Source: Gammaproteobacteria bacterium
Lineage (GTDB): Bacteria > Pseudomonadota > Gammaproteobacteria > SZUA-140
Reading direction: 5' to 3'
Assembly: GCA_015491865.1 (NCBI GenBank)
Contig: WFVD01000020.1
Span: 1-64,000 of the forward strand
Length of the DNA: 64,000 nucleotides
The notes below the pieces were generated by a model. The model did not search any database and had not been told where the DNA came from. It worked only from the letters and a program-made list of their open reading frames with translations. The number at the start of each line of letters is the position of its first letter. Position 1 is the stretch's first letter. The position numbers were made by a program, and so were the translations under genes. This document shows, piece after piece, positions 1 through 64,000 of this stretch.

Positions 1-85
1 GAGTATAGCCTTGCTCAAGTACCAGGCTCACCGCATCCAGTTTGAATTCCTTTGGATATTTCTTTCTTATCCTCATTTTCCTCAT
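1..85 (-). CDS. IS3-family transposase OrfA, N-terminal fragment (runs off the window)
   Basis: Reading from 85 leftwards gives a 28-residue N terminus containing KKYPKEFKLDAVSLVLEQGY. This is the start of the helix-turn-helix (HTH_Tnp_1) domain of IS3-family OrfA proteins, which bind the element ends and are joined to OrfB by programmed frameshifting. Two in-frame ATG codons are possible, at 85 and 76; neither has a well spaced ribosome binding site. The gene continues beyond position 1, so completeness is unknown. Confidence 0.7.
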   Translation of the reverse strand, partial: MRKMRIRKKYPKEFKLDAVSLVLEQGYT

Positions 86-123
86 CCATCAGTTAAGATC
101 ATTATCCTTAACCGGGCTGTCCA
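1..123 (-). mobile_element. IS3-family insertion sequence, terminal part
   Basis: The minus strand of the first 85 bases encodes the start of an IS3-type OrfA. The sequence upstream of that reading frame ends in TGGACAGCCCGG (complement of 112-123), which has the TG end and GC-rich start expected of an IS3-family inverted repeat. Integrase coding sequence begins immediately to the right, so 123 is probably the element boundary. The rest of the element lies to the left of the window, so the partner repeat and target duplication cannot be checked. Confidence 0.7.
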
Positions 124-783
124 AATCTATTGGACCACGTCAACCTCACTTGGTTGCTATCACCACCCAAGATCAAGTTGTTAGCGGTAACAGATGCACG
201 AAAGCCCTACCCGCTTTCTTGGGAAGAGCAGACACGATTATTGCAAGAGTTACCCACCCACTTGGCTAAGATGGCGCTCTTCAAGGTCAACACTGGAACC
301 AGGGAAAAGAAAGTGTGTAATCTGCGCTGGGAATGGGAAGTGACTATTCCCGAGCTGGACACCAGCGTATTCCTCATCCCAGAAGAGCGGGTGAAAAATG
401 GCGAAGTGCGCTTAGTGGTACTCAACAAGGTGGCGAGGTCGGTGATTGAAAATGTTCGGGGCATACATCCTGATTATGTATTCACCTATCGCGGGCATCC
501 AATCAATGTCATCAACAACAACGGATGGCAAAACGCAAGAAAGCGTGCAGCGCTCACTCAGGTACGTGTCCACGACCTCAAACATACGTTTGGACGTCGC
601 TTACGAGCTGCAGGAGTAACATATGAAGACCGGCAAGATTTGCTAGGACATAAATCAGGAAGGATCACCACGCACTATTCAGGGGCCGAGTTACAAAGCT
701 TGATTGAAGCCGCTGACAAGGTATGTGGAGATAACTCCCGCAAAAGTCCCGCACTCATTTTGCTGAAACAAAAAACGGGCTAG
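124..783 (+). pseudogene. Tyrosine site-specific integrase, 5' end removed by the IS
   Basis: The frame is open from the IS boundary to the stop at 783 and encodes the C-terminal catalytic half of a phage/island integrase. Visible are the first catalytic Arg region (NTGTREKKVCNLRW), the box II segment HDLKHTFGRRLRAAG, LGHKSGRITTHYS with the late His, and the nucleophilic Tyr. Box II carries Lys where many relatives have Arg (HDLK for HxLR); this is also seen in intact members of this subgroup as far as I recall. The N-terminal arm and core-binding domains are missing and the frame runs into the IS end, so the protein is probably not functional. It stops 38 bases from the 3' end of tRNA-Arg, the usual position for an integrase of a tRNA-inserted island. 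Confidence 0.75.
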
Positions 784-802
784 AGAAAAATCTCTAACCC
801 GT
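770..802 (-). terminator. Rho-independent terminator of tRNA-Arg
   Basis: On the minus strand ACGGG-T-TAGAGA, loop TTTT, TCTCTA-G-CCCGT forms a long hairpin followed by six T. It lies 20 bases beyond the tRNA-Arg 3' end. The arm overlaps the stop codon and last codons of the integrase on the other strand. Confidence 0.8.
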
Positions 803-821
803 TGGTATTACACAGTATAAA

Positions 822-898
822 TGGCGCGCCCGGAAGGATTCGAACCTCCGACCGCCTGGTTCGTAGCCAGGTACTCTATCCAGCTGAGCTACGGGCGC
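822..898 (-). tRNA. tRNA-Arg (anticodon ACG)
   Basis: 77 bases including an encoded CCA. Acceptor arms GCGCCCG/CGGGCGC pair fully; the anticodon arm CCTGG-CTACGAA-CCAGG gives anticodon ACG, read as ICG after deamination; the T arm contains GGTTCGAATCC. It follows csrA and tRNA-Ser, the same order as the serV-argVYZQ region of enterics. Its 3' end is the likely insertion target of the adjacent integrase. Confidence 0.97.
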
Positions 899-991
899 AC
901 TCTGAGGTTGCGCATTATATGTGGTTTAGCCCGGGTGTCAAGAAGCTATTAAATTTATTACAGAATGACAGACTATTCTTGATGCTTGGGA

Positions 992-1150
992 GCTCTGATC
1001 ACTTGTCATGAGAAGGCGTAAAGCGACAAAGTGATCGTTTAACTTATCGGTTCATCTCGCACCGAGATTGCTGCTCTGAAGAATGGGGAGTTCCTCTTCG
1101 TCACGCTTTGCTCGCAATAACAGACAAAGCCATTCATCAAAGGCTTTTAG
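992..1150. repeat. Dispersed palindromic repeat, copy A
   Basis: This stretch between the two tRNA genes aligns along its length, in the same orientation, with 59801-59960. Shared blocks include AAGCGACAAAG, CTGAAGAAT and the CTTTGCTC segment. It resembles the widespread family of repeats built on GTCATTGCGAGCG-AAGC-AATCTC and its complement, here decayed. The ends (CTGATCA at left, TTCATCAAAG at right) are weakly inverted. The rest of the 899-1310 gap holds no gene I can support. Confidence 0.7.
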
Positions 1151-1310
1151 TCTAGATAGAGGAGAAATTTAAATCACATATTTATGAATTAATATGCAGT
1201 TGAGAGAGCAGTTTGAGTGAATTATTTAAAGGATTTATGTTTGGGGCTCAGAAAACAGGATAAGATAGAGAAATATCAGAAAACCAGCTGCGTAATGGTC
1301 TTAAATTAGA

Positions 1311-1403
1311 TGGCGGAGAGAGAGGGATTCGAACCCTCGATGGAACTATAAATCCCATACTCCCTTAGCAGGGGAGCGCCTTCAGCCGCTCGGCCATCTC
1401 TCC
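1311..1403 (-). tRNA. tRNA-Ser (anticodon GCU)
   Basis: 93 bases with encoded CCA and the long variable arm of a class II tRNA. Acceptor arms GGAGAGA/TCTCTCC pair; the anticodon arm CTCCC-CTGCTAA-GGGAG gives GCU for AGC/AGU codons; the T arm has GGTTCGAATCC. It lies downstream of the csrA terminator and probably has its own promoter in 1404-1500. Confidence 0.97.
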
Positions 1404-1503
1404 GTGTTAATTACTCAGACAAACAGAACTTTCGCTCGACTCGACTGCGTTTCACCCCCACTTTCAGGGAGCGCATAGGATACCAAGTTTTTCTCTTCGT
1501 GCC

Positions 1504-1540
1504 AAAAAATAAATGAGCCAAATGAAACATTTGGCTCATT
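1504..1540 (-). terminator. Rho-independent terminator downstream of csrA
   Basis: A perfect 13-bp stem (AATGAGCCAAATG / CATTTGGCTCATT, 1512-1540) with a 3-base loop is followed on the minus strand by TATTTTTT. It sits 100 bases beyond the csrA stop and before tRNA-Ser. Confidence 0.85.
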
Positions 1541-1639
1541 ATTTCCTACTCGTTCAAAAAGGATGGTCTGGTGATCTGCATACACCCAAAACACTCTGGC
1601 GAGGTCCGCCTGAGTCAACAGAAAGAGCGCTAACGTAGG

Positions 1640-1825
1640 CTATGCAGTGCCCTCGTCAGTTTTCTCTTTTTGAATACGCTCATAAATCTCTTCGCGATGA
1701 ACGGTTACGTCCCTGGGGGCATTAACGCCGATTCTAACCTGATTACCCCGCACTCCAAGCACAGTCACAGTCACTTCATCACCGATCATTAAGGTCTCAC
1801 CTACTCGCCTTGTCAAAATCAGCAT
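1640..1825 (-). CDS. csrA: Carbon storage regulator CsrA
   Basis: 61 residues, the full CsrA length. The protein is a dimeric RNA-binding regulator that blocks or stabilises mRNAs by binding GGA motifs in leaders, controlling carbon storage, motility and biofilm. The N terminus [16 protein letters not shown] and the region [19 protein letters not shown] carry the strand and RNA-contact residues (R4, R44-equivalent) expected of the family. A good ribosome binding site (GGTGAGGAGACAGCA) precedes the ATG. It is the last gene of alaS-lysC-csrA and has its own terminator. The 170-bp gap before it probably holds its own promoter. Confidence 0.97.
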
Positions 1826-1995
1826 TGCTGTCTCCTCACCAAAGATCCTTTAGATTTTTCTTATAAAAACAATCCGCTCGTTGTAAATTTCTTATCGACC
1901 ACCCTATGATTATCTATAGGAGTTTTCAGATTAGGGCTATCGTGACAACATGCAGTCAGTGACAAACACCTGAAATTAAGATGATAAACAGTAAT

Positions 1996-3219
1996 TTACG
2001 CTGATTGCTCTAAACCAAACGCCTCATGCAAGGCCCTGACACTCAATTCCAGATACTTTTCATCTACCACCACTGAAATCTTTATCTCTGATGTCGATAT
2101 CATTCGGATATTGACACCCTCATTAGCCAGCGTCTCAAACATAGTGCTAGCAATACCTGCGTGTGAGCGCATACCTACACCAACAATCGACACTTTAACA
2201 ATCTTTGTATCACCCGTCACTTCGCGTGCGCCAAGTTTGTCTGCCGTCTGCTGCATAATGGCAAAGCTTTTATCGAAGTCGTTTCGGTGAACGGTGAAGG
2301 TGAAATCAGTGGAGGCATCTTCCGCGACATTTTGAATAATCATATCAAGCTCAATATTGCTGTCTGCAATCGGGCCGAGAATCTTATGCGCGACGCCGGG
2401 CTGATCCGGCACACCTAAAATCGTTATTTTTGCTTCATCACGATTAAACGCGATCCCTGAAATTAACGCCTGTTCCATCTCCGCATCCTCAGCTGAAATC
2501 AATGTACCACTCACCGTCTCTTCAAATGAGGAGAGCACCCGCAATGGTACGCCATACTTACTGGCGAATTCTACCGAACGAATCTGTAGCACCTTTGCTC
2601 CCAGACTCGCCATCTCCAGCATCTCTTCATAGGTTATGTGATCAAGGCGACGCGCCTCTGATACTACTCGTGGGTCAGTAGTGTAGACGCCGTCAACATC
2701 GGTATAAATCTGACATTCGTCGGCCTTCAGTGCAGCTGCCAACGCAACCGCAGAGGTATCAGAACCGCCACGCCCCAGGGTGGTGATATTGCCCCCTTCA
2801 TCCATCCCCTGAAAACCGGCCACCACTACCACGCGCCCCAACGCCAGGTCTTGACGAATGCGCCTGTCATCAATATCGATGATGCGCGCCTTGTTATGCA
2901 CACTGTCGGTACGGATATGCACCTGATGACCCGTGTATGAACGCGCCGCGCAGCCGCGCTGATCCAGCGCCATGCTGAGCAGCGCAATAGTCACCTGTTC
3001 TCCAGTCGATAGTAATACATCCAGCTCTCGCGGCACCGGTTCGTTCTGAATAGCCCTGGCCATCTCGACCAGGCGATTGGTCTCGCCACTCATCGCAGAG
3101 ACCACCACCACGACCTGGTGACCCTCTTTTCGCCAGCGCATCACTCTGTCCGCGACGCTCTCGATGCGCTCGACCGTCGCAACCGAGGTACCGCCATATT
3201 TCTGTACAATCAGACTCAT
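1996..3219 (-). CDS. lysC: Aspartate kinase (monofunctional, lysine-sensitive type)
   Basis: 407 residues. It phosphorylates aspartate to beta-aspartyl phosphate, the first step to lysine, threonine, methionine and diaminopimelate. The N-terminal kinase domain starts with VQKYGGTSVA and contains FQGMDEGGNITTLGRGGSDT in the substrate region. Residues from about 265 form two ACT domains (ILGVPDQPGVAHKILGPIAD; VSIVGVGMRSHAGIASTMF) for amino acid feedback. The length and layout are those of the alpha/beta type, in which an internal start can give a separate regulatory subunit; I could not confirm such a start here. The ATG follows GGAAAAAAG. The gene is 27 bases after alaS, so the two are probably cotranscribed. 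Confidence 0.95.
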   Translation of the reverse strand: MSLIVQKYGGTSVATVERIESVADRVMRWRKEGHQVVVVVSAMSGETNRLVEMARAIQNEPVPRELDVLLSTGEQVTIALLSMALDQRGCAARSYTGHQVHIRTDSVHNKARIIDIDDRRIRQDLALGRVVVVAGFQGMDEGGNITTLGRGGSDTSAVALAAALKADECQIYTDVDGVYTTDPRVVSEARRLDHITYEEMLEMASLGAKVLQIRSVEFASKYGVPLRVLSSFEETVSGTLISAEDAEMEQALISGIAFNRDEAKITILGVPDQPGVAHKILGPIADSNIELDMIIQNVAEDASTDFTFTVHRNDFDKSFAIMQQTADKLGAREVTGDTKIVKVSIVGVGMRSHAGIASTMFETLANEGVNIRMISTSEIKISVVVDEKYLELSVRALHEAFGLEQSA

Positions 3220-3246
3220 CTTTTTTCCGTTAACGCTGCCGTATGG

Positions 3247-5874
3247 TTACGGTGCACCGCACCCCTCAACCCACTCTTTCACCGATGCCAGTGCGGCATC
3301 AAGCGCTGCCGGTTCTGTTCCACCTGCCTGCGCCATATCAGGACGCCCACCACCTTTGCCTCCCACCTGCTGTGCAACATGTTTGACCAGATCTCCAGCC
3401 TTTATCTGCTTAATCAGATCCGGGGTGACACCGGCAGTCAGAGAAACTTTTTCACCCGTAACTGCGCCCAGCACGATAACGGCTGAGCCCAGTTTGTTTT
3501 TTAGCTGATCAACGGTGTCGCGTAACGTCCGAGCATCTGCCCCTTCAAGCTTTGCAGCCAATACCTTAATGCCATTTACCTCGATCGCCTGCTCTGCCAG
3601 CGCCGAACCCTGACTACTGGCGAGCTTCCCTTTTAGCTGTTCGAGCTCTTTTTCCAGCTTACGGCTACGATCAACCAGCTGCTGAACCTTATCGAGCGTA
3701 TCGTCTCGACCACCTTTGACTAGCTCTGAAACCGCTGCAAAGTTAGACTCCAGTCTCTCCAGCCACGCCAGCGCATGCTCGCCTGTCACCGCCTCAATGC
3801 GGCGAACTCCCGCTGCGGTGCCGGTCTCAAATATAATTTTAAACAGCCCGATGTCACCGGCGCGCTCGGCATGGATCCCGCCACACAACTCGGTTGAAAA
3901 GTCACCGATGCTCAACACCCGCACTTCATCGCTATACTTTTCACCAAACAGCGCCATCGCGCCTGCTTCAACCGCATCGTCATAATTCATTAAACGGGTC
4001 TGCACTGCATGGTTGGCGCGCACCTCTGCATTGACGATACGTTCGATCTCCTGTAGCTGCGCTTTTGTCACTGGTTCGAAATGAGAGAAATCAAAACGCA
4101 GACGATCCGCTTCAACTAACGAACCCTTCTGCGTCACATGCTCGCCCAGCACCTGGCGAAGCGCCGCATGCAATAGATGGGTGGCTGAGTGGTTGAGTAT
4201 AATCGCCTGACGGCGCGCCTGATCGACATCAGCAGCCAATGTCATACCGAGCCGGATTTCACCACTCAGCACCTTGCCGATATGACCATTTTTACCGCTC
4301 AACAGGCGTGTATCAGAAACGGTAAACTCAATCCCGTTTGCCGTCAGGCGGCCGCGATCACCCGCTTGCCCGCCAGACTCTGCATAGAACGGTGTTTTAT
4401 CAAGGATAACCACCCCATCTTCACCAGCAACCAGCGCGTTAACCTGTGACTCACCACGGATCAACGCAACCACTTTGGCCTGGCCATCAACATGGTCATA
4501 ACCGGTAAACTCAGATGCGACATCAACCTCAACCGATGCAGCGTAATCGACACCAAACTGGCTGGCAGAACGGGCGCGTTCTCGCTGCGCCGCCATCGCC
4601 TGCTCGAAGCCGGTAGTATCAATAGTCAACTGACGTTCACGAGCGATATCGGCCGTTAAATCGGCGGGGAAACCGTAGGTGTCGTAGAGCTTAAAGACCG
4701 TCTCGCCAGGGAGCTCTCTCCCTTTTAGATCTGCGATAGCGCTTTCCAGAATTTTCATCCCCTGATCAAGCGTCTCTGAAAAACGCTCCTCTTCCAGCTT
4801 CAGCACCTTTTCAATCTGTCCCTGCGCCTTCGTAAGCTCGGGGTAGGCCTCGCCCATCTCATCCACTAATGGCGCAACCAGTTTGTAATAAAATGTCTCA
4901 TTTACACCCAGTTTGTAGGCGTGGCGGATGGCGCGACGAATCACACGACGCAGCACATAACCGCGCCCCTCATTCGATGGCATCACCCCATCGACAATCA
5001 AAAAAGCGCAGGAGCGGATATGATCAGCAATCACGCGCAGTGAATTATTGTTGAGGTCGGTGCGCTTCGTGACCTCAGCTGCAGCCCTGATTAGATTGGC
5101 GAACAGGTCGATCTCGTAGTTACTGTGTACCCCTTGCATCACAGCAGCCAACCGCTCCAGCCCCATGCCGGTATCGACTGACGGTTTTGGCAGCTTAGTC
5201 ATCGTGCCATCGGCAGCGCGATTATACTGCATAAAAACCAGATTCCAGATTTCGATGTAACGGTCTCCATCTTCATCCGGGCTCCCCGGCGGGCCACCAG
5301 CCACCTCGGCTCCGTGGTCATAAAAGATCTCAGTACAGGGGCCACAAGGACCGGTGTCGCCCATCGACCAGAAGTTATCGCTCTCGTAACGCTTGCCACC
5401 CGTCTTGTCACCAATGCGAATTAACTGTTCAGGAGCCACACCGATCTCATCAAGCCATATTGATGCCGCTTCGTCATCTTCATCATAGACAGTGACCCAC
5501 AGGCGCGCTTTGGGGAGCTCAAGCTCTTTCGTCAAAAATTCCCACGCGAAACGGATCGCATCATGTTTAAAATAGTCGCCAAAACTGAAGTTACCCAGCA
5601 TCTCAAAAAAGGTGTGATGTCGCGCCGTATAACCGACGTTTTCAAGGTCGTTGTGTTTTCCACCGGCACGTACACAGCGCTGCGAGCTGGCCGCACGCAG
5701 ATAGGAGCGCTTCTCCTGTCCCAGAAAGGTCTCTTTAAATTGCACCATGCCGGCATTGGTAAAGAGCAATGTCGGGTCATTACCCGGCACTAGCGGGCTA
5801 CTTGCCACAATTTCATGGCCCTGTCGGGCAAAATAGTCGAGAAACTTTTCTCTTAAAGCTGCTGTTGAAGTCAT
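3247..5874 (-). CDS. alaS: Alanyl-tRNA synthetase
   Basis: 875 residues, the normal length. It charges tRNA-Ala and edits mischarged Ser/Gly. The class II catalytic core is at the N terminus ([17 protein letters not shown]; motif 2 around [17 protein letters not shown]). The editing domain zinc ligands HSATHLLH and [11 protein letters not shown] are intact. The C-terminal C-Ala region ends with a [15 protein letters not shown] segment, which is also conserved in DHHA1 domains. There is no strong ribosome binding site before the ATG. Its position between recX and lysC is the usual gammaproteobacterial arrangement. Confidence 0.97.
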
Positions 5875-6021
5875 CAGGATTCTTTACACATTAAAATATG
5901 GCTCACGAGCGAGGTCGCTTATCTGTCGGCTCGATCCATTCCCAAGTTGAAATTATTGTTATTCCGTTGTTTTTGTATTGTATTATCGATTTGTAGCACA
6001 TTTTGAGGCGAGAGTATAAGC

Positions 6022-6435
6022 CTAATCTACGTCTTTAAATATATGTTTTATCTGATCCGAGGTAAAACCGCGATACTGCAGGAACTTCAACTGCTTTGCA
6101 CGCGCCTTCATCTCTGAAGGGAGTTCACTGCCAAAGCGCTTCTGCCTTGCGCTCCGGGCGGTCTCTATCCAGCGCTGACCCTGAAAAGCGAGGCAGTCAC
6201 CGATCAGCTCATTCGCCACGCCGCGCTGGCGCAACTCTTCACGGATCCGCACCGGACCGAAACCCCTGTTCATCCGGGAGCGCACATAACTCTCAGCGTA
6301 ACGCGCATCCGAGAGCAGCCCATCTGCCGCCAGCCCTGCCAGGGCTTCGTCAACAAACAGCTCATCAAAACCTTTTTCGATTAACTTTCTGCGCAGCTCG
6401 GCAGCAGCGTGTTCACGTCGAGAAAGCAGATCCAT
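6022..6435 (-). CDS. recX: RecX, regulator of RecA
   Basis: 137 residues from the first ATG. RecX caps and disassembles RecA filaments. The protein is built of three-helix repeats; REHAAAELRRKLIEKGF and YAESYVRSRMNRGFGPVRIREEL are typical. The ATG at 6435 has no ribosome binding site, and the in-frame codons before it (…LGARKRAMDLL) still look like family sequence, so translation may begin further upstream, close to the recA stop at 6498, at a non-ATG codon. The gene directly follows recA and was probably cotranscribed with it by read-through. Confidence 0.9.
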   Translation of the reverse strand: MDLLSRREHAAAELRRKLIEKGFDELFVDEALAGLAADGLLSDARYAESYVRSRMNRGFGPVRIREELRQRGVANELIGDCLAFQGQRWIETARSARQKRFGSELPSEMKARAKQLKFLQYRGFTSDQIKHIFKDVD

Positions 6436-6497
6436 CGCCCGTTTGCGAGCACCCAGGGGCGTGTTGTCTGCTACCCCCTGAGCGTTTTCTCGATTAT

Positions 6498-7529
6498 TCA
6501 GTCCTTCGCCTCAGCAGCCTCGTCGCCTTCTGCCTCTGTTGTTGGCAATAGCCTTGCTCGTATGGCGCTTTCGATCTCTTCAGCAATCTCCGGGTGCTCT
6601 TTCAAATAGGTGCGCACATTCTCCTTGCCCTGCCCGATCCGATCACCGTTGTAGCTGTACCAGGCGCCGGCCTTATCTACCAATCCCTCCTTAACACCGA
6701 GAGAGATAATCTCACCCTCGCGCGACACCCCTTCTCCATAAAGAATCTCGAACTCAACCTGCTTGAATGGCGGGGCGACCTTATTTTTGACCACTTTGAC
6801 GCGGGTCTCGTTACCCACCACTTCATCGCCTTTTTTGATCGCGCCAATACGGCGAATATCAAGCCGAACCGAGGCGTAAAATTTCAACGCATTACCGCCG
6901 GTGGTGGTCTCCGGATTGCCAAACATCACGCCGATCTTCATCCGAATCTGGTTGATAAAAATCACCAGTGTATTGGAGCGCTTAATGTTACCGGTCAGTT
7001 TACGCAGCGCCTGGGACATCAGTCGCGCCTGCAGCCCCATATGAGAATCACCCATATCTCCTTCAATCTCAGCCTTTGGAGTCAGTGCGGCTACAGAGTC
7101 CACGACCACCACATCGACCGCGCTTGAGCGCACCAGCATATCGGTAATCTCCAGCGCCTGCTCACCCGTATCGGGCTGCGAAACCAGTAGCTCATCAACA
7201 TCCACACCAAGTTTGCCGGCATAGACCGGATCCAGTGCATGCTCGGCATCGACAAATGCAGCAGTGCCACCCGCCTTCTGCGCCTCGGCAACCACTTGCA
7301 GCGCCAGTGTCGTCTTCCCTGAAGACTCTGGACCGTAGATCTCAATCACTCGCCCTTTCGGCAGCCCACCGATACCCAGCGCAACATCGAGTCCCAACGA
7401 GCCGGTAGAGATCGCCTCAATGCCGCGCGCGACGCCTTCGTCACCCATCCGCATCACTGAACCTTTACCAAATTGTCGCTCGATCTGGCTTAACGCCGCG
7501 TCCAGTGCCTTTTGCTTGTTTGCTTCCAT
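6498..7529 (-). CDS. recA: Recombinase RecA
   Basis: 343 residues from the chosen start. RecA forms filaments on single-stranded DNA, drives strand exchange and promotes LexA self-cleavage. Walker [13 protein letters not shown], the region [20 protein letters not shown], loop L1/L2 segments ([20 protein letters not shown] and [20 protein letters not shown]) and the acidic C-tail are present. An open frame reaches 7625, but the family begins at [13 protein letters not shown], and AGAGGG lies seven bases before the ATG at 7529 (a second ATG is at 7532). I looked for a CTG-N10-CAG LexA box upstream and did not find a clear one. Confidence 0.97.
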
Positions 7530-7735
7530 CATGAGACCCTCTGCTAAAAATACGCTTAAATTTCGTTGTCTTGCTGCGCTAACCCCCGAATAACCTGACA
7601 CCGATTGCGAGCTGCCAGCAAACATTGGCGCAAATTATCACATAGATACCAGCCCCATCCTAGCGCTGTTTTCTATCACCACAGGGCACATTAAACAGTA
7701 AAATCAAAGTGCCAGACTCTGCAATGATATCCACG

Positions 7736-8245
7736 CTAGTTTTTAAAAGCGTCTCGATCAGAGTTCAACATAAGTGCTAATCCAGAGAGCGAATATGCGA
7801 TCGCCTGCGCTCGAACTGACTCTCGATCTCCATCAAAAACAACAAGATCAGAGCTAAACCTCATCTTATCTAACGCCCATGAGAAACAAACGGTACCGAC
7901 CGGTTTCGCCTCGTTGCCGCCCGCTGGCCCGGCAATACCGCTGATCGCAAGCGACACCTGCCCTGCACTATTGCCCAGCGCACCAAGCGCCATCGCTTCG
8001 ACAACTGCCAGTGAAACTGCGCCGTGGCGCTCAATCAACCCCGCATCAATCCCCAGCATCTCCTCTTTCGAGCGGTTACTGTAGGTCACAAAACCGCGCT
8101 CAAACCATGCCGAGCTACCCGCCAATGAGGTCAGCGCCTGCGCCACACCACCACCTGTACAGGATTCTGCCGTTACCAGCATCCACTCCCGCGACACTAA
8201 CGTCTCAGCGATCTGCATAACAGCGTCTCTTATCTCATCTTCCAA
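7736..8245 (-). CDS. pncC: Nicotinamide-nucleotide amidohydrolase PncC (CinA C-terminal domain)
   Basis: 169 residues. It deamidates NMN to NaMN, recycling the pyridine nucleotide released by DNA ligase. The stand-alone CinA C-terminal domain is complete: TAESCTGGGVAQALT, SSAWFERGFVTYSNRSKEEM, ISGIAGPAGG and KPVGTVCFSW. The frame is open to a TTG at 8275, but a TTG at 8245 has AGGGGA six bases upstream and matches the family N terminus, so I chose it. It stands just upstream of recA in the same direction, a common linkage. The 200-bp gap between them should carry the recA promoter. Confidence 0.93.
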   Translation of the reverse strand: MEDEIRDAVMQIAETLVSREWMLVTAESCTGGGVAQALTSLAGSSAWFERGFVTYSNRSKEEMLGIDAGLIERHGAVSLAVVEAMALGALGNSAGQVSLAISGIAGPAGGNEAKPVGTVCFSWALDKMRFSSDLVVFDGDRESVRAQAIAYSLSGLALMLNSDRDAFKN

Positions 8246-8370
8246 TCCACTTCCCCTATATAGATATTGTTGCAAAACGCTTGCCTGTCACTTTTGCCAT
8301 CGCGTATCCTTACGCCCTGTTTCAAGTCCAGCATTAGCCCTCTAAAAAAACAAAAGAAAAGAAGATAACC

Positions 8371-9243
8371 GTGCGCTATTTAAACCACATCTCCATTCTG
8401 CTGCAATATATCCTTCCCCACCACCTGCTGACATGGTGCGTTCGCGGGATCACACGCATCCGCTTTGCCCCATTTAAGAATAGCGCGATCAAGCTATTTA
8501 TCCGTGCCTTTAAAGTAGACATGAGCATTGCACAGGAAGAGGCCCCCAGCGCCTACCCCGACTTTAATAGTTTTTTCACCCGCCCGCTCAAAGCTGGTGC
8601 GCGCCCGATTGCCAGCGCCCCCGGTGAGATCGCCTGCCCGGTTGATGGTGCAATCAGCCAGCTCGGCAAAATCAGCGGCAGCGGCCGTATCTTCCAGGCC
8701 AAAGGGCACGACTACTCACTGGAAGAGCTTCTGGGGGGGGCAAAAGAGCTGGCAGCGCGATTCCAGAACGGCTCCTTTGCCACGATCTACCTCTCCCCTA
8801 GCGATTATCACCGCATCCACATGCCGCTGAAAGGGAAACTACAGGAGATGACCTACATCCCGGGACGTCTTTTTAGTGTTAGTAAATTTGCCAGCGAGCA
8901 TGTGCCGCGTCTTTTTGCGCGTAATGAGCGTCTGGTCAACCTGTTTGAAACAGAGGCGGGGCCGATGGCGCTGATCATGGTTGGTGCGCTCAATGTTGCC
9001 GGGATGGAGACGGTATGGGCAGGTAATATTCCAGATAGCGTTAACTGGGAGATTAAAAAGTGGTGTTACAGCGATAATTCAGTAGAAAAAGAGATTGAAC
9101 TTGCACACGGTGAAGAGATGGGACGTTTTAATATGGGTTCGACCGTTATCCTGTTATATGCGAAAGATCGAATCCAGTGGAGTAACGAACTCTCAGCAGA
9201 ATGCCCCGTCAGGATGGGGCAACTACTCGCAACGATTCGCTAA
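8371..9243 (+). CDS. psd: Phosphatidylserine decarboxylase proenzyme
   Basis: 290 residues, start GTG. It makes phosphatidylethanolamine from phosphatidylserine at the inner membrane. The proenzyme cuts itself at Gly256-Ser257 in MGSTVILLY (family LGST), giving the beta chain and an alpha chain with a pyruvoyl group from the Ser. The N terminus has a short amphipathic membrane segment, and the catalytic His region YHRIHMPLKGKL is present. The gene converges on the PilZ gene, with 29 bases between the stops. Confidence 0.95.
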   Translation: MRYLNHISILLQYILPHHLLTWCVRGITRIRFAPFKNSAIKLFIRAFKVDMSIAQEEAPSAYPDFNSFFTRPLKAGARPIASAPGEIACPVDGAISQLGKISGSGRIFQAKGHDYSLEELLGGAKELAARFQNGSFATIYLSPSDYHRIHMPLKGKLQEMTYIPGRLFSVSKFASEHVPRLFARNERLVNLFETEAGPMALIMVGALNVAGMETVWAGNIPDSVNWEIKKWCYSDNSVEKEIELAHGEEMGRFNMGSTVILLYAKDRIQWSNELSAECPVRMGQLLATIR

Positions 9244-9272
9244 ACCAGGACTAACTAGAGACTAGCCCGGGA

Positions 9273-9638
9273 CTAGTGAGCCTGCTGTAACGGGTTACTC
9301 TGAAGAGCCGGGGTTGCTCCCCCCTGCCCCTGCACATAGCGCAGCACCTCCTGCAGTGAACGGAAAGTGCCCGCATCAAAATCACAGAACATCATCCCAA
9401 GCCCCTGCTCACAGGTGCGTGCAACCGTTGCGCGAATTCGATGGCGCGTCTCCTGCCCATCGCTTTGAATTTTGAACTTCAGCTCAACCACTGTATCTCG
9501 CGGGTAGGCTTTTTCAATCTCGACAAACAGACCACCCATACCGATATCCCTGACTTTGCACTCAGAAACTATTTCGCCACGGAAGGATAGATCGACATCC
9601 AGGTCGGCTCGCGTGCGCGGACTCCATCTTTGTTCCAT
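9273..9638 (-). CDS. PilZ-domain protein
   Basis: 121 residues, a single PilZ domain that probably binds cyclic di-GMP. The N-terminal arginine motif (RWSPRTRADLDV) and the strand motif VRDIGMGGLFVE are visible. The second is a variant of D/N-x-S-x-x-G with Gly in place of Ser, so binding should be tested rather than assumed. The C terminus has a short helix (FRSLQEVLRYVQGQ) and a disordered tail. It is monocistronic. A GGDEF-EAL protein that could act with it is encoded at 12646. The 232 bases upstream hold nothing else that I recognise. Confidence 0.85.
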   Translation of the reverse strand: MEQRWSPRTRADLDVDLSFRGEIVSECKVRDIGMGGLFVEIEKAYPRDTVVELKFKIQSDGQETRHRIRATVARTCEQGLGMMFCDFDAGTFRSLQEVLRYVQGQGGATPALQSNPLQQAH

Positions 9639-9870
9639 CTTATTCCTCCAGTTTTACTAAATTTTAAACGTCACACTGTCTGACGCGCCTTAAAATAACA
9701 GGCAATATTCATGCCAGAAACACCACTCTTGACTGTTTTCTACTTAAATAATAAACAGTTACCCAAGACTTCTACAATAAAATTAAACAGTTAATAGCCA
9801 CAAAAACTTTCTGGTTGTAAAGAAAACTGACGTAAAAACCAGCAATGAATAGCCGTTATAGACGACAACC

Positions 9871-10848
9871 CTATGCCCTTGCAACTGGAAAAACAACCAC
9901 CTCATCGATAGCGTCTGCCCTGGCAGCCAACATTACCAGCCGATCGAAACCGAGTGCAACACCTGATGATGCTGGCAATCCTGCCTCAAGTGCCGCCTGT
10001 AATCTGCGATTACAGCTGGGTACTGCCTCCCCATTCGCGAGGCGTAGAAGGCGATCACGCTCATAACGTCGCTGCAACTCATCGGCATCACACAACTCAT
10101 GATAACCATTGGCAAGCTCAACACCTGTGACATAGAGCTCAAAACGCTCCGCTAAAGGCTCTTCGCCCGGGCGTATTGTCGCCAGCGCAGCTTGTGACGC
10201 AGGGTAGTCATAAATAAAAACAGGCGCGTACGCTCCCAGCTGCGGCTCGATCAGGTGGCTCATCAATAGGTCGAGCCAGCCATCTCGTTCAAGCGCTCCT
10301 TTAGTAAGCCCGCCGGAGATCCCGGCCGCCTCTGCACATTGCCATAACGCCTCGAGCGAAGCGTGATGTGGATCTAAGCCGAGGTGGTGCTCAAATATTG
10401 CGCGATAACTGCTGCGCTCAAACTGCTGGTCAATGCCGAGCAGCAGTTGAACCAGCGCCTCCACCTCATCCATCAGTGCAAAATAGTCAAAACCGATCCG
10501 ATACCACTCCAGCATCGTAAATTCAGGGTTATGGCGCGCGCCACTCTCACCATCACGAAACGCCTTGCAGAGCTGGTAAATCGAACCACTACCCGCCGCC
10601 AGCAGCCGCTTCATTGCTGCCTCAGGGGAGGTCTGTAAAAATAGAGTGGTGTCAGGGGGAAGGTTCGGGCCGTTATAACAGGTCGAAAAACTCTGCAGGC
10701 AGGGGTCGCTCGCAGCCGCAACTGAGAGCAGTGGCGTCTCCACCTCAAGTACACCGCGCGCCGCAAAAAACTGCCGACTCTTAGCCAGCAATGCGGCACG
10801 CAGACGGATATTCTCGAGCGAGGCCGTCGGGCGCCAGCTATCATCCAT
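9871..10848 (-). CDS. epmA: EF-P--(R)-beta-lysine ligase EpmA
   Basis: 325 residues, a paralogue of the catalytic domain of lysyl-tRNA synthetase without the anticodon-binding domain. It attaches (R)-beta-lysine to Lys34 of EF-P. Class II motif 2 (FRDGESGARHNPEFTMLEWY) and motif 3 (GVALGFDRLVMLA) are intact. It lies two bases after efp on the same strand, and the mutase epmB is divergent from efp, so the first two enzymes of the modification path and their substrate are together. Confidence 0.95.
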   Translation of the reverse strand: MDDSWRPTASLENIRLRAALLAKSRQFFAARGVLEVETPLLSVAAASDPCLQSFSTCYNGPNLPPDTTLFLQTSPEAAMKRLLAAGSGSIYQLCKAFRDGESGARHNPEFTMLEWYRIGFDYFALMDEVEALVQLLLGIDQQFERSSYRAIFEHHLGLDPHHASLEALWQCAEAAGISGGLTKGALERDGWLDLLMSHLIEPQLGAYAPVFIYDYPASQAALATIRPGEEPLAERFELYVTGVELANGYHELCDADELQRRYERDRLLRLANGEAVPSCNRRLQAALEAGLPASSGVALGFDRLVMLAARADAIDEVVVFPVARA

Positions 10849-10850
10849 GG

Positions 10851-11420
10851 TTAGTTTTTTACGCGGGAGACATACTCACCAGTGCGGGTATCGATCTTAA
10901 GTAGCTCCCCGATATCAACAAATAGTGGCACACGCACCACCGCACCCGTTTCAAGTGTAGCCGGTTTGCCACCACCACCCGAGGTATCTCCACGCACGCC
11001 AGGATCGGTATCGGTCACAGTTAACTCGACAAAGTTTGGCGCTGCCACAGAGAGCGGCACGCCGTTCCACAACGTTACCAGGCATGTCTCCTGCCCTTTT
11101 AGCCATTTGGCGGTATCGGCCATTGCTGCCTCGCTGACCGCAAACTGCTCAAAACTGGAGGGCTCCATAAAATGCCACTGATCGCCATCTGAATAGAGAA
11201 ACTGCATCTCAGTATCCATCACATCAGCCGCTTCGACCGACTCACCCGACTTATAGGTGCGCTCATAGACCTTGCCGCTCTTCAGGTTACGCAGCTTAAC
11301 CCGACAAAAAGCCTGCCCTTTGCCCGGTTTAACAAATTCATTTTCGATAATCGAACAGGGATCACCATCAATCATCAATTTCAGACCGCCCCTGAATTCA
11401 TTGGTACTATATGTTGCCAT
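10851..11420 (-). CDS. efp: Elongation factor P
   Basis: 189 residues, three beta-barrel domains. EF-P rescues ribosomes stalled at polyproline. The modified residue is Lys34 in [13 protein letters not shown], the lysine-type loop that EpmA recognises, which agrees with the neighbouring epmA and epmB. The C-terminal signature [20 protein letters not shown] is complete. A 92-bp gap separates the gene from divergent epmB and should contain both promoters. Confidence 0.97.
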
Positions 11421-11512
11421 TTTTTATTTGATCTCTAAATATATAAACGTAAGCGCTCCATTGTATACAACAATGCTTTACCAATAAAACTAAACGGCTC
11501 TACACTGAATAA

Positions 11513-12571
11513 ATGAATCCCCTATCGATAACCTCCCGCCAGAAGCTGGGCACCCTCCGGAACCAGAGCTCACAGCAGACAGATCAACCGTGGCAACAGG
11601 CGCTAGCCAGTTCGATACGTACACCGGCAGCACTGCTTAGCGCACTTGAATTAACTCCGGAACAGCTCCCCGCACTATTTGATGGTGGCGCTAAGTTTCC
11701 ACTTCGTGTGCCACACAGCTTCGTTGCGAGAATGAAAAAGGGAGCGCCTGATGACCCGCTGCTGCGCCAGGTACTGCCGCTGGATGTAGAGAACGATTTG
11801 ACTCATGGCTATTTTACCGATCCGGTAGGCGACCTTCACGCTAGCAAAGCGCCGGGGCTGCTCCACAAATATCAAGGCCGAGCGCTGCTGATTACCACCG
11901 CGGCATGCGCGGTCCATTGCCGCTACTGCTTCAGACGCCATTTCCCTTATCAGCAGCAGAATGCCATCACTAATGAGTGGGAAGAGGCGGTACGCTACCT
12001 CGAACAGGCGAGCACCGTCACTGAGATCATCCTCAGCGGGGGCGACCCACTGGCACTCAGCGACCAGCGCCTGGCTGTTTTAATCGACAGACTCGCGCAG
12101 ATCCCTCATCTCAGACGGCTACGCATCCATACCCGACTCCCCATCGTAATTCCAGCGCGCGTCACCGATTCACTCATCACACTACTCTCCGATACCCGAT
12201 TAAATCCCGTCATTGTGCTCCACACCAATCACCCCAACGAGATCGACACCACCGTTCAACAGGCGATTAAACGGTTGCAGGCCATCCCCGGCATTACGCT
12301 ACTCAACCAGAGTGTTCTGCTCAAAGGCGTCAATGATGAGAGTGAAACATTAATCTCACTCAGTGAAACGCTTTTTGCCAGCGGCATCCTCCCCTACTAT
12401 CTCCATCTGCTCGATAAAGCTCAGGGGAGCGCACACTTCAATGTGCCCGTGGAAAAGGCCGTTAAACTACTGACAGAGATACATGCTCAGCTACCTGGCT
12501 ATCTTGTTCCTCGACTGGCACAGGAAGTAGCCGGTGCCAAAGGTAAAACCCTGATTACCGAGAAACAATAA
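11513..12571 (+). CDS. epmB: EF-P beta-lysylation protein EpmB (lysine 2,3-aminomutase type)
   Basis: 352 residues, radical SAM enzyme that makes (R)-beta-lysine for EF-P. The CxxxCxxC cluster ligands are C132, C136 and C139 (ACAVHCRYCFRRHFPY). The SAM-binding GGDPL (EIILSGGDPLALSD) and the PLP/lysine region near the C terminus follow the KamA family, but the protein is shorter than catabolic aminomutases, as expected for EpmB. It is divergent from efp. Confidence 0.94.
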   Translation: MNPLSITSRQKLGTLRNQSSQQTDQPWQQALASSIRTPAALLSALELTPEQLPALFDGGAKFPLRVPHSFVARMKKGAPDDPLLRQVLPLDVENDLTHGYFTDPVGDLHASKAPGLLHKYQGRALLITTAACAVHCRYCFRRHFPYQQQNAITNEWEEAVRYLEQASTVTEIILSGGDPLALSDQRLAVLIDRLAQIPHLRRLRIHTRLPIVIPARVTDSLITLLSDTRLNPVIVLHTNHPNEIDTTVQQAIKRLQAIPGITLLNQSVLLKGVNDESETLISLSETLFASGILPYYLHLLDKAQGSAHFNVPVEKAVKLLTEIHAQLPGYLVPRLAQEVAGAKGKTLITEKQ

Positions 12572-12645
12572 AGAAAACCTGCCAGGGCACGATACTATTA
12601 AAACAACAAAAATAATCTCTCAGACATCATACACGGGGATCTCTA

Positions 12646-14409
12646 GTGAGCAGTAACAACCAGGCAACAGAGACAGTTCAACTGCTTTTCATTGGTGCGA
12701 CCGATGAGGTTGCTGCACAATGCGAGCCAGTGATCAGCGGTATTGGTATCAGATACAACCATCAAATCACCACCACGCTAACATCATTAGAAATGGCATT
12801 TAGCAAACAGCGATGGGATATTATCCTTATCTTTCCCCCTTTAGAGACTGTCGATCTCTCTCAGATTATGGCGTCAATGGCAACACACAACATCGACGGC
12901 ACGCTGCTGATCTGTTGTGACGAACTTGCTGGTGATACAGCACTACGCGGCATGAAAGGGGGAGCACAGAACACTGTCTCATTGCAACATTGCGAGCACT
13001 TCCAGTTAACACTCAAACGTGAAATCGAAGTGTTAAAAGATCGTCGCCTGCTACATAAACTGCAGGGCGATCTAAATACAGCAGCAACACAGGATGGAAC
13101 AGCCAGTCGGCATAAAAAAGATCTGCTCACTGGCCTCTACACCCAGCACTTTTTTACGACTGGCTCCCAGCAGGCGTTTAACAAGTCACCGCCCGGTGAT
13201 AACACCCAGCACAGCATCATCTTTATTACGCTTGATAAAATCGACATGATCCGTGAGCAGGTCGGTATCGCAGCCGCTGATATTATCATTGCCGAAATCG
13301 CCAGCTGTATCCGTCGCTACATTCCAGCCAGTTACCCCATTGCCCGTATTGATCACCATAGCTTTGCTCTGCTGATCCAGAAAACAACATTGAAGAAAGT
13401 ACAATCGGCTGCACAGGCGATCCGCAAAACAGTATCCGATTTTATAATAGATATTGCAGGCTCAGACATCTCTCGTGTCACCTGCAGTATCGGTTTTGCC
13501 CTCACCAACGATAAAACCGACACCGCTCAACTGATCATGAGACAGGCTCAGATGGCGTGCGAAGGAGCCAGTGCGGCCGGCGGCAACCAGTTCCGCCTGT
13601 TTGATCCCGGTAGTGATGAGCAGTACGGCCTTGCCAGGGAGCTAAAAGAAGAGCAGCTGTGGGAAGGACGCATCCGTGCCGCACTCAAAGAGAACCGTTT
13701 TAAACTGCTCTACCAACCGATCGTCAGCCTCAGGTCTAACACCGCTGAGAATTATGAGCTTCTGTTGCGTATGCTCGATGATAACCATGAAGAGATTCTG
13801 CCTGGTGAATTCATGCCGATTGCGGCGCAGGCAGGATTAATGCCTGCCATCGACCGCTGGGTGACACGCAACGCGTTGACCGAGCTGAGCGAACGCCGAC
13901 GCAGTGGTAAAGATACCAGCTTCTTCATCAAACTCGACCACACTACTCTGAGTGACGGCGACTTTCACACCTGGCTTAGTGAGCGGTTACGTGCCAATAA
14001 GATGCCTGGGGATGCGCTGGTTTTTGAGATTAGCGAACGCTCAGATCTTAAATCCCCTGGTGAAGTTGCTCAGTTTATGCAGCAACTAAAGGTGCTTCGT
14101 TGCCGCTGTGCGCTCGACCATTTTGGTGATAACGAAGCATCCCTTGAGCGCCTGCGGCGGTTACCCATCGATTTTATCAAGATCGATCGCAGTCTGATCC
14201 AACGTATCAAATCAGACCCCGCTATTCAGACAAAAGTAAAACGGCTGGTCGCAACCGCGCATGACCATTCACAGAAAGCTATCGCAGAATTTGTACAGGA
14301 TGCCAGTACGCTCAGCAGACTATGGTCATGTGAGATGGACTACATTCAGGGTTATTTTCTACAAAGACCCGACGGAACCATGGACTATGACTTTGCCGAA
14401 GAGAACTAA
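12646..14409 (+). CDS. Degenerate GGDEF-EAL protein with N-terminal receiver-like domain
   Basis: 587 residues, start GTG. Residues about 10-130 look like a receiver domain without an obvious phosphorylation Asp pattern. The GGDEF domain (about 155-325) has DHHSF at 236-240 in place of GGDEF, so it should not make cyclic di-GMP. The EAL domain (about 345-580) starts LYQPIVSL and keeps E of the EAL position (ELL, 371-373), K512, E548 and Q568, but the metal-ligand Asn is Lys (FIKL) and DDFG is DHFG. This suggests a binding or signalling protein of the FimX kind rather than an enzyme. The gene converges on cti with eight bases between the stops and no visible terminator. Confidence 0.85.
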   Translation: MSSNNQATETVQLLFIGATDEVAAQCEPVISGIGIRYNHQITTTLTSLEMAFSKQRWDIILIFPPLETVDLSQIMASMATHNIDGTLLICCDELAGDTALRGMKGGAQNTVSLQHCEHFQLTLKREIEVLKDRRLLHKLQGDLNTAATQDGTASRHKKDLLTGLYTQHFFTTGSQQAFNKSPPGDNTQHSIIFITLDKIDMIREQVGIAAADIIIAEIASCIRRYIPASYPIARIDHHSFALLIQKTTLKKVQSAAQAIRKTVSDFIIDIAGSDISRVTCSIGFALTNDKTDTAQLIMRQAQMACEGASAAGGNQFRLFDPGSDEQYGLARELKEEQLWEGRIRAALKENRFKLLYQPIVSLRSNTAENYELLLRMLDDNHEEILPGEFMPIAAQAGLMPAIDRWVTRNALTELSERRRSGKDTSFFIKLDHTTLSDGDFHTWLSERLRANKMPGDALVFEISERSDLKSPGEVAQFMQQLKVLRCRCALDHFGDNEASLERLRRLPIDFIKIDRSLIQRIKSDPAIQTKVKRLVATAHDHSQKAIAEFVQDASTLSRLWSCEMDYIQGYFLQRPDGTMDYDFAEEN

Positions 14410-14417
14410 GGGGTTCT

Positions 14418-16826
14418 TTAACGATTCTGGTAACGATTCAGATCAAACAGTCCGGACATGACCGGTCTGTTCCGTGCATATTCATCCTGAAACCAGTCAG
14501 CCAGCTCCCAGAATGCCGGATTGGTTCGTCTGACTCCATATTTATCAACAAACCGCTTATAGTCTTCATGGTTACGGATGGTGGCACAGTGTCTGGCGAA
14601 CGCCTCCACCTCAGATAACGCCACAGAAAAGAAGAAATTGGGATAGGCGCCCTCTAACCACTTCACTACAGTCATTGAATCCTTATCTATATCGGCACGA
14701 TCTCGTTCACGCTCATCGGCGAGAAACGAGGTCACATTCTTGTAGGCCTTGTTGCGAATCAATGTGTAGGCGAAGTCATCCTCTGGCTGACCCGTCGTGA
14801 CTCGTACAAAGGCGACATCAGGAAAGGGATACAGTTTTTCACCCTGCAGCTGCGCGATCTTTTCCATCGCCCGATCCGCTTTCCGCTCAGTACGCTTTAC
14901 CACAATTTTTTCACAGTTGATATTGCCGCAGTGGTTCATCGCCTCTGCACGTTGTGCTAGGTGTGAAAGCCTCTGCCTGATCTGCTGATAGAGTTCCCGC
15001 TGCGGGTCATCTGTCTGGTATCCGATCACCGCATCAGTATTCAGCCACTCCTGCGGCGCAGCAAAGAGCTTCTCAATACGACTCCGCTGTCCGGTATACC
15101 AGCTATCACGAATCGCCTTTCGCTGCGCGGCCGGGAGAAAAGCCAGGAAATAATCTTCACCCTCCATCCGCATAAAATCCATGTAGATCCTTGTGCCCAG
15201 GCGGTGCCCCATATTGCCGTAGACATTAAACCCGGCCACCAGTAGATAATGGATCCGTTCAAATAGTGGATAGTCAATGACCCAGGCCGTCTCAGGCTCG
15301 TTACCGACCAGCCCGTATGCCACAGAGCCGCTATCAAAATGACGAAAGACCGTTAGCGCCGCACTCGGATTACTGCCATCACCATCCCAGATGAATCTGC
15401 TCGCCTCCTTAAGATCGCGGGTACCAATCGTCTTGAACCAGGCCTGCTTTCTCTCCATATAGCGTCGCTGCCCTTTCCAGTACTCCGTCCAGAGACGGAT
15501 CAGATCCAGGTTACTACCACCATCAGCAGGCACTTGCAGCTCATCTGCCATCGCTGTAATGAAGAGAGCATCATTGGTAATTATTGGCTGGCCAGGGTCA
15601 AAAAACAGCACCCAGAACTGATCTTCAATCACATCCAGTGCGATCTGTCCACGGCAGACCGGCCCTTTGATAAACCCTTCGATAAAAAAGTGCGCATCAT
15701 CCAGCAGAAACCGGTAGCGTGATTCGGCTGGAATAGCTGCAAAAACCTTAAACGGATTGGAGGCGATCGCTGACGCATAGGAGGGCAGTTTATCTACCTC
15801 GTAGTCATCCCTCAGAAAGAGTTCACGATACCGCTGCATACGCCCTTCAGAAAGCTCATAGACGATATGGCTCTTCGCAACGATACCAGGATGATACCTC
15901 AGTAGTCGGTAGAAAAATGGAGCCTTCCCCGGGTCATCGTAGGGGAGCACGGTCGGGATCTCGTCAATCACCTCACCCGCAGGTGTGGTAGAGCGCACCA
16001 GGCGATAAAATTCACGCGCGGGTGATCCGGCAAAATGGATGTGAGCGTGAAAGAGGTGCTCATAAAGATAACGGCTCACCAGCTGTTGCTTATTGGAGGG
16101 GTGGTTCAGAAAATCTTCCCACTGGCTGATTTGTGGTAACACGGTGGACGAAGCGGTAGCGGGCGGCGGTGCGGGAGAACCCTGTCCCAGCCAGGAGACC
16201 AATGTTTTGTATTCTTGCTGCGATAGATCTGGCATCGCATAGGGCATTCCCCACAGTGGGTGCTCCTCTGCATAATCATCGACCCTCTCCAACGTCGGGC
16301 AGTGCTCCTCTCGATCAATCCCCAGGGTAAAACTCTCCGGCAGCTGACCATGCTCGGGTTGTGGGTGCTGCCGCTTCAGCCGCAAAAGATGGTAGAGCAC
16401 AGAGTTCTCCAGGTTCTTTTCTACTGTCTGCTCGCCCTCATTAATGACTGCAGAGAACCCTCTGGCACGCCACTCCTCTGTTGTCCTCGCATCAATAAAC
16501 AGGCGTGTCGGCTCCATTGTAGAGATACGTTTCGGTTCGTAAATACGCTCATCGCTAGCGCCACGCCTCACCCCCTCAATCGAAGAGAGTTTTAGCTGGC
16601 AAGGTGCATCATAGCAGCCATGGCAAACCACACAACGCCGCTCTAGAATTGGCTTGACCTGCTCATATGAGACTGGCTCATCCAGTTCAACTAACAACTC
16701 ATCTCCCATCCCAGCCGGATCCGGAGACTTCTGTTGGGAATAGGCCATGAGTACAGCTAAAAGGGTGATCAACAAGATGATCACCACCCTTTTTCTGACA
16801 GACTTATTCTTATTCAAGCGGGACAC
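14418..16826 (-). CDS. cti: Fatty acid cis/trans isomerase (haem c type)
   Basis: 802 residues, start GTG. Cti converts cis to trans double bonds in membrane phospholipids without reducing them, a fast response to solvents, heat and metals. The N terminus has a single hydrophobic export segment (VVIILLITLLAVLMAYS), and the haem site CVVCH is at 65-69, as in Cti proteins. The long periplasmic C-terminal domain fits the family in length. A similar local pattern (RCVVCH followed by a Lys, Leu-Ser and EGV) recurs in the membrane protein at 30401. Neighbours do not form an operon with it. Confidence 0.9.
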   Translation of the reverse strand: MSRLNKNKSVRKRVVIILLITLLAVLMAYSQQKSPDPAGMGDELLVELDEPVSYEQVKPILERRCVVCHGCYDAPCQLKLSSIEGVRRGASDERIYEPKRISTMEPTRLFIDARTTEEWRARGFSAVINEGEQTVEKNLENSVLYHLLRLKRQHPQPEHGQLPESFTLGIDREEHCPTLERVDDYAEEHPLWGMPYAMPDLSQQEYKTLVSWLGQGSPAPPPATASSTVLPQISQWEDFLNHPSNKQQLVSRYLYEHLFHAHIHFAGSPAREFYRLVRSTTPAGEVIDEIPTVLPYDDPGKAPFFYRLLRYHPGIVAKSHIVYELSEGRMQRYRELFLRDDYEVDKLPSYASAIASNPFKVFAAIPAESRYRFLLDDAHFFIEGFIKGPVCRGQIALDVIEDQFWVLFFDPGQPIITNDALFITAMADELQVPADGGSNLDLIRLWTEYWKGQRRYMERKQAWFKTIGTRDLKEASRFIWDGDGSNPSAALTVFRHFDSGSVAYGLVGNEPETAWVIDYPLFERIHYLLVAGFNVYGNMGHRLGTRIYMDFMRMEGEDYFLAFLPAAQRKAIRDSWYTGQRSRIEKLFAAPQEWLNTDAVIGYQTDDPQRELYQQIRQRLSHLAQRAEAMNHCGNINCEKIVVKRTERKADRAMEKIAQLQGEKLYPFPDVAFVRVTTGQPEDDFAYTLIRNKAYKNVTSFLADERERDRADIDKDSMTVVKWLEGAYPNFFFSVALSEVEAFARHCATIRNHEDYKRFVDKYGVRRTNPAFWELADWFQDEYARNRPVMSGLFDLNRYQNR

Positions 16827-16914
16827 TTTCAGTCTCGGGTTTCACGCATACCCTCCCCATACGGCATGATAGTGATTTCATCTCTGATCAGTTTTTCGCG
16901 CGTCTGCTGTTTTA

Positions 16915-16949
16915 ACTCAGCCTACTATACGATAGTATCGCTGCTGAGT
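16915..16949. other. Stem-loop in the gap between the PII-like gene and cti
   Basis: ACTCAGC (16915-16921) pairs with GCTGAGT (16943-16949), and inside it TACTAT pairs with ATAGTA around a three-base loop. There is no T tract on either side, so I do not call it an intrinsic terminator. It could end or protect the transcript of the efflux operon that stops at 16989. Confidence 0.45.
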
Positions 16950-16988
16950 CCTATGGGAGGGGAGGAGATTTTTTAAGGAACCTCTACA

Positions 16989-17312
16989 TCAGCAACCATC
17001 CACTACCGCACGCCTGGTTCGAATATGATAGAGCTTTTCGACTGGCAGTATCGCAACAATGCCATCCCCCTCCATATCAAGGCATGCAGCATCCATAATC
17101 GCCTGGGCGATAGTCTCTGCCTCACTCGCCTCAATAAAGAGTTCGACACGTGCATGGTTTGTCATCCAGTCTTTGGCGTAAAAGTCAATATATTCACCAT
17201 AGCCTTTTACTTTTGAAATGCTGAGACCACTAACCCCCAGTTCTTGTAACTTTTTCTCGACTTTATCCAGTAATTCAATGCGAAATATAGCCGTTACTTT
17301 TCGATAATCCAT
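16989..17312 (-). CDS. PII-like signalling protein linked to metal efflux
   Basis: 107 residues with the PII fold pattern: an opening strand-helix (YRKVTAIFRIELLDKVEKKL), KVKGYGEY at the base of the T-loop, a helix with AQAIMDAACLDMEGDGIVAI and the final HIRTRRA. The T-loop is much shorter than in GlnB/GlnK and lacks the uridylylated Tyr region, and the B-loop is altered (DMEGDG). It belongs with the PII relatives encoded beside RND heavy-metal efflux genes rather than with nitrogen regulators. It starts 17 bases after cusA1 with a strong ribosome binding site (GGAGGAG), so it is the last gene of that operon. Ligand and partner are unknown; regulation of the efflux pump is inference. Confidence 0.8.
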   Translation of the reverse strand: MDYRKVTAIFRIELLDKVEKKLQELGVSGLSISKVKGYGEYIDFYAKDWMTNHARVELFIEASEAETIAQAIMDAACLDMEGDGIVAILPVEKLYHIRTRRAVVDGC

Positions 17313-17329
17313 CGATTACTCTCCTCCGC

Positions 17330-20300
17330 TTATTCGCTTATCAGGTTATTCTCTGCCTTCATCCAGTTTTTACGCTGATGAATGCGCTCTTTGGCCTGTA
17401 ATATCCAACCATAAACTACTGGCAGAACAACGAGTGATAACAGGGTTGTGGTCACCATTCCTCCCACCATCGGTGCCGCAATTCGCTGCATCACTTCGGA
17501 ACCCGTGCCACTACCAAACATAATTGGTAACAGGCCGGCAATCACCGCCACGGCCGTCATAACGATAGGGCGTACCCGCTCTGAGGTCCCCACCCTTACG
17601 CCTTCTAATATCTCCGCAGCTGTCAGGAAGGCGAACTGGTTTCGTTCTTTAGCACCTTTCTCCTGGCGGCGTCGCGCCACTTCCTGGTCGATAAAAGTCA
17701 GCACCAGCACTCCGATCTCCGCAGCGACACCAGCAAGCGCAATAAAACCAACAGCGACCGCTACCGACATGTTGAAACCGAACCAGTAGATCAACCAGAT
17801 ACCACCGACCAGTGCGAACGGCACTGATAGCAACACCACCAGCGGTGCACTGATATTGCCAAAATTAAAATAGAGTAGTAGAAAAATGAGCAGCAGGGTT
17901 GCAGGCACCACCACTTGAAGCCGTTTGGTCGCACGCTCCATATACTCAAACTGGCCAGACCAGGTGACGGTATAACCGGGTGGAATCTCCACCTGATCAG
18001 CCAGAACTTTTTTAGCCAGCGCCACATAGCCTCCAATGTCGGAACCTTTAATATCGACATAGAGCCAGGCGTTTGGTGTCGCATTCTCACTCTTGATAAC
18101 GGGGGCGCCACGCCGCTCAACAATATCGGCCACCTGTGCCAATGGAATCTGCGCACCTGAAGGAGTGGGAATCAACACCCGCGCCAGACTTTCGGGCGAA
18201 TCACGCAACTCACGCGGATAGCGTAAATTGACGGGATAGCGCTCCAGCCCCTCTACGGTATAAGTGACGTTCATTCCCCCGATTGCAGAACTGATGGCCT
18301 TTTGCACATCCCCTACAGTCAAGCCATAACGGGCAGCCCTTTTTCGATCAATATCAAAGTCGATAAAATAACCACCCACCGCGCGATCAGCAAAGGCTGA
18401 AAGGGTCTCCGGGATTGTTTTCATAGCGCGTTCGATCTCTTCGGAGATCCTTGCCAGCTCACCAAGATTTGGTCCACTCACCTTTATGCCGATCGGTGTT
18501 TTGATGCCTGTCGAAAGCATATCGATACGTGTTTTGATCGGCATCGTCCAGGCGTTCGCCAGCCCAGGAAAACGGATCGCCTTGTCCATCTCCGACATCA
18601 GGGTCTGCATCTTTTTATCGGGATCAGGCCACTCCTCACGTGGTTTAAGCCGTGCAATAGTCTCCATCATTGAGAGTGATGCCGGGTCGGTCGCACTTTC
18701 GGAACGCCCCACTTTTCCAAACACTGTCTCCACTTCCGGAAATGTCTTGAGAATCTTATCAGTCTGTTGCAACAGCTCTTTGGCCTTGGTGATAGAGATA
18801 CCGGGAAAGGTGGTCGGCATGTAGAGCACATCCCCTTCATCGAGCGGCGGCATAAACTCACTACCAAGTTTTGATAACGGATACCAGGTAACTACCAGTA
18901 ATACTATCGCCCCGATCAACGTTAGCTTCCGCCACCCCATTGCCAGCCTTAATGTCGGTGTGTGCAGAAAATGGAGTATCCGGTTCACCGGATTCCTCGC
19001 CTCAGGCAGGATCTTGCCGCGAATAAACCAGCCCATCAGCAGTGGCACCAGCGTCACCGCTAATAGTGCGGCAGCAGCCATCGAATAGGTGCTGGTAAAT
19101 GCAAGTGGTGAAAAAAGACGCCCTTCCTGCCCTTGCAGGGTGAAAATTGCCAGATACGAGGAGGTGATAATCAGCAATGAAAAGAATAGCGCGGGCCCTA
19201 CCTCTTTAGCTGCGGCAGTGGTAGCAGCCCAGCGCTCCTGAGTGGTCAGTTCTGACCCTTTTTTATTCCCCGCACGCTCCAGATGTTTATGGGCGTTTTC
19301 AATCATCACTATTGCACCATCAACCATCGCACCGATAGTAATGGCGATCCCTCCTAGCGACATAATGTTGGCATTAAGCCCCTGCCAGCGCATCGCTAGA
19401 AAAGCGAGCAGAATACCGATCGGCAGTGCAACAATGGCAACCAGTGCAGAGCGAGCATGAAGCAGAAAAATAATGCAGACCAGGCTAACGACAAAAAATT
19501 CCTCGATCAGTTTCTCACTCAGGTTGTCCACTGCCCGCTCAATGAGCGCACCACGATCATAGGTAGTGACAATTTCAACCCCCTCGGGTAGTCCCTTGCT
19601 CAGTTCTGCTAATTTGGCCCGTACCCCTTCGATGGTTGCCAGCGCATTTTCACCAAAACGCATAATGACAATTCCGCCCACCACCTCTCCCTCTCCATTC
19701 AGCTCTGCCAGACCACGCCGTAATTCTGGGCCAATATGGACATGAGCAATGTCTTCAAGTCGGATCGGTGTGCCATTGGCATCAGCACCTACAGAAATGT
19801 CATTAAGATCTTCAATACTCCGGATATAACCTCGGCCTCGCACCATATACTCTGTTTCCGACATCTCAATCAGCTTGCCACCGACATCATTATTGGAATT
19901 CTGTATTGCGCGCTTCACTTTTGATAACGGAATGTTATAGGCGTCCAGCGCACTGGGATCAACTTCTACCTGGTACTGTTTAACATAGCCACCCAGCGCA
20001 GCCACTTCCGAAACACCTGGCACTGTCTGGAGTGGATAACGCAGATACCAGTCCTGAATCGAGCGTAGTTGTGAAAGATCATGACGGCCAGTTTTATCGA
20101 CAAGTGCATACTCATAGATCCACCCCACCCCTGTGGCATCCGGCCCCAGCGCTGGATTGGTTCCTTCAGGCAGACGATCTCCCACATAATTAAGTGACTC
20201 CAGTACGCGTGAACGTGCCCAATACATATCAGTACCATCTTCAAAGATGATGTAAACAAAAGAGTAACCAAAAAATGAGTAACCCCGTACGACGCTCGCC

Positions 20301-20533
20301 TTTGGCACTGATAACATCGCAGTCGTCAGTGGGTAGGTGACCTGATCTTCAACCACCTGCGGAGCCTGGCCCGGGTATTCAGTAAAAACGATCACCTGCA
20401 CATCAGAAAGATCAGGAATAGCATCGAGAGGCGTCGTCTTTAGCGCCCACAAGCCACTCACAATGATCAGAAAGGTGGCTATCATCACCAGGAATTTCTT
20501 CCTGACCGATAGTTCGATAATACGCTCGATCAT
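17330..20533 (-). CDS. cusA: CusA-type Cu(I)/Ag(I) efflux RND transporter, copy 1
   Basis: 1067 residues, the inner-membrane proton-driven pump of a CusCBA complex. Twelve membrane segments with two large periplasmic loops follow the HME-RND pattern; the proton-relay Asp lies in IGAMVDGAIVMIENAHKHLE. LGSEFMPPLDEGDVLYMPTT and RIDMLSTGIKTPIGIKVSG resemble CusA/SilA more than CzcA, so monovalent copper or silver is the likely substrate. Its ATG overlaps the cusB1 stop by four bases. It is closely related to the copy at 44719 but its C-terminal cytoplasmic region is longer (QEKGAKERNQFAFLTAAEIL). Confidence 0.9.
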   Translation of the reverse strand: MIERIIELSVRKKFLVMIATFLIIVSGLWALKTTPLDAIPDLSDVQVIVFTEYPGQAPQVVEDQVTYPLTTAMLSVPKASVVRGYSFFGYSFVYIIFEDGTDMYWARSRVLESLNYVGDRLPEGTNPALGPDATGVGWIYEYALVDKTGRHDLSQLRSIQDWYLRYPLQTVPGVSEVAALGGYVKQYQVEVDPSALDAYNIPLSKVKRAIQNSNNDVGGKLIEMSETEYMVRGRGYIRSIEDLNDISVGADANGTPIRLEDIAHVHIGPELRRGLAELNGEGEVVGGIVIMRFGENALATIEGVRAKLAELSKGLPEGVEIVTTYDRGALIERAVDNLSEKLIEEFFVVSLVCIIFLLHARSALVAIVALPIGILLAFLAMRWQGLNANIMSLGGIAITIGAMVDGAIVMIENAHKHLERAGNKKGSELTTQERWAATTAAAKEVGPALFFSLLIITSSYLAIFTLQGQEGRLFSPLAFTSTYSMAAAALLAVTLVPLLMGWFIRGKILPEARNPVNRILHFLHTPTLRLAMGWRKLTLIGAIVLLVVTWYPLSKLGSEFMPPLDEGDVLYMPTTFPGISITKAKELLQQTDKILKTFPEVETVFGKVGRSESATDPASLSMMETIARLKPREEWPDPDKKMQTLMSEMDKAIRFPGLANAWTMPIKTRIDMLSTGIKTPIGIKVSGPNLGELARISEEIERAMKTIPETLSAFADRAVGGYFIDFDIDRKRAARYGLTVGDVQKAISSAIGGMNVTYTVEGLERYPVNLRYPRELRDSPESLARVLIPTPSGAQIPLAQVADIVERRGAPVIKSENATPNAWLYVDIKGSDIGGYVALAKKVLADQVEIPPGYTVTWSGQFEYMERATKRLQVVVPATLLLIFLLLYFNFGNISAPLVVLLSVPFALVGGIWLIYWFGFNMSVAVAVGFIALAGVAAEIGVLVLTFIDQEVARRRQEKGAKERNQFAFLTAAEILEGVRVGTSERVRPIVMTAVAVIAGLLPIMFGSGTGSEVMQRIAAPMVGGMVTTTLLSLVVLPVVYGWILQAKERIHQRKNWMKAENNLISE

Positions 20534-21951
20534 GGTTGATTACCCTTCCCTTGACCAGGCAATGAGGTCTCATCCATCGCTTGATTCTTCACTGCCCCTG
20601 CGCTGCCATCAACGCCCTCCTGTGTCGCATCACCAACTGTACCGTCGATCATTTTTGCTGTTGCTTCTCGCAAAGAAGACTCGGAATCGATCAGGAACTG
20701 CGCTGAAACCACCACCTCTTCATCGGCTGCGACCCCTTCGAGAATCTGCGTCTGACCCTCACTGGTAACTCCTACAACCACTTCACGTGGCTCAAACTTG
20801 CCCGGCTCACGCACCACAAAAACCTGCTTACGCGCACCGGAACGGACTATCGCCTGAGCCGGTACCAATACAGTTGGCGCACTACGTACGCTCTTTAATG
20901 TTACATTGGCAAACATCTCAGGTAGCAGCGCGCCATCACTGTTATCAAATTCGAGGCGTACTTTAGCAGTGCGTGTCTTGCGGTCTAGATAGGGGTAGAT
21001 GTAGCTGATATGGCCATGAAACTCACGTCCCGGCACCCCTTCTACCGTAATTTTCGCCGAGTCCCCCTCCTTGATCCAGGGCAGTTCAAATTCAAACACT
21101 TCTGCGTAGACCCACACTTTATTGAGATTGGCGATATGGTATAGCTGAGTCCGGGGTGTCACATATTGCCCAGCCTGCACACCCATTTTGATCACCACAC
21201 CATTAAAAGGCGAGTGAATGTGCGTGACCCGGAAAATCTCACCACGCTGCTCCAGTGCTTCAATCTGATGCTCAGGCATATCCAGTAATTCCAGCCGTAG
21301 ACGTGCTGACTTCACAAGACTCTCCGCACCACGTCGAATATCCTCCAGTGGACTTTCAGCCAGTGTTTTTCGGTTCTTAAGTGCCAGCAGGTACTCTTCC
21401 TGACTCGCTACCATTTGAGGCGAATAGATACTCAGCAACACATCCCCTTTTTTCACCTGGGCACCTGTTTTATCGATCGCTAATGTTTCTACCCACCCAT
21501 CAATTTTAGGGTAGATGCGCGCCAGCTGTGTCTCATCAAAATCGACACGTCCCACGGCCCGCACAATGTGTGACAACGGCCCTTCAGTGGCACGTGCGGT
21601 GCGCACGCCGATATTCTGTACTGTAGTACCATCGATTTTGACTGTGCCAGCCGGTTCATTGCTATCTGCACTATCGTCAGCGTAAACAGGAACATAGTCC
21701 ATTCCCATGCTATCTTTGGCTGGCACGGGTGAGGTCACGCTGGGGTTCATCGCATTTCGGTAGAAAAGTGGCTTACGCTCAGCAACCGCTTGACGCTCAC
21801 CACTGTCGCTCGGCGCAGGCTCACCACCGCCGAAAAGCAGATAGCCACCACCCAACCCCGCGACCAGTGCAACAGCTATCGCCATCGAATTCATATTGTT
21901 ACCCATGGGTTTGTTACTCTCAGGTTTGTTGTTCTCAGACTTGTTATTCAT
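20530..21951 (-). CDS. cusB: CusB-type periplasmic adaptor, copy 1
   Basis: 473 residues, membrane-fusion protein joining CusA to the outer-membrane channel. The N-terminal membrane anchor (SMAIAVALVAGLGGGYLLFG) is followed by one heavy-metal-binding segment, LFYRNAMNPSVTSP…MGMDYVPVY, then lipoyl-like and beta-barrel domains (SIYSPQMVASQEEYLLALKN). The frame is open to a GTG at 21966, but ATG 21951 has GAGGA eight bases before it and gives MNNKSENN, so I chose it; it overlaps the cusC1 end. Compared with copy 2 it has one metal segment instead of two, and its C-terminal tail lacks Met repeats. Confidence 0.9.
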   Translation of the reverse strand: MNNKSENNKPESNKPMGNNMNSMAIAVALVAGLGGGYLLFGGGEPAPSDSGERQAVAERKPLFYRNAMNPSVTSPVPAKDSMGMDYVPVYADDSADSNEPAGTVKIDGTTVQNIGVRTARATEGPLSHIVRAVGRVDFDETQLARIYPKIDGWVETLAIDKTGAQVKKGDVLLSIYSPQMVASQEEYLLALKNRKTLAESPLEDIRRGAESLVKSARLRLELLDMPEHQIEALEQRGEIFRVTHIHSPFNGVVIKMGVQAGQYVTPRTQLYHIANLNKVWVYAEVFEFELPWIKEGDSAKITVEGVPGREFHGHISYIYPYLDRKTRTAKVRLEFDNSDGALLPEMFANVTLKSVRSAPTVLVPAQAIVRSGARKQVFVVREPGKFEPREVVVGVTSEGQTQILEGVAADEEVVVSAQFLIDSESSLREATAKMIDGTVGDATQEGVDGSAGAVKNQAMDETSLPGQGKGNQP

Positions 21952-23239
21952 ATACAGATTCCTCACCCACTGCAGCCACCAGTCGGGCAGCTGCCTGACG
22001 AGCCGAGCTAAGGGCGTTCCAGTATTGTGTTTCGTAGTTATAAAGCGTGATCTGGGCGCGTACTACGTTGAGAAAATCGACCTTATTCACCTGATAACCA
22101 GCTAACATGGAGGATACTGTCTGCTTGGCCTGAGGAATAATCGCTGTCTTAAAAAGCGCTGCCTTTTCGCTACCGCGGCGGTAGTCGGAGAGTGCTCTGC
22201 CGATGGCAGCCTCCACCTGATTAAAAGCGTCGGCCAGCGCATAACGTTGCTGCAGTTGTTCAGCACTGCGTTGATCTACTGCCCGATCCTGCTTCGTTCC
22301 AGTATAGATAGGCAGACTCATACCAAACATCAGAGAGGCCAGGTCGGCACGGGAAGAGCCATTCGGGTTATCACCCTGGCGCACGCCGTAAGCTGCGCCC
22401 AGAGTGAAATCGGGGTAGTAATCCCGCTTAGCGAGTGCCAGCTGTAGCTGCGCCGCTTTCAGTTGCGCTGCTCGCGCTGCCAGTATGGGGCGAACCTCCG
22501 CAGCACGTGCCACCAGCAGCGCCTCATCTCGTGGCGAAGGGAAATCCTCGGCTACTCTGCGGGGTAGCAACAGTGAATCTGTCGCTTTACGGTCGAGCAG
22601 AGTGCTGAGGCGAATCGACTCATTACGGCGCTGCCCTTCCAGTTCTAGCTGCCGATCAAACAGCTTAGAGAGTTCCAACTGTGCCAGCAGAACATCCTGC
22701 TGCAACCCTTTACCAACACTATATTTACTCTCGGCCACTTCGATAAACTGGCGCATCAGCATCTGATTGTTTTCAACAACCTCTAGCGCCCGATCGAGAA
22801 AAAACAGATTCCACCAGACCATTTTCACATCCCGAACCAGAGTCAGCCGCAGCTCTTCCACGCCAAAACCAGCGGCGTTGGCCATCGCTTCCGCTGCATC
22901 CTGGCGCAATCCGAGTTTACCGGGAAAGGGTAACAGCTGGCTGATACCGAGCTGGGTCTGAGTCATCCCCTCCTGAGAAAAAGAGAAGCTATCGACCGGC
23001 AGGTTGAGCAGTTTAAGTGACAACCAAGGGTCAGGCAATGAGCCCATTTGGTCCGGCAGTGCTGCTAACGCCTCGGCGCGGGCACTAATCGCCGCCAGAT
23101 CTGGATTCGCCTCGACGACCTCATCCACTGCTTTCGCTATCGTCAATGGCTCCTCTGCACGTAGTGGCGCGCTAAAAAGCAACATCATGACCACAATAAG
23201 GCGCCATTGTCGGCAGCCGGACATTTCATCTCTTTTCAT
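21944..23239 (-). CDS. cusC: TolC-family outer-membrane channel (CusC-like), copy 1
   Basis: 431 residues from the chosen start. It is the outer-membrane and periplasmic tunnel of the tripartite efflux system. A signal peptide (RLIVVMMLLFSAPLRAEE) precedes two repeats of helical and beta sequence; LGISQLLPFPGKLGLRQDAA and the repeated GYQVNKVDFLNVVRAQITLY are typical. The frame is open to 23410, but that extension would overlap the end of the flavoprotein gene at 23253; ATG 23239, 13 bases after that gene, gives a proper signal peptide (ATG 23224 is also possible). Confidence 0.88.
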   Translation of the reverse strand: MKRDEMSGCRQWRLIVVMMLLFSAPLRAEEPLTIAKAVDEVVEANPDLAAISARAEALAALPDQMGSLPDPWLSLKLLNLPVDSFSFSQEGMTQTQLGISQLLPFPGKLGLRQDAAEAMANAAGFGVEELRLTLVRDVKMVWWNLFFLDRALEVVENNQMLMRQFIEVAESKYSVGKGLQQDVLLAQLELSKLFDRQLELEGQRRNESIRLSTLLDRKATDSLLLPRRVAEDFPSPRDEALLVARAAEVRPILAARAAQLKAAQLQLALAKRDYYPDFTLGAAYGVRQGDNPNGSSRADLASLMFGMSLPIYTGTKQDRAVDQRSAEQLQQRYALADAFNQVEAAIGRALSDYRRGSEKAALFKTAIIPQAKQTVSSMLAGYQVNKVDFLNVVRAQITLYNYETQYWNALSSARQAAARLVAAVGEESVYE

Positions 23240-23252
23240 AAACCTTTTCCAG

Positions 23253-24404
23253 CTAATCATGAACACAACAGTCACCGCGACACCAGATACAGTGGCAATC
23301 AACATGGTCACAGGTAACATCCTTACGATGACTCTCATAACGGCGTCTCGCCCATGGACTGAGTAACCGCTTTGGAAGAGTGAACTGATATTGCCAGCGA
23401 AGTGATTCACGTAGATCTTTCCGCGTAGAGAGGTAGCTAAAAAATCGCGTAAAACTGCGATTACTCGCTAAACTGAATAAAACACGATTGACTACTGCCG
23501 CATCCATCTGCGGTTTTAATTCTCGCTGCCAGAGCCTGTCGTAGTTTTCACCGCTCAACAGGCTTTGGGCAGCCAGCACTCCGGAAGAGATTGCCAGACG
23601 CATGCCAAACCCCCAAAGTGCATCCTGAAAACCCGCCTGTTCACCAACCCGTGGGTGAAGCCCGCTATAGGCAGTGGTCGGAATATGAAAATTACCGCTA
23701 CCGCCATGAGGCTGTGGGTTTTGCATTGTCATGCCTGCCAGACGTTCGAAGGCCGCTACTGTTCTTTCAAGATAGCGCTTTTCCTGCTTGAACCCTGAGA
23801 ACATGCAGGTTTTAACCGTACCCCGGCCATTGGCAACCAGCAGGTAGGCGTAACCTTCGGGCGCTAATTCATTATCACAGATGGCCCAGTAACCATCATC
23901 CATATCGGTGTCAAAGTGATAACCGACCGCAATCGCATCAGCAGCACGTGGACCCGCGGCAAGAATCCCCTCGCCCCTCATTTCGCGTAAGCGGCTGTTG
24001 AAGCGCACATCAACACCAAGGGATTGCGCCTGTTCAAGCAGAGCGCTATCGAGAGTTCCAGGGCCGGGACCGCGCTCAACAAGATAGAAAAGCGGCTCAT
24101 CACTTTTTATGCGGTGCTCATTGCCCACGGGATCATAAATCGTACAGTTATCCCCCGGTGGTGCATTAAAATCTGTCGTAATCCCCTGGCGTTCGAGAAC
24201 CTTGAAGACATCTTCTTTTGTTGTCCAGTTTTCCAGCCCTTGATAATCGCCACCAAAACGGTGTCCCACTTCCCGATGCATTTCATGCACAACAACCTGT
24301 CGCCCCGCTCGTGCAAGCGTAATCGCAGCCGCTAATCCAGCCGGGCCTGCACCCGCAATCTCTACCGGCATTTCAGCATCGGTTCTACTGTTCTGCTCTG
24401 TCAT
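23253..24404 (-). CDS. FAD-dependent oxidoreductase (geranylgeranyl-reductase-like)
   Basis: 383 residues. The N-terminal dinucleotide motif VEIAGAGPAGLAAAITLARA and the later GFQDALWGFGMRLAISSGVL (FAD ribityl-binding region, GD changed) place it in the large FAD/NAD(P) oxidoreductase group that includes geranylgeranyl reductases and lipid desaturating or reducing flavoproteins. The C terminus is Cys/His-rich (CDHVDCHCIWCRGDCC), which is unusual and could bind metal or a cluster. It is between the ferredoxin oxidoreductase genes and cusC1 on the same strand. Its substrate is unknown; low-potential electrons from the neighbouring ferredoxin enzyme are a reasonable source but not shown. Confidence 0.7.
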   Translation of the reverse strand: MTEQNSRTDAEMPVEIAGAGPAGLAAAITLARAGRQVVVHEMHREVGHRFGGDYQGLENWTTKEDVFKVLERQGITTDFNAPPGDNCTIYDPVGNEHRIKSDEPLFYLVERGPGPGTLDSALLEQAQSLGVDVRFNSRLREMRGEGILAAGPRAADAIAVGYHFDTDMDDGYWAICDNELAPEGYAYLLVANGRGTVKTCMFSGFKQEKRYLERTVAAFERLAGMTMQNPQPHGGSGNFHIPTTAYSGLHPRVGEQAGFQDALWGFGMRLAISSGVLAAQSLLSGENYDRLWQRELKPQMDAAVVNRVLFSLASNRSFTRFFSYLSTRKDLRESLRWQYQFTLPKRLLSPWARRRYESHRKDVTCDHVDCHCIWCRGDCCVHD

Positions 24405-24428
24405 CGCTACACCCCTCTTCGCTACTCA

Positions 24429-24554
24429 TTAGTGCTGATGTTTATCATTGTCATCGTCATCCGATTTTCCATGCCCACCATGCATGAACAGCATCATCCC
24501 TGCACAACAAAGCACCAATAAAAGTGCCAACCAGTTTGCAGCTAACCATTCCAT
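24429..24554 (-). CDS. 41-residue membrane peptide with His/Asp tail
   Basis: A short open frame: MEWLAANWLALLLVLCCAGM followed by MLFMHGGHGK and an Asp/His tail. It has one hydrophobic helix and a histidine-containing soluble end. It resembles small DUF2933-type proteins often found in metal-resistance operons. The ribosome binding site is weak (GGGAGAAAAATA before the ATG). It fits exactly between the GltD-like gene and the flavoprotein gene on the same strand, which supports its being real. Confidence 0.6.
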   Translation of the reverse strand: MEWLAANWLALLLVLCCAGMMLFMHGGHGKSDDDDNDKHQH

Positions 24555-24612
24555 TATTTTTCTCCCGGCAACACCGCTCCCTCTTTGCAACAGAGTGGAA
24601 GGGATTTATTAA

Positions 24613-26256
24613 TTAACTCACGTTCCCCATATCGATATGGCCACAGGGACACTCCTCAGCGCAGATACCACACCCTTTGCAGTAGTCATAATCGATCCTG
24701 TAACCACCCGCTATTTTGATCACCGCCGCATCAGGGCAGAAATGCCAGCAGTTATCACATTCAAAGCAGACACCGCAGCTCAGGCAACGTTTCGCTTCAT
24801 GCCTTGCACTATCATCATCGACCAGCCCTTTCACCACCTCTTTGAAGCCGTCCAGCCGTTCTGGATTCATTTCACCTTCAAGGCGAGGCTGTTTGGCGTA
24901 GTAATGCAGCTGCATCTCCCTATAGGTGATTTTTCTTTTTTTATGTTCATCCGGAATAACGGCATCGCCTTTTAGCCTTGCCATCATCGACATCGCTGCC
25001 CGATAACCGCTGCCCACTGCTGCTGCCGCCAGTTTGGATTTACTCACCGCATCACCACCCACCCAGACACCATCCGCCTCTGTCGTTTTCTGTAGCACCT
25101 CCAGCCCTCGCCAGTCACTCTCCTGGCCGATGGCGAAGATCACCAGTTCCGCCGCGACAAACTCCTCGGTACCATCAAATAGTATCGGGTTGAAATTACC
25201 GTGCCGGTCATGCACCCGGTCCACATGGGCAATTTCAATTCCGGAGAGGTGGTCACCACTGCGTACCAGACGATGCACCCCGGCACGATAGATAAGCTGT
25301 ACCCCCTCTGCCTCCGCCTCAACCACCTCGGTTAGTGAGGCGGGCATTTCAGTGCCCAGTTCATGATGGTGTGTGCCGTGCGGATCCTGTGCGCAAATCA
25401 CCGTCACCTCCGCTCCGAGGCGTCGAACACAACGCGCCACATCCATCGCGGTGTTACCACCACCCACGACGGCTACCTGCCTGGGTATCTCCAGCTCTTC
25501 ACCTCGATTCAGGCGGTGAAGAAATTCAAGCCCACTCATGACACTGTGGTTTGATCTCGCCTTCTCGGCTCCGTTGTTATAGGGGTTGAGGCGGGGTTGC
25601 TGAGTACCGATCGCCAGAAAAACGGCATCGTACTGATCAAGCAGATCGCTTTCGCTGACCGCTTCACCTATTCGACTGTTAAGACGCAGCTCAATGCCCA
25701 GTGCGAGAATGGCATCGATCTCGTTCGCCAGCACCGATTTGGGCAGACGATAGTCGGGAATCGCGCTGTGCAGCGTGCCGCCCGCCTCCGCCTGGTCATC
25801 AAAGATCGTCACCGAATAGCCGTGCCGCGCCAGTTGAAAGGCGCAGGAGAGACCGGCCGGGCCAGCGCCAACGATCGCCACCCGCTCTGGCTGCGCATCA
25901 TCACAGAAGGATCTATGACGCCACCCCTGGGCGATGGCCATGTCGCCGAGATAGCGCTCCATCGCGTGGATATTAACGGCGCTATCGAGATGCTTGCGGT
26001 TACAGGCCGATTCACAGGCGTGATAGCAGATGCGTCCCATGGTCGCCGGGAAGGGGTTGCGCTCGGTAAGCTTGTGCCACGCCGCCTGCCACTGCTCTGC
26101 TGAGGCCAGTGCCAGCCACGCCTGAATATCTTCCGAGGCGGGGCAGATCTGGCTACAGGGCGGCCACTTGTTTTGATAAACCGGTTGCTGCGTACGCCAC
26201 TCACCGGTGTGATAGGCGTTACTGCTACCCGGTTCAATTTCGAGTTTAGCTGCCAT
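24613..26256 (-). CDS. GltD-like NAD(P)H:ferredoxin oxidoreductase subunit with C-terminal 2[4Fe-4S] domain
   Basis: 547 residues. The N-terminal helical ferredoxin domain has C34, C38 and C77/C81/C85; next come the FAD motif (VAIVGAGPAGLSCAFQLARH) and NAD(P) motif (VAVVGGGNTAMDVARCVRRL) of the glutamate synthase small-subunit family; the end carries two cluster motifs, CLSCGVCFECDNCWHFCP and YCKGCGICAEECPCG. It probably passes electrons between NAD(P)H and the 2-oxoacid oxidoreductase encoded just upstream. A very strong ribosome binding site (AAAGGAGGTCAC) fixes the ATG at 26256, overlapping the end of the beta-subunit gene by 11 bases; the open frame to 26367 is extra. Confidence 0.88.
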   Translation of the reverse strand: MAAKLEIEPGSSNAYHTGEWRTQQPVYQNKWPPCSQICPASEDIQAWLALASAEQWQAAWHKLTERNPFPATMGRICYHACESACNRKHLDSAVNIHAMERYLGDMAIAQGWRHRSFCDDAQPERVAIVGAGPAGLSCAFQLARHGYSVTIFDDQAEAGGTLHSAIPDYRLPKSVLANEIDAILALGIELRLNSRIGEAVSESDLLDQYDAVFLAIGTQQPRLNPYNNGAEKARSNHSVMSGLEFLHRLNRGEELEIPRQVAVVGGGNTAMDVARCVRRLGAEVTVICAQDPHGTHHHELGTEMPASLTEVVEAEAEGVQLIYRAGVHRLVRSGDHLSGIEIAHVDRVHDRHGNFNPILFDGTEEFVAAELVIFAIGQESDWRGLEVLQKTTEADGVWVGGDAVSKSKLAAAAVGSGYRAAMSMMARLKGDAVIPDEHKKRKITYREMQLHYYAKQPRLEGEMNPERLDGFKEVVKGLVDDDSARHEAKRCLSCGVCFECDNCWHFCPDAAVIKIAGGYRIDYDYCKGCGICAEECPCGHIDMGNVS

Positions 26257-27226
26257 GTGACCTCCTTTCACAGTAACCACCCCGGCCATGGCGTTCGCTC
26301 TGCATCGCACGGTCGGTGTCCCACTCCGTCTCCGCATCAAGCAGACCGTAGCGACGGATACGGGCATCGGCCAGCGCCTGAAGATGGCGCAGCTCTATCG
26401 CACCATTCTTACTGTTAAAAAGATGTTTGAAACGCCCCTGTGGGCGTAGATACTCATCCACCGGCCGTTGCTCAGCGAGACGCATCACGCCGGTCAGTTC
26501 ACCGTGTTCCAGCTCCACCAGTGGAAACAGTCCGGTCTCCACTGCCAGTCGCGAGACGGTTACCGACAGTGCACTGTCATGCACCCACCCCAGCGGACAG
26601 GGTGACAGAACTTGCAAAAAACGCGGCCCCTTAATACCCATCGCCTTCTCCACCTTGGCCTTAAGGTCGGGGAAATAGGCGACCGTTGCAGTGGCCGCAT
26701 ACGGCATATGGTGAGCAGCCATGATCGAGATCACATCCTTTTTTAGCTGATGCTTGCCCTGGCTCAAACGGCCTGGCGGCGAGGTACTGGTGCGCACCGC
26801 GTGCGGTGTTGAGCTGGAGCGCTGCACCCCGGTGTTCATGTAGGCCTCGTTGTCGTAACAGACAAACAGAATGTCGTGACCCCGCTCGATCATGCCGGAG
26901 AGGCACTGCAAACCGATATCAAACGTCCCACCATCCCCCGCCTGAACCACAACGGGGGTCTCTTTTCCACTGATCCGCAGGGCCGCCTCAATACCAGAGG
27001 CGACCGCTGCCGCATTGGCAAAAACAGAGTGGATCCACGGCGCCTGCCAGGCACTCTGTTGATTGTGGGTAGTAAACACCTGCAGACAGCCGGTGGCGTT
27101 GATGTAGATCGCATCGGGGCCGATCAGGTCGCTCACCATGCGGGCAGCCATCGCTTCACCGCAGCCGGAGCAGGCGCGGTGACCGGAGGTAAGCACGTTA
27201 TGACGAAAAGGGTCACGTTTATCCAT
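26246..27226 (-). CDS. porB: 2-oxoacid (pyruvate-type):ferredoxin oxidoreductase, beta subunit
   Basis: 326 residues. It binds thiamine diphosphate and a [4Fe-4S] cluster and carries out the oxidative decarboxylation of a 2-oxoacid to acyl-CoA with reduced ferredoxin. The cluster ligands begin at HRACSGCGEAMAAR; the TPP/Mg motif is GDGGTFDIGLQCLSG…CYDNEAYMNTGVQRS, which is the form seen in pyruvate enzymes. The start at 27226 has GGGAGG seven bases upstream and overlaps the porA stop by eight bases. Confidence 0.93.
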   Translation of the reverse strand: MDKRDPFRHNVLTSGHRACSGCGEAMAARMVSDLIGPDAIYINATGCLQVFTTHNQQSAWQAPWIHSVFANAAAVASGIEAALRISGKETPVVVQAGDGGTFDIGLQCLSGMIERGHDILFVCYDNEAYMNTGVQRSSSTPHAVRTSTSPPGRLSQGKHQLKKDVISIMAAHHMPYAATATVAYFPDLKAKVEKAMGIKGPRFLQVLSPCPLGWVHDSALSVTVSRLAVETGLFPLVELEHGELTGVMRLAEQRPVDEYLRPQGRFKHLFNSKNGAIELRHLQALADARIRRYGLLDAETEWDTDRAMQSERHGRGGYCERRSHGS

Positions 27227-28397
27227 GTTGCACCTCCCCATTAACGCTGTGATCTGGAGCAAAGCGGTTTTGCGTATCTATTTTTTCATCGGCGGCCTGC
27301 TGAAAAATCGCTTCGATCACCGCGGGTGTCAGATCACGTCCGCCCAGCCCACCGATCACACTCTCCACTGGAATCGTCATCTCTGCCTGCTGCAGCGCTG
27401 CACGCAACTCTGCGGCAACAATGCCGCCCGCGCCGATACTGATCGCCTTTTCCAGTACAATAATTCGTTGAGCCACTTTCAGGTGATCAAGCAGCGCCTG
27501 CACAGGGAAAGGACGGAAACAGCGCAGGCGTAACGCACCCACCGCTTTTCCCTGGTCACGTTGCCTGTCTACTGCTTCTGCTACCGCTCCCATTAATGTG
27601 CCCATACAGAGCACCACCGTGGTCGCCCTATCAAGACGGTACCCCTGCACCAGGCCACCGCCAGTGCGCCCAAACCGGGTCTCAAAATCGGCATCAAACG
27701 CCTCTATCACCGCCTGTGCATTTTCCATTGCGTCATGTTGAGCAACGCGGTAGGGCTGATAATTATCCGCTTCACTTGCCCCTCCGAGTGTCATCGGCCT
27801 GGCAGGATCCAGGGTGCGAACAAACTGGAAAGCGGGCAGGTAACCATCGACCTCCGCCTGTGACGGCAACTCTACTGGCTCAAAGGTGTGCGTCAATAAG
27901 AAGCCGTCCATGCAGACCATCACCGGCAGTTCACAAACCTCGGCGATGCGATACGCCTGAATCATCGTATCGACCGCCTCCTGATTACTGCCAACATAGA
28001 GCTGAACCCAACCCGCATCACGAACGGCCATGCTGTCCTGATGGTCTGAGAAAATATTAATCGGTGCGCCTATCGCTCGATTGGCACAGACCATCACTAC
28101 CGGCAGCCGTAAGCCGGCAATGTTATAGAGCACCTCAGTCATTAATAAGAGACCTTGTGAAGCGGTTGCCGTGAATGCGCGTGCGCCAGCAGCGACGGCA
28201 CCCAGTACGATGGACGCGGCACCGAACTCGCTCTCGGCATTGATGAACTCTGCATCCAGTTCACCATTGGCTACATGCTGCGCCAGCCGTTCAATGATAT
28301 GTGTCTGTGGGGTGATGGGGTAAGCAGCCACCACCTGGGGCCGACACAGCCGCACCGCCTCGGCCACCGCTTGTGAACCTTCGAGTAGCTGTTTCAT
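27219..28397 (-). CDS. porA: 2-oxoacid (pyruvate-type):ferredoxin oxidoreductase, alpha subunit
   Basis: 392 residues. The alpha chain holds the pyrimidine-binding and core domains: VVAAYPITPQTHIIERLAQH, NAESEFGAASIVLGAVAAGA, FTATASQGLLLMTEVLYNIA and NIFSDHQDSMAVRDAGWVQL are all typical PorA segments. It overlaps the gamma gene by four bases and the beta gene by eight, so subunits are translationally coupled. Confidence 0.94.
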   Translation of the reverse strand: MKQLLEGSQAVAEAVRLCRPQVVAAYPITPQTHIIERLAQHVANGELDAEFINAESEFGAASIVLGAVAAGARAFTATASQGLLLMTEVLYNIAGLRLPVVMVCANRAIGAPINIFSDHQDSMAVRDAGWVQLYVGSNQEAVDTMIQAYRIAEVCELPVMVCMDGFLLTHTFEPVELPSQAEVDGYLPAFQFVRTLDPARPMTLGGASEADNYQPYRVAQHDAMENAQAVIEAFDADFETRFGRTGGGLVQGYRLDRATTVVLCMGTLMGAVAEAVDRQRDQGKAVGALRLRCFRPFPVQALLDHLKVAQRIIVLEKAISIGAGGIVAAELRAALQQAEMTIPVESVIGGLGGRDLTPAVIEAIFQQAADEKIDTQNRFAPDHSVNGEVQHG

Positions 28398-29053
28398 CTG
28401 GCCTGCTCCTCTTTTGAAACCGCCCCTGCTGCTCCTTTAAAAAAGCGAGGCTGAGGGGGTGCTGAAATTGGCGGGGAAGTGGGTATTGAGGGAGATTCAT
28501 ACCCTTCACGCAGGGCTTCAATGTTGGCTTTTACAACCTCTTCTCCTTTTCTGGATAAATGGTTCGTAACCGCTTTTTCAAGCGCCGCTAGACTCACCCA
28601 CTGCGTCGCAGCAGCCAGCGCCCCTAGCAATACGGTATTGGGCAGGGGGCGGCCGAGATGGCGTTCGCCGATTTCGCTAGCGGGCAGGCAGAGCCAGCGA
28701 AAACCGTCGCCTTCACTCGCTGCTGGCTGTTCACCGTTCAATACAATCAAACCACCCCTTTTCAAACCGCGCAGTAGTGGTTCAGAACGTAACAGACCTG
28801 CATCCTGAATCACTACCGCATCTGGGGTATAGAGCTGGTTGTGAGCACGAATCGTCGAACTGCTGATCCGCACATAGGCCTCGACAGGTGCTCCCCGCCG
28901 CTCGGAACCAAACTTCGGAAACGCCTGACTTTCAAAACCATCTTCAAATGCGGCCAGTGCCAGCAGCGCCGCTGCCGAGACTGTGCCCTGGCCACCACGT
29001 CCGTGCAGGCGGATGTCATGCAAATCCGCTTCGGTTTTAGTTTCCATGGTCAT
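28394..29053 (-). CDS. porG: 2-oxoacid (pyruvate-type):ferredoxin oxidoreductase, gamma subunit
   Basis: 219 residues. The family opening IRLHGRGGQGTVSAAALLAL and KFGSERRGAPVEAYVRIS are clear, with a longer C-terminal tail than many gamma subunits (Pro-rich, then FFKGAAGAVSKEEQAR). The frame is open to 29116; ATG 29053 (or 29047) matches the family start. It overlaps the 3' end of the APC permease gene by 17 bases, tying the permease to the oxidoreductase operon. Confidence 0.9.
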   Translation of the reverse strand: MTMETKTEADLHDIRLHGRGGQGTVSAAALLALAAFEDGFESQAFPKFGSERRGAPVEAYVRISSSTIRAHNQLYTPDAVVIQDAGLLRSEPLLRGLKRGGLIVLNGEQPAASEGDGFRWLCLPASEIGERHLGRPLPNTVLLGALAAATQWVSLAALEKAVTNHLSRKGEEVVKANIEALREGYESPSIPTSPPISAPPQPRFFKGAAGAVSKEEQAR

Positions 29054-30389
29054 GGCCCTTGCGCTCCTCAGAGTTGTTCGATTGACGTAAAAAGAAACGC
29101 TCACCCACAAAGACAATCAGCACCCCAACCAGCGCTGCATAGATCACCAGCATATCGGTAGACGCTTTCACCATTAGAAAAACCGTTAGCACCACCACAT
29201 CAAACACAATGGCCGCAATCAGAATTGTGGCATTCGCGCTGATCTCTTTTCGAAGATGGCGAAACACACCCCAGTGCACGGCGATATCCATCAACAGATA
29301 GAAGATGGCACCGAGTGATGCAATACGAGTCAGATCAAAAAACAGGGTGAGGAAGATGGCAATCACAATGGTATAAACCAGCGTATGGTTCTGAATGGTG
29401 CCCGGCATACCAAAATGACGGTGGGGTACTAACTTCATGTCAGTCAACATCGCCAGCATACGTGACACCGCAAATATACTGGCGATAACGCCCGAAGCGG
29501 TGGCGACAATCGCCAGTGCGACAGTGAACCACAACCCGTAATCTCCCAGCATTGGGCGCGCTGCCTCAGCCAGTGCAAAGTCTTTTGCGGCGATGATTTC
29601 CGTCAGGCTCAGGTTCCCCGCAACCGCCAGTGCTACCAGAAAATAGATAACCACACAGATCGAGATTGAAATAATAATGGCGCGCCCAACATTGCGATGG
29701 GGGTCGACAATTTCAGAGCCGCTATTGGTAATGGTGGTAAACCCCTTGTAAGCCAGAATCGCCAGCGCCATGGCAGCGATGAATCCGCTAACGGTGGTAT
29801 CTGCCACACCCGTCGCCGGGCTGCCTTCAAATGAAATACCGCCAATCCATAAACCACCCACCGCAAACACCACAATGCCGCCAATTTTAATAAAGGCCAT
29901 CACCAGCGAAAAAAAACCGATCGCGCGATTACCAGAAACATTGAGTAAAAAAGCAAACACGAGCAATCCAACCGCTAATGCCAAAACGATCCAGCTACTC
30001 GGATCAATATCGAACAGCTGTATGCTATAAGTGCCAAATGTTTTGGCTACCAGACTCTGGTTGATCACCATTGAAAAGTACATCAGCAATGCACCCGCCG
30101 CCGTCATTACCCCACTGCCATAGGCCTTTTGTAGAAACATCGCTATGCCGCCAGCCGAAGGATAAGCGTTTGATAGTTTTACATAGGAGTATGCGCTAAA
30201 TGCAGTGACCACTGCTGCAGCAAGAAAAGCAAGCGGAAACAGTGATCCGGCAAGCTCTGCAATCTGCCCTGTCAGTGCGAGTATGCCGGCACCGATCATC
30301 ACGCCAGTGCCCATCGAAACAGCACCCACCAGTGTCAAGCTATTCTTTTTGTATTGCGTTTTTTCGTTGTGCTGAGAGTGATCTTTCAT
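29037..30389 (-). CDS. APC-family amino acid permease
   Basis: 450 residues with about 12 hydrophobic segments. The first helix has the GxG(I/V) substrate loop of APC transporters (GVMIGAGILALTGQIAELAG), and helix 6 has the AMALAILAYKGFTTITNSGS-type break. It probably imports an amino acid or amine with a cation. Overlap with porG suggests its substrate is converted to the 2-oxoacid used by the ferredoxin oxidoreductase; this is inference. The His-rich C terminus (KGHDHGN) is short. Confidence 0.85.
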   Translation of the reverse strand: MKDHSQHNEKTQYKKNSLTLVGAVSMGTGVMIGAGILALTGQIAELAGSLFPLAFLAAAVVTAFSAYSYVKLSNAYPSAGGIAMFLQKAYGSGVMTAAGALLMYFSMVINQSLVAKTFGTYSIQLFDIDPSSWIVLALAVGLLVFAFLLNVSGNRAIGFFSLVMAFIKIGGIVVFAVGGLWIGGISFEGSPATGVADTTVSGFIAAMALAILAYKGFTTITNSGSEIVDPHRNVGRAIIISISICVVIYFLVALAVAGNLSLTEIIAAKDFALAEAARPMLGDYGLWFTVALAIVATASGVIASIFAVSRMLAMLTDMKLVPHRHFGMPGTIQNHTLVYTIVIAIFLTLFFDLTRIASLGAIFYLLMDIAVHWGVFRHLRKEISANATILIAAIVFDVVVLTVFLMVKASTDMLVIYAALVGVLIVFVGERFFLRQSNNSEERKGHDHGN

Positions 30390-30400
30390 CGTTGATACTC

Positions 30401-31171
30401 TTATTTTTCAGGTACTTCTACGCGACAGCGTAAAAACCAGATTTGATAGAGCGAGATCACTATTTGCAACGCCCACGACAGCCCCAGTAGACCACCCGCA
30501 ATAATCACGGTATAGGCGTAAATGGGATCCCATTTAGTCAGAAACCAGGCAGCAATATCGGTGAAGATAGCGATAAACGGCAGCAACGTTAGCGTGTTCT
30601 GGAACCAGAGTGGTAACAATGCAAAACGAAAAACAAGGCCAATCGCAAATGCAACCAGTGCTATGCCAAACAGATGAATGTGCGACACCTTCATCAGACT
30701 GTGTAATGAAACACCGGTATCGACATTAGCAACCTGCTTGACACCTTCATAATTAGAGAGGTCCGGGATTTTCATGCCAGAAGCTGGGCTATGGCAAACC
30801 ACACACCGCTCATCCAGCATCGGTTTTATGAGGCGGTTATAATCTGCTTCAGGAGCACCTGATTTAAGCCATTGAACAATATGATTGCGATGCTCGATAT
30901 CAATATAACCCGCCATCGGGCCTCGCAGCGCCGATTCCAGCCTTGTACCACTACGGTTGCCATAATAATTTTCAGCCACATCTTCAACCGAAAGACCCGG
31001 TTTGCCATCAATACCATCATAACTGGTATAGAGATAGGCGAGCGCCATAAGATAAGCGACCCCTGCCAGCAGTAGAAACGATGTGTATAAAAGTTTTTCG
31101 TTTAACGTACAGTTATAAAAACGACGCGGCACTATGGCTGGAGATGCCTCAATCTGTCTGTTTTTTTTCAT
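30401..31171 (-). CDS. Membrane protein with one c-type haem site
   Basis: 256 residues. One membrane helix at about 28-48, then a periplasmic domain with C123-V-V-C126-H127, then four more hydrophobic segments (VSHIHLFGIALVAFAIGLVF and following). The haem region (MLDERCVVCHSPASGMKIPD then LSNYEGVKQVA) resembles that of the cis/trans isomerase at 14418. HIHLFG and further His residues could take part in haem b binding. I do not recognise a named function; a membrane electron carrier is the safest description. It lies 11 bases from the APC gene on the same strand and may lead that operon. Confidence 0.7.
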   Translation of the reverse strand: MKKNRQIEASPAIVPRRFYNCTLNEKLLYTSFLLLAGVAYLMALAYLYTSYDGIDGKPGLSVEDVAENYYGNRSGTRLESALRGPMAGYIDIEHRNHIVQWLKSGAPEADYNRLIKPMLDERCVVCHSPASGMKIPDLSNYEGVKQVANVDTGVSLHSLMKVSHIHLFGIALVAFAIGLVFRFALLPLWFQNTLTLLPFIAIFTDIAAWFLTKWDPIYAYTVIIAGGLLGLSWALQIVISLYQIWFLRCRVEVPEK

Positions 31172-31257
31172 GCCCTCTGCCTCAATATGTTCATTTCAAA
31201 TTCCTCTAAACCCTCTTTATGAAGGGCACCGATGACAACCATGCCACCGCCCTGCTA

Positions 31258-32022
31258 CTAAGGCAATTTTTCTAACTCAAATACAGAGACCCGGTAAAAC
31301 TCGGCAAAACAGTGAAACTCGTCTACCTGTCTAACCGCTTTACCCTGCTTATTTGCATGTTCATCCAGCATGGCGGCCAGATCCACCTGCCAGAAACTCT
31401 CTAAAAATGGCTCCAGCCACTGCAACAGCATGCGTGTGGGCCATAGCCGCCACAACAGATTTTTTCTGGGACAGGCCCCATACTCGGCGATCACGAAACG
31501 GCCGCCGGGGCGTAACACCCGTATCGTTTCACTGATGCTGCGTTCACGTGCATCGGGCGGTAGCTCATGCAGTAAAAAGAAGATCAGCACGGTGGTAAAA
31601 GCGTCGTCAGCATAGGCGAGATGCTCTGCATTCATACGCGCACAAAGCAGACGTTCCTTGTCCGCATCCGCCAGCTTTTTCTGGGTTGCATTCAGCTGTA
31701 TCTCCGCCACATCCATGAGATAAAGTTCATCGTCCATCGCATTAAGCAGTGACGGCGTCATGCTGCCATAAGCGCAGGTAAGCTGTAACAATCGCCCTTC
31801 TGGCCTGTTCCTCATGCAGTTGCGCAACGCTCGCTGCGATAGCGTTTTGTACTGGCCAAAAAGAATGGCGCTGATAATTGGTTGATGGTCAAAAAACCAG
31901 ACACCCCAACGCCACAGATAGGCCCACCAGTAATGACGTGCCAGGTATTCTGGGTGACTGTCGTGAAAGCGACACCAGATGCCTGAGCATGACGCTCTAT
32001 TTCGGAACCACTTTGATGACAT
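31258..32022 (-). CDS. rquA: RquA-like rhodoquinone biosynthesis enzyme (methyltransferase fold)
   Basis: 254 residues with a class I SAM methyltransferase fold. Three features point to RquA: the N-terminal HYWWAYLWRWGVWFFD at 30-45, a non-canonical SAM motif I (LLQLTCAYGSMTP, 78-90) in place of GxGxG, and VLIFFLLHELPPDARE at about 145-160. RquA uses SAM to aminate ubiquinone to rhodoquinone, the low-potential quinone for fumarate reduction without oxygen. The other possibility is an ordinary quinone methyltransferase. Neighbours are a haem membrane protein and a small cytochrome c, with ferredoxin oxidoreductase genes close by, which fits an anaerobic electron chain. Confidence 0.62.
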   Translation of the reverse strand: MSSKWFRNRASCSGIWCRFHDSHPEYLARHYWWAYLWRWGVWFFDHQPIISAILFGQYKTLSQRALRNCMRNRPEGRLLQLTCAYGSMTPSLLNAMDDELYLMDVAEIQLNATQKKLADADKERLLCARMNAEHLAYADDAFTTVLIFFLLHELPPDARERSISETIRVLRPGGRFVIAEYGACPRKNLLWRLWPTRMLLQWLEPFLESFWQVDLAAMLDEHANKQGKAVRQVDEFHCFAEFYRVSVFELEKLP

Positions 32023-32047
32023 CTTCCTTGTTTACCAGTCGTTATAA

Positions 32048-32344
32048 CTATTGGTTCGCCAACAGATATTCGACTAGTGCATCTATCTCAGCATCCGCTA
32101 ATTTTCCTTTATAAGCTGGCATCGCTCCTTTACCTTTCGAGATGATTGCACGCAAAGTAGCTGCCTCACCGCTCATACTGTTGACCGCTGGCCCCAGCTT
32201 TCTTTTATCAATGGCGTGACAGAGCGAACAGTTCTTTTTGAAAAGTGCTTCACCGTTCGACAGTTCACTGGCTGAGGCCGTTGCTACCGCAGCAGAAAGT
32301 AGTGGGATGCTCAATAACTTGATACCGTTTTTTAACATGGACAT
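32048..32344 (-). CDS. Small class I cytochrome c, exported
   Basis: 98 residues from ATG 32344. Signal peptide LLSIPLLSAAVATASASE, haem site NCSLCHAID and a distal Met in KGAMPAYKGKL: a single-haem cytochrome c of the cytochrome c5/c551 size, acting as a periplasmic electron carrier. AAGGGAG eight bases upstream supports this start, although the frame is open to 32422. It is 25 bases from the RquA-like gene on the same strand. Confidence 0.88.
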   Translation of the reverse strand: MSMLKNGIKLLSIPLLSAAVATASASELSNGEALFKKNCSLCHAIDKRKLGPAVNSMSGEAATLRAIISKGKGAMPAYKGKLADAEIDALVEYLLANQ

Positions 32345-32436
32345 GTGATGACTCCCTTCTATTGTTATACAGAAATAGTTTAAACGAACCATAGGACTGG
32401 CTATTCTTTTCTTCAGCAACATAAAATATTAGCTCA

Positions 32437-33687
32437 TCAAAACCCTCGTAACTGTACTGCATGATCAACCCGCCTGATAGCCAGCTCGTAAGCTGCGCAG
32501 CGCATATCGATCTCTCGCTCCTGTGCCAGAATTGACACTGCATCATGGGCATGTGACAGGCGGCTTTCCAGCCTGCGCAATACTGTTTCACGGTCCCATG
32601 GAAACTGCTGAAGGTTTTGTACCCACTCATAATATGAAGCTAGTACGCCGCCCACATTGGCCAGGAGATCTGGCACAACAGTGATGCCCCGTTGTTTTAA
32701 CTGATCATCTGCGCGATGAGTGATCGGCATGTTGGCCGCCTCTACCACCAGTCTTGCCTGAATCGCGTCAGCATTGTCACAGGTGATGGTCGCTTCCAGC
32801 GCCGCAGGCACCAGAATCTCACAGGGGAGCTCTAGCAGATCGGCATTGCTGATGGGGGCACTTCCAGGTAGGCCAGTCAGCGTGCCATTCTCTGCAACAT
32901 AGGCGAGCGCCTGTTCTATCGAAATGCCCGCCTCATTCATCACACCTCCGTTGACATCGGAGAGTGCGATGACTCGGTACCCCTTGTTGGCCAGGCCGAT
33001 CGCCGTATGGGAACCGACATTACCAAATCCTTGAATCACCACCCGGGACTGCTCCGGTGAGAGTGCCATCTCTGTAGCTACCTTATGCGCCAGATGGGCA
33101 ACACCGTAGCCAGTTGCCTCAAGCCGTCCTGCACTCCCCCCCAGCTCTATCGGTTTACCGGTCACCACGGCGGTTCTGAAACCGTGTGTTTTACTGTATT
33201 CATCCATCATCCAGGCCATCACCTGCGGATTGGTACCGATGTCCGGTGCTGGGATGTCATCATGCACGCCGATGATTGGTGCCATCTTCTGGCAGAAACG
33301 TCTGGAAAGTTCTTCTCGTTCAATCTCATTCAACGCGGTCGGATCAACGGCGATACCACCTTTGGCTCCACCGAACGGGATATCAACCAGAGCGGTCTTC
33401 CAGGTCATCAACTGTGCCAGCGCCCGTATCTCTCCCATGTTGACATCAGGATGAAAGCGCAGTCCACCCTTGAAGGGACCTCGAGCATGGTTGTGCTGAA
33501 CACGGTAACCCTGGAAGGTGTGCAGCTTCTCATCACCGTTATGACGCAAGGTGATGGGTACTGTGATCCGTGTTTCCCGAAACGATGAGAGCAGCAGCTG
33601 TCGATGTTCACTCTTCAGCTTGAGGCGCTCAAAGGCGCGGTCAAGAAAGTGGCGCTGGGTCTCCTGGCAGATACATTTTTTATCCAT
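32437..33687 (-). CDS. Glu/Leu/Phe/Val dehydrogenase (glutamate dehydrogenase type), copy 1
   Basis: 416 residues, the hexameric GDH length. It interconverts glutamate and 2-oxoglutarate with ammonia, using NAD(P). The substrate and catalytic region is KGGLRFHPDVNMGE…MTWKTALVDIPFGGAKGGI, and the dinucleotide motif is VVIQGFGNVGSHTAIGLANK. The ATG overlaps the stop of the DUF5676 gene by eight bases. A second, divergent GDH is at 53140. Its place at the end of a metal-resistance run, beside electron-transfer genes, is unusual; it may feed the amino acid path served by the APC permease and ferredoxin oxidoreductase (inference). Confidence 0.92.
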   Translation of the reverse strand: MDKKCICQETQRHFLDRAFERLKLKSEHRQLLLSSFRETRITVPITLRHNGDEKLHTFQGYRVQHNHARGPFKGGLRFHPDVNMGEIRALAQLMTWKTALVDIPFGGAKGGIAVDPTALNEIEREELSRRFCQKMAPIIGVHDDIPAPDIGTNPQVMAWMMDEYSKTHGFRTAVVTGKPIELGGSAGRLEATGYGVAHLAHKVATEMALSPEQSRVVIQGFGNVGSHTAIGLANKGYRVIALSDVNGGVMNEAGISIEQALAYVAENGTLTGLPGSAPISNADLLELPCEILVPAALEATITCDNADAIQARLVVEAANMPITHRADDQLKQRGITVVPDLLANVGGVLASYYEWVQNLQQFPWDRETVLRRLESRLSHAHDAVSILAQEREIDMRCAAYELAIRRVDHAVQLRGF

Positions 33688-33976
33688 TGGTGCATTCCCT
33701 GTTACGACTGCGAAGTGTCACAAAATTGTAGATCGGTACCCAGATCAGTGCAAAATACCAGCCGTAGCCGTAGGCCTCAATCAGCCCCAGAAAGAAACTT
33801 TTCCAGCTGAGCCATTCAAAACCGGGCAGCAGTTTTTGCCACGTCTCATACATTGCGTGTTCAGGTAGAAGCAGATCAAAAACAACGCAGAGCGTAAAGC
33901 TGATCGCCAGTAACAGGCTGGTCGCATGGCCTACAGCCAGCAGTGAAATACCCTCTCTATGATGGTTACATCTCAT
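33680..33976 (-). CDS. DUF5676-like small membrane protein
   Basis: 98 residues from ATG 33976 with two membrane helices (SLLLAISFTLCVVFDLLLPE and GWYFALIWVPIYNFVTL) and an amphipathic link (LLPGFEWLSWKSFFLGLIEA). The pattern matches small DUF5676 proteins that accompany YHS-domain proteins and copper ATPases. GGGAGAGAAAG before the ATG and an 11-base overlap with the YHS gene set the start; the longer open frame to 34168 is an overlap artefact. Function unknown. Confidence 0.75.
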   Translation of the reverse strand: MRCNHHREGISLLAVGHATSLLLAISFTLCVVFDLLLPEHAMYETWQKLLPGFEWLSWKSFFLGLIEAYGYGWYFALIWVPIYNFVTLRSRNRECTNG

Positions 33977-34256
33977 CTTTCTCTCCCGGTCTCTTATTGA
34001 GATAATGTTCGGGGTTCGCATCGAACTTATCGAGGCAGTTTCTGGTACAAAAACGGTAAAGTGTGCCGTGATAGATCTTTGCGTACCCCTTGTCAGACTC
34101 CACTTCCATCTCACAGACAGGGTCGATCTGTTTTGTCTCATCTCCCTTTTTATGCGCATGGCCACCATGACCGTGCATCATGTGGGCACCGCAGCCGTAG
34201 CGCATCATGAGATAAAAGAACAGCGCAAAAAGTAAAAATGAACCCAAGCCTTCCAT
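33966..34256 (-). CDS. Membrane-anchored YHS-domain protein
   Basis: 96 residues: one N-terminal membrane helix (SFLLFALFFYLMMRYGCG), a His-rich stretch (HMMHGHGGHAHKK), then a YHS domain with DPVCEMEV and FCTRNCLDKFDANPEHYLNK. YHS domains bind copper or related metal through the Cys pairs. It is coupled by overlap to the DUF5676 gene. It probably buffers or hands over metal near the copper ATPase encoded 700 bases upstream. Confidence 0.82.
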   Translation of the reverse strand: MEGLGSFLLFALFFYLMMRYGCGAHMMHGHGGHAHKKGDETKQIDPVCEMEVESDKGYAKIYHGTLYRFCTRNCLDKFDANPEHYLNKRPGEKDEM

Positions 34257-34283
34257 CTATCACCCCCTGTTTAGATCTTAACC

Positions 34284-34961
34284 TCAGTGACGCTCATCCA
34301 CCTTTCCAACCTCAACTGTGAGAAACGCCTTCCACTGTTTAACGGGAGGAAAAAAGGGAGGTGTTTTCTCTGCATAGTCGCGGTACAGTTCACCAAATTC
34401 AGCTTCGGCGCGCTGCTCTTCTACTCGCGCCAGATGCACATAGGCGTAGAGCATGATGGGCGCCATAATCACCGTAAGCAGTGTGGGCCACTGCACCAGA
34501 AAACCGATGATGACCAGAAACAGACCGGTGTACTGTGGATGACGAGCGTAGGCGTAGATACCGTCGGTAACCAGACCACCTCGTGCGGCGTGGATCTGGG
34601 TCCACCCTTTTGAAAGCAGCAGATAGCCCATCACCATCAACAGCAGGCTCAACCCCATCACAACCGCCCACGCCAGATCAGAGCCACCGAACACCACCAC
34701 CCAGAGATGGCCATACTTGTGGCTAAAGGGTTGCAGCGCGGGATAGGCGTCCCCCAGCCAGCCAGAGAGTAGATAGATCGTTAATGGAAAGCCGTACATC
34801 TCGGCAAAGAGCGCCACCAGAAAGGCACCCACCACGCCCATACTGCGCCACTCCTGACTCCCCCGCGGCTTGAGAAAGCTCAGGATAAAAAAGAGGAAAA
34901 TACCGACATTAAAGGCCGCTACGATCCACATCCCGTAGGCATACCCGGCATCACCGTGCAT
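34284..34961 (-). CDS. Isoprenylcysteine carboxyl methyltransferase (ICMT)-like membrane protein
   Basis: 225 residues, six or so membrane segments. The C-terminal signature of the ICMT/phospholipid methyltransferase group is clear: GGLVTDGIYAYARHPQYTGL, then EEQRAEAEFGELYRDY. Members use SAM to methylate a lipid-like or thiol substrate at the membrane. Such genes often accompany copper ATPases in bacteria, but the substrate here is not known. It starts 36 bases after copA. Confidence 0.8.
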   Translation of the reverse strand: MHGDAGYAYGMWIVAAFNVGIFLFFILSFLKPRGSQEWRSMGVVGAFLVALFAEMYGFPLTIYLLSGWLGDAYPALQPFSHKYGHLWVVVFGGSDLAWAVVMGLSLLLMVMGYLLLSKGWTQIHAARGGLVTDGIYAYARHPQYTGLFLVIIGFLVQWPTLLTVIMAPIMLYAYVHLARVEEQRAEAEFGELYRDYAEKTPPFFPPVKQWKAFLTVEVGKVDERH

Positions 34962-34997
34962 CGGTTGGCTCCATGATTAAAATCCCACTGCAGTACA

Positions 34998-37664
34998 TTA
35001 CAGCTTTGCGCCTTTTAGCCTGAGTGCGTTTGCAATGACCGATACGGAACTAAAGCTCATTGCCGCAGCGGCAATCATCGGTGATAACAACAGGCCAAAT
35101 ACGGGATAGAGTACACCCGCTGCAATCGGTACGCCGGCGGCGTTATAGATAAAGGCAAAAAAGAGGTTCTGGCGGATGTTGCGCATGGTGGCGCGACTGA
35201 GCCGCCGCGCTCGTACGATGCCGCGCAGGTCCCCCTTGACCAGGGTGACGCCAGCGCTCTCCATCGCCACATCGGTGCCGGTACCCATCGCCACACCAAC
35301 ATGTGCCTGTGCCAATGCGGGAGCATCGTTAATACCATCGCCAGCCATGGCGACGATATGCCCTTCTGCCTGAAGCTGCTTCACCACTTCCGCTTTCTGC
35401 TCCGGCAGCACCTCCGCCTGCACCTGGTCGATATCCAGTTTAGTGGCGACCGCTTCGGCCGTTTTGCGGCTGTCACCTGTCAGCATCACTACCCGAATCC
35501 CTTCTCCATGCAGGTCCCGAATCGCTTCAGGCGTACTTGCTTTAATCGGGTCAGCCACGCCGATGAGGCCTGCGGCTATGCCATCGATCGCCAGTAGCAT
35601 CACGGTCTGCCCTTCAGCACGCTGGCTGTCGGCCTGTTGAGGCAGATCACCCGCTTCGATGCTAAGGCTTTCAAGCAGCTTTAGATTGCCCAGTGCCACC
35701 TTATGGCCATCGACAATACCGGTCACCCCTTTACCGGTTACTGACTGGAAGTTCTCTGCCTGAGTCAGTGTAAGCGCTTTTTCCTCGGCACCCTGCACAA
35801 TCGCTTCGGCCAGGGGGTGCTCACTGGCGCGTTCCAGACTAGCGGCCAGCCTCAGGTTATCATCTTGCTGAAAACCTTCACACGCAACCACCGAGACAAG
35901 TTTTGGTTTGCCTTCGGTTAATGTGCCGGTTTTATCCACCACCAGGGTGTCGACTTTCTGCATAATCTCCAGCGCTTCGGCGTTTTTGATCAGCACCCCC
36001 ATCATGGCCCCTTTGCCAGTGCCGACCATGATCGACATCGGTGTTGCCAAACCCAGCGCACAGGGGCAGGCGATAATCAGAACGGCTACCGCATTGATCA
36101 CGGCATAGGCGATAGCGGGCTCTGGCCCCCAGACACTCCAGACAATAAAAGTGATCACCGCAACAACGACAACAGCCGGGACAAAATAGCTGGCGACAAT
36201 ATCAACCAGTTTCTGAATCGGTGCGCGAGAACGTTGCGCATCCGAGACCATCTTGACGATCTGTGCCAGTAGCGTATCAGCACCCACCCGGTCGGCTCGC
36301 ATCAACAGACCACCGGTACCGTTAACGGTCGCGCCAATCAGCTTTTCACCACTTCTCTTCGCCACCGGGATCGGCTCGCCGGTAACCATCGACTCATCGA
36401 CATTACTTTCACCATCGATCACTTCACCATCGACAGGTATCTTCTCGCCGGGACGAACACGCAGCTGGTCACCCGGTTTCACATGCTCTAACGGGATATC
36501 CTCTTCTGTACCGTCTTCGCGGACAATACGTGCCGTCTTTGGCGCGAGTCCTAGCAGTAATTTAATCGCAGCATTGGTCTGGCTGCGGGCGCGTAGCTCC
36601 ATCACCTGCCCCAATAACACGAGCGCAGTGATCACGGCGGCGGCCTCAAAATAGACCGGCACCACACCCGCCTCATTAAAGACGGCGGGTGGAAATATCC
36701 CCGGCACCAGCACCGCGATCAGGCTATAGATCCAGGCGATGCCAACCCCGATCGCAATCAACGTAAACATATTTAGGTTACGGGTCACAATCGATCGCCA
36801 GCCCCGCTGAAAGAAGATCCAGCCGCCCCACCAGACAACGGGAGCGGAGAGCACAAGTTCAGCCCACTGGCGAGTGGTGGGTTCGATCAGACCGTTAATC
36901 GCCTCAGGCCAGAACTCCGCCGCCATGGCGCTGAAAAAGACCGGAATCGCCAGCAGCGCACTGACCCAGAAACGGCGCGTCATATCATCCAGCTCGCTGT
37001 TATCTTCTGCTGCCGCTACGGTGCGTGGCTCTAGCGCCATACCGCATTTGGGGCAGTTACCTGGGTGATCCTGAACAATCTCTGGATGCATCGGGCAGGT
37101 GTATTCGGTTGTTGTGGCGGCAAGCGGAATATCTTTTCGTTCCAGCGCCATGCCGCACTTCGGACAACTGCCCGGCCCCTGCTGTTCGATCTCAGGGTGC
37201 ATCGGGCAGGTGTAGATCGCGCTTTCATCACCCCCCTGACTCGATCTGGCAGCTTTATGGTGACCGTGGTGGCTGCCACCACAACAGCCCTTTTTTTCTG
37301 TTGTGGATTCTGGCGCTGCCGGCTTTTGACTGCTGCAGCAACACCCTTCTCCCTCTTGCTTACCCGCTTTCAGATATTGATCTGGTGACTGCTGAAACTT
37401 ACTCAGACAGCCGTCACTACAGAAGTAGTAGGTTTTACCATTGTGCTCGGAATGGTATTCCGAGGCTTCAGTAACGACCATGCTGCAGACGGGGTCCTTA
37501 ATAGAATCACTATCGCTCGGCTCAGTTTTTACATACTGCGAGGGGGATGCCTCGAATTTATTCTGGCAGCGCTCACTACAAAAGTAATAGGTCTGGCCAT
37601 TATGATCTGTATGACGGTGACCTTGTTCTTCTACTTCCATACCACAGACTGGATCGGTGCTCAT
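34998..37664 (-). CDS. copA: Cu(I) P1B-type ATPase with two YHS and two heavy-metal-binding domains
   Basis: 888 residues. It exports copper across the inner membrane using ATP. In place of the usual HMA domains, the N terminus has two YHS domains (about 1-45 and 57-98), a Cys/His-rich linker ([18 protein letters not shown]) and two HMBD segments (YTCPMHPE…CPKCGMAL at about 150-215). The core is intact: [30 protein letters not shown], the HP of EHPLAEAIV, and [15 protein letters not shown] and MSFSSVS in the last helices indicate the Cu(I) (P1B-1) group. It follows the Met-rich gene after a gap containing a long hairpin. Confidence 0.94.
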
Positions 37665-37700
37665 AAACTGCCTCCCAATATTTTCTTCTCATTCTTTAAT

Positions 37701-37749
37701 GGAGGGGCACAACCATTTTAGTGATCATGCTGAAAATGGTTGTGCCTCC
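37701..37749. other. Long stem-loop between the Met-rich gene and copA
   Basis: GGCACAACCATTTT (37706-37719) pairs perfectly with AAAATGGTTGTGCC (37733-37746) around a 13-base loop, and the stem continues as GGAGG / CCTCC (37701-37705 and 37745-37749) past a two-base bulge. No T tract follows on the minus strand, so it is more likely an mRNA processing or stability element, or a partial attenuator, than a plain terminator. Confidence 0.75.
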
Positions 37750-37769
37750 GCCTGGCAGAGCCTAAGTCG

Positions 37770-38273
37770 CTACTTCTTTTTCATCTCCATTTGCTGCTGT
37801 CGCATCATATGTTCCATCATCTGCCCCATCATCCCCTGCATCATATCCATACGCTGCTCCATCATACGGTGACGATTCTTCATCATCCCTTCGCCCCCTT
37901 TCATCTTCCCAGCAGCGCCATGATCAGCCATCTTTCCCGCCATTTTATGCTGCATCCCTTTATCACCCATCGAGCCAGACATCATCCCCTTCATCATCCC
38001 CATGCCTTGATGCATCTCTTTCATATGCTGCTGCATCAGCGCCTGTCTCTTTTTAACGTCCTTTGTATTCTCTATCTGCTCCATGATCTGCTTCATCTTT
38101 TCCATATGGGCCTTCATCGCTCCCATATCCATCATAGGCGCCCCATCTCTTTTCATCATCCCAGAAGTAGACTCACCTGAGTCGTTTTCCTGATGATGGC
38201 TCTTATCCGCAATCGCACTGCCCGTTAGCATCACAAAAATGACCACTGCCCCACTGAGTAATTTAGCTTTCAT
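37770..38273 (-). CDS. Exported Met-rich metal-binding protein
   Basis: 167 residues. A signal peptide (KLLSGAVVIFVMLTGSAIA) is followed by a sequence very rich in Met, His and Lys, with many MxxM and MM(E/K)HM clusters (MMEQRMDMMQGMMGQMMEHM), and helical heptad-like spacing. Met clusters bind Cu(I)/Ag(I) in the periplasm. It lies between merR and copA on the same strand and should be induced with them. The antisense frame over the same bases is His/Leu-rich and is only a shadow. Confidence 0.85.
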   Translation of the reverse strand: MKAKLLSGAVVIFVMLTGSAIADKSHHQENDSGESTSGMMKRDGAPMMDMGAMKAHMEKMKQIMEQIENTKDVKKRQALMQQHMKEMHQGMGMMKGMMSGSMGDKGMQHKMAGKMADHGAAGKMKGGEGMMKNRHRMMEQRMDMMQGMMGQMMEHMMRQQQMEMKKK

Positions 38274-38315
38274 TCCCTTTCTCCTTGTTTATTGATCAAT
38301 AATAGATCCATACAA

Positions 38316-38720
38316 TCACATCACCGATTCGATCAAATGACAGATCGCATCCCCATCAGGCTCACCATCCGGCATCGACTTCCACTTCTCCAGCGTATCA
38401 TCCATTCGCTGTTGCAGTGCATTAAGTTCAGCTAGCCGCGCTCGGTTCTTATCGATACGCTGGCGTATCATATCTCTGACTGCCGGACAGGGTGACTGCC
38501 CTTCATAGCTGTGTTCGAAAATAGTCTTAATATCGCTCAGCGTGAAGCCAAGCCCCTTGGCGTGACGAATAAACTTCACTCGCTTAATGTCATCCGCGCT
38601 AAAAAGTCGATAACCGTTATCTGGGTCACGTGATGGCGCTAACAGACCGATGCGCACATAATGGCGTATTGCATCCGGAGTCACCTCAACTGTTTTTGAC
38701 AATTCACTAACCGTTAACAT
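38316..38720 (-). CDS. MerR-family metal-responsive regulator
   Basis: 134 residues. The N-terminal winged helix (LTVSELSKTVEVTPDAIRHY, GYRLFSADDIKRVKFIRHAK) and dimer helix (IRQRIDKNRARLAELNALQQ) are standard. Metal-site Cys are C78 (SPCPA) and C127 (ICHL); it lacks the two-Cys C-terminal loop of CueR, so the ligand set is closer to the ZntR/CadR/PbrR side, and the effector cannot be stated from sequence. The gene heads the run merR / Met-rich / copA and has a MerR-type promoter just upstream, so it is probably autoregulated. Confidence 0.9.
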   Translation of the reverse strand: MLTVSELSKTVEVTPDAIRHYVRIGLLAPSRDPDNGYRLFSADDIKRVKFIRHAKGLGFTLSDIKTIFEHSYEGQSPCPAVRDMIRQRIDKNRARLAELNALQQRMDDTLEKWKSMPDGEPDGDAICHLIESVM

Positions 38721-38753
38721 ATTCTCGCCCCCTGCCTTTGTGCGATGACGTTA

Positions 38754-38785
38754 AGTGTAAGTCCCAGGTGCTACACATAGGTCAA
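38754..38785 (-). promoter_or_regulatory. MerR-type promoter and operator of merR
   Basis: On the minus strand TTGACC (38785-38780) and TACACT (38759-38754) are separated by 20 bases, the over-long spacer characteristic of MerR-activated promoters. Inside it CCTATGTG-TAG-CACCTGGG (38781-38763) forms a dyad matching at six of eight positions per arm. The -10 box is 33 bases from the merR ATG. Confidence 0.75.
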
Positions 38786-38898
38786 AACTTTTTTCAACAA
38801 CGCTGCGCGTACCAGTTTCATCTATGTTGTTCACCATTTCGCATTGCAGATATGCCTGCTGCCTGGACCAGGTTATATTCAGAACACAGGCTCTAACC

Positions 38899-39516
38899 TC
38901 AGTGCGTATGATCATCACCATCGTTTTTCATCGTCTCATCCATACCGCTAAAATCCATCTCCATCTCGTTCATCTCACCCTGGTGACTACCGGCCTGACT
39001 GCTGTTACTGCCGTGTTCATGACCACCACCGTCACCACCATGTGAGTGGCTGTGACCTTCGCCCTCTACTTTGGGTAGTGACATCACACCTAAACCGTAA
39101 CGGTAGACCACTTCACCACCGCGCCATGCGGTAGAGGCCAGCACAATACCGGCGATCAGCATACAGATCACAAAGGCCTTTCCGAGCGCTTTTCCCTGGC
39201 GAACCTGGATAATGGACCAGCTGGCCAGCGCAAGAAACAGCACAATGGTAGCAATGGCCCAGTTACGGTGATCCGTCATCGCCAGATGTGACGGGGTGTC
39301 ATGTGCGACAGTATTATAGGCATCGAGTCCGGCGAGCCCGGTGATAATTGTGATGGCCGCACCAAACCACAACGACCAGCGAGCAACCGTTTGCCACTGC
39401 TCTTTCAGCGGGGATTTAATGAAAGGGATTACAACAAAAAGCGCCACCGAGAGTGATAACAACGCCACCGTGAAGTGGACAAAAATGGGGTGAAAATTGG
39501 GGATAATTTCAGGCAT
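38899..39516 (-). CDS. DUF2231 membrane protein with His-rich tail
   Basis: 205 residues. Four membrane helices with the DUF2231 opening (FHPIFVHFTVALLSLSVALF) are followed by a soluble tail rich in His, Gly, Glu and Met (GHSHSHGGDGGGHEHG, then EMNEMEMDFSGMDE). The tail could bind copper or another soft metal. The conserved His in the first and second helices suggests haem or metal binding in the membrane, as in related small membrane proteins; this is not proved. It follows the YHS/HMA gene on the same strand. Confidence 0.78.
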   Translation of the reverse strand: MPEIIPNFHPIFVHFTVALLSLSVALFVVIPFIKSPLKEQWQTVARWSLWFGAAITIITGLAGLDAYNTVAHDTPSHLAMTDHRNWAIATIVLFLALASWSIIQVRQGKALGKAFVICMLIAGIVLASTAWRGGEVVYRYGLGVMSLPKVEGEGHSHSHGGDGGGHEHGSNSSQAGSHQGEMNEMEMDFSGMDETMKNDGDDHTH

Positions 39517-39603
39517 TGGGATGCTCCTTAATTGATTGATTAATTTCCGTCTATCGTCACTGCAACAGCTGTTCGGTTTCGATAGCTCACTCTCTCCCCT
39601 CTA

Positions 39604-40083
39604 TCAGGCCTGTGGTCGAGTTCGGTGATAGCGAGGCGCTGCCAGGTTATCCAGCTCGATCTCTTCACTGTTATCTACCCAGGCGCGGCGCAGGTGCTCC
39701 AGCCAGCTACCGCCGAGCTGCAGCCCTATTTCACCTAGCGCTTTTTCAATCTGGCTTTCGGTCACCTGCAGCAGGTCATAGGTGATGCTTATGGTGTCAC
39801 CCTCGACTATTACCATTTTTACCCCCATCATCTCCTTCAAATAAGGGACGAGAAGCGCGCTCACCTCACTATCCAGTGGCGTAGTCAGATGTATGGCTCG
39901 CCGTTTCAGAATCTCACTTCGTGCTTTGCCTGTTCTGCTACTGTAGATAACTGGATGTGCAGAAAATGTCTCCCGGCACTGCTCAGAACAGAAATGAAAA
40001 TACATTTTGTTATATGTAACGGGAGGTACCTCTATCTCAGCGCTCATCCCGCACACAGGACAGCTATCTTCAAGCTGATTCAC
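39604..40083 (-). CDS. YHS domain fused to an HMA-like domain
   Basis: 159 residues. The N-terminal half is a YHS-type metal site (CPVCGMSAEIEVPPVTYNKM, FCSEQCRETFSAHP). The C-terminal half (VKMVIVEGDTISITYDLLQV then TESQIEKALGEIGLQLGG) has the beta-alpha-beta pattern of heavy-metal-associated domains but lacks the CxxC pair. It has no signal peptide, so it is probably cytosolic. Its stop overlaps nothing, while its start overlaps the last base of the AhpD-like gene, indicating coupling. A copper chaperone role is inference. Confidence 0.68.
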   Translation of the reverse strand: MNQLEDSCPVCGMSAEIEVPPVTYNKMYFHFCSEQCRETFSAHPVIYSSRTGKARSEILKRRAIHLTTPLDSEVSALLVPYLKEMMGVKMVIVEGDTISITYDLLQVTESQIEKALGEIGLQLGGSWLEHLRRAWVDNSEEIELDNLAAPRYHRTRPQA

Positions 40084-40664
40084 TATGCACCCCTCCCTTC
40101 TCGCTGTGCGCCTGACTGCAGGGCAATTTCACAGAAGCCCTGCGGCTTAACACCCAGCGCGGCATTGAATTTACTCGACATATTCTGAAAGCCAATCAGA
40201 CCAGTTAATTCAATAATGGCATCATCATCAAAATGGCGGCGTAATGCTTCGAAATGGGCATCTGTCGCTTGTTGATCGCTATATGTTACTGCCTCGGTGT
40301 AGTGAAGCGCTGCCTTCTCTCTTTCATTGTAGAGATCACTATCCGAAAATGCGGGCAGCGTACTCAGTTTCTCATCGCTGATACCGCGTCGTAATGCAGT
40401 AAATAAATTGATATCAACACAGAAAGGACACCAGTTAATTTGAGAAACCCGCACGGTAACCAGTGTTCTTAGCGCTGGCTCCAGCGGTGAGGAGCGACGA
40501 TCAAACGCACCATAGAGTGATGCCATTGTAACGAATACCCTTGGGCTTCTCCCCCACAGGCGTGCAGGTTCAAGGATCGCGCCATATTTTCGTTTCTGAT
40601 TCCAGAAAAACAATCTTACATACCAGGGGAACGAATATCCTGCGGGCGTTGTGATAACTGACAT
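40083..40664 (-). CDS. Carboxymuconolactone decarboxylase (AhpD-like) family protein
   Basis: 193 residues from ATG 40664, with GGAG nine bases upstream. The family core contains C79-P-F-C82 followed by VDIN (ISQINWCPFCVDIN), the redox pair of AhpD-type alkylhydroperoxidases. EPALRTLVTVRVSQINW is the helix before it. A peroxide-reducing or thiol-relay role under metal stress is likely but not shown. It is translationally joined to the YHS/HMA gene. Confidence 0.8.
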   Translation of the reverse strand: MSVITTPAGYSFPWYVRLFFWNQKRKYGAILEPARLWGRSPRVFVTMASLYGAFDRRSSPLEPALRTLVTVRVSQINWCPFCVDINLFTALRRGISDEKLSTLPAFSDSDLYNEREKAALHYTEAVTYSDQQATDAHFEALRRHFDDDAIIELTGLIGFQNMSSKFNAALGVKPQGFCEIALQSGAQREGRGA

Positions 40665-40755
40665 ACTTTCATCTCCTTTCACTATTCAGTTAACCATTTC
40701 GATAGCCGTGGCTCAGACTTTTAGATACCGAATGACTATCCCTACCAGATCTATC

Positions 40756-41496
40756 TTAATTCGATGACATTAAATAGATCACAAGGTAGAACCCCCCAAA
40801 AAGCAGCGGTTGATGCAAAAGATAGATCAACAGACTATGCCGACCTCCCCATGCAAGTACCCCGGTAAGCGATCCCCCGCCTCGACTATCAACATTCAGT
40901 AATCCATATTTTTCAATGAGAAGCCCTAAAAACATTCCGATCAGAACAACACCAAACCAGGGTAACAATGGTACATAATCTTCACTGTATGGGCGCCCAC
41001 TCATTAAACCTGTCCAATACCAAAGTGGCGAATCAAACAGCCCAGCATAAAATCTAACCCCGATAACAATAATGGCCACTCCTAAAATCAGGTTTAGCCA
41101 GAAAAGATTTCTGAAAATAAGCCCCAACACACTGGCCACTACAATAAAATGAAGCACGCCGAAATAGATAAAGCTATCTGGAAAAACAAGATAACTGCCG
41201 ACACTAACGAGTGTAGCGGCGCCGATTAACCGCACAAGGCGCTTATAATAACGCGCGGGTTTGATGCCATGGCCTGTTGCCAGTTGCAGGCTAATTCCCA
41301 CCAGGCATAGAAAAAAAGTCACGATGACGATACGAAAATTGAGCCAGAATGGCTCTCGATTAAAATCAATATCAAGGTACTGGAAGTGACTTAAATCATA
41401 GGCAAAATGGAACACAATCATCAGCGCAACAGCGATTCCACGCCAGACGTCTACATAAAAATAGCGCCCTTTAGATTGATTAACCACATCACTCAA
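40756..41496 (-). CDS. DUF1624 (HGSNAT-like) membrane protein
   Basis: 246 residues, about seven membrane segments. The opening RYFYVDVWRGIAVALMIVFH with a conserved Asp and His, and the closing GRHSLLIYLLHQPLLFGG, are the DUF1624 / heparan-alpha-glucosaminide acetyltransferase catalytic pattern. It may transfer an acyl group across or at the membrane; the substrate is unknown. A CopR/CusR-like box lies 190 bases upstream, so metal control is possible. Confidence 0.75.
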   Translation of the reverse strand: MSDVVNQSKGRYFYVDVWRGIAVALMIVFHFAYDLSHFQYLDIDFNREPFWLNFRIVIVTFFLCLVGISLQLATGHGIKPARYYKRLVRLIGAATLVSVGSYLVFPDSFIYFGVLHFIVVASVLGLIFRNLFWLNLILGVAIIVIGVRFYAGLFDSPLWYWTGLMSGRPYSEDYVPLLPWFGVVLIGMFLGLLIEKYGLLNVDSRGGGSLTGVLAWGGRHSLLIYLLHQPLLFGGFYLVIYLMSSN

Positions 41497-41687
41497 TTTG
41501 TCTTTCCTGTCGTCTGGGCTATGAGCACTAAGCTATAAATGACATTAAAGAAGAGTATCATCAACCACTAAAGCGATCTCACCATTAGTGGATAACACTC
41601 TGGACGCAGCACTATGCAGCGTGCCACCCCCTCCCTCTTTCTAATCCAAAGAGTAACAAACGCCCCTGACTAGCGAGTGACAACTTC

Positions 41688-41703
41688 ATTACAATTATGT
41701 AAT
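41688..41703. promoter_or_regulatory. CopR/CusR-like operator upstream of the DUF1624 gene
   Basis: ATTACA-ATTA-TGTAAT is a perfect inverted repeat (extended by C/G on each side). It nearly equals the box at 50762 between cusC2 and cusR, and flanking bases match too (GTGAC before, ATG and TCAT after). The nearest gene it could control is DUF1624 on the minus strand. The rest of the 41497-42027 gap holds a 140-bp palindromic element and no gene that I can support. Confidence 0.7.
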
Positions 41704-41865
41704 GATGAGATCATGCAGATAAGTTACACGCCATTGTCTGACCTGATACTGAGAAACAGTGGGTGCAATACCGTCTTATCATGCTGAGTATTCTGATAAT
41801 AGTGAGAATGGAACTCTTTCTTTTTACATCATATTTCAGTGATGGTTGAAAGCGTCGTATCAGCT

Positions 41866-42005
41866 TGAGACCTCTGCACGATCGTTCCTTTGCCCTCTGC
41901 AGCATTAAAAGCGTACTCAATCGCTCATTTATAGCGATGAACACCCTCATTCCGTGCGCTTTTGCCTGGCCAGAGCATAAAATTCCTGCTCACGCAAAGG
42001 TCTCA
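41866..42005. repeat. 140-bp MITE-like palindromic element with IS5-like ends
   Basis: The ends are TGAGACCTCTGC (41866-41877) and GCAAAGGTCTCA (41994-42005), a 12-bp inverted repeat with one mismatch. The whole element is an imperfect palindrome: inner blocks such as TTAAAAGCG and CGCTTTTGCC face each other, and the centre ATCGCT-N7-AGCGAT (41920-41938) is perfect. The ends recall those of some IS5-family elements (GAGACCTTTGCA-type). No transposase is encoded. No clear target duplication is visible. Confidence 0.7.
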
Positions 42006-42027
42006 GTTTATGTCATTTTGAAGAGTA

Positions 42028-42546
42028 CTAGCTTCCTGTGTAGTAGATACCGCCTTTATGTTTTTTGCCATCGGCGGTCTTAAACAGAATCATCATCTGG
42101 TGTTTACCTTTATGGCCAAGATCATAACCCGCCATCAGCCAGTCACCCATCACCATCGCCTTTTTGGTCTCGGATTGGCCATTAGGGTGAACCACCCTGG
42201 TATTCATCATAATATTGGTTAGCGCCTTGCCATTTTTCTCCACCTTGATCATAAAGTCATGACTGCCCCCCATCTCTTTTCCTGGCTTTGCTTTCATAAT
42301 ATGAAAGGTGACGTTATAGCCGTCTATCTTTTTCTCCTTCAGGAACATTTTATTTGCTGAGCCGTGGCCGTGATCATGACCCCCTTGCCCTGAACCGTGA
42401 TCATCATGTTTCATACCGGCCCCATGATGGTCACTACCATTATCATCGTGGTCATGCGCGTGGTCGCCAGCGGCATGAAGAGGTGAAGTGAACGCCAACA
42501 CACCAGTGAAGAGCCAGGCCATTACATTACATCTTTTCTGTTTCAT
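42028..42546 (-). CDS. Exported His/Asp-rich protein
   Basis: 172 residues from ATG 42546, which has AAAGGAG in good position (the open frame to 42720 overlaps kdsB and is not used). A signal peptide (AWLFTGVLAFTSPLHAAG) is followed by a His/Asp-rich metal-binding stretch (DHAHDHDDNGSDHHGAG, GQGGHDHGHG) and then a beta-rich domain with FHIMKAKPGKEMGGSHDFMI and a run of Met (NIMMNTRVVHP, HQMMILF). The fold may be of the YtkA/CopC sandwich kind; I am not sure. A periplasmic copper-binding role fits the neighbours. Confidence 0.75.
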   Translation of the reverse strand: MKQKRCNVMAWLFTGVLAFTSPLHAAGDHAHDHDDNGSDHHGAGMKHDDHGSGQGGHDHGHGSANKMFLKEKKIDGYNVTFHIMKAKPGKEMGGSHDFMIKVEKNGKALTNIMMNTRVVHPNGQSETKKAMVMGDWLMAGYDLGHKGKHQMMILFKTADGKKHKGGIYYTGS

Positions 42547-42619
42547 GATTTTCTCCTTTAATAAATTATCTAAACAAAATAAATCCGTCCCATAGGAACT
42601 ATTGCTCGTGAAAAGGCCG

Positions 42620-43414
42620 CTATAAAGCGCTACCCTTCCAGCGTTTAACAAAAGCTCGGTAATCATCCGGAGTATCAACCCCTGGCACTGCATGCTTAAT
42701 GACCCCAACATGGATACCAAGATAATTTTCTATCACACGAAGCTGCTCCAGCTGTTCGGTTGATTCGAGATGAGATTTATCGAGCTTTGTAAATGCTAAT
42801 AGCGACTCTTTTGTGTATGCATAGAGACCAATGTGCATAAGGTACACTTCATTATGGGTGGGCTTTCCACCGTTTGACCGCAGGTGCGGAACCAGACTTC
42901 GTGAGAAATAGATGGCTCTGTATGCTTCGATATTCGAAGCTGCGTTCGCCAGTTTTTTCCCTAATACTACTTTGACACATGCAGGGTCCAGTGGTGTGCC
43001 CGTACCGACCTCACTACCTGCCGGGAAACGGCAGGCCAGCGTACTCATGAACGGCGTAGTCTCATGCTGAATTCTGGCCACCAGATCAATCGCTGCGGGG
43101 TCCAGCTCTGGTTCATCTCCCTGAACATTGACCACAACGTCATACTCAGCCGATAGCGTTGTGACCGCCTCCGCTATTCTGTCCGATCCACTTTCATGAT
43201 GGGCAGAAGTCATCACACAGTGCCCTCCGAAGGCGTGAACGGCAGCTTCGATACGGCTGTCATCAGTCGCTACCACAACATCACTCGCCAGTTCTGATTT
43301 ACTCGCCTGCTCATAGACGTGCTGTATGAGTGGCTGCCCCGTTTCATCCAGCAGAGGCTTGCCTGGCAACCGGCTGGAGCCAAAACGGGCGGGGATCAAT
43401 ATCAGTGTTTTCAA
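42620..43414 (-). CDS. kdsB: 3-deoxy-manno-octulosonate cytidylyltransferase
   Basis: 264 residues. It activates Kdo as CMP-Kdo for lipopolysaccharide inner core. LILIPARFGSSRLPGKPLLD, VVVATDDSRIEAAVHAFGG and VVNVQGDEPELDP are diagnostic. No ATG lies at the family start; a TTG at 43414 preceded by CAGGAAACTGAA and one base after the glycosyltransferase stop fits best. The longer frame to 43471 overlaps that gene. It is out of context among metal genes but joined to a glycosyltransferase. Confidence 0.92.
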   Translation of the reverse strand: MKTLILIPARFGSSRLPGKPLLDETGQPLIQHVYEQASKSELASDVVVATDDSRIEAAVHAFGGHCVMTSAHHESGSDRIAEAVTTLSAEYDVVVNVQGDEPELDPAAIDLVARIQHETTPFMSTLACRFPAGSEVGTGTPLDPACVKVVLGKKLANAASNIEAYRAIYFSRSLVPHLRSNGGKPTHNEVYLMHIGLYAYTKESLLAFTKLDKSHLESTEQLEQLRVIENYLGIHVGVIKHAVPGVDTPDDYRAFVKRWKGSAL

Positions 43415-43415
43415 T

Positions 43416-44564
43416 TCAGTTTCCTGGTAGTTTCTGAGAACAGTGCTGCTCATGCGCACCATGCATTTCAAGAAAAATAGTGTTCAATTTATCAAAATGA
43501 AGTCGCTCGTCGAATGTTTCATCGGCGTTGCGCTTCCCATTCTCGGCCAGCTGCTGCTTCAGTGATTCATCCTCGTAAAGCCGCCTCAGGCTATCAGCCA
43601 GCGCATCGACATCACCGGGTGGGATAAGCAGGCCACTCTCTTCATGCGAGATAATCTCCGGCACACCACCCGCATCTGTACCGATCACCGCAACACCCTG
43701 ACGCATCGCCTCTACCAGCACCAGTCCAAACGTTTCACAGTAGGTCAGTAACACCACCACATCACAACATGACATCACCTGCTGCGGTGACTCGGTAAAA
43801 CCGGCGAATGTAATGTGCTCTTCGATAGCGCCATCCTCAGCACGCTTTTTTAACTGTTCAAAATAATCGTCATCCATCACATGCCCGATAATCAGTGCGC
43901 CGCCTTCAAAACCTTCATTTACCAGCTTTGCCATCGCTTCTACCAGCAGGTGCTGCCCCTTGCCATGCTCAATACGTCCAAACATACCGATACGAAACGG
44001 CCGTTTGATAAACTTCTCAGGCAGCAGAGCGCTACACGACTGCGGCTCTGATCTATCCGCAGCAGGTACGCCCAGATAGAGCAGCGTGATCCGTTCAGGC
44101 GGCAGTGGCAGATAGCGAAGCGCCTCCTTCTGAACCTGCCTGCTAACCACCAGCAGCCGGTCTATTTTGCTGTAAAAAAAACGGTGATAGCGGTCTTTTT
44201 TAGGACGGGTAATCCCCATGTGGCGGCTGTAAACCAGCTTAGGGCGACACTTTGAGAAACGTTGCGCCAACACCCCAAGTGCAAGATCCCTGACCCAGTG
44301 AAGATGAATAATGTCGATACCATGGGCATCGATATATTGCGCCAGCCGCAACGCATCGAGCAGCGGCATAACCTTCCAGTGCGGTCGCAGCAGTAGCACC
44401 GTCTCCCCTCCACCGGCAGCTTCGATACGTTGCGCCAGTGGCCCTTTGTCTCGTCCCACGAAATAACAGGTATGACCCGATTCACTCATAGCACGCCATT
44501 CGCGTTCGGCATAGAGCTCCAGTCCACCCACACCTGCCGATGTGCATAAAATCATGATCTTCAT
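43416..44564 (-). CDS. Group 1 (GT4) glycosyltransferase
   Basis: 382 residues, GT-B fold. The N-terminal domain starts MILCTSAGVGGLELYAEREW; the C-terminal nucleotide-sugar domain has FRIGMFGRIEHGKGQHLLVE and the EX7E region ETFGLVLVEAMRQGVAVIGT, GGVPEIISHEESGLLIPPGD. It probably transfers a sugar during lipopolysaccharide or exopolysaccharide synthesis; pairing with kdsB favours lipopolysaccharide core. Confidence 0.88.
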   Translation of the reverse strand: MKIMILCTSAGVGGLELYAEREWRAMSESGHTCYFVGRDKGPLAQRIEAAGGGETVLLLRPHWKVMPLLDALRLAQYIDAHGIDIIHLHWVRDLALGVLAQRFSKCRPKLVYSRHMGITRPKKDRYHRFFYSKIDRLLVVSRQVQKEALRYLPLPPERITLLYLGVPAADRSEPQSCSALLPEKFIKRPFRIGMFGRIEHGKGQHLLVEAMAKLVNEGFEGGALIIGHVMDDDYFEQLKKRAEDGAIEEHITFAGFTESPQQVMSCCDVVVLLTYCETFGLVLVEAMRQGVAVIGTDAGGVPEIISHEESGLLIPPGDVDALADSLRRLYEDESLKQQLAENGKRNADETFDERLHFDKLNTIFLEMHGAHEQHCSQKLPGN

Positions 44565-44679
44565 CGCGCCACAATATCACCCTTTAATATGATTGTTAAC
44601 GACACCATTAATGGCACTATCGCAACTAACAGGAGCGCTTCCATAGCGCACTGTTTAATAAATCTCACACTGACTCCAC

Positions 44680-44707
44680 CGCTCATCACAAGCCATCTGG
44701 ATGAGCG
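44680..44707. other. Stem-loop downstream of cusA2
   Basis: CGCTCATC (44680-44687) pairs perfectly with GATGAGCG (44700-44707), 12 bases beyond the cusA2 stop on the minus strand. There is no T tract, so it is probably a 3' end or stability structure of the efflux transcript. Confidence 0.45.
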
Positions 44708-44718
44708 ACTGTTAGAAC

Positions 44719-47700
44719 TTACAGCGCCTGCTCTCTAGATTTCTCCTGTATCTGCAGTATGACACCGTAAATGATGGGTAGCACCAGCAGACAGAGCAGT
44801 GTGACAGTCACCATGCCACCCACCATCGGGGCGGCAATGCGTTGCATCACCTCTGAACCGGTACCGCTGCCCCACATAATCGGCAGCAGCCCTGCGATTA
44901 TGGCAGTGGCTGTCATCGCGATGGGGCGCACACGTTCTGAGGTACCGTGATGGACCGCGGCCATGATCTCCGTTGCATCCAGTGCGCTGCCTTTGCTATG
45001 GCGACGCCTGGCGATCTCCTGATCGATAAAGGTGAGCACCAGCACCCCGATCTCCGCCGCCACACCGGCCAGTGCGATAAACCCGACCACCACGGCAACG
45101 GAGAGATTAAAGCCGAGGAGATAGACCAGCCAGAATCCACCGATCAACCCAAACGGTATCGAGAGCATCACCACTAACGGTGCTGTAATATTGCGGAAGT
45201 TAAAGTAGAGCAGCAGGAAGATCACCAGCAAGGTTGCGGGTACGACGATGCGCAGCCGCTCAGCCGCACGTTCCATATATTCGAACTGCCCCGACCAGAC
45301 CAGATCGTAACCGGGGGGAATCCTGACCTGACTCGCCACCACTTTTTTCGCCTCTGCGACATAGCCACCAATATCAGATGTTGTGATATCAACATAGACC
45401 CAGGCGTTAGGGCGAGAATTTTCACTCTTGATACTCGGCGGACCGCGACGTAGCTGCAGATCAGCCACCAGCGATAGCGGGATCTGTGCGCCGGTCGGTG
45501 TCGGGATCAATACTCTTTTCAGGCTATCAAGGTTATCACGCAGCTCACGTGGGTAACGCAGGTTGATCGGATAACGCTCCAGCCCCTCGACCGTCTGAGT
45601 GATATTCATGCCGCCGATCGCGCTCTGGATCACATCCTGCACATCGCCGGTAGTCAGGCCGTAACGCGACGCCTCCTGTCTGTCGATATCAAAGTCGAGG
45701 TAGTAACCACCCGCCGCCTTGTCGGCAAAGGCTGAGAGTGTATCGGGCAGCTGTTTCAAAGCCTGCTCAATCTCACTGCCCACCTCCTCCAGCACACTCA
45801 GATCCGGCCCACTGACTTTGATCCCGATCGGGGTTTTGATACCGGTCGAAAGCATGTCGATACGGGTTTTAATCGGCATCGTCCAGGCGTTGGAGAGTCC
45901 AGGGAACTTAATCGCCGCATCCATCTCATCCATCAGCTCTTTAACGGTTTTATCGGGATCAGGCCACTCCTCTTTCGGCCTGAGGCGAATGGTGGTCTCC
46001 AACATCGCCAGCGGTGCAGGGTCCGTTGCTGTTTCCGCACGCCCGACCTTACCAAAGACATGGTGCACTTCAGGAAAGGATTTAATGATCTTATCCGTCT
46101 GCTGCAGCAACTCTTTCGCCTTGGTAATCGAAACCCCTGGGTAGGTCGTCGGCATATAAAGGATGTCACCCTCATTGAGCGGCGGCATAAACTCACTGCC
46201 CAGTTTACTAAGTGGGTAGGCTGTAACAGCCAGCAAAATCAACGCCCCCCCCAATGTCATCCAGCGCCAGTTAATAGCAAAACTCAAGCTCGGTTTATGA
46301 ATGAAATGGAGGAACCGGTTTACCGGGTTTTTCGCTTCAGCAGGGATTTTACCGCGCAGAAAGTAACCCATTAATACCGGTACCAGTGTAATGGCTAAAA
46401 TCGCAGCTGCTGCCATCGCGTAGGTTTTGGTAAAAGCGAGCGGTGCAAAGAGCCGCCCTTCCTGTGCCTGAAGGGTAAAGACCGGTAAAAAGGAGACTGT
46501 GATAATCAGCAGCGAAAAGAAGAGCGCCGGGCCAACCTCACGCGAGGCCTCAGTGACCGCTTGCCATCGTTCAGGTGAGGTGAGTTCTCGCCCCTTCTCT
46601 TCCACCATTTTTTCAAGATGTTTATGGCCGTTTTCGATCATCACAATCGCGCCATCGACCATCGCACCAATGGCGATGGCAATGCCGCCAAGCGACATGA
46701 TGTTGGCGTTGATGCCCTGCCATTTCATAAAGGTGAAGGCGAGCAAAATACCAATCGGCAGAGAGATAATGGCGACCAGTGCTGAACGGGCGTGGAGTAA
46801 AAACAGGATACAGATGATGCTGACAACGATAATCTCTTCGATCAGTTTCTCTTCCAGGTTTTTCACCGCACGGGTGATGAGATCACCGCGGTCATAGACC
46901 GGTACGATCTCGACCCCTTCGGGCAGACCGGGTTTGAGCTCCTCCAGCTTGGCGCGCACCCGCTCAATCACTGCCATGGCGTTTTCACCGTAGCGCATGA
47001 TTACCACACCGCCGGCCACTTCTCCTTCACCGTTAAGCTCCGCCACGCCGCGGCGCAGCTCTGGCCCAAGATGGACATGAGCCACATCCTGCAGGCGAAT
47101 CGGTGTGCCGTTGTCATCGACACCTACAGGAATGACATTGAGGTCAGCGATCGACTGGATATAGCCGAGGCCACGCACCATATACTCGGTCTCAGCCATC
47201 TCCACCAGCTTTCCACCCACGTCATTATTGGAGCGCTGAATTGCGTGCTTCACTTTCGACAGTGGGATGTTGTAAGCCAGCAGCGCATTAGGATCCACTT
47301 CTACCTGATACTGTTTAACATAGCCGCCCACAGAGGCCACCTCAGACACACCTTCGACCGTCTGCAGGGGATAGCGCAGATACCAGTCCTGAATCGAACG
47401 CAGCTCGGCCAGATCGGTGTTACCGCTTCTATCCACCAGAGCGTATTCATACACCCAGCCGACACCGGTCGCGTCCGGCCCCAATGATGGTGTTAACCCG
47501 TTCGGCAGACGTCCACTAACATAATTCAGGTACTCCAGAACGCGTGAACGCGCCCAGTACATATCGGTGCCGTCATCAAAAATAATGTAGACAAAAGAGT
47601 ATCCAAAAAAGGAGTAACCCCGTACTACCTTGGCATTGGGTACCGCTAACATGGCGGTGGTAAGTGGGTAGGTCACCTGGTCCTCTACCACCTGCGGCGC

Positions 47701-47868
47701 CTGACCGGGGTACTCGGTAAAGACGATCACCTGCACATCAGAGAGATCAGGAATCGCATCCAGCGGGGTATTTTTCATTGACCAGATGCCGACGGCGATA
47801 ATCGCCACCGTAGCAATCAGAACCAGGAATCGGTTGCGCAGCGAAGCCCCTATGATACTGGCAATCAT
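44719..47868 (-). CDS. cusA: CusA-type Cu(I)/Ag(I) efflux RND transporter, copy 2
   Basis: 1049 residues, close paralogue of copy 1. Shared features include TPLDAIPDLSDVQVIVFTEY, WARSRVLEYLNYVSGRLPNG, the membrane Asp in IGAMVDGAIVMIENGHKHLE and RIDMLSTGIKTPIGIKVSG. Its C-terminal cytoplasmic linker is shorter (RRRHSKGSALDATEIM). The ATG overlaps the cusB2 stop by four bases. With cusB2, cusC2 and the divergent cusRS it forms a self-regulated copper/silver efflux unit. Confidence 0.92.
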   Translation of the reverse strand: MIASIIGASLRNRFLVLIATVAIIAVGIWSMKNTPLDAIPDLSDVQVIVFTEYPGQAPQVVEDQVTYPLTTAMLAVPNAKVVRGYSFFGYSFVYIIFDDGTDMYWARSRVLEYLNYVSGRLPNGLTPSLGPDATGVGWVYEYALVDRSGNTDLAELRSIQDWYLRYPLQTVEGVSEVASVGGYVKQYQVEVDPNALLAYNIPLSKVKHAIQRSNNDVGGKLVEMAETEYMVRGLGYIQSIADLNVIPVGVDDNGTPIRLQDVAHVHLGPELRRGVAELNGEGEVAGGVVIMRYGENAMAVIERVRAKLEELKPGLPEGVEIVPVYDRGDLITRAVKNLEEKLIEEIIVVSIICILFLLHARSALVAIISLPIGILLAFTFMKWQGINANIMSLGGIAIAIGAMVDGAIVMIENGHKHLEKMVEEKGRELTSPERWQAVTEASREVGPALFFSLLIITVSFLPVFTLQAQEGRLFAPLAFTKTYAMAAAAILAITLVPVLMGYFLRGKIPAEAKNPVNRFLHFIHKPSLSFAINWRWMTLGGALILLAVTAYPLSKLGSEFMPPLNEGDILYMPTTYPGVSITKAKELLQQTDKIIKSFPEVHHVFGKVGRAETATDPAPLAMLETTIRLRPKEEWPDPDKTVKELMDEMDAAIKFPGLSNAWTMPIKTRIDMLSTGIKTPIGIKVSGPDLSVLEEVGSEIEQALKQLPDTLSAFADKAAGGYYLDFDIDRQEASRYGLTTGDVQDVIQSAIGGMNITQTVEGLERYPINLRYPRELRDNLDSLKRVLIPTPTGAQIPLSLVADLQLRRGPPSIKSENSRPNAWVYVDITTSDIGGYVAEAKKVVASQVRIPPGYDLVWSGQFEYMERAAERLRIVVPATLLVIFLLLYFNFRNITAPLVVMLSIPFGLIGGFWLVYLLGFNLSVAVVVGFIALAGVAAEIGVLVLTFIDQEIARRRHSKGSALDATEIMAAVHHGTSERVRPIAMTATAIIAGLLPIMWGSGTGSEVMQRIAAPMVGGMVTVTLLCLLVLPIIYGVILQIQEKSREQAL

Positions 47869-49391
47869 TGATCAGACTCTCCCGAAGCGGTTTCCATCTC
47901 ATCCATGGAGATCTCGAAGTCATCCATATCGGACATATCCATATCGGACATATCCATATCACTCATATCGATTTCGTCCGTTACTGCCCCGCCCTGCCCC
48001 GACGCGGCTTCCATCATCTTGGCGGTCGCTTCGCGTAGCTTGGATTCAGAGTCAATGAGGAACTGGCTTGAGGTCACCACCTCTTCCCCCGCTTCAACGC
48101 CAGAAAGAATCTGTGTCAGCCCCTGAGCGCTAACGCCCAGCACCACTTCACGAGGCTCGAACTTGCCCGCTTCACGTACAACAAACACCTGCTCCCTGCT
48201 ACCCGAACGAATAATCGCTTCCGAAGGAACCACTACCGCATCAGGCTGTGGATCAACATAGAGAGTGACATTGGCATACATACCCGGTTTAAGGGAGAGA
48301 TCCGCGTTATCAAACTCCAGACGCACCTGCACGGTACGACTCCTGGGGTTAAGCACCGGGTGGATAAATGTAATTTTTCCATTATAGGTTCGACCCGGCT
48401 CAGCGCGTATCCGCATCTCGGCCCGATCCCCCACGTTGAGCCAGCTTAGCTCATCCTCAAAGACATCAACATTGACCCAGATGCGGCTTAGATCCGCGAT
48501 GAGGTATAACTCATCTTTTGGCGTCACAAACTGTCCCTCACGAGAACCGATATGCATAACACGCCCATCAAATGAAGAGTGGATATGGAGCTGCTTTTTG
48601 ATCTTGCGGCTCTTTTTCAGCTCCACTATCTGATGCTCGGCCACATCAAATAGTTGCAAACGCTCAAGGGCGCTATTAAGAATGGTTTTAGAACTACGCT
48701 TCATCTGCTCTGAGGCGCTATTACGCACCGCCTCCCAGTTATTCAGCGCCACCAGATACTCCTGCTGTGCGGCAACCAATTCTGGAGAGTAGATGCCGAG
48801 CAGAATGGTATCCTTGCTAACCCGTTTACCGGTTTCATCAACAAATAGCTGTTCAATCCAGCCCGATGTTTTAGGGTGCAGACGCGCCAGGCGTTCTTCA
48901 TTAAAATCGACGCGCCCCAGACCATTCAGTGTTCGAGAGAGGTCACGCACCTCCGCCCGGGCAGTGCGCACACCAATGTTCTGCACTGTCACAGGATCAA
49001 TCGTCACGGTGCCGGCCGGCTCGTTAGACGCACCACCGTCGGCGTAAACAGGGATATAGTCCATCCCCATGTCGTCCTGCATCATCACCGGCGATGTGAT
49101 CGCCGGGTTCATCGGATTACGGTAGAACAGCACCTCTTTCTCTTTAGGCTTGCCTTCGTCGGCGTAGACGGGGATATAATCCATGCCCATCTCATCCTGC
49201 ATCATCACTGGCGAAGTGATCGCCGGGTTCATCGGATTACGGTAGAAGAGCACCTTGCGTTCAGCGGATGGCGCGCCCGCTTCCATTTCGTGCTGCTGCG
49301 AGTGTGGAGTAGAACCGGCAAAAAAGTAACCCACGCCAAAGCCAACCCCTAAACCACCAATCACAAACAGAACGACCGCTTTTTTATTCAT
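47865..49391 (-). CDS. cusB: CusB-type periplasmic adaptor, copy 2, with doubled metal segment and Met-Asp tail
   Basis: 508 residues from ATG 49391 (GAGGAGACAATTT upstream). After the membrane anchor (KAVVLFVIGGLGVGFGVGYF) come two nearly identical heavy-metal-binding segments (LFYRNPMNPAITSPVMMQD, MGMDYIPVYAD), then the lipoyl and barrel domains (GIYSPELVAAQQEYLVALNN). The end carries three DMSDM units inside an acidic Met-rich tail. Copy 1 has one segment and no such tail. Both additions should raise the number of copper ligands on the adaptor, which normally receives Cu(I) from CusF; no CusF gene is seen in either operon. Confidence 0.92.
   Translation of the reverse strand: MNKKAVVLFVIGGLGVGFGVGYFFAGSTPHSQQHEMEAGAPSAERKVLFYRNPMNPAITSPVMMQDEMGMDYIPVYADEGKPKEKEVLFYRNPMNPAITSPVMMQDDMGMDYIPVYADGGASNEPAGTVTIDPVTVQNIGVRTARAEVRDLSRTLNGLGRVDFNEERLARLHPKTSGWIEQLFVDETGKRVSKDTILLGIYSPELVAAQQEYLVALNNWEAVRNSASEQMKRSSKTILNSALERLQLFDVAEHQIVELKKSRKIKKQLHIHSSFDGRVMHIGSREGQFVTPKDELYLIADLSRIWVNVDVFEDELSWLNVGDRAEMRIRAEPGRTYNGKITFIHPVLNPRSRTVQVRLEFDNADLSLKPGMYANVTLYVDPQPDAVVVPSEAIIRSGSREQVFVVREAGKFEPREVVLGVSAQGLTQILSGVEAGEEVVTSSQFLIDSESKLREATAKMMEAASGQGGAVTDEIDMSDMDMSDMDMSDMDDFEISMDEMETASGESDQ
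47925..47969 (-). repeat. Three tandem 15-bp repeats in the cusB2 3' end
   Basis: The unit GATATGTCCGATATG on the minus strand occurs three times in a row (third unit GATATGAGTGATATG), encoding (DMSDM)x3. The frame is kept. Such repeats can change copy number by slippage. Confidence 0.85.
49038..49255 (-). repeat. Direct duplication of the metal-binding segment in cusB2
   Basis: 49038-49135 and 49158-49255 are 98-bp direct repeats, offset by 120 bp (40 codons), differing at only about ten positions. They encode the two HMBD-like segments of the adaptor. The low divergence suggests a fairly recent in-frame duplication or gene conversion. Confidence 0.85.
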
Positions 49392-50685
49392 AAATTGTCT
49401 CCTCTCCCACTGCGGCAACTAATCTGGCCATCGCCTGATTAGCGGCACTCAAGGCCTTCCAGTACTGGGTTTCATAATCGTAAAGTGTTGTCTGGGCGCG
49501 AACCAGGTTGAGAAAATCGACCTTTCCTACCTGGTACCCGGCCAGCATCGCATCCACCGTCTGGCGCGCCTGCGGGATAATCTCCTGTTGAAACAGTTGC
49601 GTCTGCTCACTGGCGCGGCGGTAGTCGGTCATCGCCTGTTGCACCTGTGATGCAACCCGATTGCGCTGTTCATGGAATTCATGTTTTTTCTGCAGCCATT
49701 CCGCATTACGCTGATCAACGACACGGTCCTGTTTGCTGCCGGTATAGATGGGAAGATTCATACTAAACAGAATGGAGCCGACATCGGTACGACTACTGCC
49801 GTCGGGATTGTTGCCGCTACGAAACCCGTAGACGGCACCCACTTTAAAATCGGGTGCATACCCCTTTTTCGCCAGATCGATGCGACGGCTTGCAGCTCCC
49901 AGCCGCGCTTCCTGAGCAGCTAATATAGGCCGACCAGTGGCCGCGCGCGCCTGTAAAGTCTGAATGTTTTTCAGCGATAGCAAGGACTCATCCACAGAAG
50001 TGGGCAACAGAATAACCTCTGCTGCGGCGCGATCTCTCAGCAGATTCAGCCGTATCACCTCATTTTCACGCCTGTTTTCTACCCGGATTTTACTATCGCT
50101 CAGCTTGGAGAGCTCCAGCTGCGCCAGGAGAATATCCTGCTGTAACCCCTGGCCAACGGTGTAACGCGTCTCCGCCACATTTACAAACTGCGCCAGCAGT
50201 ACCTGATTCCGTGCGATCACTTCCAGTGCCCGATCCAGATAAAAGAGATTCCACCAGACCGTTTTAACATCGCGCACCAGTTGCAGCCGCTGCTCATCCA
50301 GTTCAGATACTGCTGCGTTTGCCTCATGGCTTGCCGCCTGGGCACGTAACGCAAGCTTTCCGGGATAAGGTAACGCCTGGGTAATACCTATCTGTAACTG
50401 CGTCATCGCTTCCTGGCTCAGGGAGAGGCTATCGAGTGGAAGGTTAAGTGCATTGATCGACAGATTGGGGTCAGGCAGTGATTCGGCCTGATCCGGTATC
50501 TCCGCCAGCGCCTTCGCGCGCGCCTCAATAGCGGCCAGACTCGGGTTGGCAACCAGCGCTTCAGCGACAGCCCGATCCATAGACAACACCTCCTCCGCCT
50601 GCGCAGTGGAGAGAGTCAACATCATTATCGCCGCTAACCACAGGGGTAGAGATGAGTTGTAGCGGAAACAAGATTGAAGGTACAA
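49384..50685 (-). CDS. cusC: TolC-family outer-membrane channel (CusC-like), copy 2
   Basis: 433 residues. The start is TTG at 50685, well placed after AGGAG, and gives the signal peptide LPLWLAAIMMLTLSTAQAEE. LQIGITQALPYPGKLALRAQ, KQDRVVDQRNAEWLQKKHEF and GYQVGKVDFLNLVRAQTTLY match copy 1 and the family. The stop overlaps the cusB2 start by eight bases. It is divergent from cusR, with a shared control region. Confidence 0.92.
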   Translation of the reverse strand: MYLQSCFRYNSSLPLWLAAIMMLTLSTAQAEEVLSMDRAVAEALVANPSLAAIEARAKALAEIPDQAESLPDPNLSINALNLPLDSLSLSQEAMTQLQIGITQALPYPGKLALRAQAASHEANAAVSELDEQRLQLVRDVKTVWWNLFYLDRALEVIARNQVLLAQFVNVAETRYTVGQGLQQDILLAQLELSKLSDSKIRVENRRENEVIRLNLLRDRAAAEVILLPTSVDESLLSLKNIQTLQARAATGRPILAAQEARLGAASRRIDLAKKGYAPDFKVGAVYGFRSGNNPDGSSRTDVGSILFSMNLPIYTGSKQDRVVDQRNAEWLQKKHEFHEQRNRVASQVQQAMTDYRRASEQTQLFQQEIIPQARQTVDAMLAGYQVGKVDFLNLVRAQTTLYDYETQYWKALSAANQAMARLVAAVGEETIYE

Positions 50686-50761
50686 AGTGATGACTCCTGA
50701 AGGCTATCGATAACAACGATGAAGAATAGTGACCAAACACTGTCGCCAAGGTGACGCTTCA

Positions 50762-50777
50762 ATTACAATTTTGTAAT
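50762..50777. promoter_or_regulatory. CopR/CusR-like operator between cusC2 and cusR
   Basis: ATTACA-ATTT-TGTAAT is a perfect six-base inverted repeat, placed 76 bases before cusC2 and 47 before cusR. It resembles boxes bound by CusR/CopR-family regulators. It should switch on both the efflux genes and the regulator pair. A near-copy is at 41688. Confidence 0.78.
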
Positions 50778-50824
50778 AATGCAGTCATACTCATGACAGA
50801 TATTATGGGCTAGCTTGCCACACT

Positions 50825-51514
50825 ATGAAACTGCTAATTGTCGAAGATGAGATCAAAACAGGTGAATACCTCAAACAGGGGTTGAACGAAGCGGGTTTTG
50901 TCGTTGACCTGAGCCATAACGGACTGGATGGCCACCACCTGGCCATGACAGAGCGCTATGACCTGCTGATTCTTGATGTGATGCTGCCCGATGTGGATGG
51001 TTGGCGGATCCTGCAGTCGCTGCGTGAAGCGGGCAAAGAGGTGCCGGTGTTGTTCCTGACCGCCCGAGACTCCATTGATGACCGGGTTAAAGGGCTGGAG
51101 CTGGGGGCTGATGACTACCTTGTCAAACCCTTTGTCTTTGCTGAACTGCTGGCGCGAGTGCGTACACTGCTTCGCCGCAGTGCAACCCCTGCCACCGAGT
51201 TGAGCCTGAGCGTTGCCGATCTGGCGCTAGATCTGGCGCGCCATCGTGCCAGCCGCGGCGGCAGGCGCATCCATCTGACCACCAAAGAGTTTGCCCTGCT
51301 GGAGCTGCTGGTTCGCCGTCAGGGAGAAGTGCTGCCGCGCTCCCTGATCGCCTCCCAGGTGTGGGACATGAATTTCGACAGCGACACCAACGTCATCGAT
51401 GTTGCCATCCGTCGCCTGCGCGGCAAGATTGACGATAACTATGACCTCAAGCTGATTCAGACAATACGCGGCATGGGCTACATGATCGATGTGCCAGAAG
51501 AGCAGATCGATTGA
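50825..51514 (+). CDS. cusR: CusR/CopR-type response regulator
   Basis: 229 residues. The receiver domain has the phosphoacceptor D51 ([14 protein letters not shown]), T in FLTARD and K in DYLVKPF; the OmpR-type winged helix follows ([37 protein letters not shown]). The heavy-metal response regulator subgroup is supported by the neighbouring cusCBA and cusS and by the palindromic box. The stop overlaps the start of cusS by four bases (TTGA). Confidence 0.93.
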
Positions 51515-52920
51515 GACAACCGACCTCTCTCACGTTACGCCTCACACTGCTCTTTAGTGCCGTTGCTACAGTGGTACTCCTGACCTTCGGCTGGATCATA
51601 GAACGCTCGATCGAAGAGCACTTTGAAATGCAGGACATCAATGAACTCAAGGTGATCGCCCAGACGGTTGAGCAGTCGCTCTCTACACTGCGCACCCACC
51701 ATGACCTGTCACAGATAAAACAGCGCCTGGATGACATTCTGGTGGGACATCACGGTCCACTGCTCTCTATCAGCGACACCGCAGGAAAAACACTCTATAA
51801 CAGCCCCGGTGCAGACTTTTCCCGGATACCACGACCTGCTTTTCACGCAAACGAGCTTTCACAAAACAATATACAGAAATGGAATGACAGCAAACACCAT
51901 TACCGCGTGCTTGTTCAACAGGTCAATGGAAATAGCAGCGACGCCTCTTATACTGTTATCGTGGCCGTTGCGATCGATTTTCACCTGCAGTTTATCAAGA
52001 CATTCCGTTACACCCTCTGGCTGATGATCGTCTGCGGCATCATCATCATGGCATTAATGAGCTGGATTGCTGTACGACAGGGTCACCGCCCACTGCACCG
52101 TATCGTTGAACAGATCAGCCAGACCAGCGCCAACGAGCTAAACACCCGCCTCGACCCTGAGACAGTACCTGCTGAACTCGCCGAACTGGCTCTCTCCTTT
52201 AATGAGCTTCTACAACGCATGGAAGAGGCCTTCACCCGCCTCTCTAATTTTTCCGCCGATATCGCCCATGAGCTGCGGACACCCGTAACCAACCTGATGA
52301 CCCAGACCCAGGTCGCCCTTTCACAGGCGCGCAGTGCCAATGAGTATCAGGAGATACTCTACTCCAATATGGAAGAGTACGAGCGCATGGCACAGATGAT
52401 CGGCGATATGCTCTTCCTCGCCAAGGCCGACAACGATCTTAACCCACTCAACGCCGAAGCGATTGATCTGAAAAGTGAGCTGCGTAACCTGTTCGACTAT
52501 TACGAAGCATGGGCAGAAGAGTGCCATGTATCATTAACGCTGGAAGGTGATGCGCATATTCAAGGTGACCGCCTGATGTTGCGCCGCGCACTTAGCAACC
52601 TGATTGCGAATGCGGTGCGCCACACACCACCAGAGAGGTGTGTGGCGGTGACACTCAGCTACACCGATGGCGATGTCAACATTGTGGTCCATAACCCCGG
52701 CACTCCGATCCCCGCAGAACACCTTCCAAAGCTGTTCGACCGCTTTTATCGCACCGACCCATCACGCCAGCGAAGTGGCGATGGGGCAGGACTGGGGCTG
52801 GCCATCGTTAAATCAATTATTGAGGCGCATAACGGCACAATTGTGGCCAGCTCTGGTAAAGAGGGAACCGCATTCACCATCAACCTGCCCGGTTTTGTAA
52901 AGGCCGGTTCAGAGGGATAG
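51511..52920 (+). CDS. cusS: CusS/CopS-type sensor histidine kinase
   Basis: 469 residues, start TTG overlapping the cusR stop. Two membrane helices (about 9-31 and 166-186) flank a periplasmic sensor domain with scattered His and Asp ([25 protein letters not shown]). Then come HAMP, the phosphoacceptor H253 in [16 protein letters not shown]-box [12 protein letters not shown] and G-box [13 protein letters not shown]. It probably detects periplasmic Cu(I)/Ag(I) and phosphorylates CusR. Confidence 0.92.
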
Positions 52921-53139
52921 ATCAGCCATTGAGTAAATTCGTCCTACGCCTCAACACGATTCTTTTTATATTGCACTAATGGAAATCTTCAACTGGCCGT
53001 AATCATCAAATATATCGGCAGTTTTTTATCCATACCATTAAAGTGGCAACAATATGACAGGCTTTAATCTTAGTAGATTTTATCCTATTCACTACCGTAG
53101 TTAAGGAAGATACAACAGCGCGGCAAAGGGAACGACTTC

Positions 53140-54567
53140 ATGGCAAATAATAAACAATCATCAGCCTCCTCTTTCAGTAGTAATGTCGATCGTATGGTCG
53201 ATCATGCACTTTCCATATTAAACCTTGATAGCGGAACTGCACAGGCGATCAAGGCGTGTGATTCCGTACTACAGGTAAAATTCCCGGTAAAAATTCGCGG
53301 CGAGATCCAGACATTCACCGGCTGGCGCGCCGTACATAGTACGCATCGACTACCGGCCAAGGGCGGCATTCGATTCGCTGCATACTCAGACCAGGATGAA
53401 GTTGAAGCGCTGGCCGCGTTGATGACCTATAAATGCGCACTGGTCGATGTTCCCTTTGGTGGCTCCAAAGGGGCGCTGCATATCGATCCTTCTCAATATT
53501 CGCGCGATGAGATGCAGTTAATCACCCGCCGCTACACCCTTGAACTGGTGCGTAAAGGCTTTCTCAACCCCGCCACCAATGTACCGGCGCCGGACGTCGG
53601 CACAGGTCAGCGCGAAATGGCATGGATCGCCGACACCTATAAACACCTCAACCCGGAAGATATCAACTACCAGGCGTGCGTCACCGGCAAACCGGTACAG
53701 CAAGGCGGCATTCGCGGGCGTGTTGAGGCGACCGGTCGCGGCGTTCAGTATGCAATCCGTGAATTCTTCCGCCACCCCAGAGATCTCACTGCTGCTAATC
53801 TATCCGCAGGCCTCGCCGGCAAGCGCGTTATTGTGCAGGGGTTAGGTAATGTCGGCTACCACGCCGCCAAATTTTTACAGGAAGAGGACGATGTTAAAAT
53901 CACCGCTATCATTGAATATGATGGCGTAATCAGCAATGAAAACGGCCTGAATGTTGAAGAGATCTACCGTTTCAAAATTGAACACGGCTCCTTTAAAGGG
54001 TTCCCCGGCGGAGCCTTTTCTCCTGATAATAAAGGCGCACTGGAGATGGCGTGCGATATCCTGATTCCTGCCGCCCTAGAGAGACAGATCAGCAAAGAGA
54101 ACGCCTCACGTATTCAGGCAAAGCTGATTGTCGAAGCTGCCAACGGCCCGATCACTTTTGATGCCGACAAGATCCTGCGCGATAAAGGGGTTGTGATCAT
54201 GCCCGATGTCTACGTTAATGCTGGTGGTGTGACAGTCTCGTACTTCGAGTGGATTCGCAACCTCTCACACATCCGCTTTGGTCGCATGGAACGGCGCTAC
54301 GATGAACTGCGAGGCAACGAATACGCCACCCTGCTTGAAGAGGCAACCGGCTCAAAACTCTCTGCATCGACCCGCTCAATGATTGTGCGCGGTGCGAGCG
54401 AGCTCGATCTCGTCCGCTCAGGGCTCGATGACACCATGAGAAACGCCTACCAGGAGATGCACGAAACCCTCCATTCGAATGATAAAATTGCAGACCTGCG
54501 TACCGCCGCGTTTGTGATTGCCATCAGGAAAATCTCTCGCTCCTATCTGGATGTTGGTATTTACTAG
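53140..54567 (+). CDS. Glu/Leu/Phe/Val dehydrogenase (glutamate dehydrogenase type), copy 2
   Basis: 475 residues, longer than copy 1 by an internal and C-terminal expansion (FGRMERRYDELRGNEYATLL, EELDLVRSGLDD-like helix). GGIRFAAYSDQDEVEALAAL…ALVDVPFGGSKGAL holds the catalytic lysines, and VIVQGLGNVGYHAAKFLQEE the NAD(P) site. It shares only the family core with the gene at 32437 and is on the other strand, so it is not a recent duplicate. It stands alone with its own 200-bp upstream region; no operon partners. Confidence 0.92.
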   Translation: MANNKQSSASSFSSNVDRMVDHALSILNLDSGTAQAIKACDSVLQVKFPVKIRGEIQTFTGWRAVHSTHRLPAKGGIRFAAYSDQDEVEALAALMTYKCALVDVPFGGSKGALHIDPSQYSRDEMQLITRRYTLELVRKGFLNPATNVPAPDVGTGQREMAWIADTYKHLNPEDINYQACVTGKPVQQGGIRGRVEATGRGVQYAIREFFRHPRDLTAANLSAGLAGKRVIVQGLGNVGYHAAKFLQEEDDVKITAIIEYDGVISNENGLNVEEIYRFKIEHGSFKGFPGGAFSPDNKGALEMACDILIPAALERQISKENASRIQAKLIVEAANGPITFDADKILRDKGVVIMPDVYVNAGGVTVSYFEWIRNLSHIRFGRMERRYDELRGNEYATLLEEATGSKLSASTRSMIVRGASELDLVRSGLDDTMRNAYQEMHETLHSNDKIADLRTAAFVIAIRKISRSYLDVGIY

Positions 54568-54722
54568 CAATATCATACGGTTAAATTACCACTTAACGAC
54601 CAAGCCCAAGTACCGCACCGCAAATAAAAAACTGGCCGTTATTCACCACATTCTGTCAGTGCCCCGCGCCAAACTATCGGGTATAATGTGCGCCTTTTCG
54701 CACACTTGGAAGCCAACATCTC

Positions 54723-56540
54723 GTGATTCAGAACCTTCGCAACATCGCCATCATCGCTCACGTTGATCATGGCAAGACCACCCTCGTAGATCAGTTACTG
54801 CAACAGTCAGGCACCCTTGATAGTCGCGCAGCGCCAACTGAACGCGTGATGGATTCAAACACACTCGAAAAAGAGCGTGGCATCACCATTCTGGCAAAAA
54901 ACACTGCCATTAAATGGGGAGAGTACCGCATCAATATCGTTGATACTCCAGGTCATGCCGATTTCGGCGGCGAGGTTGAGCGTGTACTGTCGATGGTTGA
55001 TTGTGTGCTCCTACTGGTTGATGCCGTTGAAGGACCGATGCCTCAGACACGCTTTGTTACACAGAAGGCATTTGATCTTGGGCTAAAGCCTATCGTTGTG
55101 ATCAACAAGATTGACCGCCCGGGCGCGCGCCCGGACTGGGTACTGGATCAGACCTTCGATCTGTTTGACCGCCTGGGTGCGACCGATGAACAGCTCGATT
55201 TCCCGGTCGTCTACTGCTCAGGGCTCAACGGCTACGCCAGCTTTGATGTCGATGCGCGCGAAGGCGACATGACCCCCATTTTTCAAACAATCATCGACAA
55301 GGTTTCAGCACCTGATGTTGATTCCGACGGCCCTTTTCAGATGCAGGTCAGCTCGCTCGATCACAACAGCTATGTGGGCGTGATCGGAATTGGCCGCATT
55401 ACTCGCGGCAAACTTAAGACTAATACCCAGGTCTCCATCATCGATAACGAAGGCAAAACCCGTAACGGCCGTGTTTTACAGGTATCAGGCTACATGGGAC
55501 TGGAACGCGTCGAAGTACCTGAAGCAGAAGCGGGTGACATTGTCTGCTTTACCGGTATCGATGCACTCAACATCTCAGACACCCTGTGTGATCCAGCCTG
55601 CGTTGAGGCACTGCCGCCACTCTCGGTTGATGAACCGACCATCAGCATGACCTTTCAGGTCAATAACTCACCGTTCGCGGGTAAAGATGGTAAGTTTGTC
55701 ACCTCGCGTCAGATTCGTGAGCGCCTGCAGAAAGAGCTGGTCCATAACGTTGCGCTGCGGGTCGAAGACACCGAAGATCCAGACCGTTTTCGTGTTTCAG
55801 GTCGCGGTGAACTGCATCTTTCAATCCTGATTGAGAACATGCGCCGTGAAGGGTTTGAGCTTGGCATCTCTCGTCCGGAGGTAATCATTCGCGAAGTGGA
55901 TGGCAATAAGGAAGAGCCATACGAGCAGCTAACGGTCGATGTTGAAGAGAGTCACCAGGGTACCGTAATGGAAAAACTGGGGACCCGTGGTGGCGACCTA
56001 AAAGATATGATGCCCGACGGTAAAGGACGTGTGCGTATGGACTACATCATCCCGTCGCGTGGTCTGATCGGCTTTCGTACCGAGTTCCTGACCGCGACTC
56101 AAGGCAGCGGCTTGATCTACACCGTCTTTGACCACTACGGCCCACTCAAGAAGAATGAATTCGGCCAACGCAACAACGGCGTATTGATTGCTAATGCGGC
56201 TGGCAAGGCACTGGCTTTTGCCCTGTTCAACCTGCAGGAACGTGGACGTCTCTTTATTGGCCATGCAGAAGAGGTCTATGAAGGGATGGTGATCGGGATT
56301 CACTCACGTGATAACGACCTGGTCGTCAATGCACTAAAAGCGAAACAGCTTAATAATATTCGCGCAGCAGGCACTGATGAAAACCTGGTGCTAACACCAC
56401 CAATCAGGATGACGCTGGAGCAGGCACTTGAATTCATCGATGATGATGAGCTGGTTGAGGTGACACCTAATTTCACCCGTGTACGTAAAAAGATGCTAAA
56501 AGAGACCGACCGCAAACGGGCATCTCGCGCCGCAAAATAA
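54723..56540 (+). CDS. typA: Ribosome-associated GTPase TypA/BipA
   Basis: 605 residues, start GTG. A translational GTPase needed for 50S assembly in the cold and under stress. G1 AHVDHGKTTLVDQLL, the switch region KERGITILAKNTAI, DTPGHADFGGEVER and NKIDRPGARPDWV are clear, followed by EF-G domain II, III and V relatives and the specific C-terminal domain (IPSRGLIGFRTEFLTATQGS). It is followed by its own terminator. Confidence 0.97.
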   Translation: MIQNLRNIAIIAHVDHGKTTLVDQLLQQSGTLDSRAAPTERVMDSNTLEKERGITILAKNTAIKWGEYRINIVDTPGHADFGGEVERVLSMVDCVLLLVDAVEGPMPQTRFVTQKAFDLGLKPIVVINKIDRPGARPDWVLDQTFDLFDRLGATDEQLDFPVVYCSGLNGYASFDVDAREGDMTPIFQTIIDKVSAPDVDSDGPFQMQVSSLDHNSYVGVIGIGRITRGKLKTNTQVSIIDNEGKTRNGRVLQVSGYMGLERVEVPEAEAGDIVCFTGIDALNISDTLCDPACVEALPPLSVDEPTISMTFQVNNSPFAGKDGKFVTSRQIRERLQKELVHNVALRVEDTEDPDRFRVSGRGELHLSILIENMRREGFELGISRPEVIIREVDGNKEEPYEQLTVDVEESHQGTVMEKLGTRGGDLKDMMPDGKGRVRMDYIIPSRGLIGFRTEFLTATQGSGLIYTVFDHYGPLKKNEFGQRNNGVLIANAAGKALAFALFNLQERGRLFIGHAEEVYEGMVIGIHSRDNDLVVNALKAKQLNNIRAAGTDENLVLTPPIRMTLEQALEFIDDDELVEVTPNFTRVRKKMLKETDRKRASRAAK

Positions 56541-56561
56541 GCACTATTAACCCCGCTAAAC

Positions 56562-56595
56562 AGGGTTGCCGCCAGCAATGAAGGCAGCCCTTTTT
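56562..56595 (+). terminator. Rho-independent terminator of typA
   Basis: AGGGTTGCC (56562-56570) pairs with GGCAGCCCT (56583-56591, one G-T pair) and is followed by TTTTT. It is 22 bases after the typA stop. Confidence 0.82.
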
Positions 56596-56655
56596 ACATG
56601 GGAAACTGCCAGCGCTCTCAACCTACCCTCGAGCACAACCTGAAACTCCGCCCAT

Positions 56656-56685
56656 AAAAAAGCCCGCCATCAACTGAGAGCAGGC
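56656..56685 (-). terminator. Rho-independent terminator of fabA-fabB
   Basis: On the minus strand GCCTGC and GCGGGC pair (one G-T) around a 12-base loop and are followed by six T. It is about 40 bases beyond the fabB stop. Confidence 0.72.
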
Positions 56686-56725
56686 CTGTTATCTGTTTAC
56701 TGACCGGGCGATTAAAACCCAACAC

Positions 56726-57940
56726 TTATTCGAAACGCCTGACCACCAGTGTTGCGTTGGTGCCACCAAAACCGAAGCTGTTCGACATCACACAGTTCAG
56801 TCTCACACCGTTCTGGGTCTCACGCACGACCGGCATCCCTTCAGCCGCCGGATCGAGGTCTGTGATATTAGCCGATGCGGCGATAAAATCATTTTCCATC
56901 ATCAGCAGTGAATAGATGATCTCATTGACACCCGCTGCACCCAGCGCGTGACCTGTCAGCGACTTGGTTGCAGAGAAGGGAGGAATGTTGTCACCAAAGA
57001 CATTGCGAATCGCCTCTAGCTCTTTAACATCACCCACAGGGGTGCTGGTACCGTGAGTATTGATGTAATCGACCGGGATATCGACTGTCGATAGCGCCAG
57101 TTTCATGCAGCGCTCCGCCCCTTCACCCGAAGGGGCCACCATGTCGTAGCCATCTGATGTCGCCCCATAACCGACCACTTCACCGTAGATTCTGGCGCCT
57201 CGCGCCTGCGCCCTTTCCAGCTCTTCAAGTACGATAAGGCCACCCCCACCCGAGATCACAAAACCATCTCGATTGGCATCGTAGGTGCGCGATGCCGTCT
57301 GCGGCGCATCGTTATATTTTGATGAAAGTGCGCCCATGCCATCAAAGAGTACGGTCATGCTCCACTCAACCTCTTCACCACCCCCGGCAAACATCAGATC
57401 CTGTTTTCCAAGCTGAATCTGCTCTACCGCATTACCAATACAGTGCGCGCTGGTCGAACAGGCGGAGCTAATCGAGTAGTTGATCCCTTGAATCTTGAAT
57501 GCGGTCGCGAGATTCGCCGAGGTGGTGCTGCCCATCGTGCGCGGTACCATATAGGGGCCGACACGTTTTGCACCACGACTACGCAGGGTATCAACCGCGA
57601 GTACTATATTTTTGTTGGAGGCACCGCCAGAACCGACGATCAGCCCCGAACGAGGGTTTGAAACATCTTCTTCGGAAAGACCAGCATCTTCAATCGCCTG
57701 CTTCATCGCGAGATAGTTGTAGGCCGCAGCCTCACCCATGAAGCGTAATTTCTTACGGTCAATAAGTTCAGCCAGATCCAGCTTGATCGGCCCATGTACG
57801 TGAGAGCGAAAACCAAGGTCGGCATACTCTTCACTAAACTCAATACCAGACTTGCCACGGCGTAAGGAGTCCAGCACTTCATTTCTGTTATTACCAATGC
57901 TTGATACGATTCCGATACCGGTAATTACGACTCGTCTCAC
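56726..57940 (-). CDS. fabB: 3-oxoacyl-[ACP] synthase I
   Basis: 404 residues. It elongates acyl-ACP and is needed for unsaturated fatty acids. The active-site Cys is in [16 protein letters not shown], and the two catalytic His in [13 protein letters not shown] and [14 protein letters not shown]. Located 28 bases after fabA on the same strand, the classical pair that makes cis-unsaturated chains, which are also the substrate for the cis/trans isomerase at 14418. Confidence 0.96.
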
Positions 57941-57968
57941 TTAACCTTCTCCCGCTTGACGCTATGCC

Positions 57969-58484
57969 TCAGAAATTCTCAGTTGAGGTAAACAGTCCAA
58001 CTCGTAAATCCTTTGTGGAATAAATCTCTTTGCCGTCTACTTCCATCACGGCATCTGCAATCCCCATCACCAGTTTACGCATGATGACACGTTTCAGGTC
58101 GATCTTATAGGTCACCAGCCTGTTACCGGGGGTCACCTGACCGTAGAATTTAACCTCACCAGAACCAAGAGCCCGCCCCCGCCCAGGGCCACCCATCCAG
58201 CCGAGATAAAAGCCGACCAGCTGCCACATTGCATCTAGCCCAAGACAGCCTGGCATCACAGGGTCATTTTTAAAATGGCAGTCGAAAAACCACAGATCAG
58301 GGTTAATATCTAGCTCCGCGATAATCTGCCCCTTGCCATAAGTGCCGCCATCTTCGTTGATGGTGATAATACGATCCAGCATCAACATCGGTGGCGCAGG
58401 TAGCTGCGCGTTACCCGGCCCAAATAGATCGCCATTTGCGCAGCTCAGGAGTTCTTCTCTGGTGAAACTATTCTTTTTAGTCAT
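57969..58484 (-). CDS. fabA: 3-hydroxydecanoyl-[ACP] dehydratase/isomerase
   Basis: 171 residues from ATG 58484 (a GTG six bases earlier is also in frame). It dehydrates 3-hydroxydecanoyl-ACP and isomerises the product to cis-3-decenoyl-ACP, the branch to unsaturated fatty acids. The catalytic His and Asp are in [20 protein letters not shown]. There is no strong ribosome binding site. The leader on the same strand contains a terminator-like hairpin at 58556. Confidence 0.96.
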
Positions 58485-58555
58485 TATCACTATTCAATTA
58501 GTCAACGCGTCGTTGCGTATTTAACTCTAAAAAATATGTTTATTGGTGCAATGTG

Positions 58556-58581
58556 AAAAAAAAGGAGCCTTGAATAAAGGC
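58556..58581 (-). terminator. Terminator-like hairpin in the leader upstream of fabA
   Basis: On the minus strand GCCTT-TATTC-AAGGC is followed by TCC and eight T. No minus-strand gene ends here; it is 72 bases before fabA. It could end a small RNA started near 58700, or act as an attenuator of fabA-fabB. The 58491-58843 gap otherwise holds an AT-rich stretch (58660-58700) and the promoters of fabA and gluQ, with no coding frame that I trust. Confidence 0.5.
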
Positions 58582-58843
58582 GCTAGATGTCACTGCTATC
58601 CTGCAAACTTCCGATCTTTAACGGTCAATCACCGCCAAGGAATCCCCCCCCAAACCACGCAACAATATATTATTGTTATTGTTTTTATAATATTGGGCAA
58701 AAGTATAGCGGTTTCCGATGCCAGATACCATCCGGATACCATGAAAAACCATGAATTCGTTCCGGCCAATTGCCATTTCATGGCAAAATAGACCATCTTC
58801 AGATAAGTTCTCTCAAATTCATGCTGATCACAGATAAAAAATC

Positions 58844-59779
58844 ATGAGCGGACGCTATGCCCCCAGCCCCAGCGGCCCACTGCACTTTGGCAACCTGCGC
58901 ACCGCACTGCTCGCTTGGCTTCAGGCGCGACTGACATCTCAGCCATTCATCCTGCGAATCGAAGACCTGGATCTGCCGCGCACCAGGCCCGGCAGCAGCA
59001 GACAGCTGATCGATGATCTGCACTGGTTAGGGTTCGACTGGGATGAAGGGCCCGATATCGGTGGTCATGCAACCCCCTACTACCAGTCGCGGCGCACAGC
59101 ACTTTATGAGGATGCGTTTGCACAACTGCTCGACCAGGGGTTGATCTACCCCTGCTACTGCTCACGTAAAGATATTCAACACGCCGCCAGCGCACCGCAT
59201 GGAGATGAACACGGGCTGATCTATCCCGGCACCTGCCGCGACATCAAACAGCGCGCCAAAATGGAAAAACGTCATCCCGAAAAGGTGGCCGCATGGCGTT
59301 ACAAAGTGCCCGCAGGCACGGTTGAATTTGAGGATCGTATCCTGGGCAATATCGCTCAATCACTCGACCGCGAGGTGGGTGACTTTGTGATCAAACGTGC
59401 CGATGGCCTCTTCGCCTATCAACTTGCTGTGGTGGTCGATGACGGGCTAATGGCCATTTCCGATGTGGTACGCGGTGCTGATCTACTCGACTCCACTGCA
59501 CGCCAGATCGAGCTCTTTGGCGCGCTCGGTTATCCAGCTCCTGATTTCTGGCATGTACCGTTGATGCTGGATGATACTGGCACGCGGCTCTCGAAACGCG
59601 ATGGTTCCGATTCTCTTGAAGCGTGGCAACAGCAAAACAAAAGTGCGGCAGACCTGATCGGGCATCTCGCCTTTTCAGTGGGGTTGATTGATGAAGAGCG
59701 AGCCATTACGGCGAAGGAGTTGCTGCAAAGCTTAACGGTTGATCTGCTGCGGGATCGGTTGATAGCATCATCACAATAG
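58844..59779 (+). CDS. gluQ: Glutamyl-Q tRNA(Asp) synthetase
   Basis: 311 residues. It adds glutamate to queuosine at position 34 of tRNA-Asp. The class I HIGH-like motif is PLHFGNLRTALLAW and the KMSKS-like motif is RLSKRDGS. The zinc site CYCSRKD…YPGTCRD is intact and the anticodon-binding domain of GltX is missing, both as expected. In many relatives dksA comes before it; that is not so here. Confidence 0.94.
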   Translation: MSGRYAPSPSGPLHFGNLRTALLAWLQARLTSQPFILRIEDLDLPRTRPGSSRQLIDDLHWLGFDWDEGPDIGGHATPYYQSRRTALYEDAFAQLLDQGLIYPCYCSRKDIQHAASAPHGDEHGLIYPGTCRDIKQRAKMEKRHPEKVAAWRYKVPAGTVEFEDRILGNIAQSLDREVGDFVIKRADGLFAYQLAVVVDDGLMAISDVVRGADLLDSTARQIELFGALGYPAPDFWHVPLMLDDTGTRLSKRDGSDSLEAWQQQNKSAADLIGHLAFSVGLIDEERAITAKELLQSLTVDLLRDRLIASSQ

Positions 59780-59803
59780 AGGTAGACCCTCTTCAGGGAA
59801 CTG

Positions 59804-59949
59804 CTGATTCATTGTCATAACAAAGCGTGAAGCGACAAAGAGATTGTTTAAAGCAACGCTCCATCTCACCTCAAGATTGTCTCGCTGAAGAATCTGGATT
59901 TCCACTCCGCCACCCTTTGCTCACTATCAGAGACAAGGCCATGAATCAG
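59804..59949. repeat. Dispersed palindromic repeat, copy B
   Basis: Bounded by CTGATTCAT (59804-59812) and ATGAATCAG (59941-59949), a perfect 9-bp terminal inverted repeat; 146 bp in all. It aligns with 992-1150 in the same direction. The inside has the GCGTGAAGCGACAAAGAGATTG and CTTTGCTCACTATCAGAGAC halves that resemble a decayed version of the common GTCATTGCGAGCG-type palindromic repeat. It lies between gluQ and trxC. Confidence 0.75.
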
Positions 59950-60048
59950 AGGCCCCTTAGGTCACCCAGGGAATAAGGCAGTTCACACTTGCAGATCTTC
60001 AAGCGCGCCCTTATATCACAGTAAACTAACACAGCGGGAAGATAACCC

Positions 60049-60495
60049 ATGAGCGATAAAACAAGGCTTGTTTGCCCTCAATGCAACACCATCAACCAGT
60101 TTCCAGCTAGTCGACTGGACGATCAGCCAAAATGTGCCGAGTGCAAAAGCGCGCTGATGCAAGGGGTGCCAATTGCAGTAAACAGTAACACACTGAACCG
60201 GCATATCCAGCAGAGTACAGTGCCGCTACTGGTTGACTTCTGGGCGCCCTGGTGTGGGCCGTGCAAATCATTCGCGCCGGTCTTTGTGAACTTTGCACGC
60301 AGGGCCGAGCCCAATCTACGCCTGCTAAAGATTGATACCGAAGCCAATCAGACCGCAGCCACACAATATGGGATACGCTCTATCCCGACCCTGATGTTAT
60401 TTAAAAACGGTAAAGAGCTAACAAGAATCTCTGGCGCGATGAATGAGGTGCAGTTACAGCAATGGGTTAACCAGCAGTTAGCTACCAGCCGTTAA
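60049..60495 (+). CDS. trxC: Thioredoxin 2 (zinc-containing)
   Basis: 148 residues. A thiol reductase of the cytosol with an N-terminal zinc ribbon: C9-x2-C12 and C29-x2-C32. The active site is W68-CGPC-K in VDFWAPWCGPCKSFAP, and the cis-Pro is in GIRSIPTLMLF. In enterics it is induced by oxidative stress through OxyR; no OxyR site could be judged here. Its 3' end overlaps the convergent unknown gene by 18 bases. Confidence 0.95.
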   Translation: MSDKTRLVCPQCNTINQFPASRLDDQPKCAECKSALMQGVPIAVNSNTLNRHIQQSTVPLLVDFWAPWCGPCKSFAPVFVNFARRAEPNLRLLKIDTEANQTAATQYGIRSIPTLMLFKNGKELTRISGAMNEVQLQQWVNQQLATSR

Positions 60496-61068
60496 CGTCA
60501 TTGAATAGTTTTCAAGCCATGCGACTACCCGCGTTGTTATCTTATCAACACTGCTAACGCGGTGTAACGTGACCAGCCTGGGATAGTTCATTGCCAGCTG
60601 CATGACGTTATGAATGTTATACCCCGCATGAGAACTGTCAGGGTTATAAAAACCCAGCACCGGTTTTCCCGCATGTATAAAACGCATCACATTCACGCCA
60701 GAGCCAAAGCCAGCCTCATCAAAACCAAAAATAGCCACCTTCGCCTCTGCCTGAAAACCCAGATCTCGCTCAAGAAAAAAGGCGGTGATTAACGCATCTT
60801 CATTTTCATACCGTTTTCTATTTTCAAGCTGCCAGCCAGGCCAGTCTTTATCGTACTGCTCAATCGGATCACACACCATGCGCGAAAATTTGGCATCAGC
60901 CATCTCGGGGAACTGTTTCCGATAGTAGTGAGCACGAGTGTCATAACCCAGGCCACTCGACTGCAACAGAGCCATTACCGCTATCTTAAAAGCCCACGTA
61001 GCATCGGTGGCGTACATGCCTTTGCCGCTCACATAACAGGGGATCATCGAATGAGCATTTATAGTCAT
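60478..61068 (-). CDS. Protein of unknown function, Rossmann-like
   Basis: 196 residues, soluble, no signal peptide. I do not recognise a named family. AKVAIFGFDEAGFGSGVNVM followed by RFIHAGKPVLGFYNPDSSHA looks like the core of nucleoside 2-deoxyribosyltransferase or TIR-like nucleotide-processing folds (strand, small loop, helix, then GKPV strand). The N terminus has MIPCYVSGKGMYATDATWAF and a helix-rich middle with many Tyr and Trp. The last 18 bases overlap the end of trxC on the other strand. No partner gene nearby. Confidence 0.6.
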   Translation of the reverse strand: MTINAHSMIPCYVSGKGMYATDATWAFKIAVMALLQSSGLGYDTRAHYYRKQFPEMADAKFSRMVCDPIEQYDKDWPGWQLENRKRYENEDALITAFFLERDLGFQAEAKVAIFGFDEAGFGSGVNVMRFIHAGKPVLGFYNPDSSHAGYNIHNVMQLAMNYPRLVTLHRVSSVDKITTRVVAWLENYSMTLTAGS

Positions 61069-61242
61069 GTTCTTATAACAGCTTCGCTAATATTGTCGCT
61101 GGGCGATTATGAATTCCGTGGAATCTAGTGGTCTGAGCCATTGACTTTTTAACAGCGCGACTGCGGCAGCTCAAGACTCCGCATCAACCAATGAATGATA
61201 ACAAAATACGATACACCCCCAGCTATTTTAAACGCATCACTC

Positions 61243-61269
61243 AAAAGCCCCGCCGCCGCTGGAGCGGCG
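61243..61269 (-). terminator. Likely terminator after cbpM
   Basis: A CGCCGCT/AGCGGCG stem (61254-61269), then GCGGGGC and TTTT on the minus strand, eight bases after the cbpM stop. The T tract is short. Confidence 0.55.
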
Positions 61270-61276
61270 TCTGGTA

Positions 61277-61591
61277 CTAACGGCCTGTGGCTGCTGCCAG
61301 TCTAGCTCGTAATCGCTCTACCTCGTCCAGCAACTCAACTGCAAGCGCTGCACCGGCGAGGTTGACACCCAGATCGCATTCAAGCCGTTGCACGATGCGG
61401 ACACGACGCAGACAGGCAGCACCAAAACGCCACTGCGCCTGCTTGTCACCCACTGGGTCGATAACACCCTCGTCGATTAGTGCCAATATCCACTCAGCTG
61501 GCTTCCCGCAGGAACGGCTGAGTTCATGTAGGGTAAATTCTGTCTTCTCATCGACGACGATACCGCTGAGAACTGTCTGTTTTTCCATCAT
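61277..61591 (-). CDS. cbpM: CbpM-like chaperone modulator
   Basis: 104 residues with a MerR-like helix-turn-helix opening ([20 protein letters not shown]) and a helical dimer end ([15 protein letters not shown]). CbpM binds the J domain of CbpA and holds it inactive. The ATG overlaps the cbpA stop (ATGA), the standard linkage. Confidence 0.88.
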
Positions 61592-62538
61592 GATACCCCC
61601 ATTGTCTCACGTGGATTAAAGGCCAGCCTGGTCGCCATCTCCTGGTATAACTCCCTGGCCTCTTCACTCTCTGCACTGGGAACAACAACGCTTAAGGTGA
61701 TATAGATATCACCCGGTGGTTTACCAGGAATGCCACGCCCTTTGAGACGTAGTTTATTACCGCTATTTGAACCTGCAGGGATCTTCAGATCAACATCTCC
61801 TGCCGGCGTGGGCGCCTTTACAGTGGCCCCCAGAGCAGCCTCCCACGGCGTAATCGGCAACTGCATATACAGATCACGCCCCTCAATGGTATAGAGTGGG
61901 TGAGGTTTGAAATGGACTTCCAGATAGAGATCCCCTTTAGCACCGCTACCCAAACCCGGAGCGCCTTGCCCTGCGAGACGGATCTGCTGCCCCTCCTTGA
62001 TTCCTTTGGGGATCTTGATATTGAGTGTGCGCTTGCGTAAGTGCAAGTGCCCCTCATTACCCACCTCTGGCGCCTGCAACACGATACGCCTGGTCGTATC
62101 ATGAAAAGCATCATTCAGGTCAATTTCGACCTTGGCGTGATGGTCCTGCCCCTGAGTTTTGGCATGAGTGCGGTGACTGTAAGAACCATGGCCTCCATGC
62201 TGGCCAAACAGCTCTTCAAAGAAATCACTAAACCCCTCCGCCTCTGCACCAGTAAAACCACCACCCTGAAATTCAAAGCCAGCATCCCAGTTAGGTGGGG
62301 GACGGAAATCCTCACCTGACTGCCATTCAGCCCCTAGCTTGTCATAGGCGGCACGTTTCTCCGGATCTTTCAGAACCTCATAGGCCTCACCCACCTCTTT
62401 GAAGCGCGCCTCGGCATCCGCCTCTTTACTCACATCCGGGTGGTACTGACGCGCCAGTTTACGATAAGCGCGCTTGATCTCATCCTGACTCGCATCACGT
62501 GCCAACCCCATCACTTTGTAATAATCTTTAAACTCCAC
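61588..62538 (-). CDS. cbpA: DnaJ-like co-chaperone CbpA
   Basis: 316 residues. The J domain has HPD in [20 protein letters not shown] and stimulates DnaK. A Gly/Phe/His linker ([26 protein letters not shown]) and two C-terminal substrate domains follow ([40 protein letters not shown]). There is no zinc domain, so it is CbpA rather than DnaJ. It can also bind curved DNA in enterics. It follows the periplasmic protease gene by 13 bases. Confidence 0.93.
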
Positions 62539-62551
62539 CCATCATCCTCCT

Positions 62552-64000
62552 TTAGCGCCAGCTTAACACCACATAGCGAGGCATTCCCCGGTCACTCACC
62601 AGGAGTAGCACGCGCTTCTCTTTATCACCTTTGTTAATCGCACGTTTAAAGTCAGCGCTCGAGTTAACAGCCACTCGGTTGACCTGCAGTATCACCGTTC
62701 CGGCACGAATCCCACTCATTGCAGCAGCCGACCCAGGGTTGACGCTGGTCACCACAACCCCCTGGCCCACTTTAATATCATACTGGCGAGCAATATCTGA
62801 TGTGACTGTCTGTACGGTCAATCCTAGCGCATCCGCTGTCGCACTCGCTGCGGCCGCAACAGTCACTCCCTCTTTAAGATCACCCATCGTCACTTGCAAA
62901 CGTAAACGTTTACCGTTACGTAGTACCGTTAGAGTAGCACGACTACCCGGCGGGGTTAACGCAACCCGGTTGCGAAACTCGGCCACCTCCATTACTTTTT
63001 TATCCTGATAACGTAGCACGAGGTCTCCGACTTTCAGCCCCGCCTTTTCCGCTGGCGAACCTTCAGAAACCTGAGCAATGAGCACCCCTTTCTGCACCTC
63101 AATACCAAAGGAGTCGGCGAGTTCTGGCGTCATGTTCTGGATCACAACACCCAGATAGCCACGTATCACCTCGCCATTGTCGATCAGTTGCTCTGCAATA
63201 TTTCTGGCGAGGTTAACTGGAATCGCAAAGCCAACACCCATATAGCCGCCGCTACGAGAGAAGATCGCAGTATTAATACCAACCACCTCACCATCCAGGT
63301 TCAGCAAGGGGCCACCTGAATTGCCCGGATTGATCGCGGCATCGGTCTGAATAAAATCTTCATAGTCGTTGATTCCCAGGCCGCTGCGCCCCTTGGCGCT
63401 CACCACTCCAACCGTCAAGGTGTGGCTCAGACCAAAGGGATTACCCACGGCAACCACCCACTCCCCCACCTCAAGTCTGGCAGAGTCCCCCATCTGCAGG
63501 GCGGGATGCTCGCTATCTTTAATCTCGATTACTGCAACATCAGATTTGGGATCTGTTCCAGTGATCCTCGCCTCAAATTCACGCCCATCCTTGAAGGTGA
63601 CAAAAATCTTCTCTGCCCCTTCAACAACATGATTATTTGTCAGAATATAACTGGTATCTGAGATTATCCCTTTATCGACTTTAAAAACAAACCCGGAGCC
63701 TTGCCCCATGACTCGGCGCTCAGGTGCGCTTTGTGGTGGCCGCTGATCTGGAATTGCCGGGAACTGATCACCAAAAAACCGTTTAAACAGCTCATCGCCA
63801 AAGGGTGAACCAAACGGCAGCTGAGCCGATGGAACTGTACCACCACGCGCAGCACTCTCAACGCTAATAAAGACCACCGAAGGTGAAACCTGTTTCGCCA
63901 CCGAAGCAAAGGCCTTGCTGGTCTGACGCAGACTAGCAATTCCCCCCTCTTCTGCCGCCTGAAGCGGAGCCCATGTCAGTGAAAGCATCAGAAACAGCGG
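62552..64000 (-). CDS. Do-family periplasmic serine protease DegP/DegQ (5' end outside window)
   Basis: The frame stays open through 64000; residues before the first Met in view (PLFLM) continue a signal-peptide core, so the true start is upstream of the window. The signal peptide ends near WAPLQAAEEG. The catalytic triad is H in LTNNHVVEGAEKI, D in DPKSDVAVIEI and S in NPGNSGGPLLNLDGEVVGIN. Two PDZ domains follow (GYLGVVIQNMTPELADSFGI; VVVTSVNPGSAAAMSGIRAG). It degrades or refolds damaged envelope proteins. The presence of cbpA-cbpM next door suggests a protein quality control group. Confidence 0.93.
   Translation of the reverse strand, partial: PLFLMLSLTWAPLQAAEEGGIASLRQTSKAFASVAKQVSPSVVFISVESAARGGTVPSAQLPFGSPFGDELFKRFFGDQFPAIPDQRPPQSAPERRVMGQGSGFVFKVDKGIISDTSYILTNNHVVEGAEKIFVTFKDGREFEARITGTDPKSDVAVIEIKDSEHPALQMGDSARLEVGEWVVAVGNPFGLSHTLTVGVVSAKGRSGLGINDYEDFIQTDAAINPGNSGGPLLNLDGEVVGINTAIFSRSGGYMGVGFAIPVNLARNIAEQLIDNGEVIRGYLGVVIQNMTPELADSFGIEVQKGVLIAQVSEGSPAEKAGLKVGDLVLRYQDKKVMEVAEFRNRVALTPPGSRATLTVLRNGKRLRLQVTMGDLKEGVTVAAAASATADALGLTVQTVTSDIARQYDIKVGQGVVVTSVNPGSAAAMSGIRAGTVILQVNRVAVNSSADFKRAINKGDKEKRVLLLVSDRGMPRYVVLSWR

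Follow-up and report, generated by a model that had tools for sequence, protein, structure and literature searches.

The gene at positions 31258-32022 of the window (the whole stretch of 64,000 nucleotides of gammaproteobacterial DNA that was analysed) is, judging from sequence comparisons, not a standard rhodoquinone-making RquA; it belongs to the closest relatives of RquA, which are found in iron- and vent-associated autotrophic bacteria. As a member of an RquA sister group, it probably modifies ubiquinone. We give about even odds that it is an enzyme of methyltransferase fold that uses SAM and, like RquA, works on the ubiquinone ring, in a different physiological setting. The homology, the fold, the shared derived motifs, the ubiquinone genes and the conserved neighbourhood are observations, from which we infer the substrate, the reaction and the physiological role.

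Two groups of sequences under one RquA model

A first-pass annotation made from the raw sequence had called this gene a likely RquA: it found the right superfamily and was too definite about membership. The open reading frame and the three motifs that it reported were all confirmed. The frame, which starts with ATG and encodes 254 aa, covers exactly 31258-32022 on the minus strand (a strand that had not been stated), the plus strand being riddled with stops over this interval, and the motifs HYWWAY, LTCAYGSMTP and LLHELPPDA occupy residues 30-35, 81-90 and 150-158 of the protein. HYWWAY and LLHELPPDA, which had been read as marks of RquA, are indeed present, but HYWWAY and HELP are the forms of a second group of sequences, whereas true RquA proteins mostly have TYWWAY and HEQP.

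When the protein was compared with family models, the NCBIfam RquA model (NF038261) matched it with E = 4.4e-50 and 170.4 bits (170.3 bits from genomic DNA), which is under the curated cut-off of 175 bits. The next-best family came at 1.9e-11, nearly 40 orders of magnitude weaker, UbiE models reached 33-43 bits for cut-offs of 158 and more, and Pfam gave general methyltransferase models and nothing more specific. Whole-genome searches with NF038261 in 369 genomes of the same class (Gammaproteobacteria) and 398 of the phylum, about 770 in all from partly overlapping samples, revealed that the scores form two heaps: true RquA proteins at 279-319 bits, with one at 225, and a second group at 143-186 bits (leaving out a few pieces cut at contig ends), in which the window's protein falls. 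Each of the 40 second-group members tested matched the RquA model, and the 175-bit cut-off runs through the group, with 7 of the 25 same-class members above it. Automatic annotation is thus likely to name some second-group members RquA and others plain methyltransferases, and Zetaproteobacteria and other lithotrophs may come to be credited with rhodoquinone when nothing shows it directly.

Phylogenetic analyses, which the first-pass annotation had proposed with UbiE as the outgroup, placed the protein with RquA and outside the true RquA clade. True RquA and the second group came out together, apart from the UbiE and other methyltransferases used as outgroup (SH-aLRT 97 in one tree, 97/98 in another), and true RquA formed its own clade without the window's protein (SH-aLRT 98 and 100/100, respectively); forcing the protein into that clade cost 35.5 log-likelihood units, which is strong evidence against this placement but short of formal rejection (p-AU 0.07). 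The second group was a single clade with a support of 85 in one tree and paraphyletic in another, and an AU test did not reject a single clade (p 0.59); it may be either the sister clade of RquA or the grade from which RquA arose. What stands of the name "likely RquA" is that RquA is the nearest family and shares derived motifs with the protein; the score below the cut-off, the position outside the clade and the missing invariant residues do not agree with it.

A scan of 84,980 species' genomes gave 346 relatives, and the best 80 of these, a list skewed to near relatives, came from vent and other Gammaproteobacteria, Candidatus Tenderia, Sideroxydans, Gallionella, Ferrigenium, Mariprofundus, Ghiorsea and a few alphaproteobacteria. 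Second-group genes are common among Gallionellaceae, Zetaproteobacteria and autotrophs from vents, and their occurrence across classes bears out the patchy spread that had been predicted. Since the Gallionellaceae sequences sit among Zetaproteobacterial ones in the tree, this intermixing suggests gene transfer. Within the window's genus, the gene was found in 3 of 10 genomes, several of the others being incomplete. One genome of a Zetaproteobacterial-type family (f207) carries two second-group copies (G590:C8:10818-11477, 180 bits; G590:C4:10278-10937, 167 bits).

In the papers compared, we found no report of the second group. It appears as a large, so far undescribed sister group; if it corresponds to group A or B of Stairs et al. 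(PMC5953543), it is not new.

Residues and predicted structure

An alignment of 109 second-group, 41 true RquA and 8 UbiE-type sequences, with Rhodospirillum rubrum RquA itself not included, showed that several features occur in both RquA groups and not in UbiE: Q80 (motif I position 3), Y85, Q109, H152-E153-P155, the WAY block and W211. The HE of FFLLHExP was found in all members of both groups. RquA has been described as having Q at position 3 and V at position 7 of motif I (PMC7813818), and its change from D to Q has been taken as an argument against methyl transfer (PMC9814641); at position 7, the window's protein has A84 where 86/109 second-group sequences have V. R. rubrum RquA loses its activity when D118 and D143 are both mutated (PMC9814641). 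Mapped by motif, D118 corresponds to D104, an invariant Asp, and the D143 site to N131, with N in 99/109 second-group sequences, D in 40/41 true RquA and either D or N in UbiE. Furthermore, 41/41 true RquA sequences have H182, P184, P189 and Q244, and 35/41 have K245; most or all second-group sequences lack these residues (H182 being replaced by G or A and Q244 by R, while P184 and P189 also differ) and have UbiE-like letters at several of the sites. At positions 132, 133, 180 and 244, the window's protein keeps UbiE-like letters (A132, E133, E180, R244).

The AlphaFold model of the protein (pLDDT 90.5) has as its nearest solved fold yeast Coq5 with SAM (4obw). The shared residues and this predicted structure make it very probable that we are dealing with a quinone-type enzyme dependent on SAM; amino transfer does not follow from them. 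With RquA (NF038261; R. rubrum Rru_A3227, a SAM:ubiquinone amino transferase that turns ubiquinone into rhodoquinone with Mn2+), the protein has in common the fold, the Q for D in motif I, the WAY block, the Asp mapped to D118, FFLLHExP, W211, EPF, a ubiquinone-making host and a patchy spread, whereas it differs by its score and its place in the trees, by the lack of H182, P184, P189, Q244 and K245, by N131, and by A instead of V at motif I position 7. With UbiE/Coq5, the ubiquinone C-methyltransferase, it has in common the fold, the ribose-binding Asp and the four letters named above, and it differs by motif I, H152-E153, the WAY block and Q109.

Genomic neighbourhood and respiratory company

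The genes around the locus are listed in the table.

Table. Features at and around the RquA-like locus of the window.
Feature	Position	Strand	Evidence and remarks
RquA sister-group protein gene	31258-32022	minus	254 aa; fold of the class I SAM-binding type; putative enzyme of ubiquinone modification
Monohaem c-type cytochrome	32048-32422	minus	One CxxCH; Pfam PF13442 (Cytochrome_CBB3) 7.3e-17; 25 bp upstream of the RquA-like gene
Glu/Leu/Phe/Val-type dehydrogenase	32437-33687	minus	Pfam PF00208 2.6e-70; synteny with the RquA-like gene also seen in genomes of relatives
Membrane protein, one CxxCH domain and several hydrophobic helices	30401-31171	minus	86 bp downstream of the RquA-like gene
Amino acid permease	29037-30389	minus	Pfam AA_permease_2 3.3e-30; separates the oxidoreductase operon from the haem protein gene
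2-oxoacid:acceptor oxidoreductase gamma	28394-29116	minus	TIGR02175 9.5e-52, over cut-off; Pfam POR
2-oxoacid:acceptor oxidoreductase alpha	27219-28397	minus	NF040682 4.8e-142, under cut-off; POR_N, PFOR_II
2-oxoacid:acceptor oxidoreductase beta	26246-27262	minus	NF008819 8.1e-108, under cut-off; TPP_enzyme_C
GltD-like NAD(P)H/FAD subunit, C-terminal 4Fe-4S delta domain	24613-26367	minus	NF009410 533 bits, over cut-off; TIGR02179
FAD-dependent protein, geranylgeranyl-reductase superfamily, Cys-rich C end	23253-24404	minus	TIGR02032 5.8e-13, under cut-off

The two haem c neighbours and the nearby ferredoxin oxidoreductase that the first-pass annotation had mentioned are the monohaem cytochrome and the one-CxxCH membrane protein in the first case, and the 2-oxoacid:acceptor oxidoreductase with its GltD-like subunit (24613-29116) in the second. 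A relative of the cytochrome gene lies at position -1 or -2 of the RquA-like gene in other loci. The membrane protein, which has a conserved SLHSLxKVSHIHLFGI and no match in Pfam or NCBIfam, has homologues near the RquA-like gene at 21 loci of about 17 genomes, which with few exceptions belong to a single part of the tree. The permease is probably incidental, and a flavoprotein with a start like that of the 23253-24404 protein adjoins the RquA-like gene in one other locus (L069).

The oxidoreductase genes, with gamma, alpha, beta and GltD/delta-like genes downstream of the RquA-like gene, resemble the 2-oxoacid:acceptor oxidoreductases that include an NAD(P)H subunit (PadEFGHI-type, PorABCD); they would encode a separate enzyme, tied to the RquA-like gene by neighbourhood only. 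This operon lies near the RquA-like gene in the subgroup with the haem c membrane gene (vent Gammaproteobacteria), and the same linkage recurs, with the genes ordered differently, in three further genomes: one of Tenderia type (L069), one alphaproteobacterial (L144) and one of Gallionella (L161). Such independent arrangements argue for a functional link, perhaps to the use of pyruvate or some other 2-oxoacid in fermentation or at low oxygen.

Elsewhere in the window, we noted a fatty acid cis/trans isomerase with one haem c motif (14418-16826; Pfam CTI, 881 bits) and, around the locus, genes that read as metal handling: a P-type ATPase whose N end would bind metal and a pair of efflux systems resembling CusA (34998-37664, 17330-21966 and 44719-50685). 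PADLOC gave a weak methyltransferase-domain match and nothing else, and a plasmid comparison gave no match.

The window's genome (2.54 Mb) is nearly complete; 1.83 of these 2.54 Mb (72%) were examined, and gene absences rest on whole-genome searches only. It carries UbiA, UbiB, UbiC, UbiE and UbiJ, its own UbiE adjoining UbiJ and UbiB on contig C13, so that the ubiquinone implied as the substrate of an RquA is, as far as gene content tells, available in this organism. It also has RuBisCO, one iron-sulphur subunit of Sdh (dhsB) unlinked to the RquA-like gene, and, judging from gene order and motifs, an alternative complex III (G000:C2 28606-36100) made of a pentahaem c protein, a MoCo/FeS protein, an NrfD-like protein, ActD, the monohaem ActE and ActF. 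Its searches gave no UbiU and no second quinol:fumarate reductase.

Among second-group carriers, a ubiquinone-type UbiA over or near cut-off was found in 35/36, and UbiU, of the O2-independent ubiquinone pathway, in only 6/35 compared to 10/12 true RquA genomes (p = 7e-5, uncorrected for kinship). Published work ties rhodoquinone to that pathway in 73/84 genomes (PMC11707229). All 30 carriers tested had a single dhsB, and none of them a second Sdh or Frd, while two true RquA genomes had a second dhsB copy about 1 kb from rquA, an arrangement that Stairs et al. described for some bacteria (PMC5953543) and that, as linkage or second copy, is a frequent, not a universal, companion of rquA. In Gammaproteobacteria, RuBisCO was present in 17/25 carriers and 16/44 non-carriers (p = 0.014, from few genomes and uncorrected for kinship). 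The scarce UbiU, the single dhsB and the RuBisCO indicate a physiological setting unlike that of classical RquA, from which the second group differs by having no Frd/Sdh linkage and mostly no UbiU.

Beside the RquA-like gene or one gene off, three loci carry a Cyc2-like fusion of a monohaem cytochrome and a porin (AVPAFARQHQTECSSCHSAWPALN; L065:6627-7847, L066:1074-2270, L067:9273-10472), which fits the published Cyc2 motif closely (PMC8406198) and matches no Pfam or NCBIfam model; two of the genomes are congeneric and the third is of the same family. We also considered iron oxidation as a common denominator of the carriers, a tie to which the named relatives had pointed. Among 369 Gammaproteobacteria, Cyc2 was found in 7/25 carriers and 54/344 others (p = 0.16), and the Cyc2 profile is absent from the window's own genome, showing that a tie to iron oxidation is not general.

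Possible functions

The likeliest reaction is of RquA type: a ring methoxy group of ubiquinone would be replaced by an amino group from SAM, and the product would be rhodoquinone, the likeliest candidate, or a close aminoquinone of lower potential. As the host carries RuBisCO and the genes for ubiquinone and no UbiU was seen in it, this product would feed a branch of electron transport for low oxygen or redox balance and not a dedicated fumarate respiration. Against this reading stand the score under the RquA cut-off, the invariant residues that differ, N at the D143 site, the scarce UbiU and the single dhsB. An outlying rquA annotation from Desulfobacterota, the GWC2-55-46 protein, gave no rhodoquinone in E. 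coli (PMC13386864), although it could be placed in neither group.

On a more speculative note, which we hold at somewhat less than an even chance, autotrophs that oxidise iron or live at vents may use a second, widespread branch of the RquA superfamily to make an unsuspected low-potential or modified quinone used for low-oxygen transport or reverse electron flow, and not for fumarate respiration, in hosts whose ubiquinone would come mainly from the O2-dependent route. If second-group members make rhodoquinone, a second quinone of low potential would be at the disposal of neutrophilic iron oxidisers and vent autotrophs, with consequences for how electrons are pushed uphill to NAD+. If they make none, the two groups together would reveal the residues by which a methyltransferase fold becomes an amino transferase.

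The protein might also be a quinone-modifying member of the RquA superfamily with another reaction or substrate, such as an ordinary methylation at C or O, or the transfer of an amino group to a different quinone or a quinone precursor, and so yield an undescribed lithotroph quinone. The UbiE-like A132, E133, E180 and R244, the missing true-RquA letters, a genomic company unlike that of true RquA and the geranylgeranyl-reductase-type flavoprotein nearby are in line with this possibility, but motif I is altered as in RquA, with the Q for D that has been read as speaking against methyl transfer, and the HE of FFLLHExP, universal in both groups, is missing in UbiE; we regard this alternative as the next likeliest, at less than an even chance.

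An RquA-type modification of ubiquinone remains our preferred reading, and a plain RquA that makes rhodoquinone for fumarate respiration without oxygen appears improbable. A score near the cut-off, which 7/25 same-group members pass, would agree with such a role, as would a cluster of a 2Fe-2S/4Fe-4S protein, an FrdA-like flavoprotein and a NuoF-like subunit adjoining NadB in the genome (G000:C6 21415-24895; L254:2416-5896). The first-pass annotation had suggested checking the genome for a fumarate reductase; a quinol:fumarate reductase dedicated to rhodoquinone was not found in it. No membrane anchor gene lies beside the cluster, which may encode a fumarate reductase linked to NAD(P)H and does not look quinol-linked. 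The exclusion from the true RquA clade, the cost of forcing the protein into it, and the lack of UbiU and of a second Sdh/Frd in the genome searches also speak against plain RquA.

Finally, class I methyltransferases are readily confused and the Pfam matches are general only, but the E-value gap between the RquA model and the next family and the RquA-specific derived residues make it very improbable that this is a methyltransferase of unrelated function that does no more than resemble RquA.
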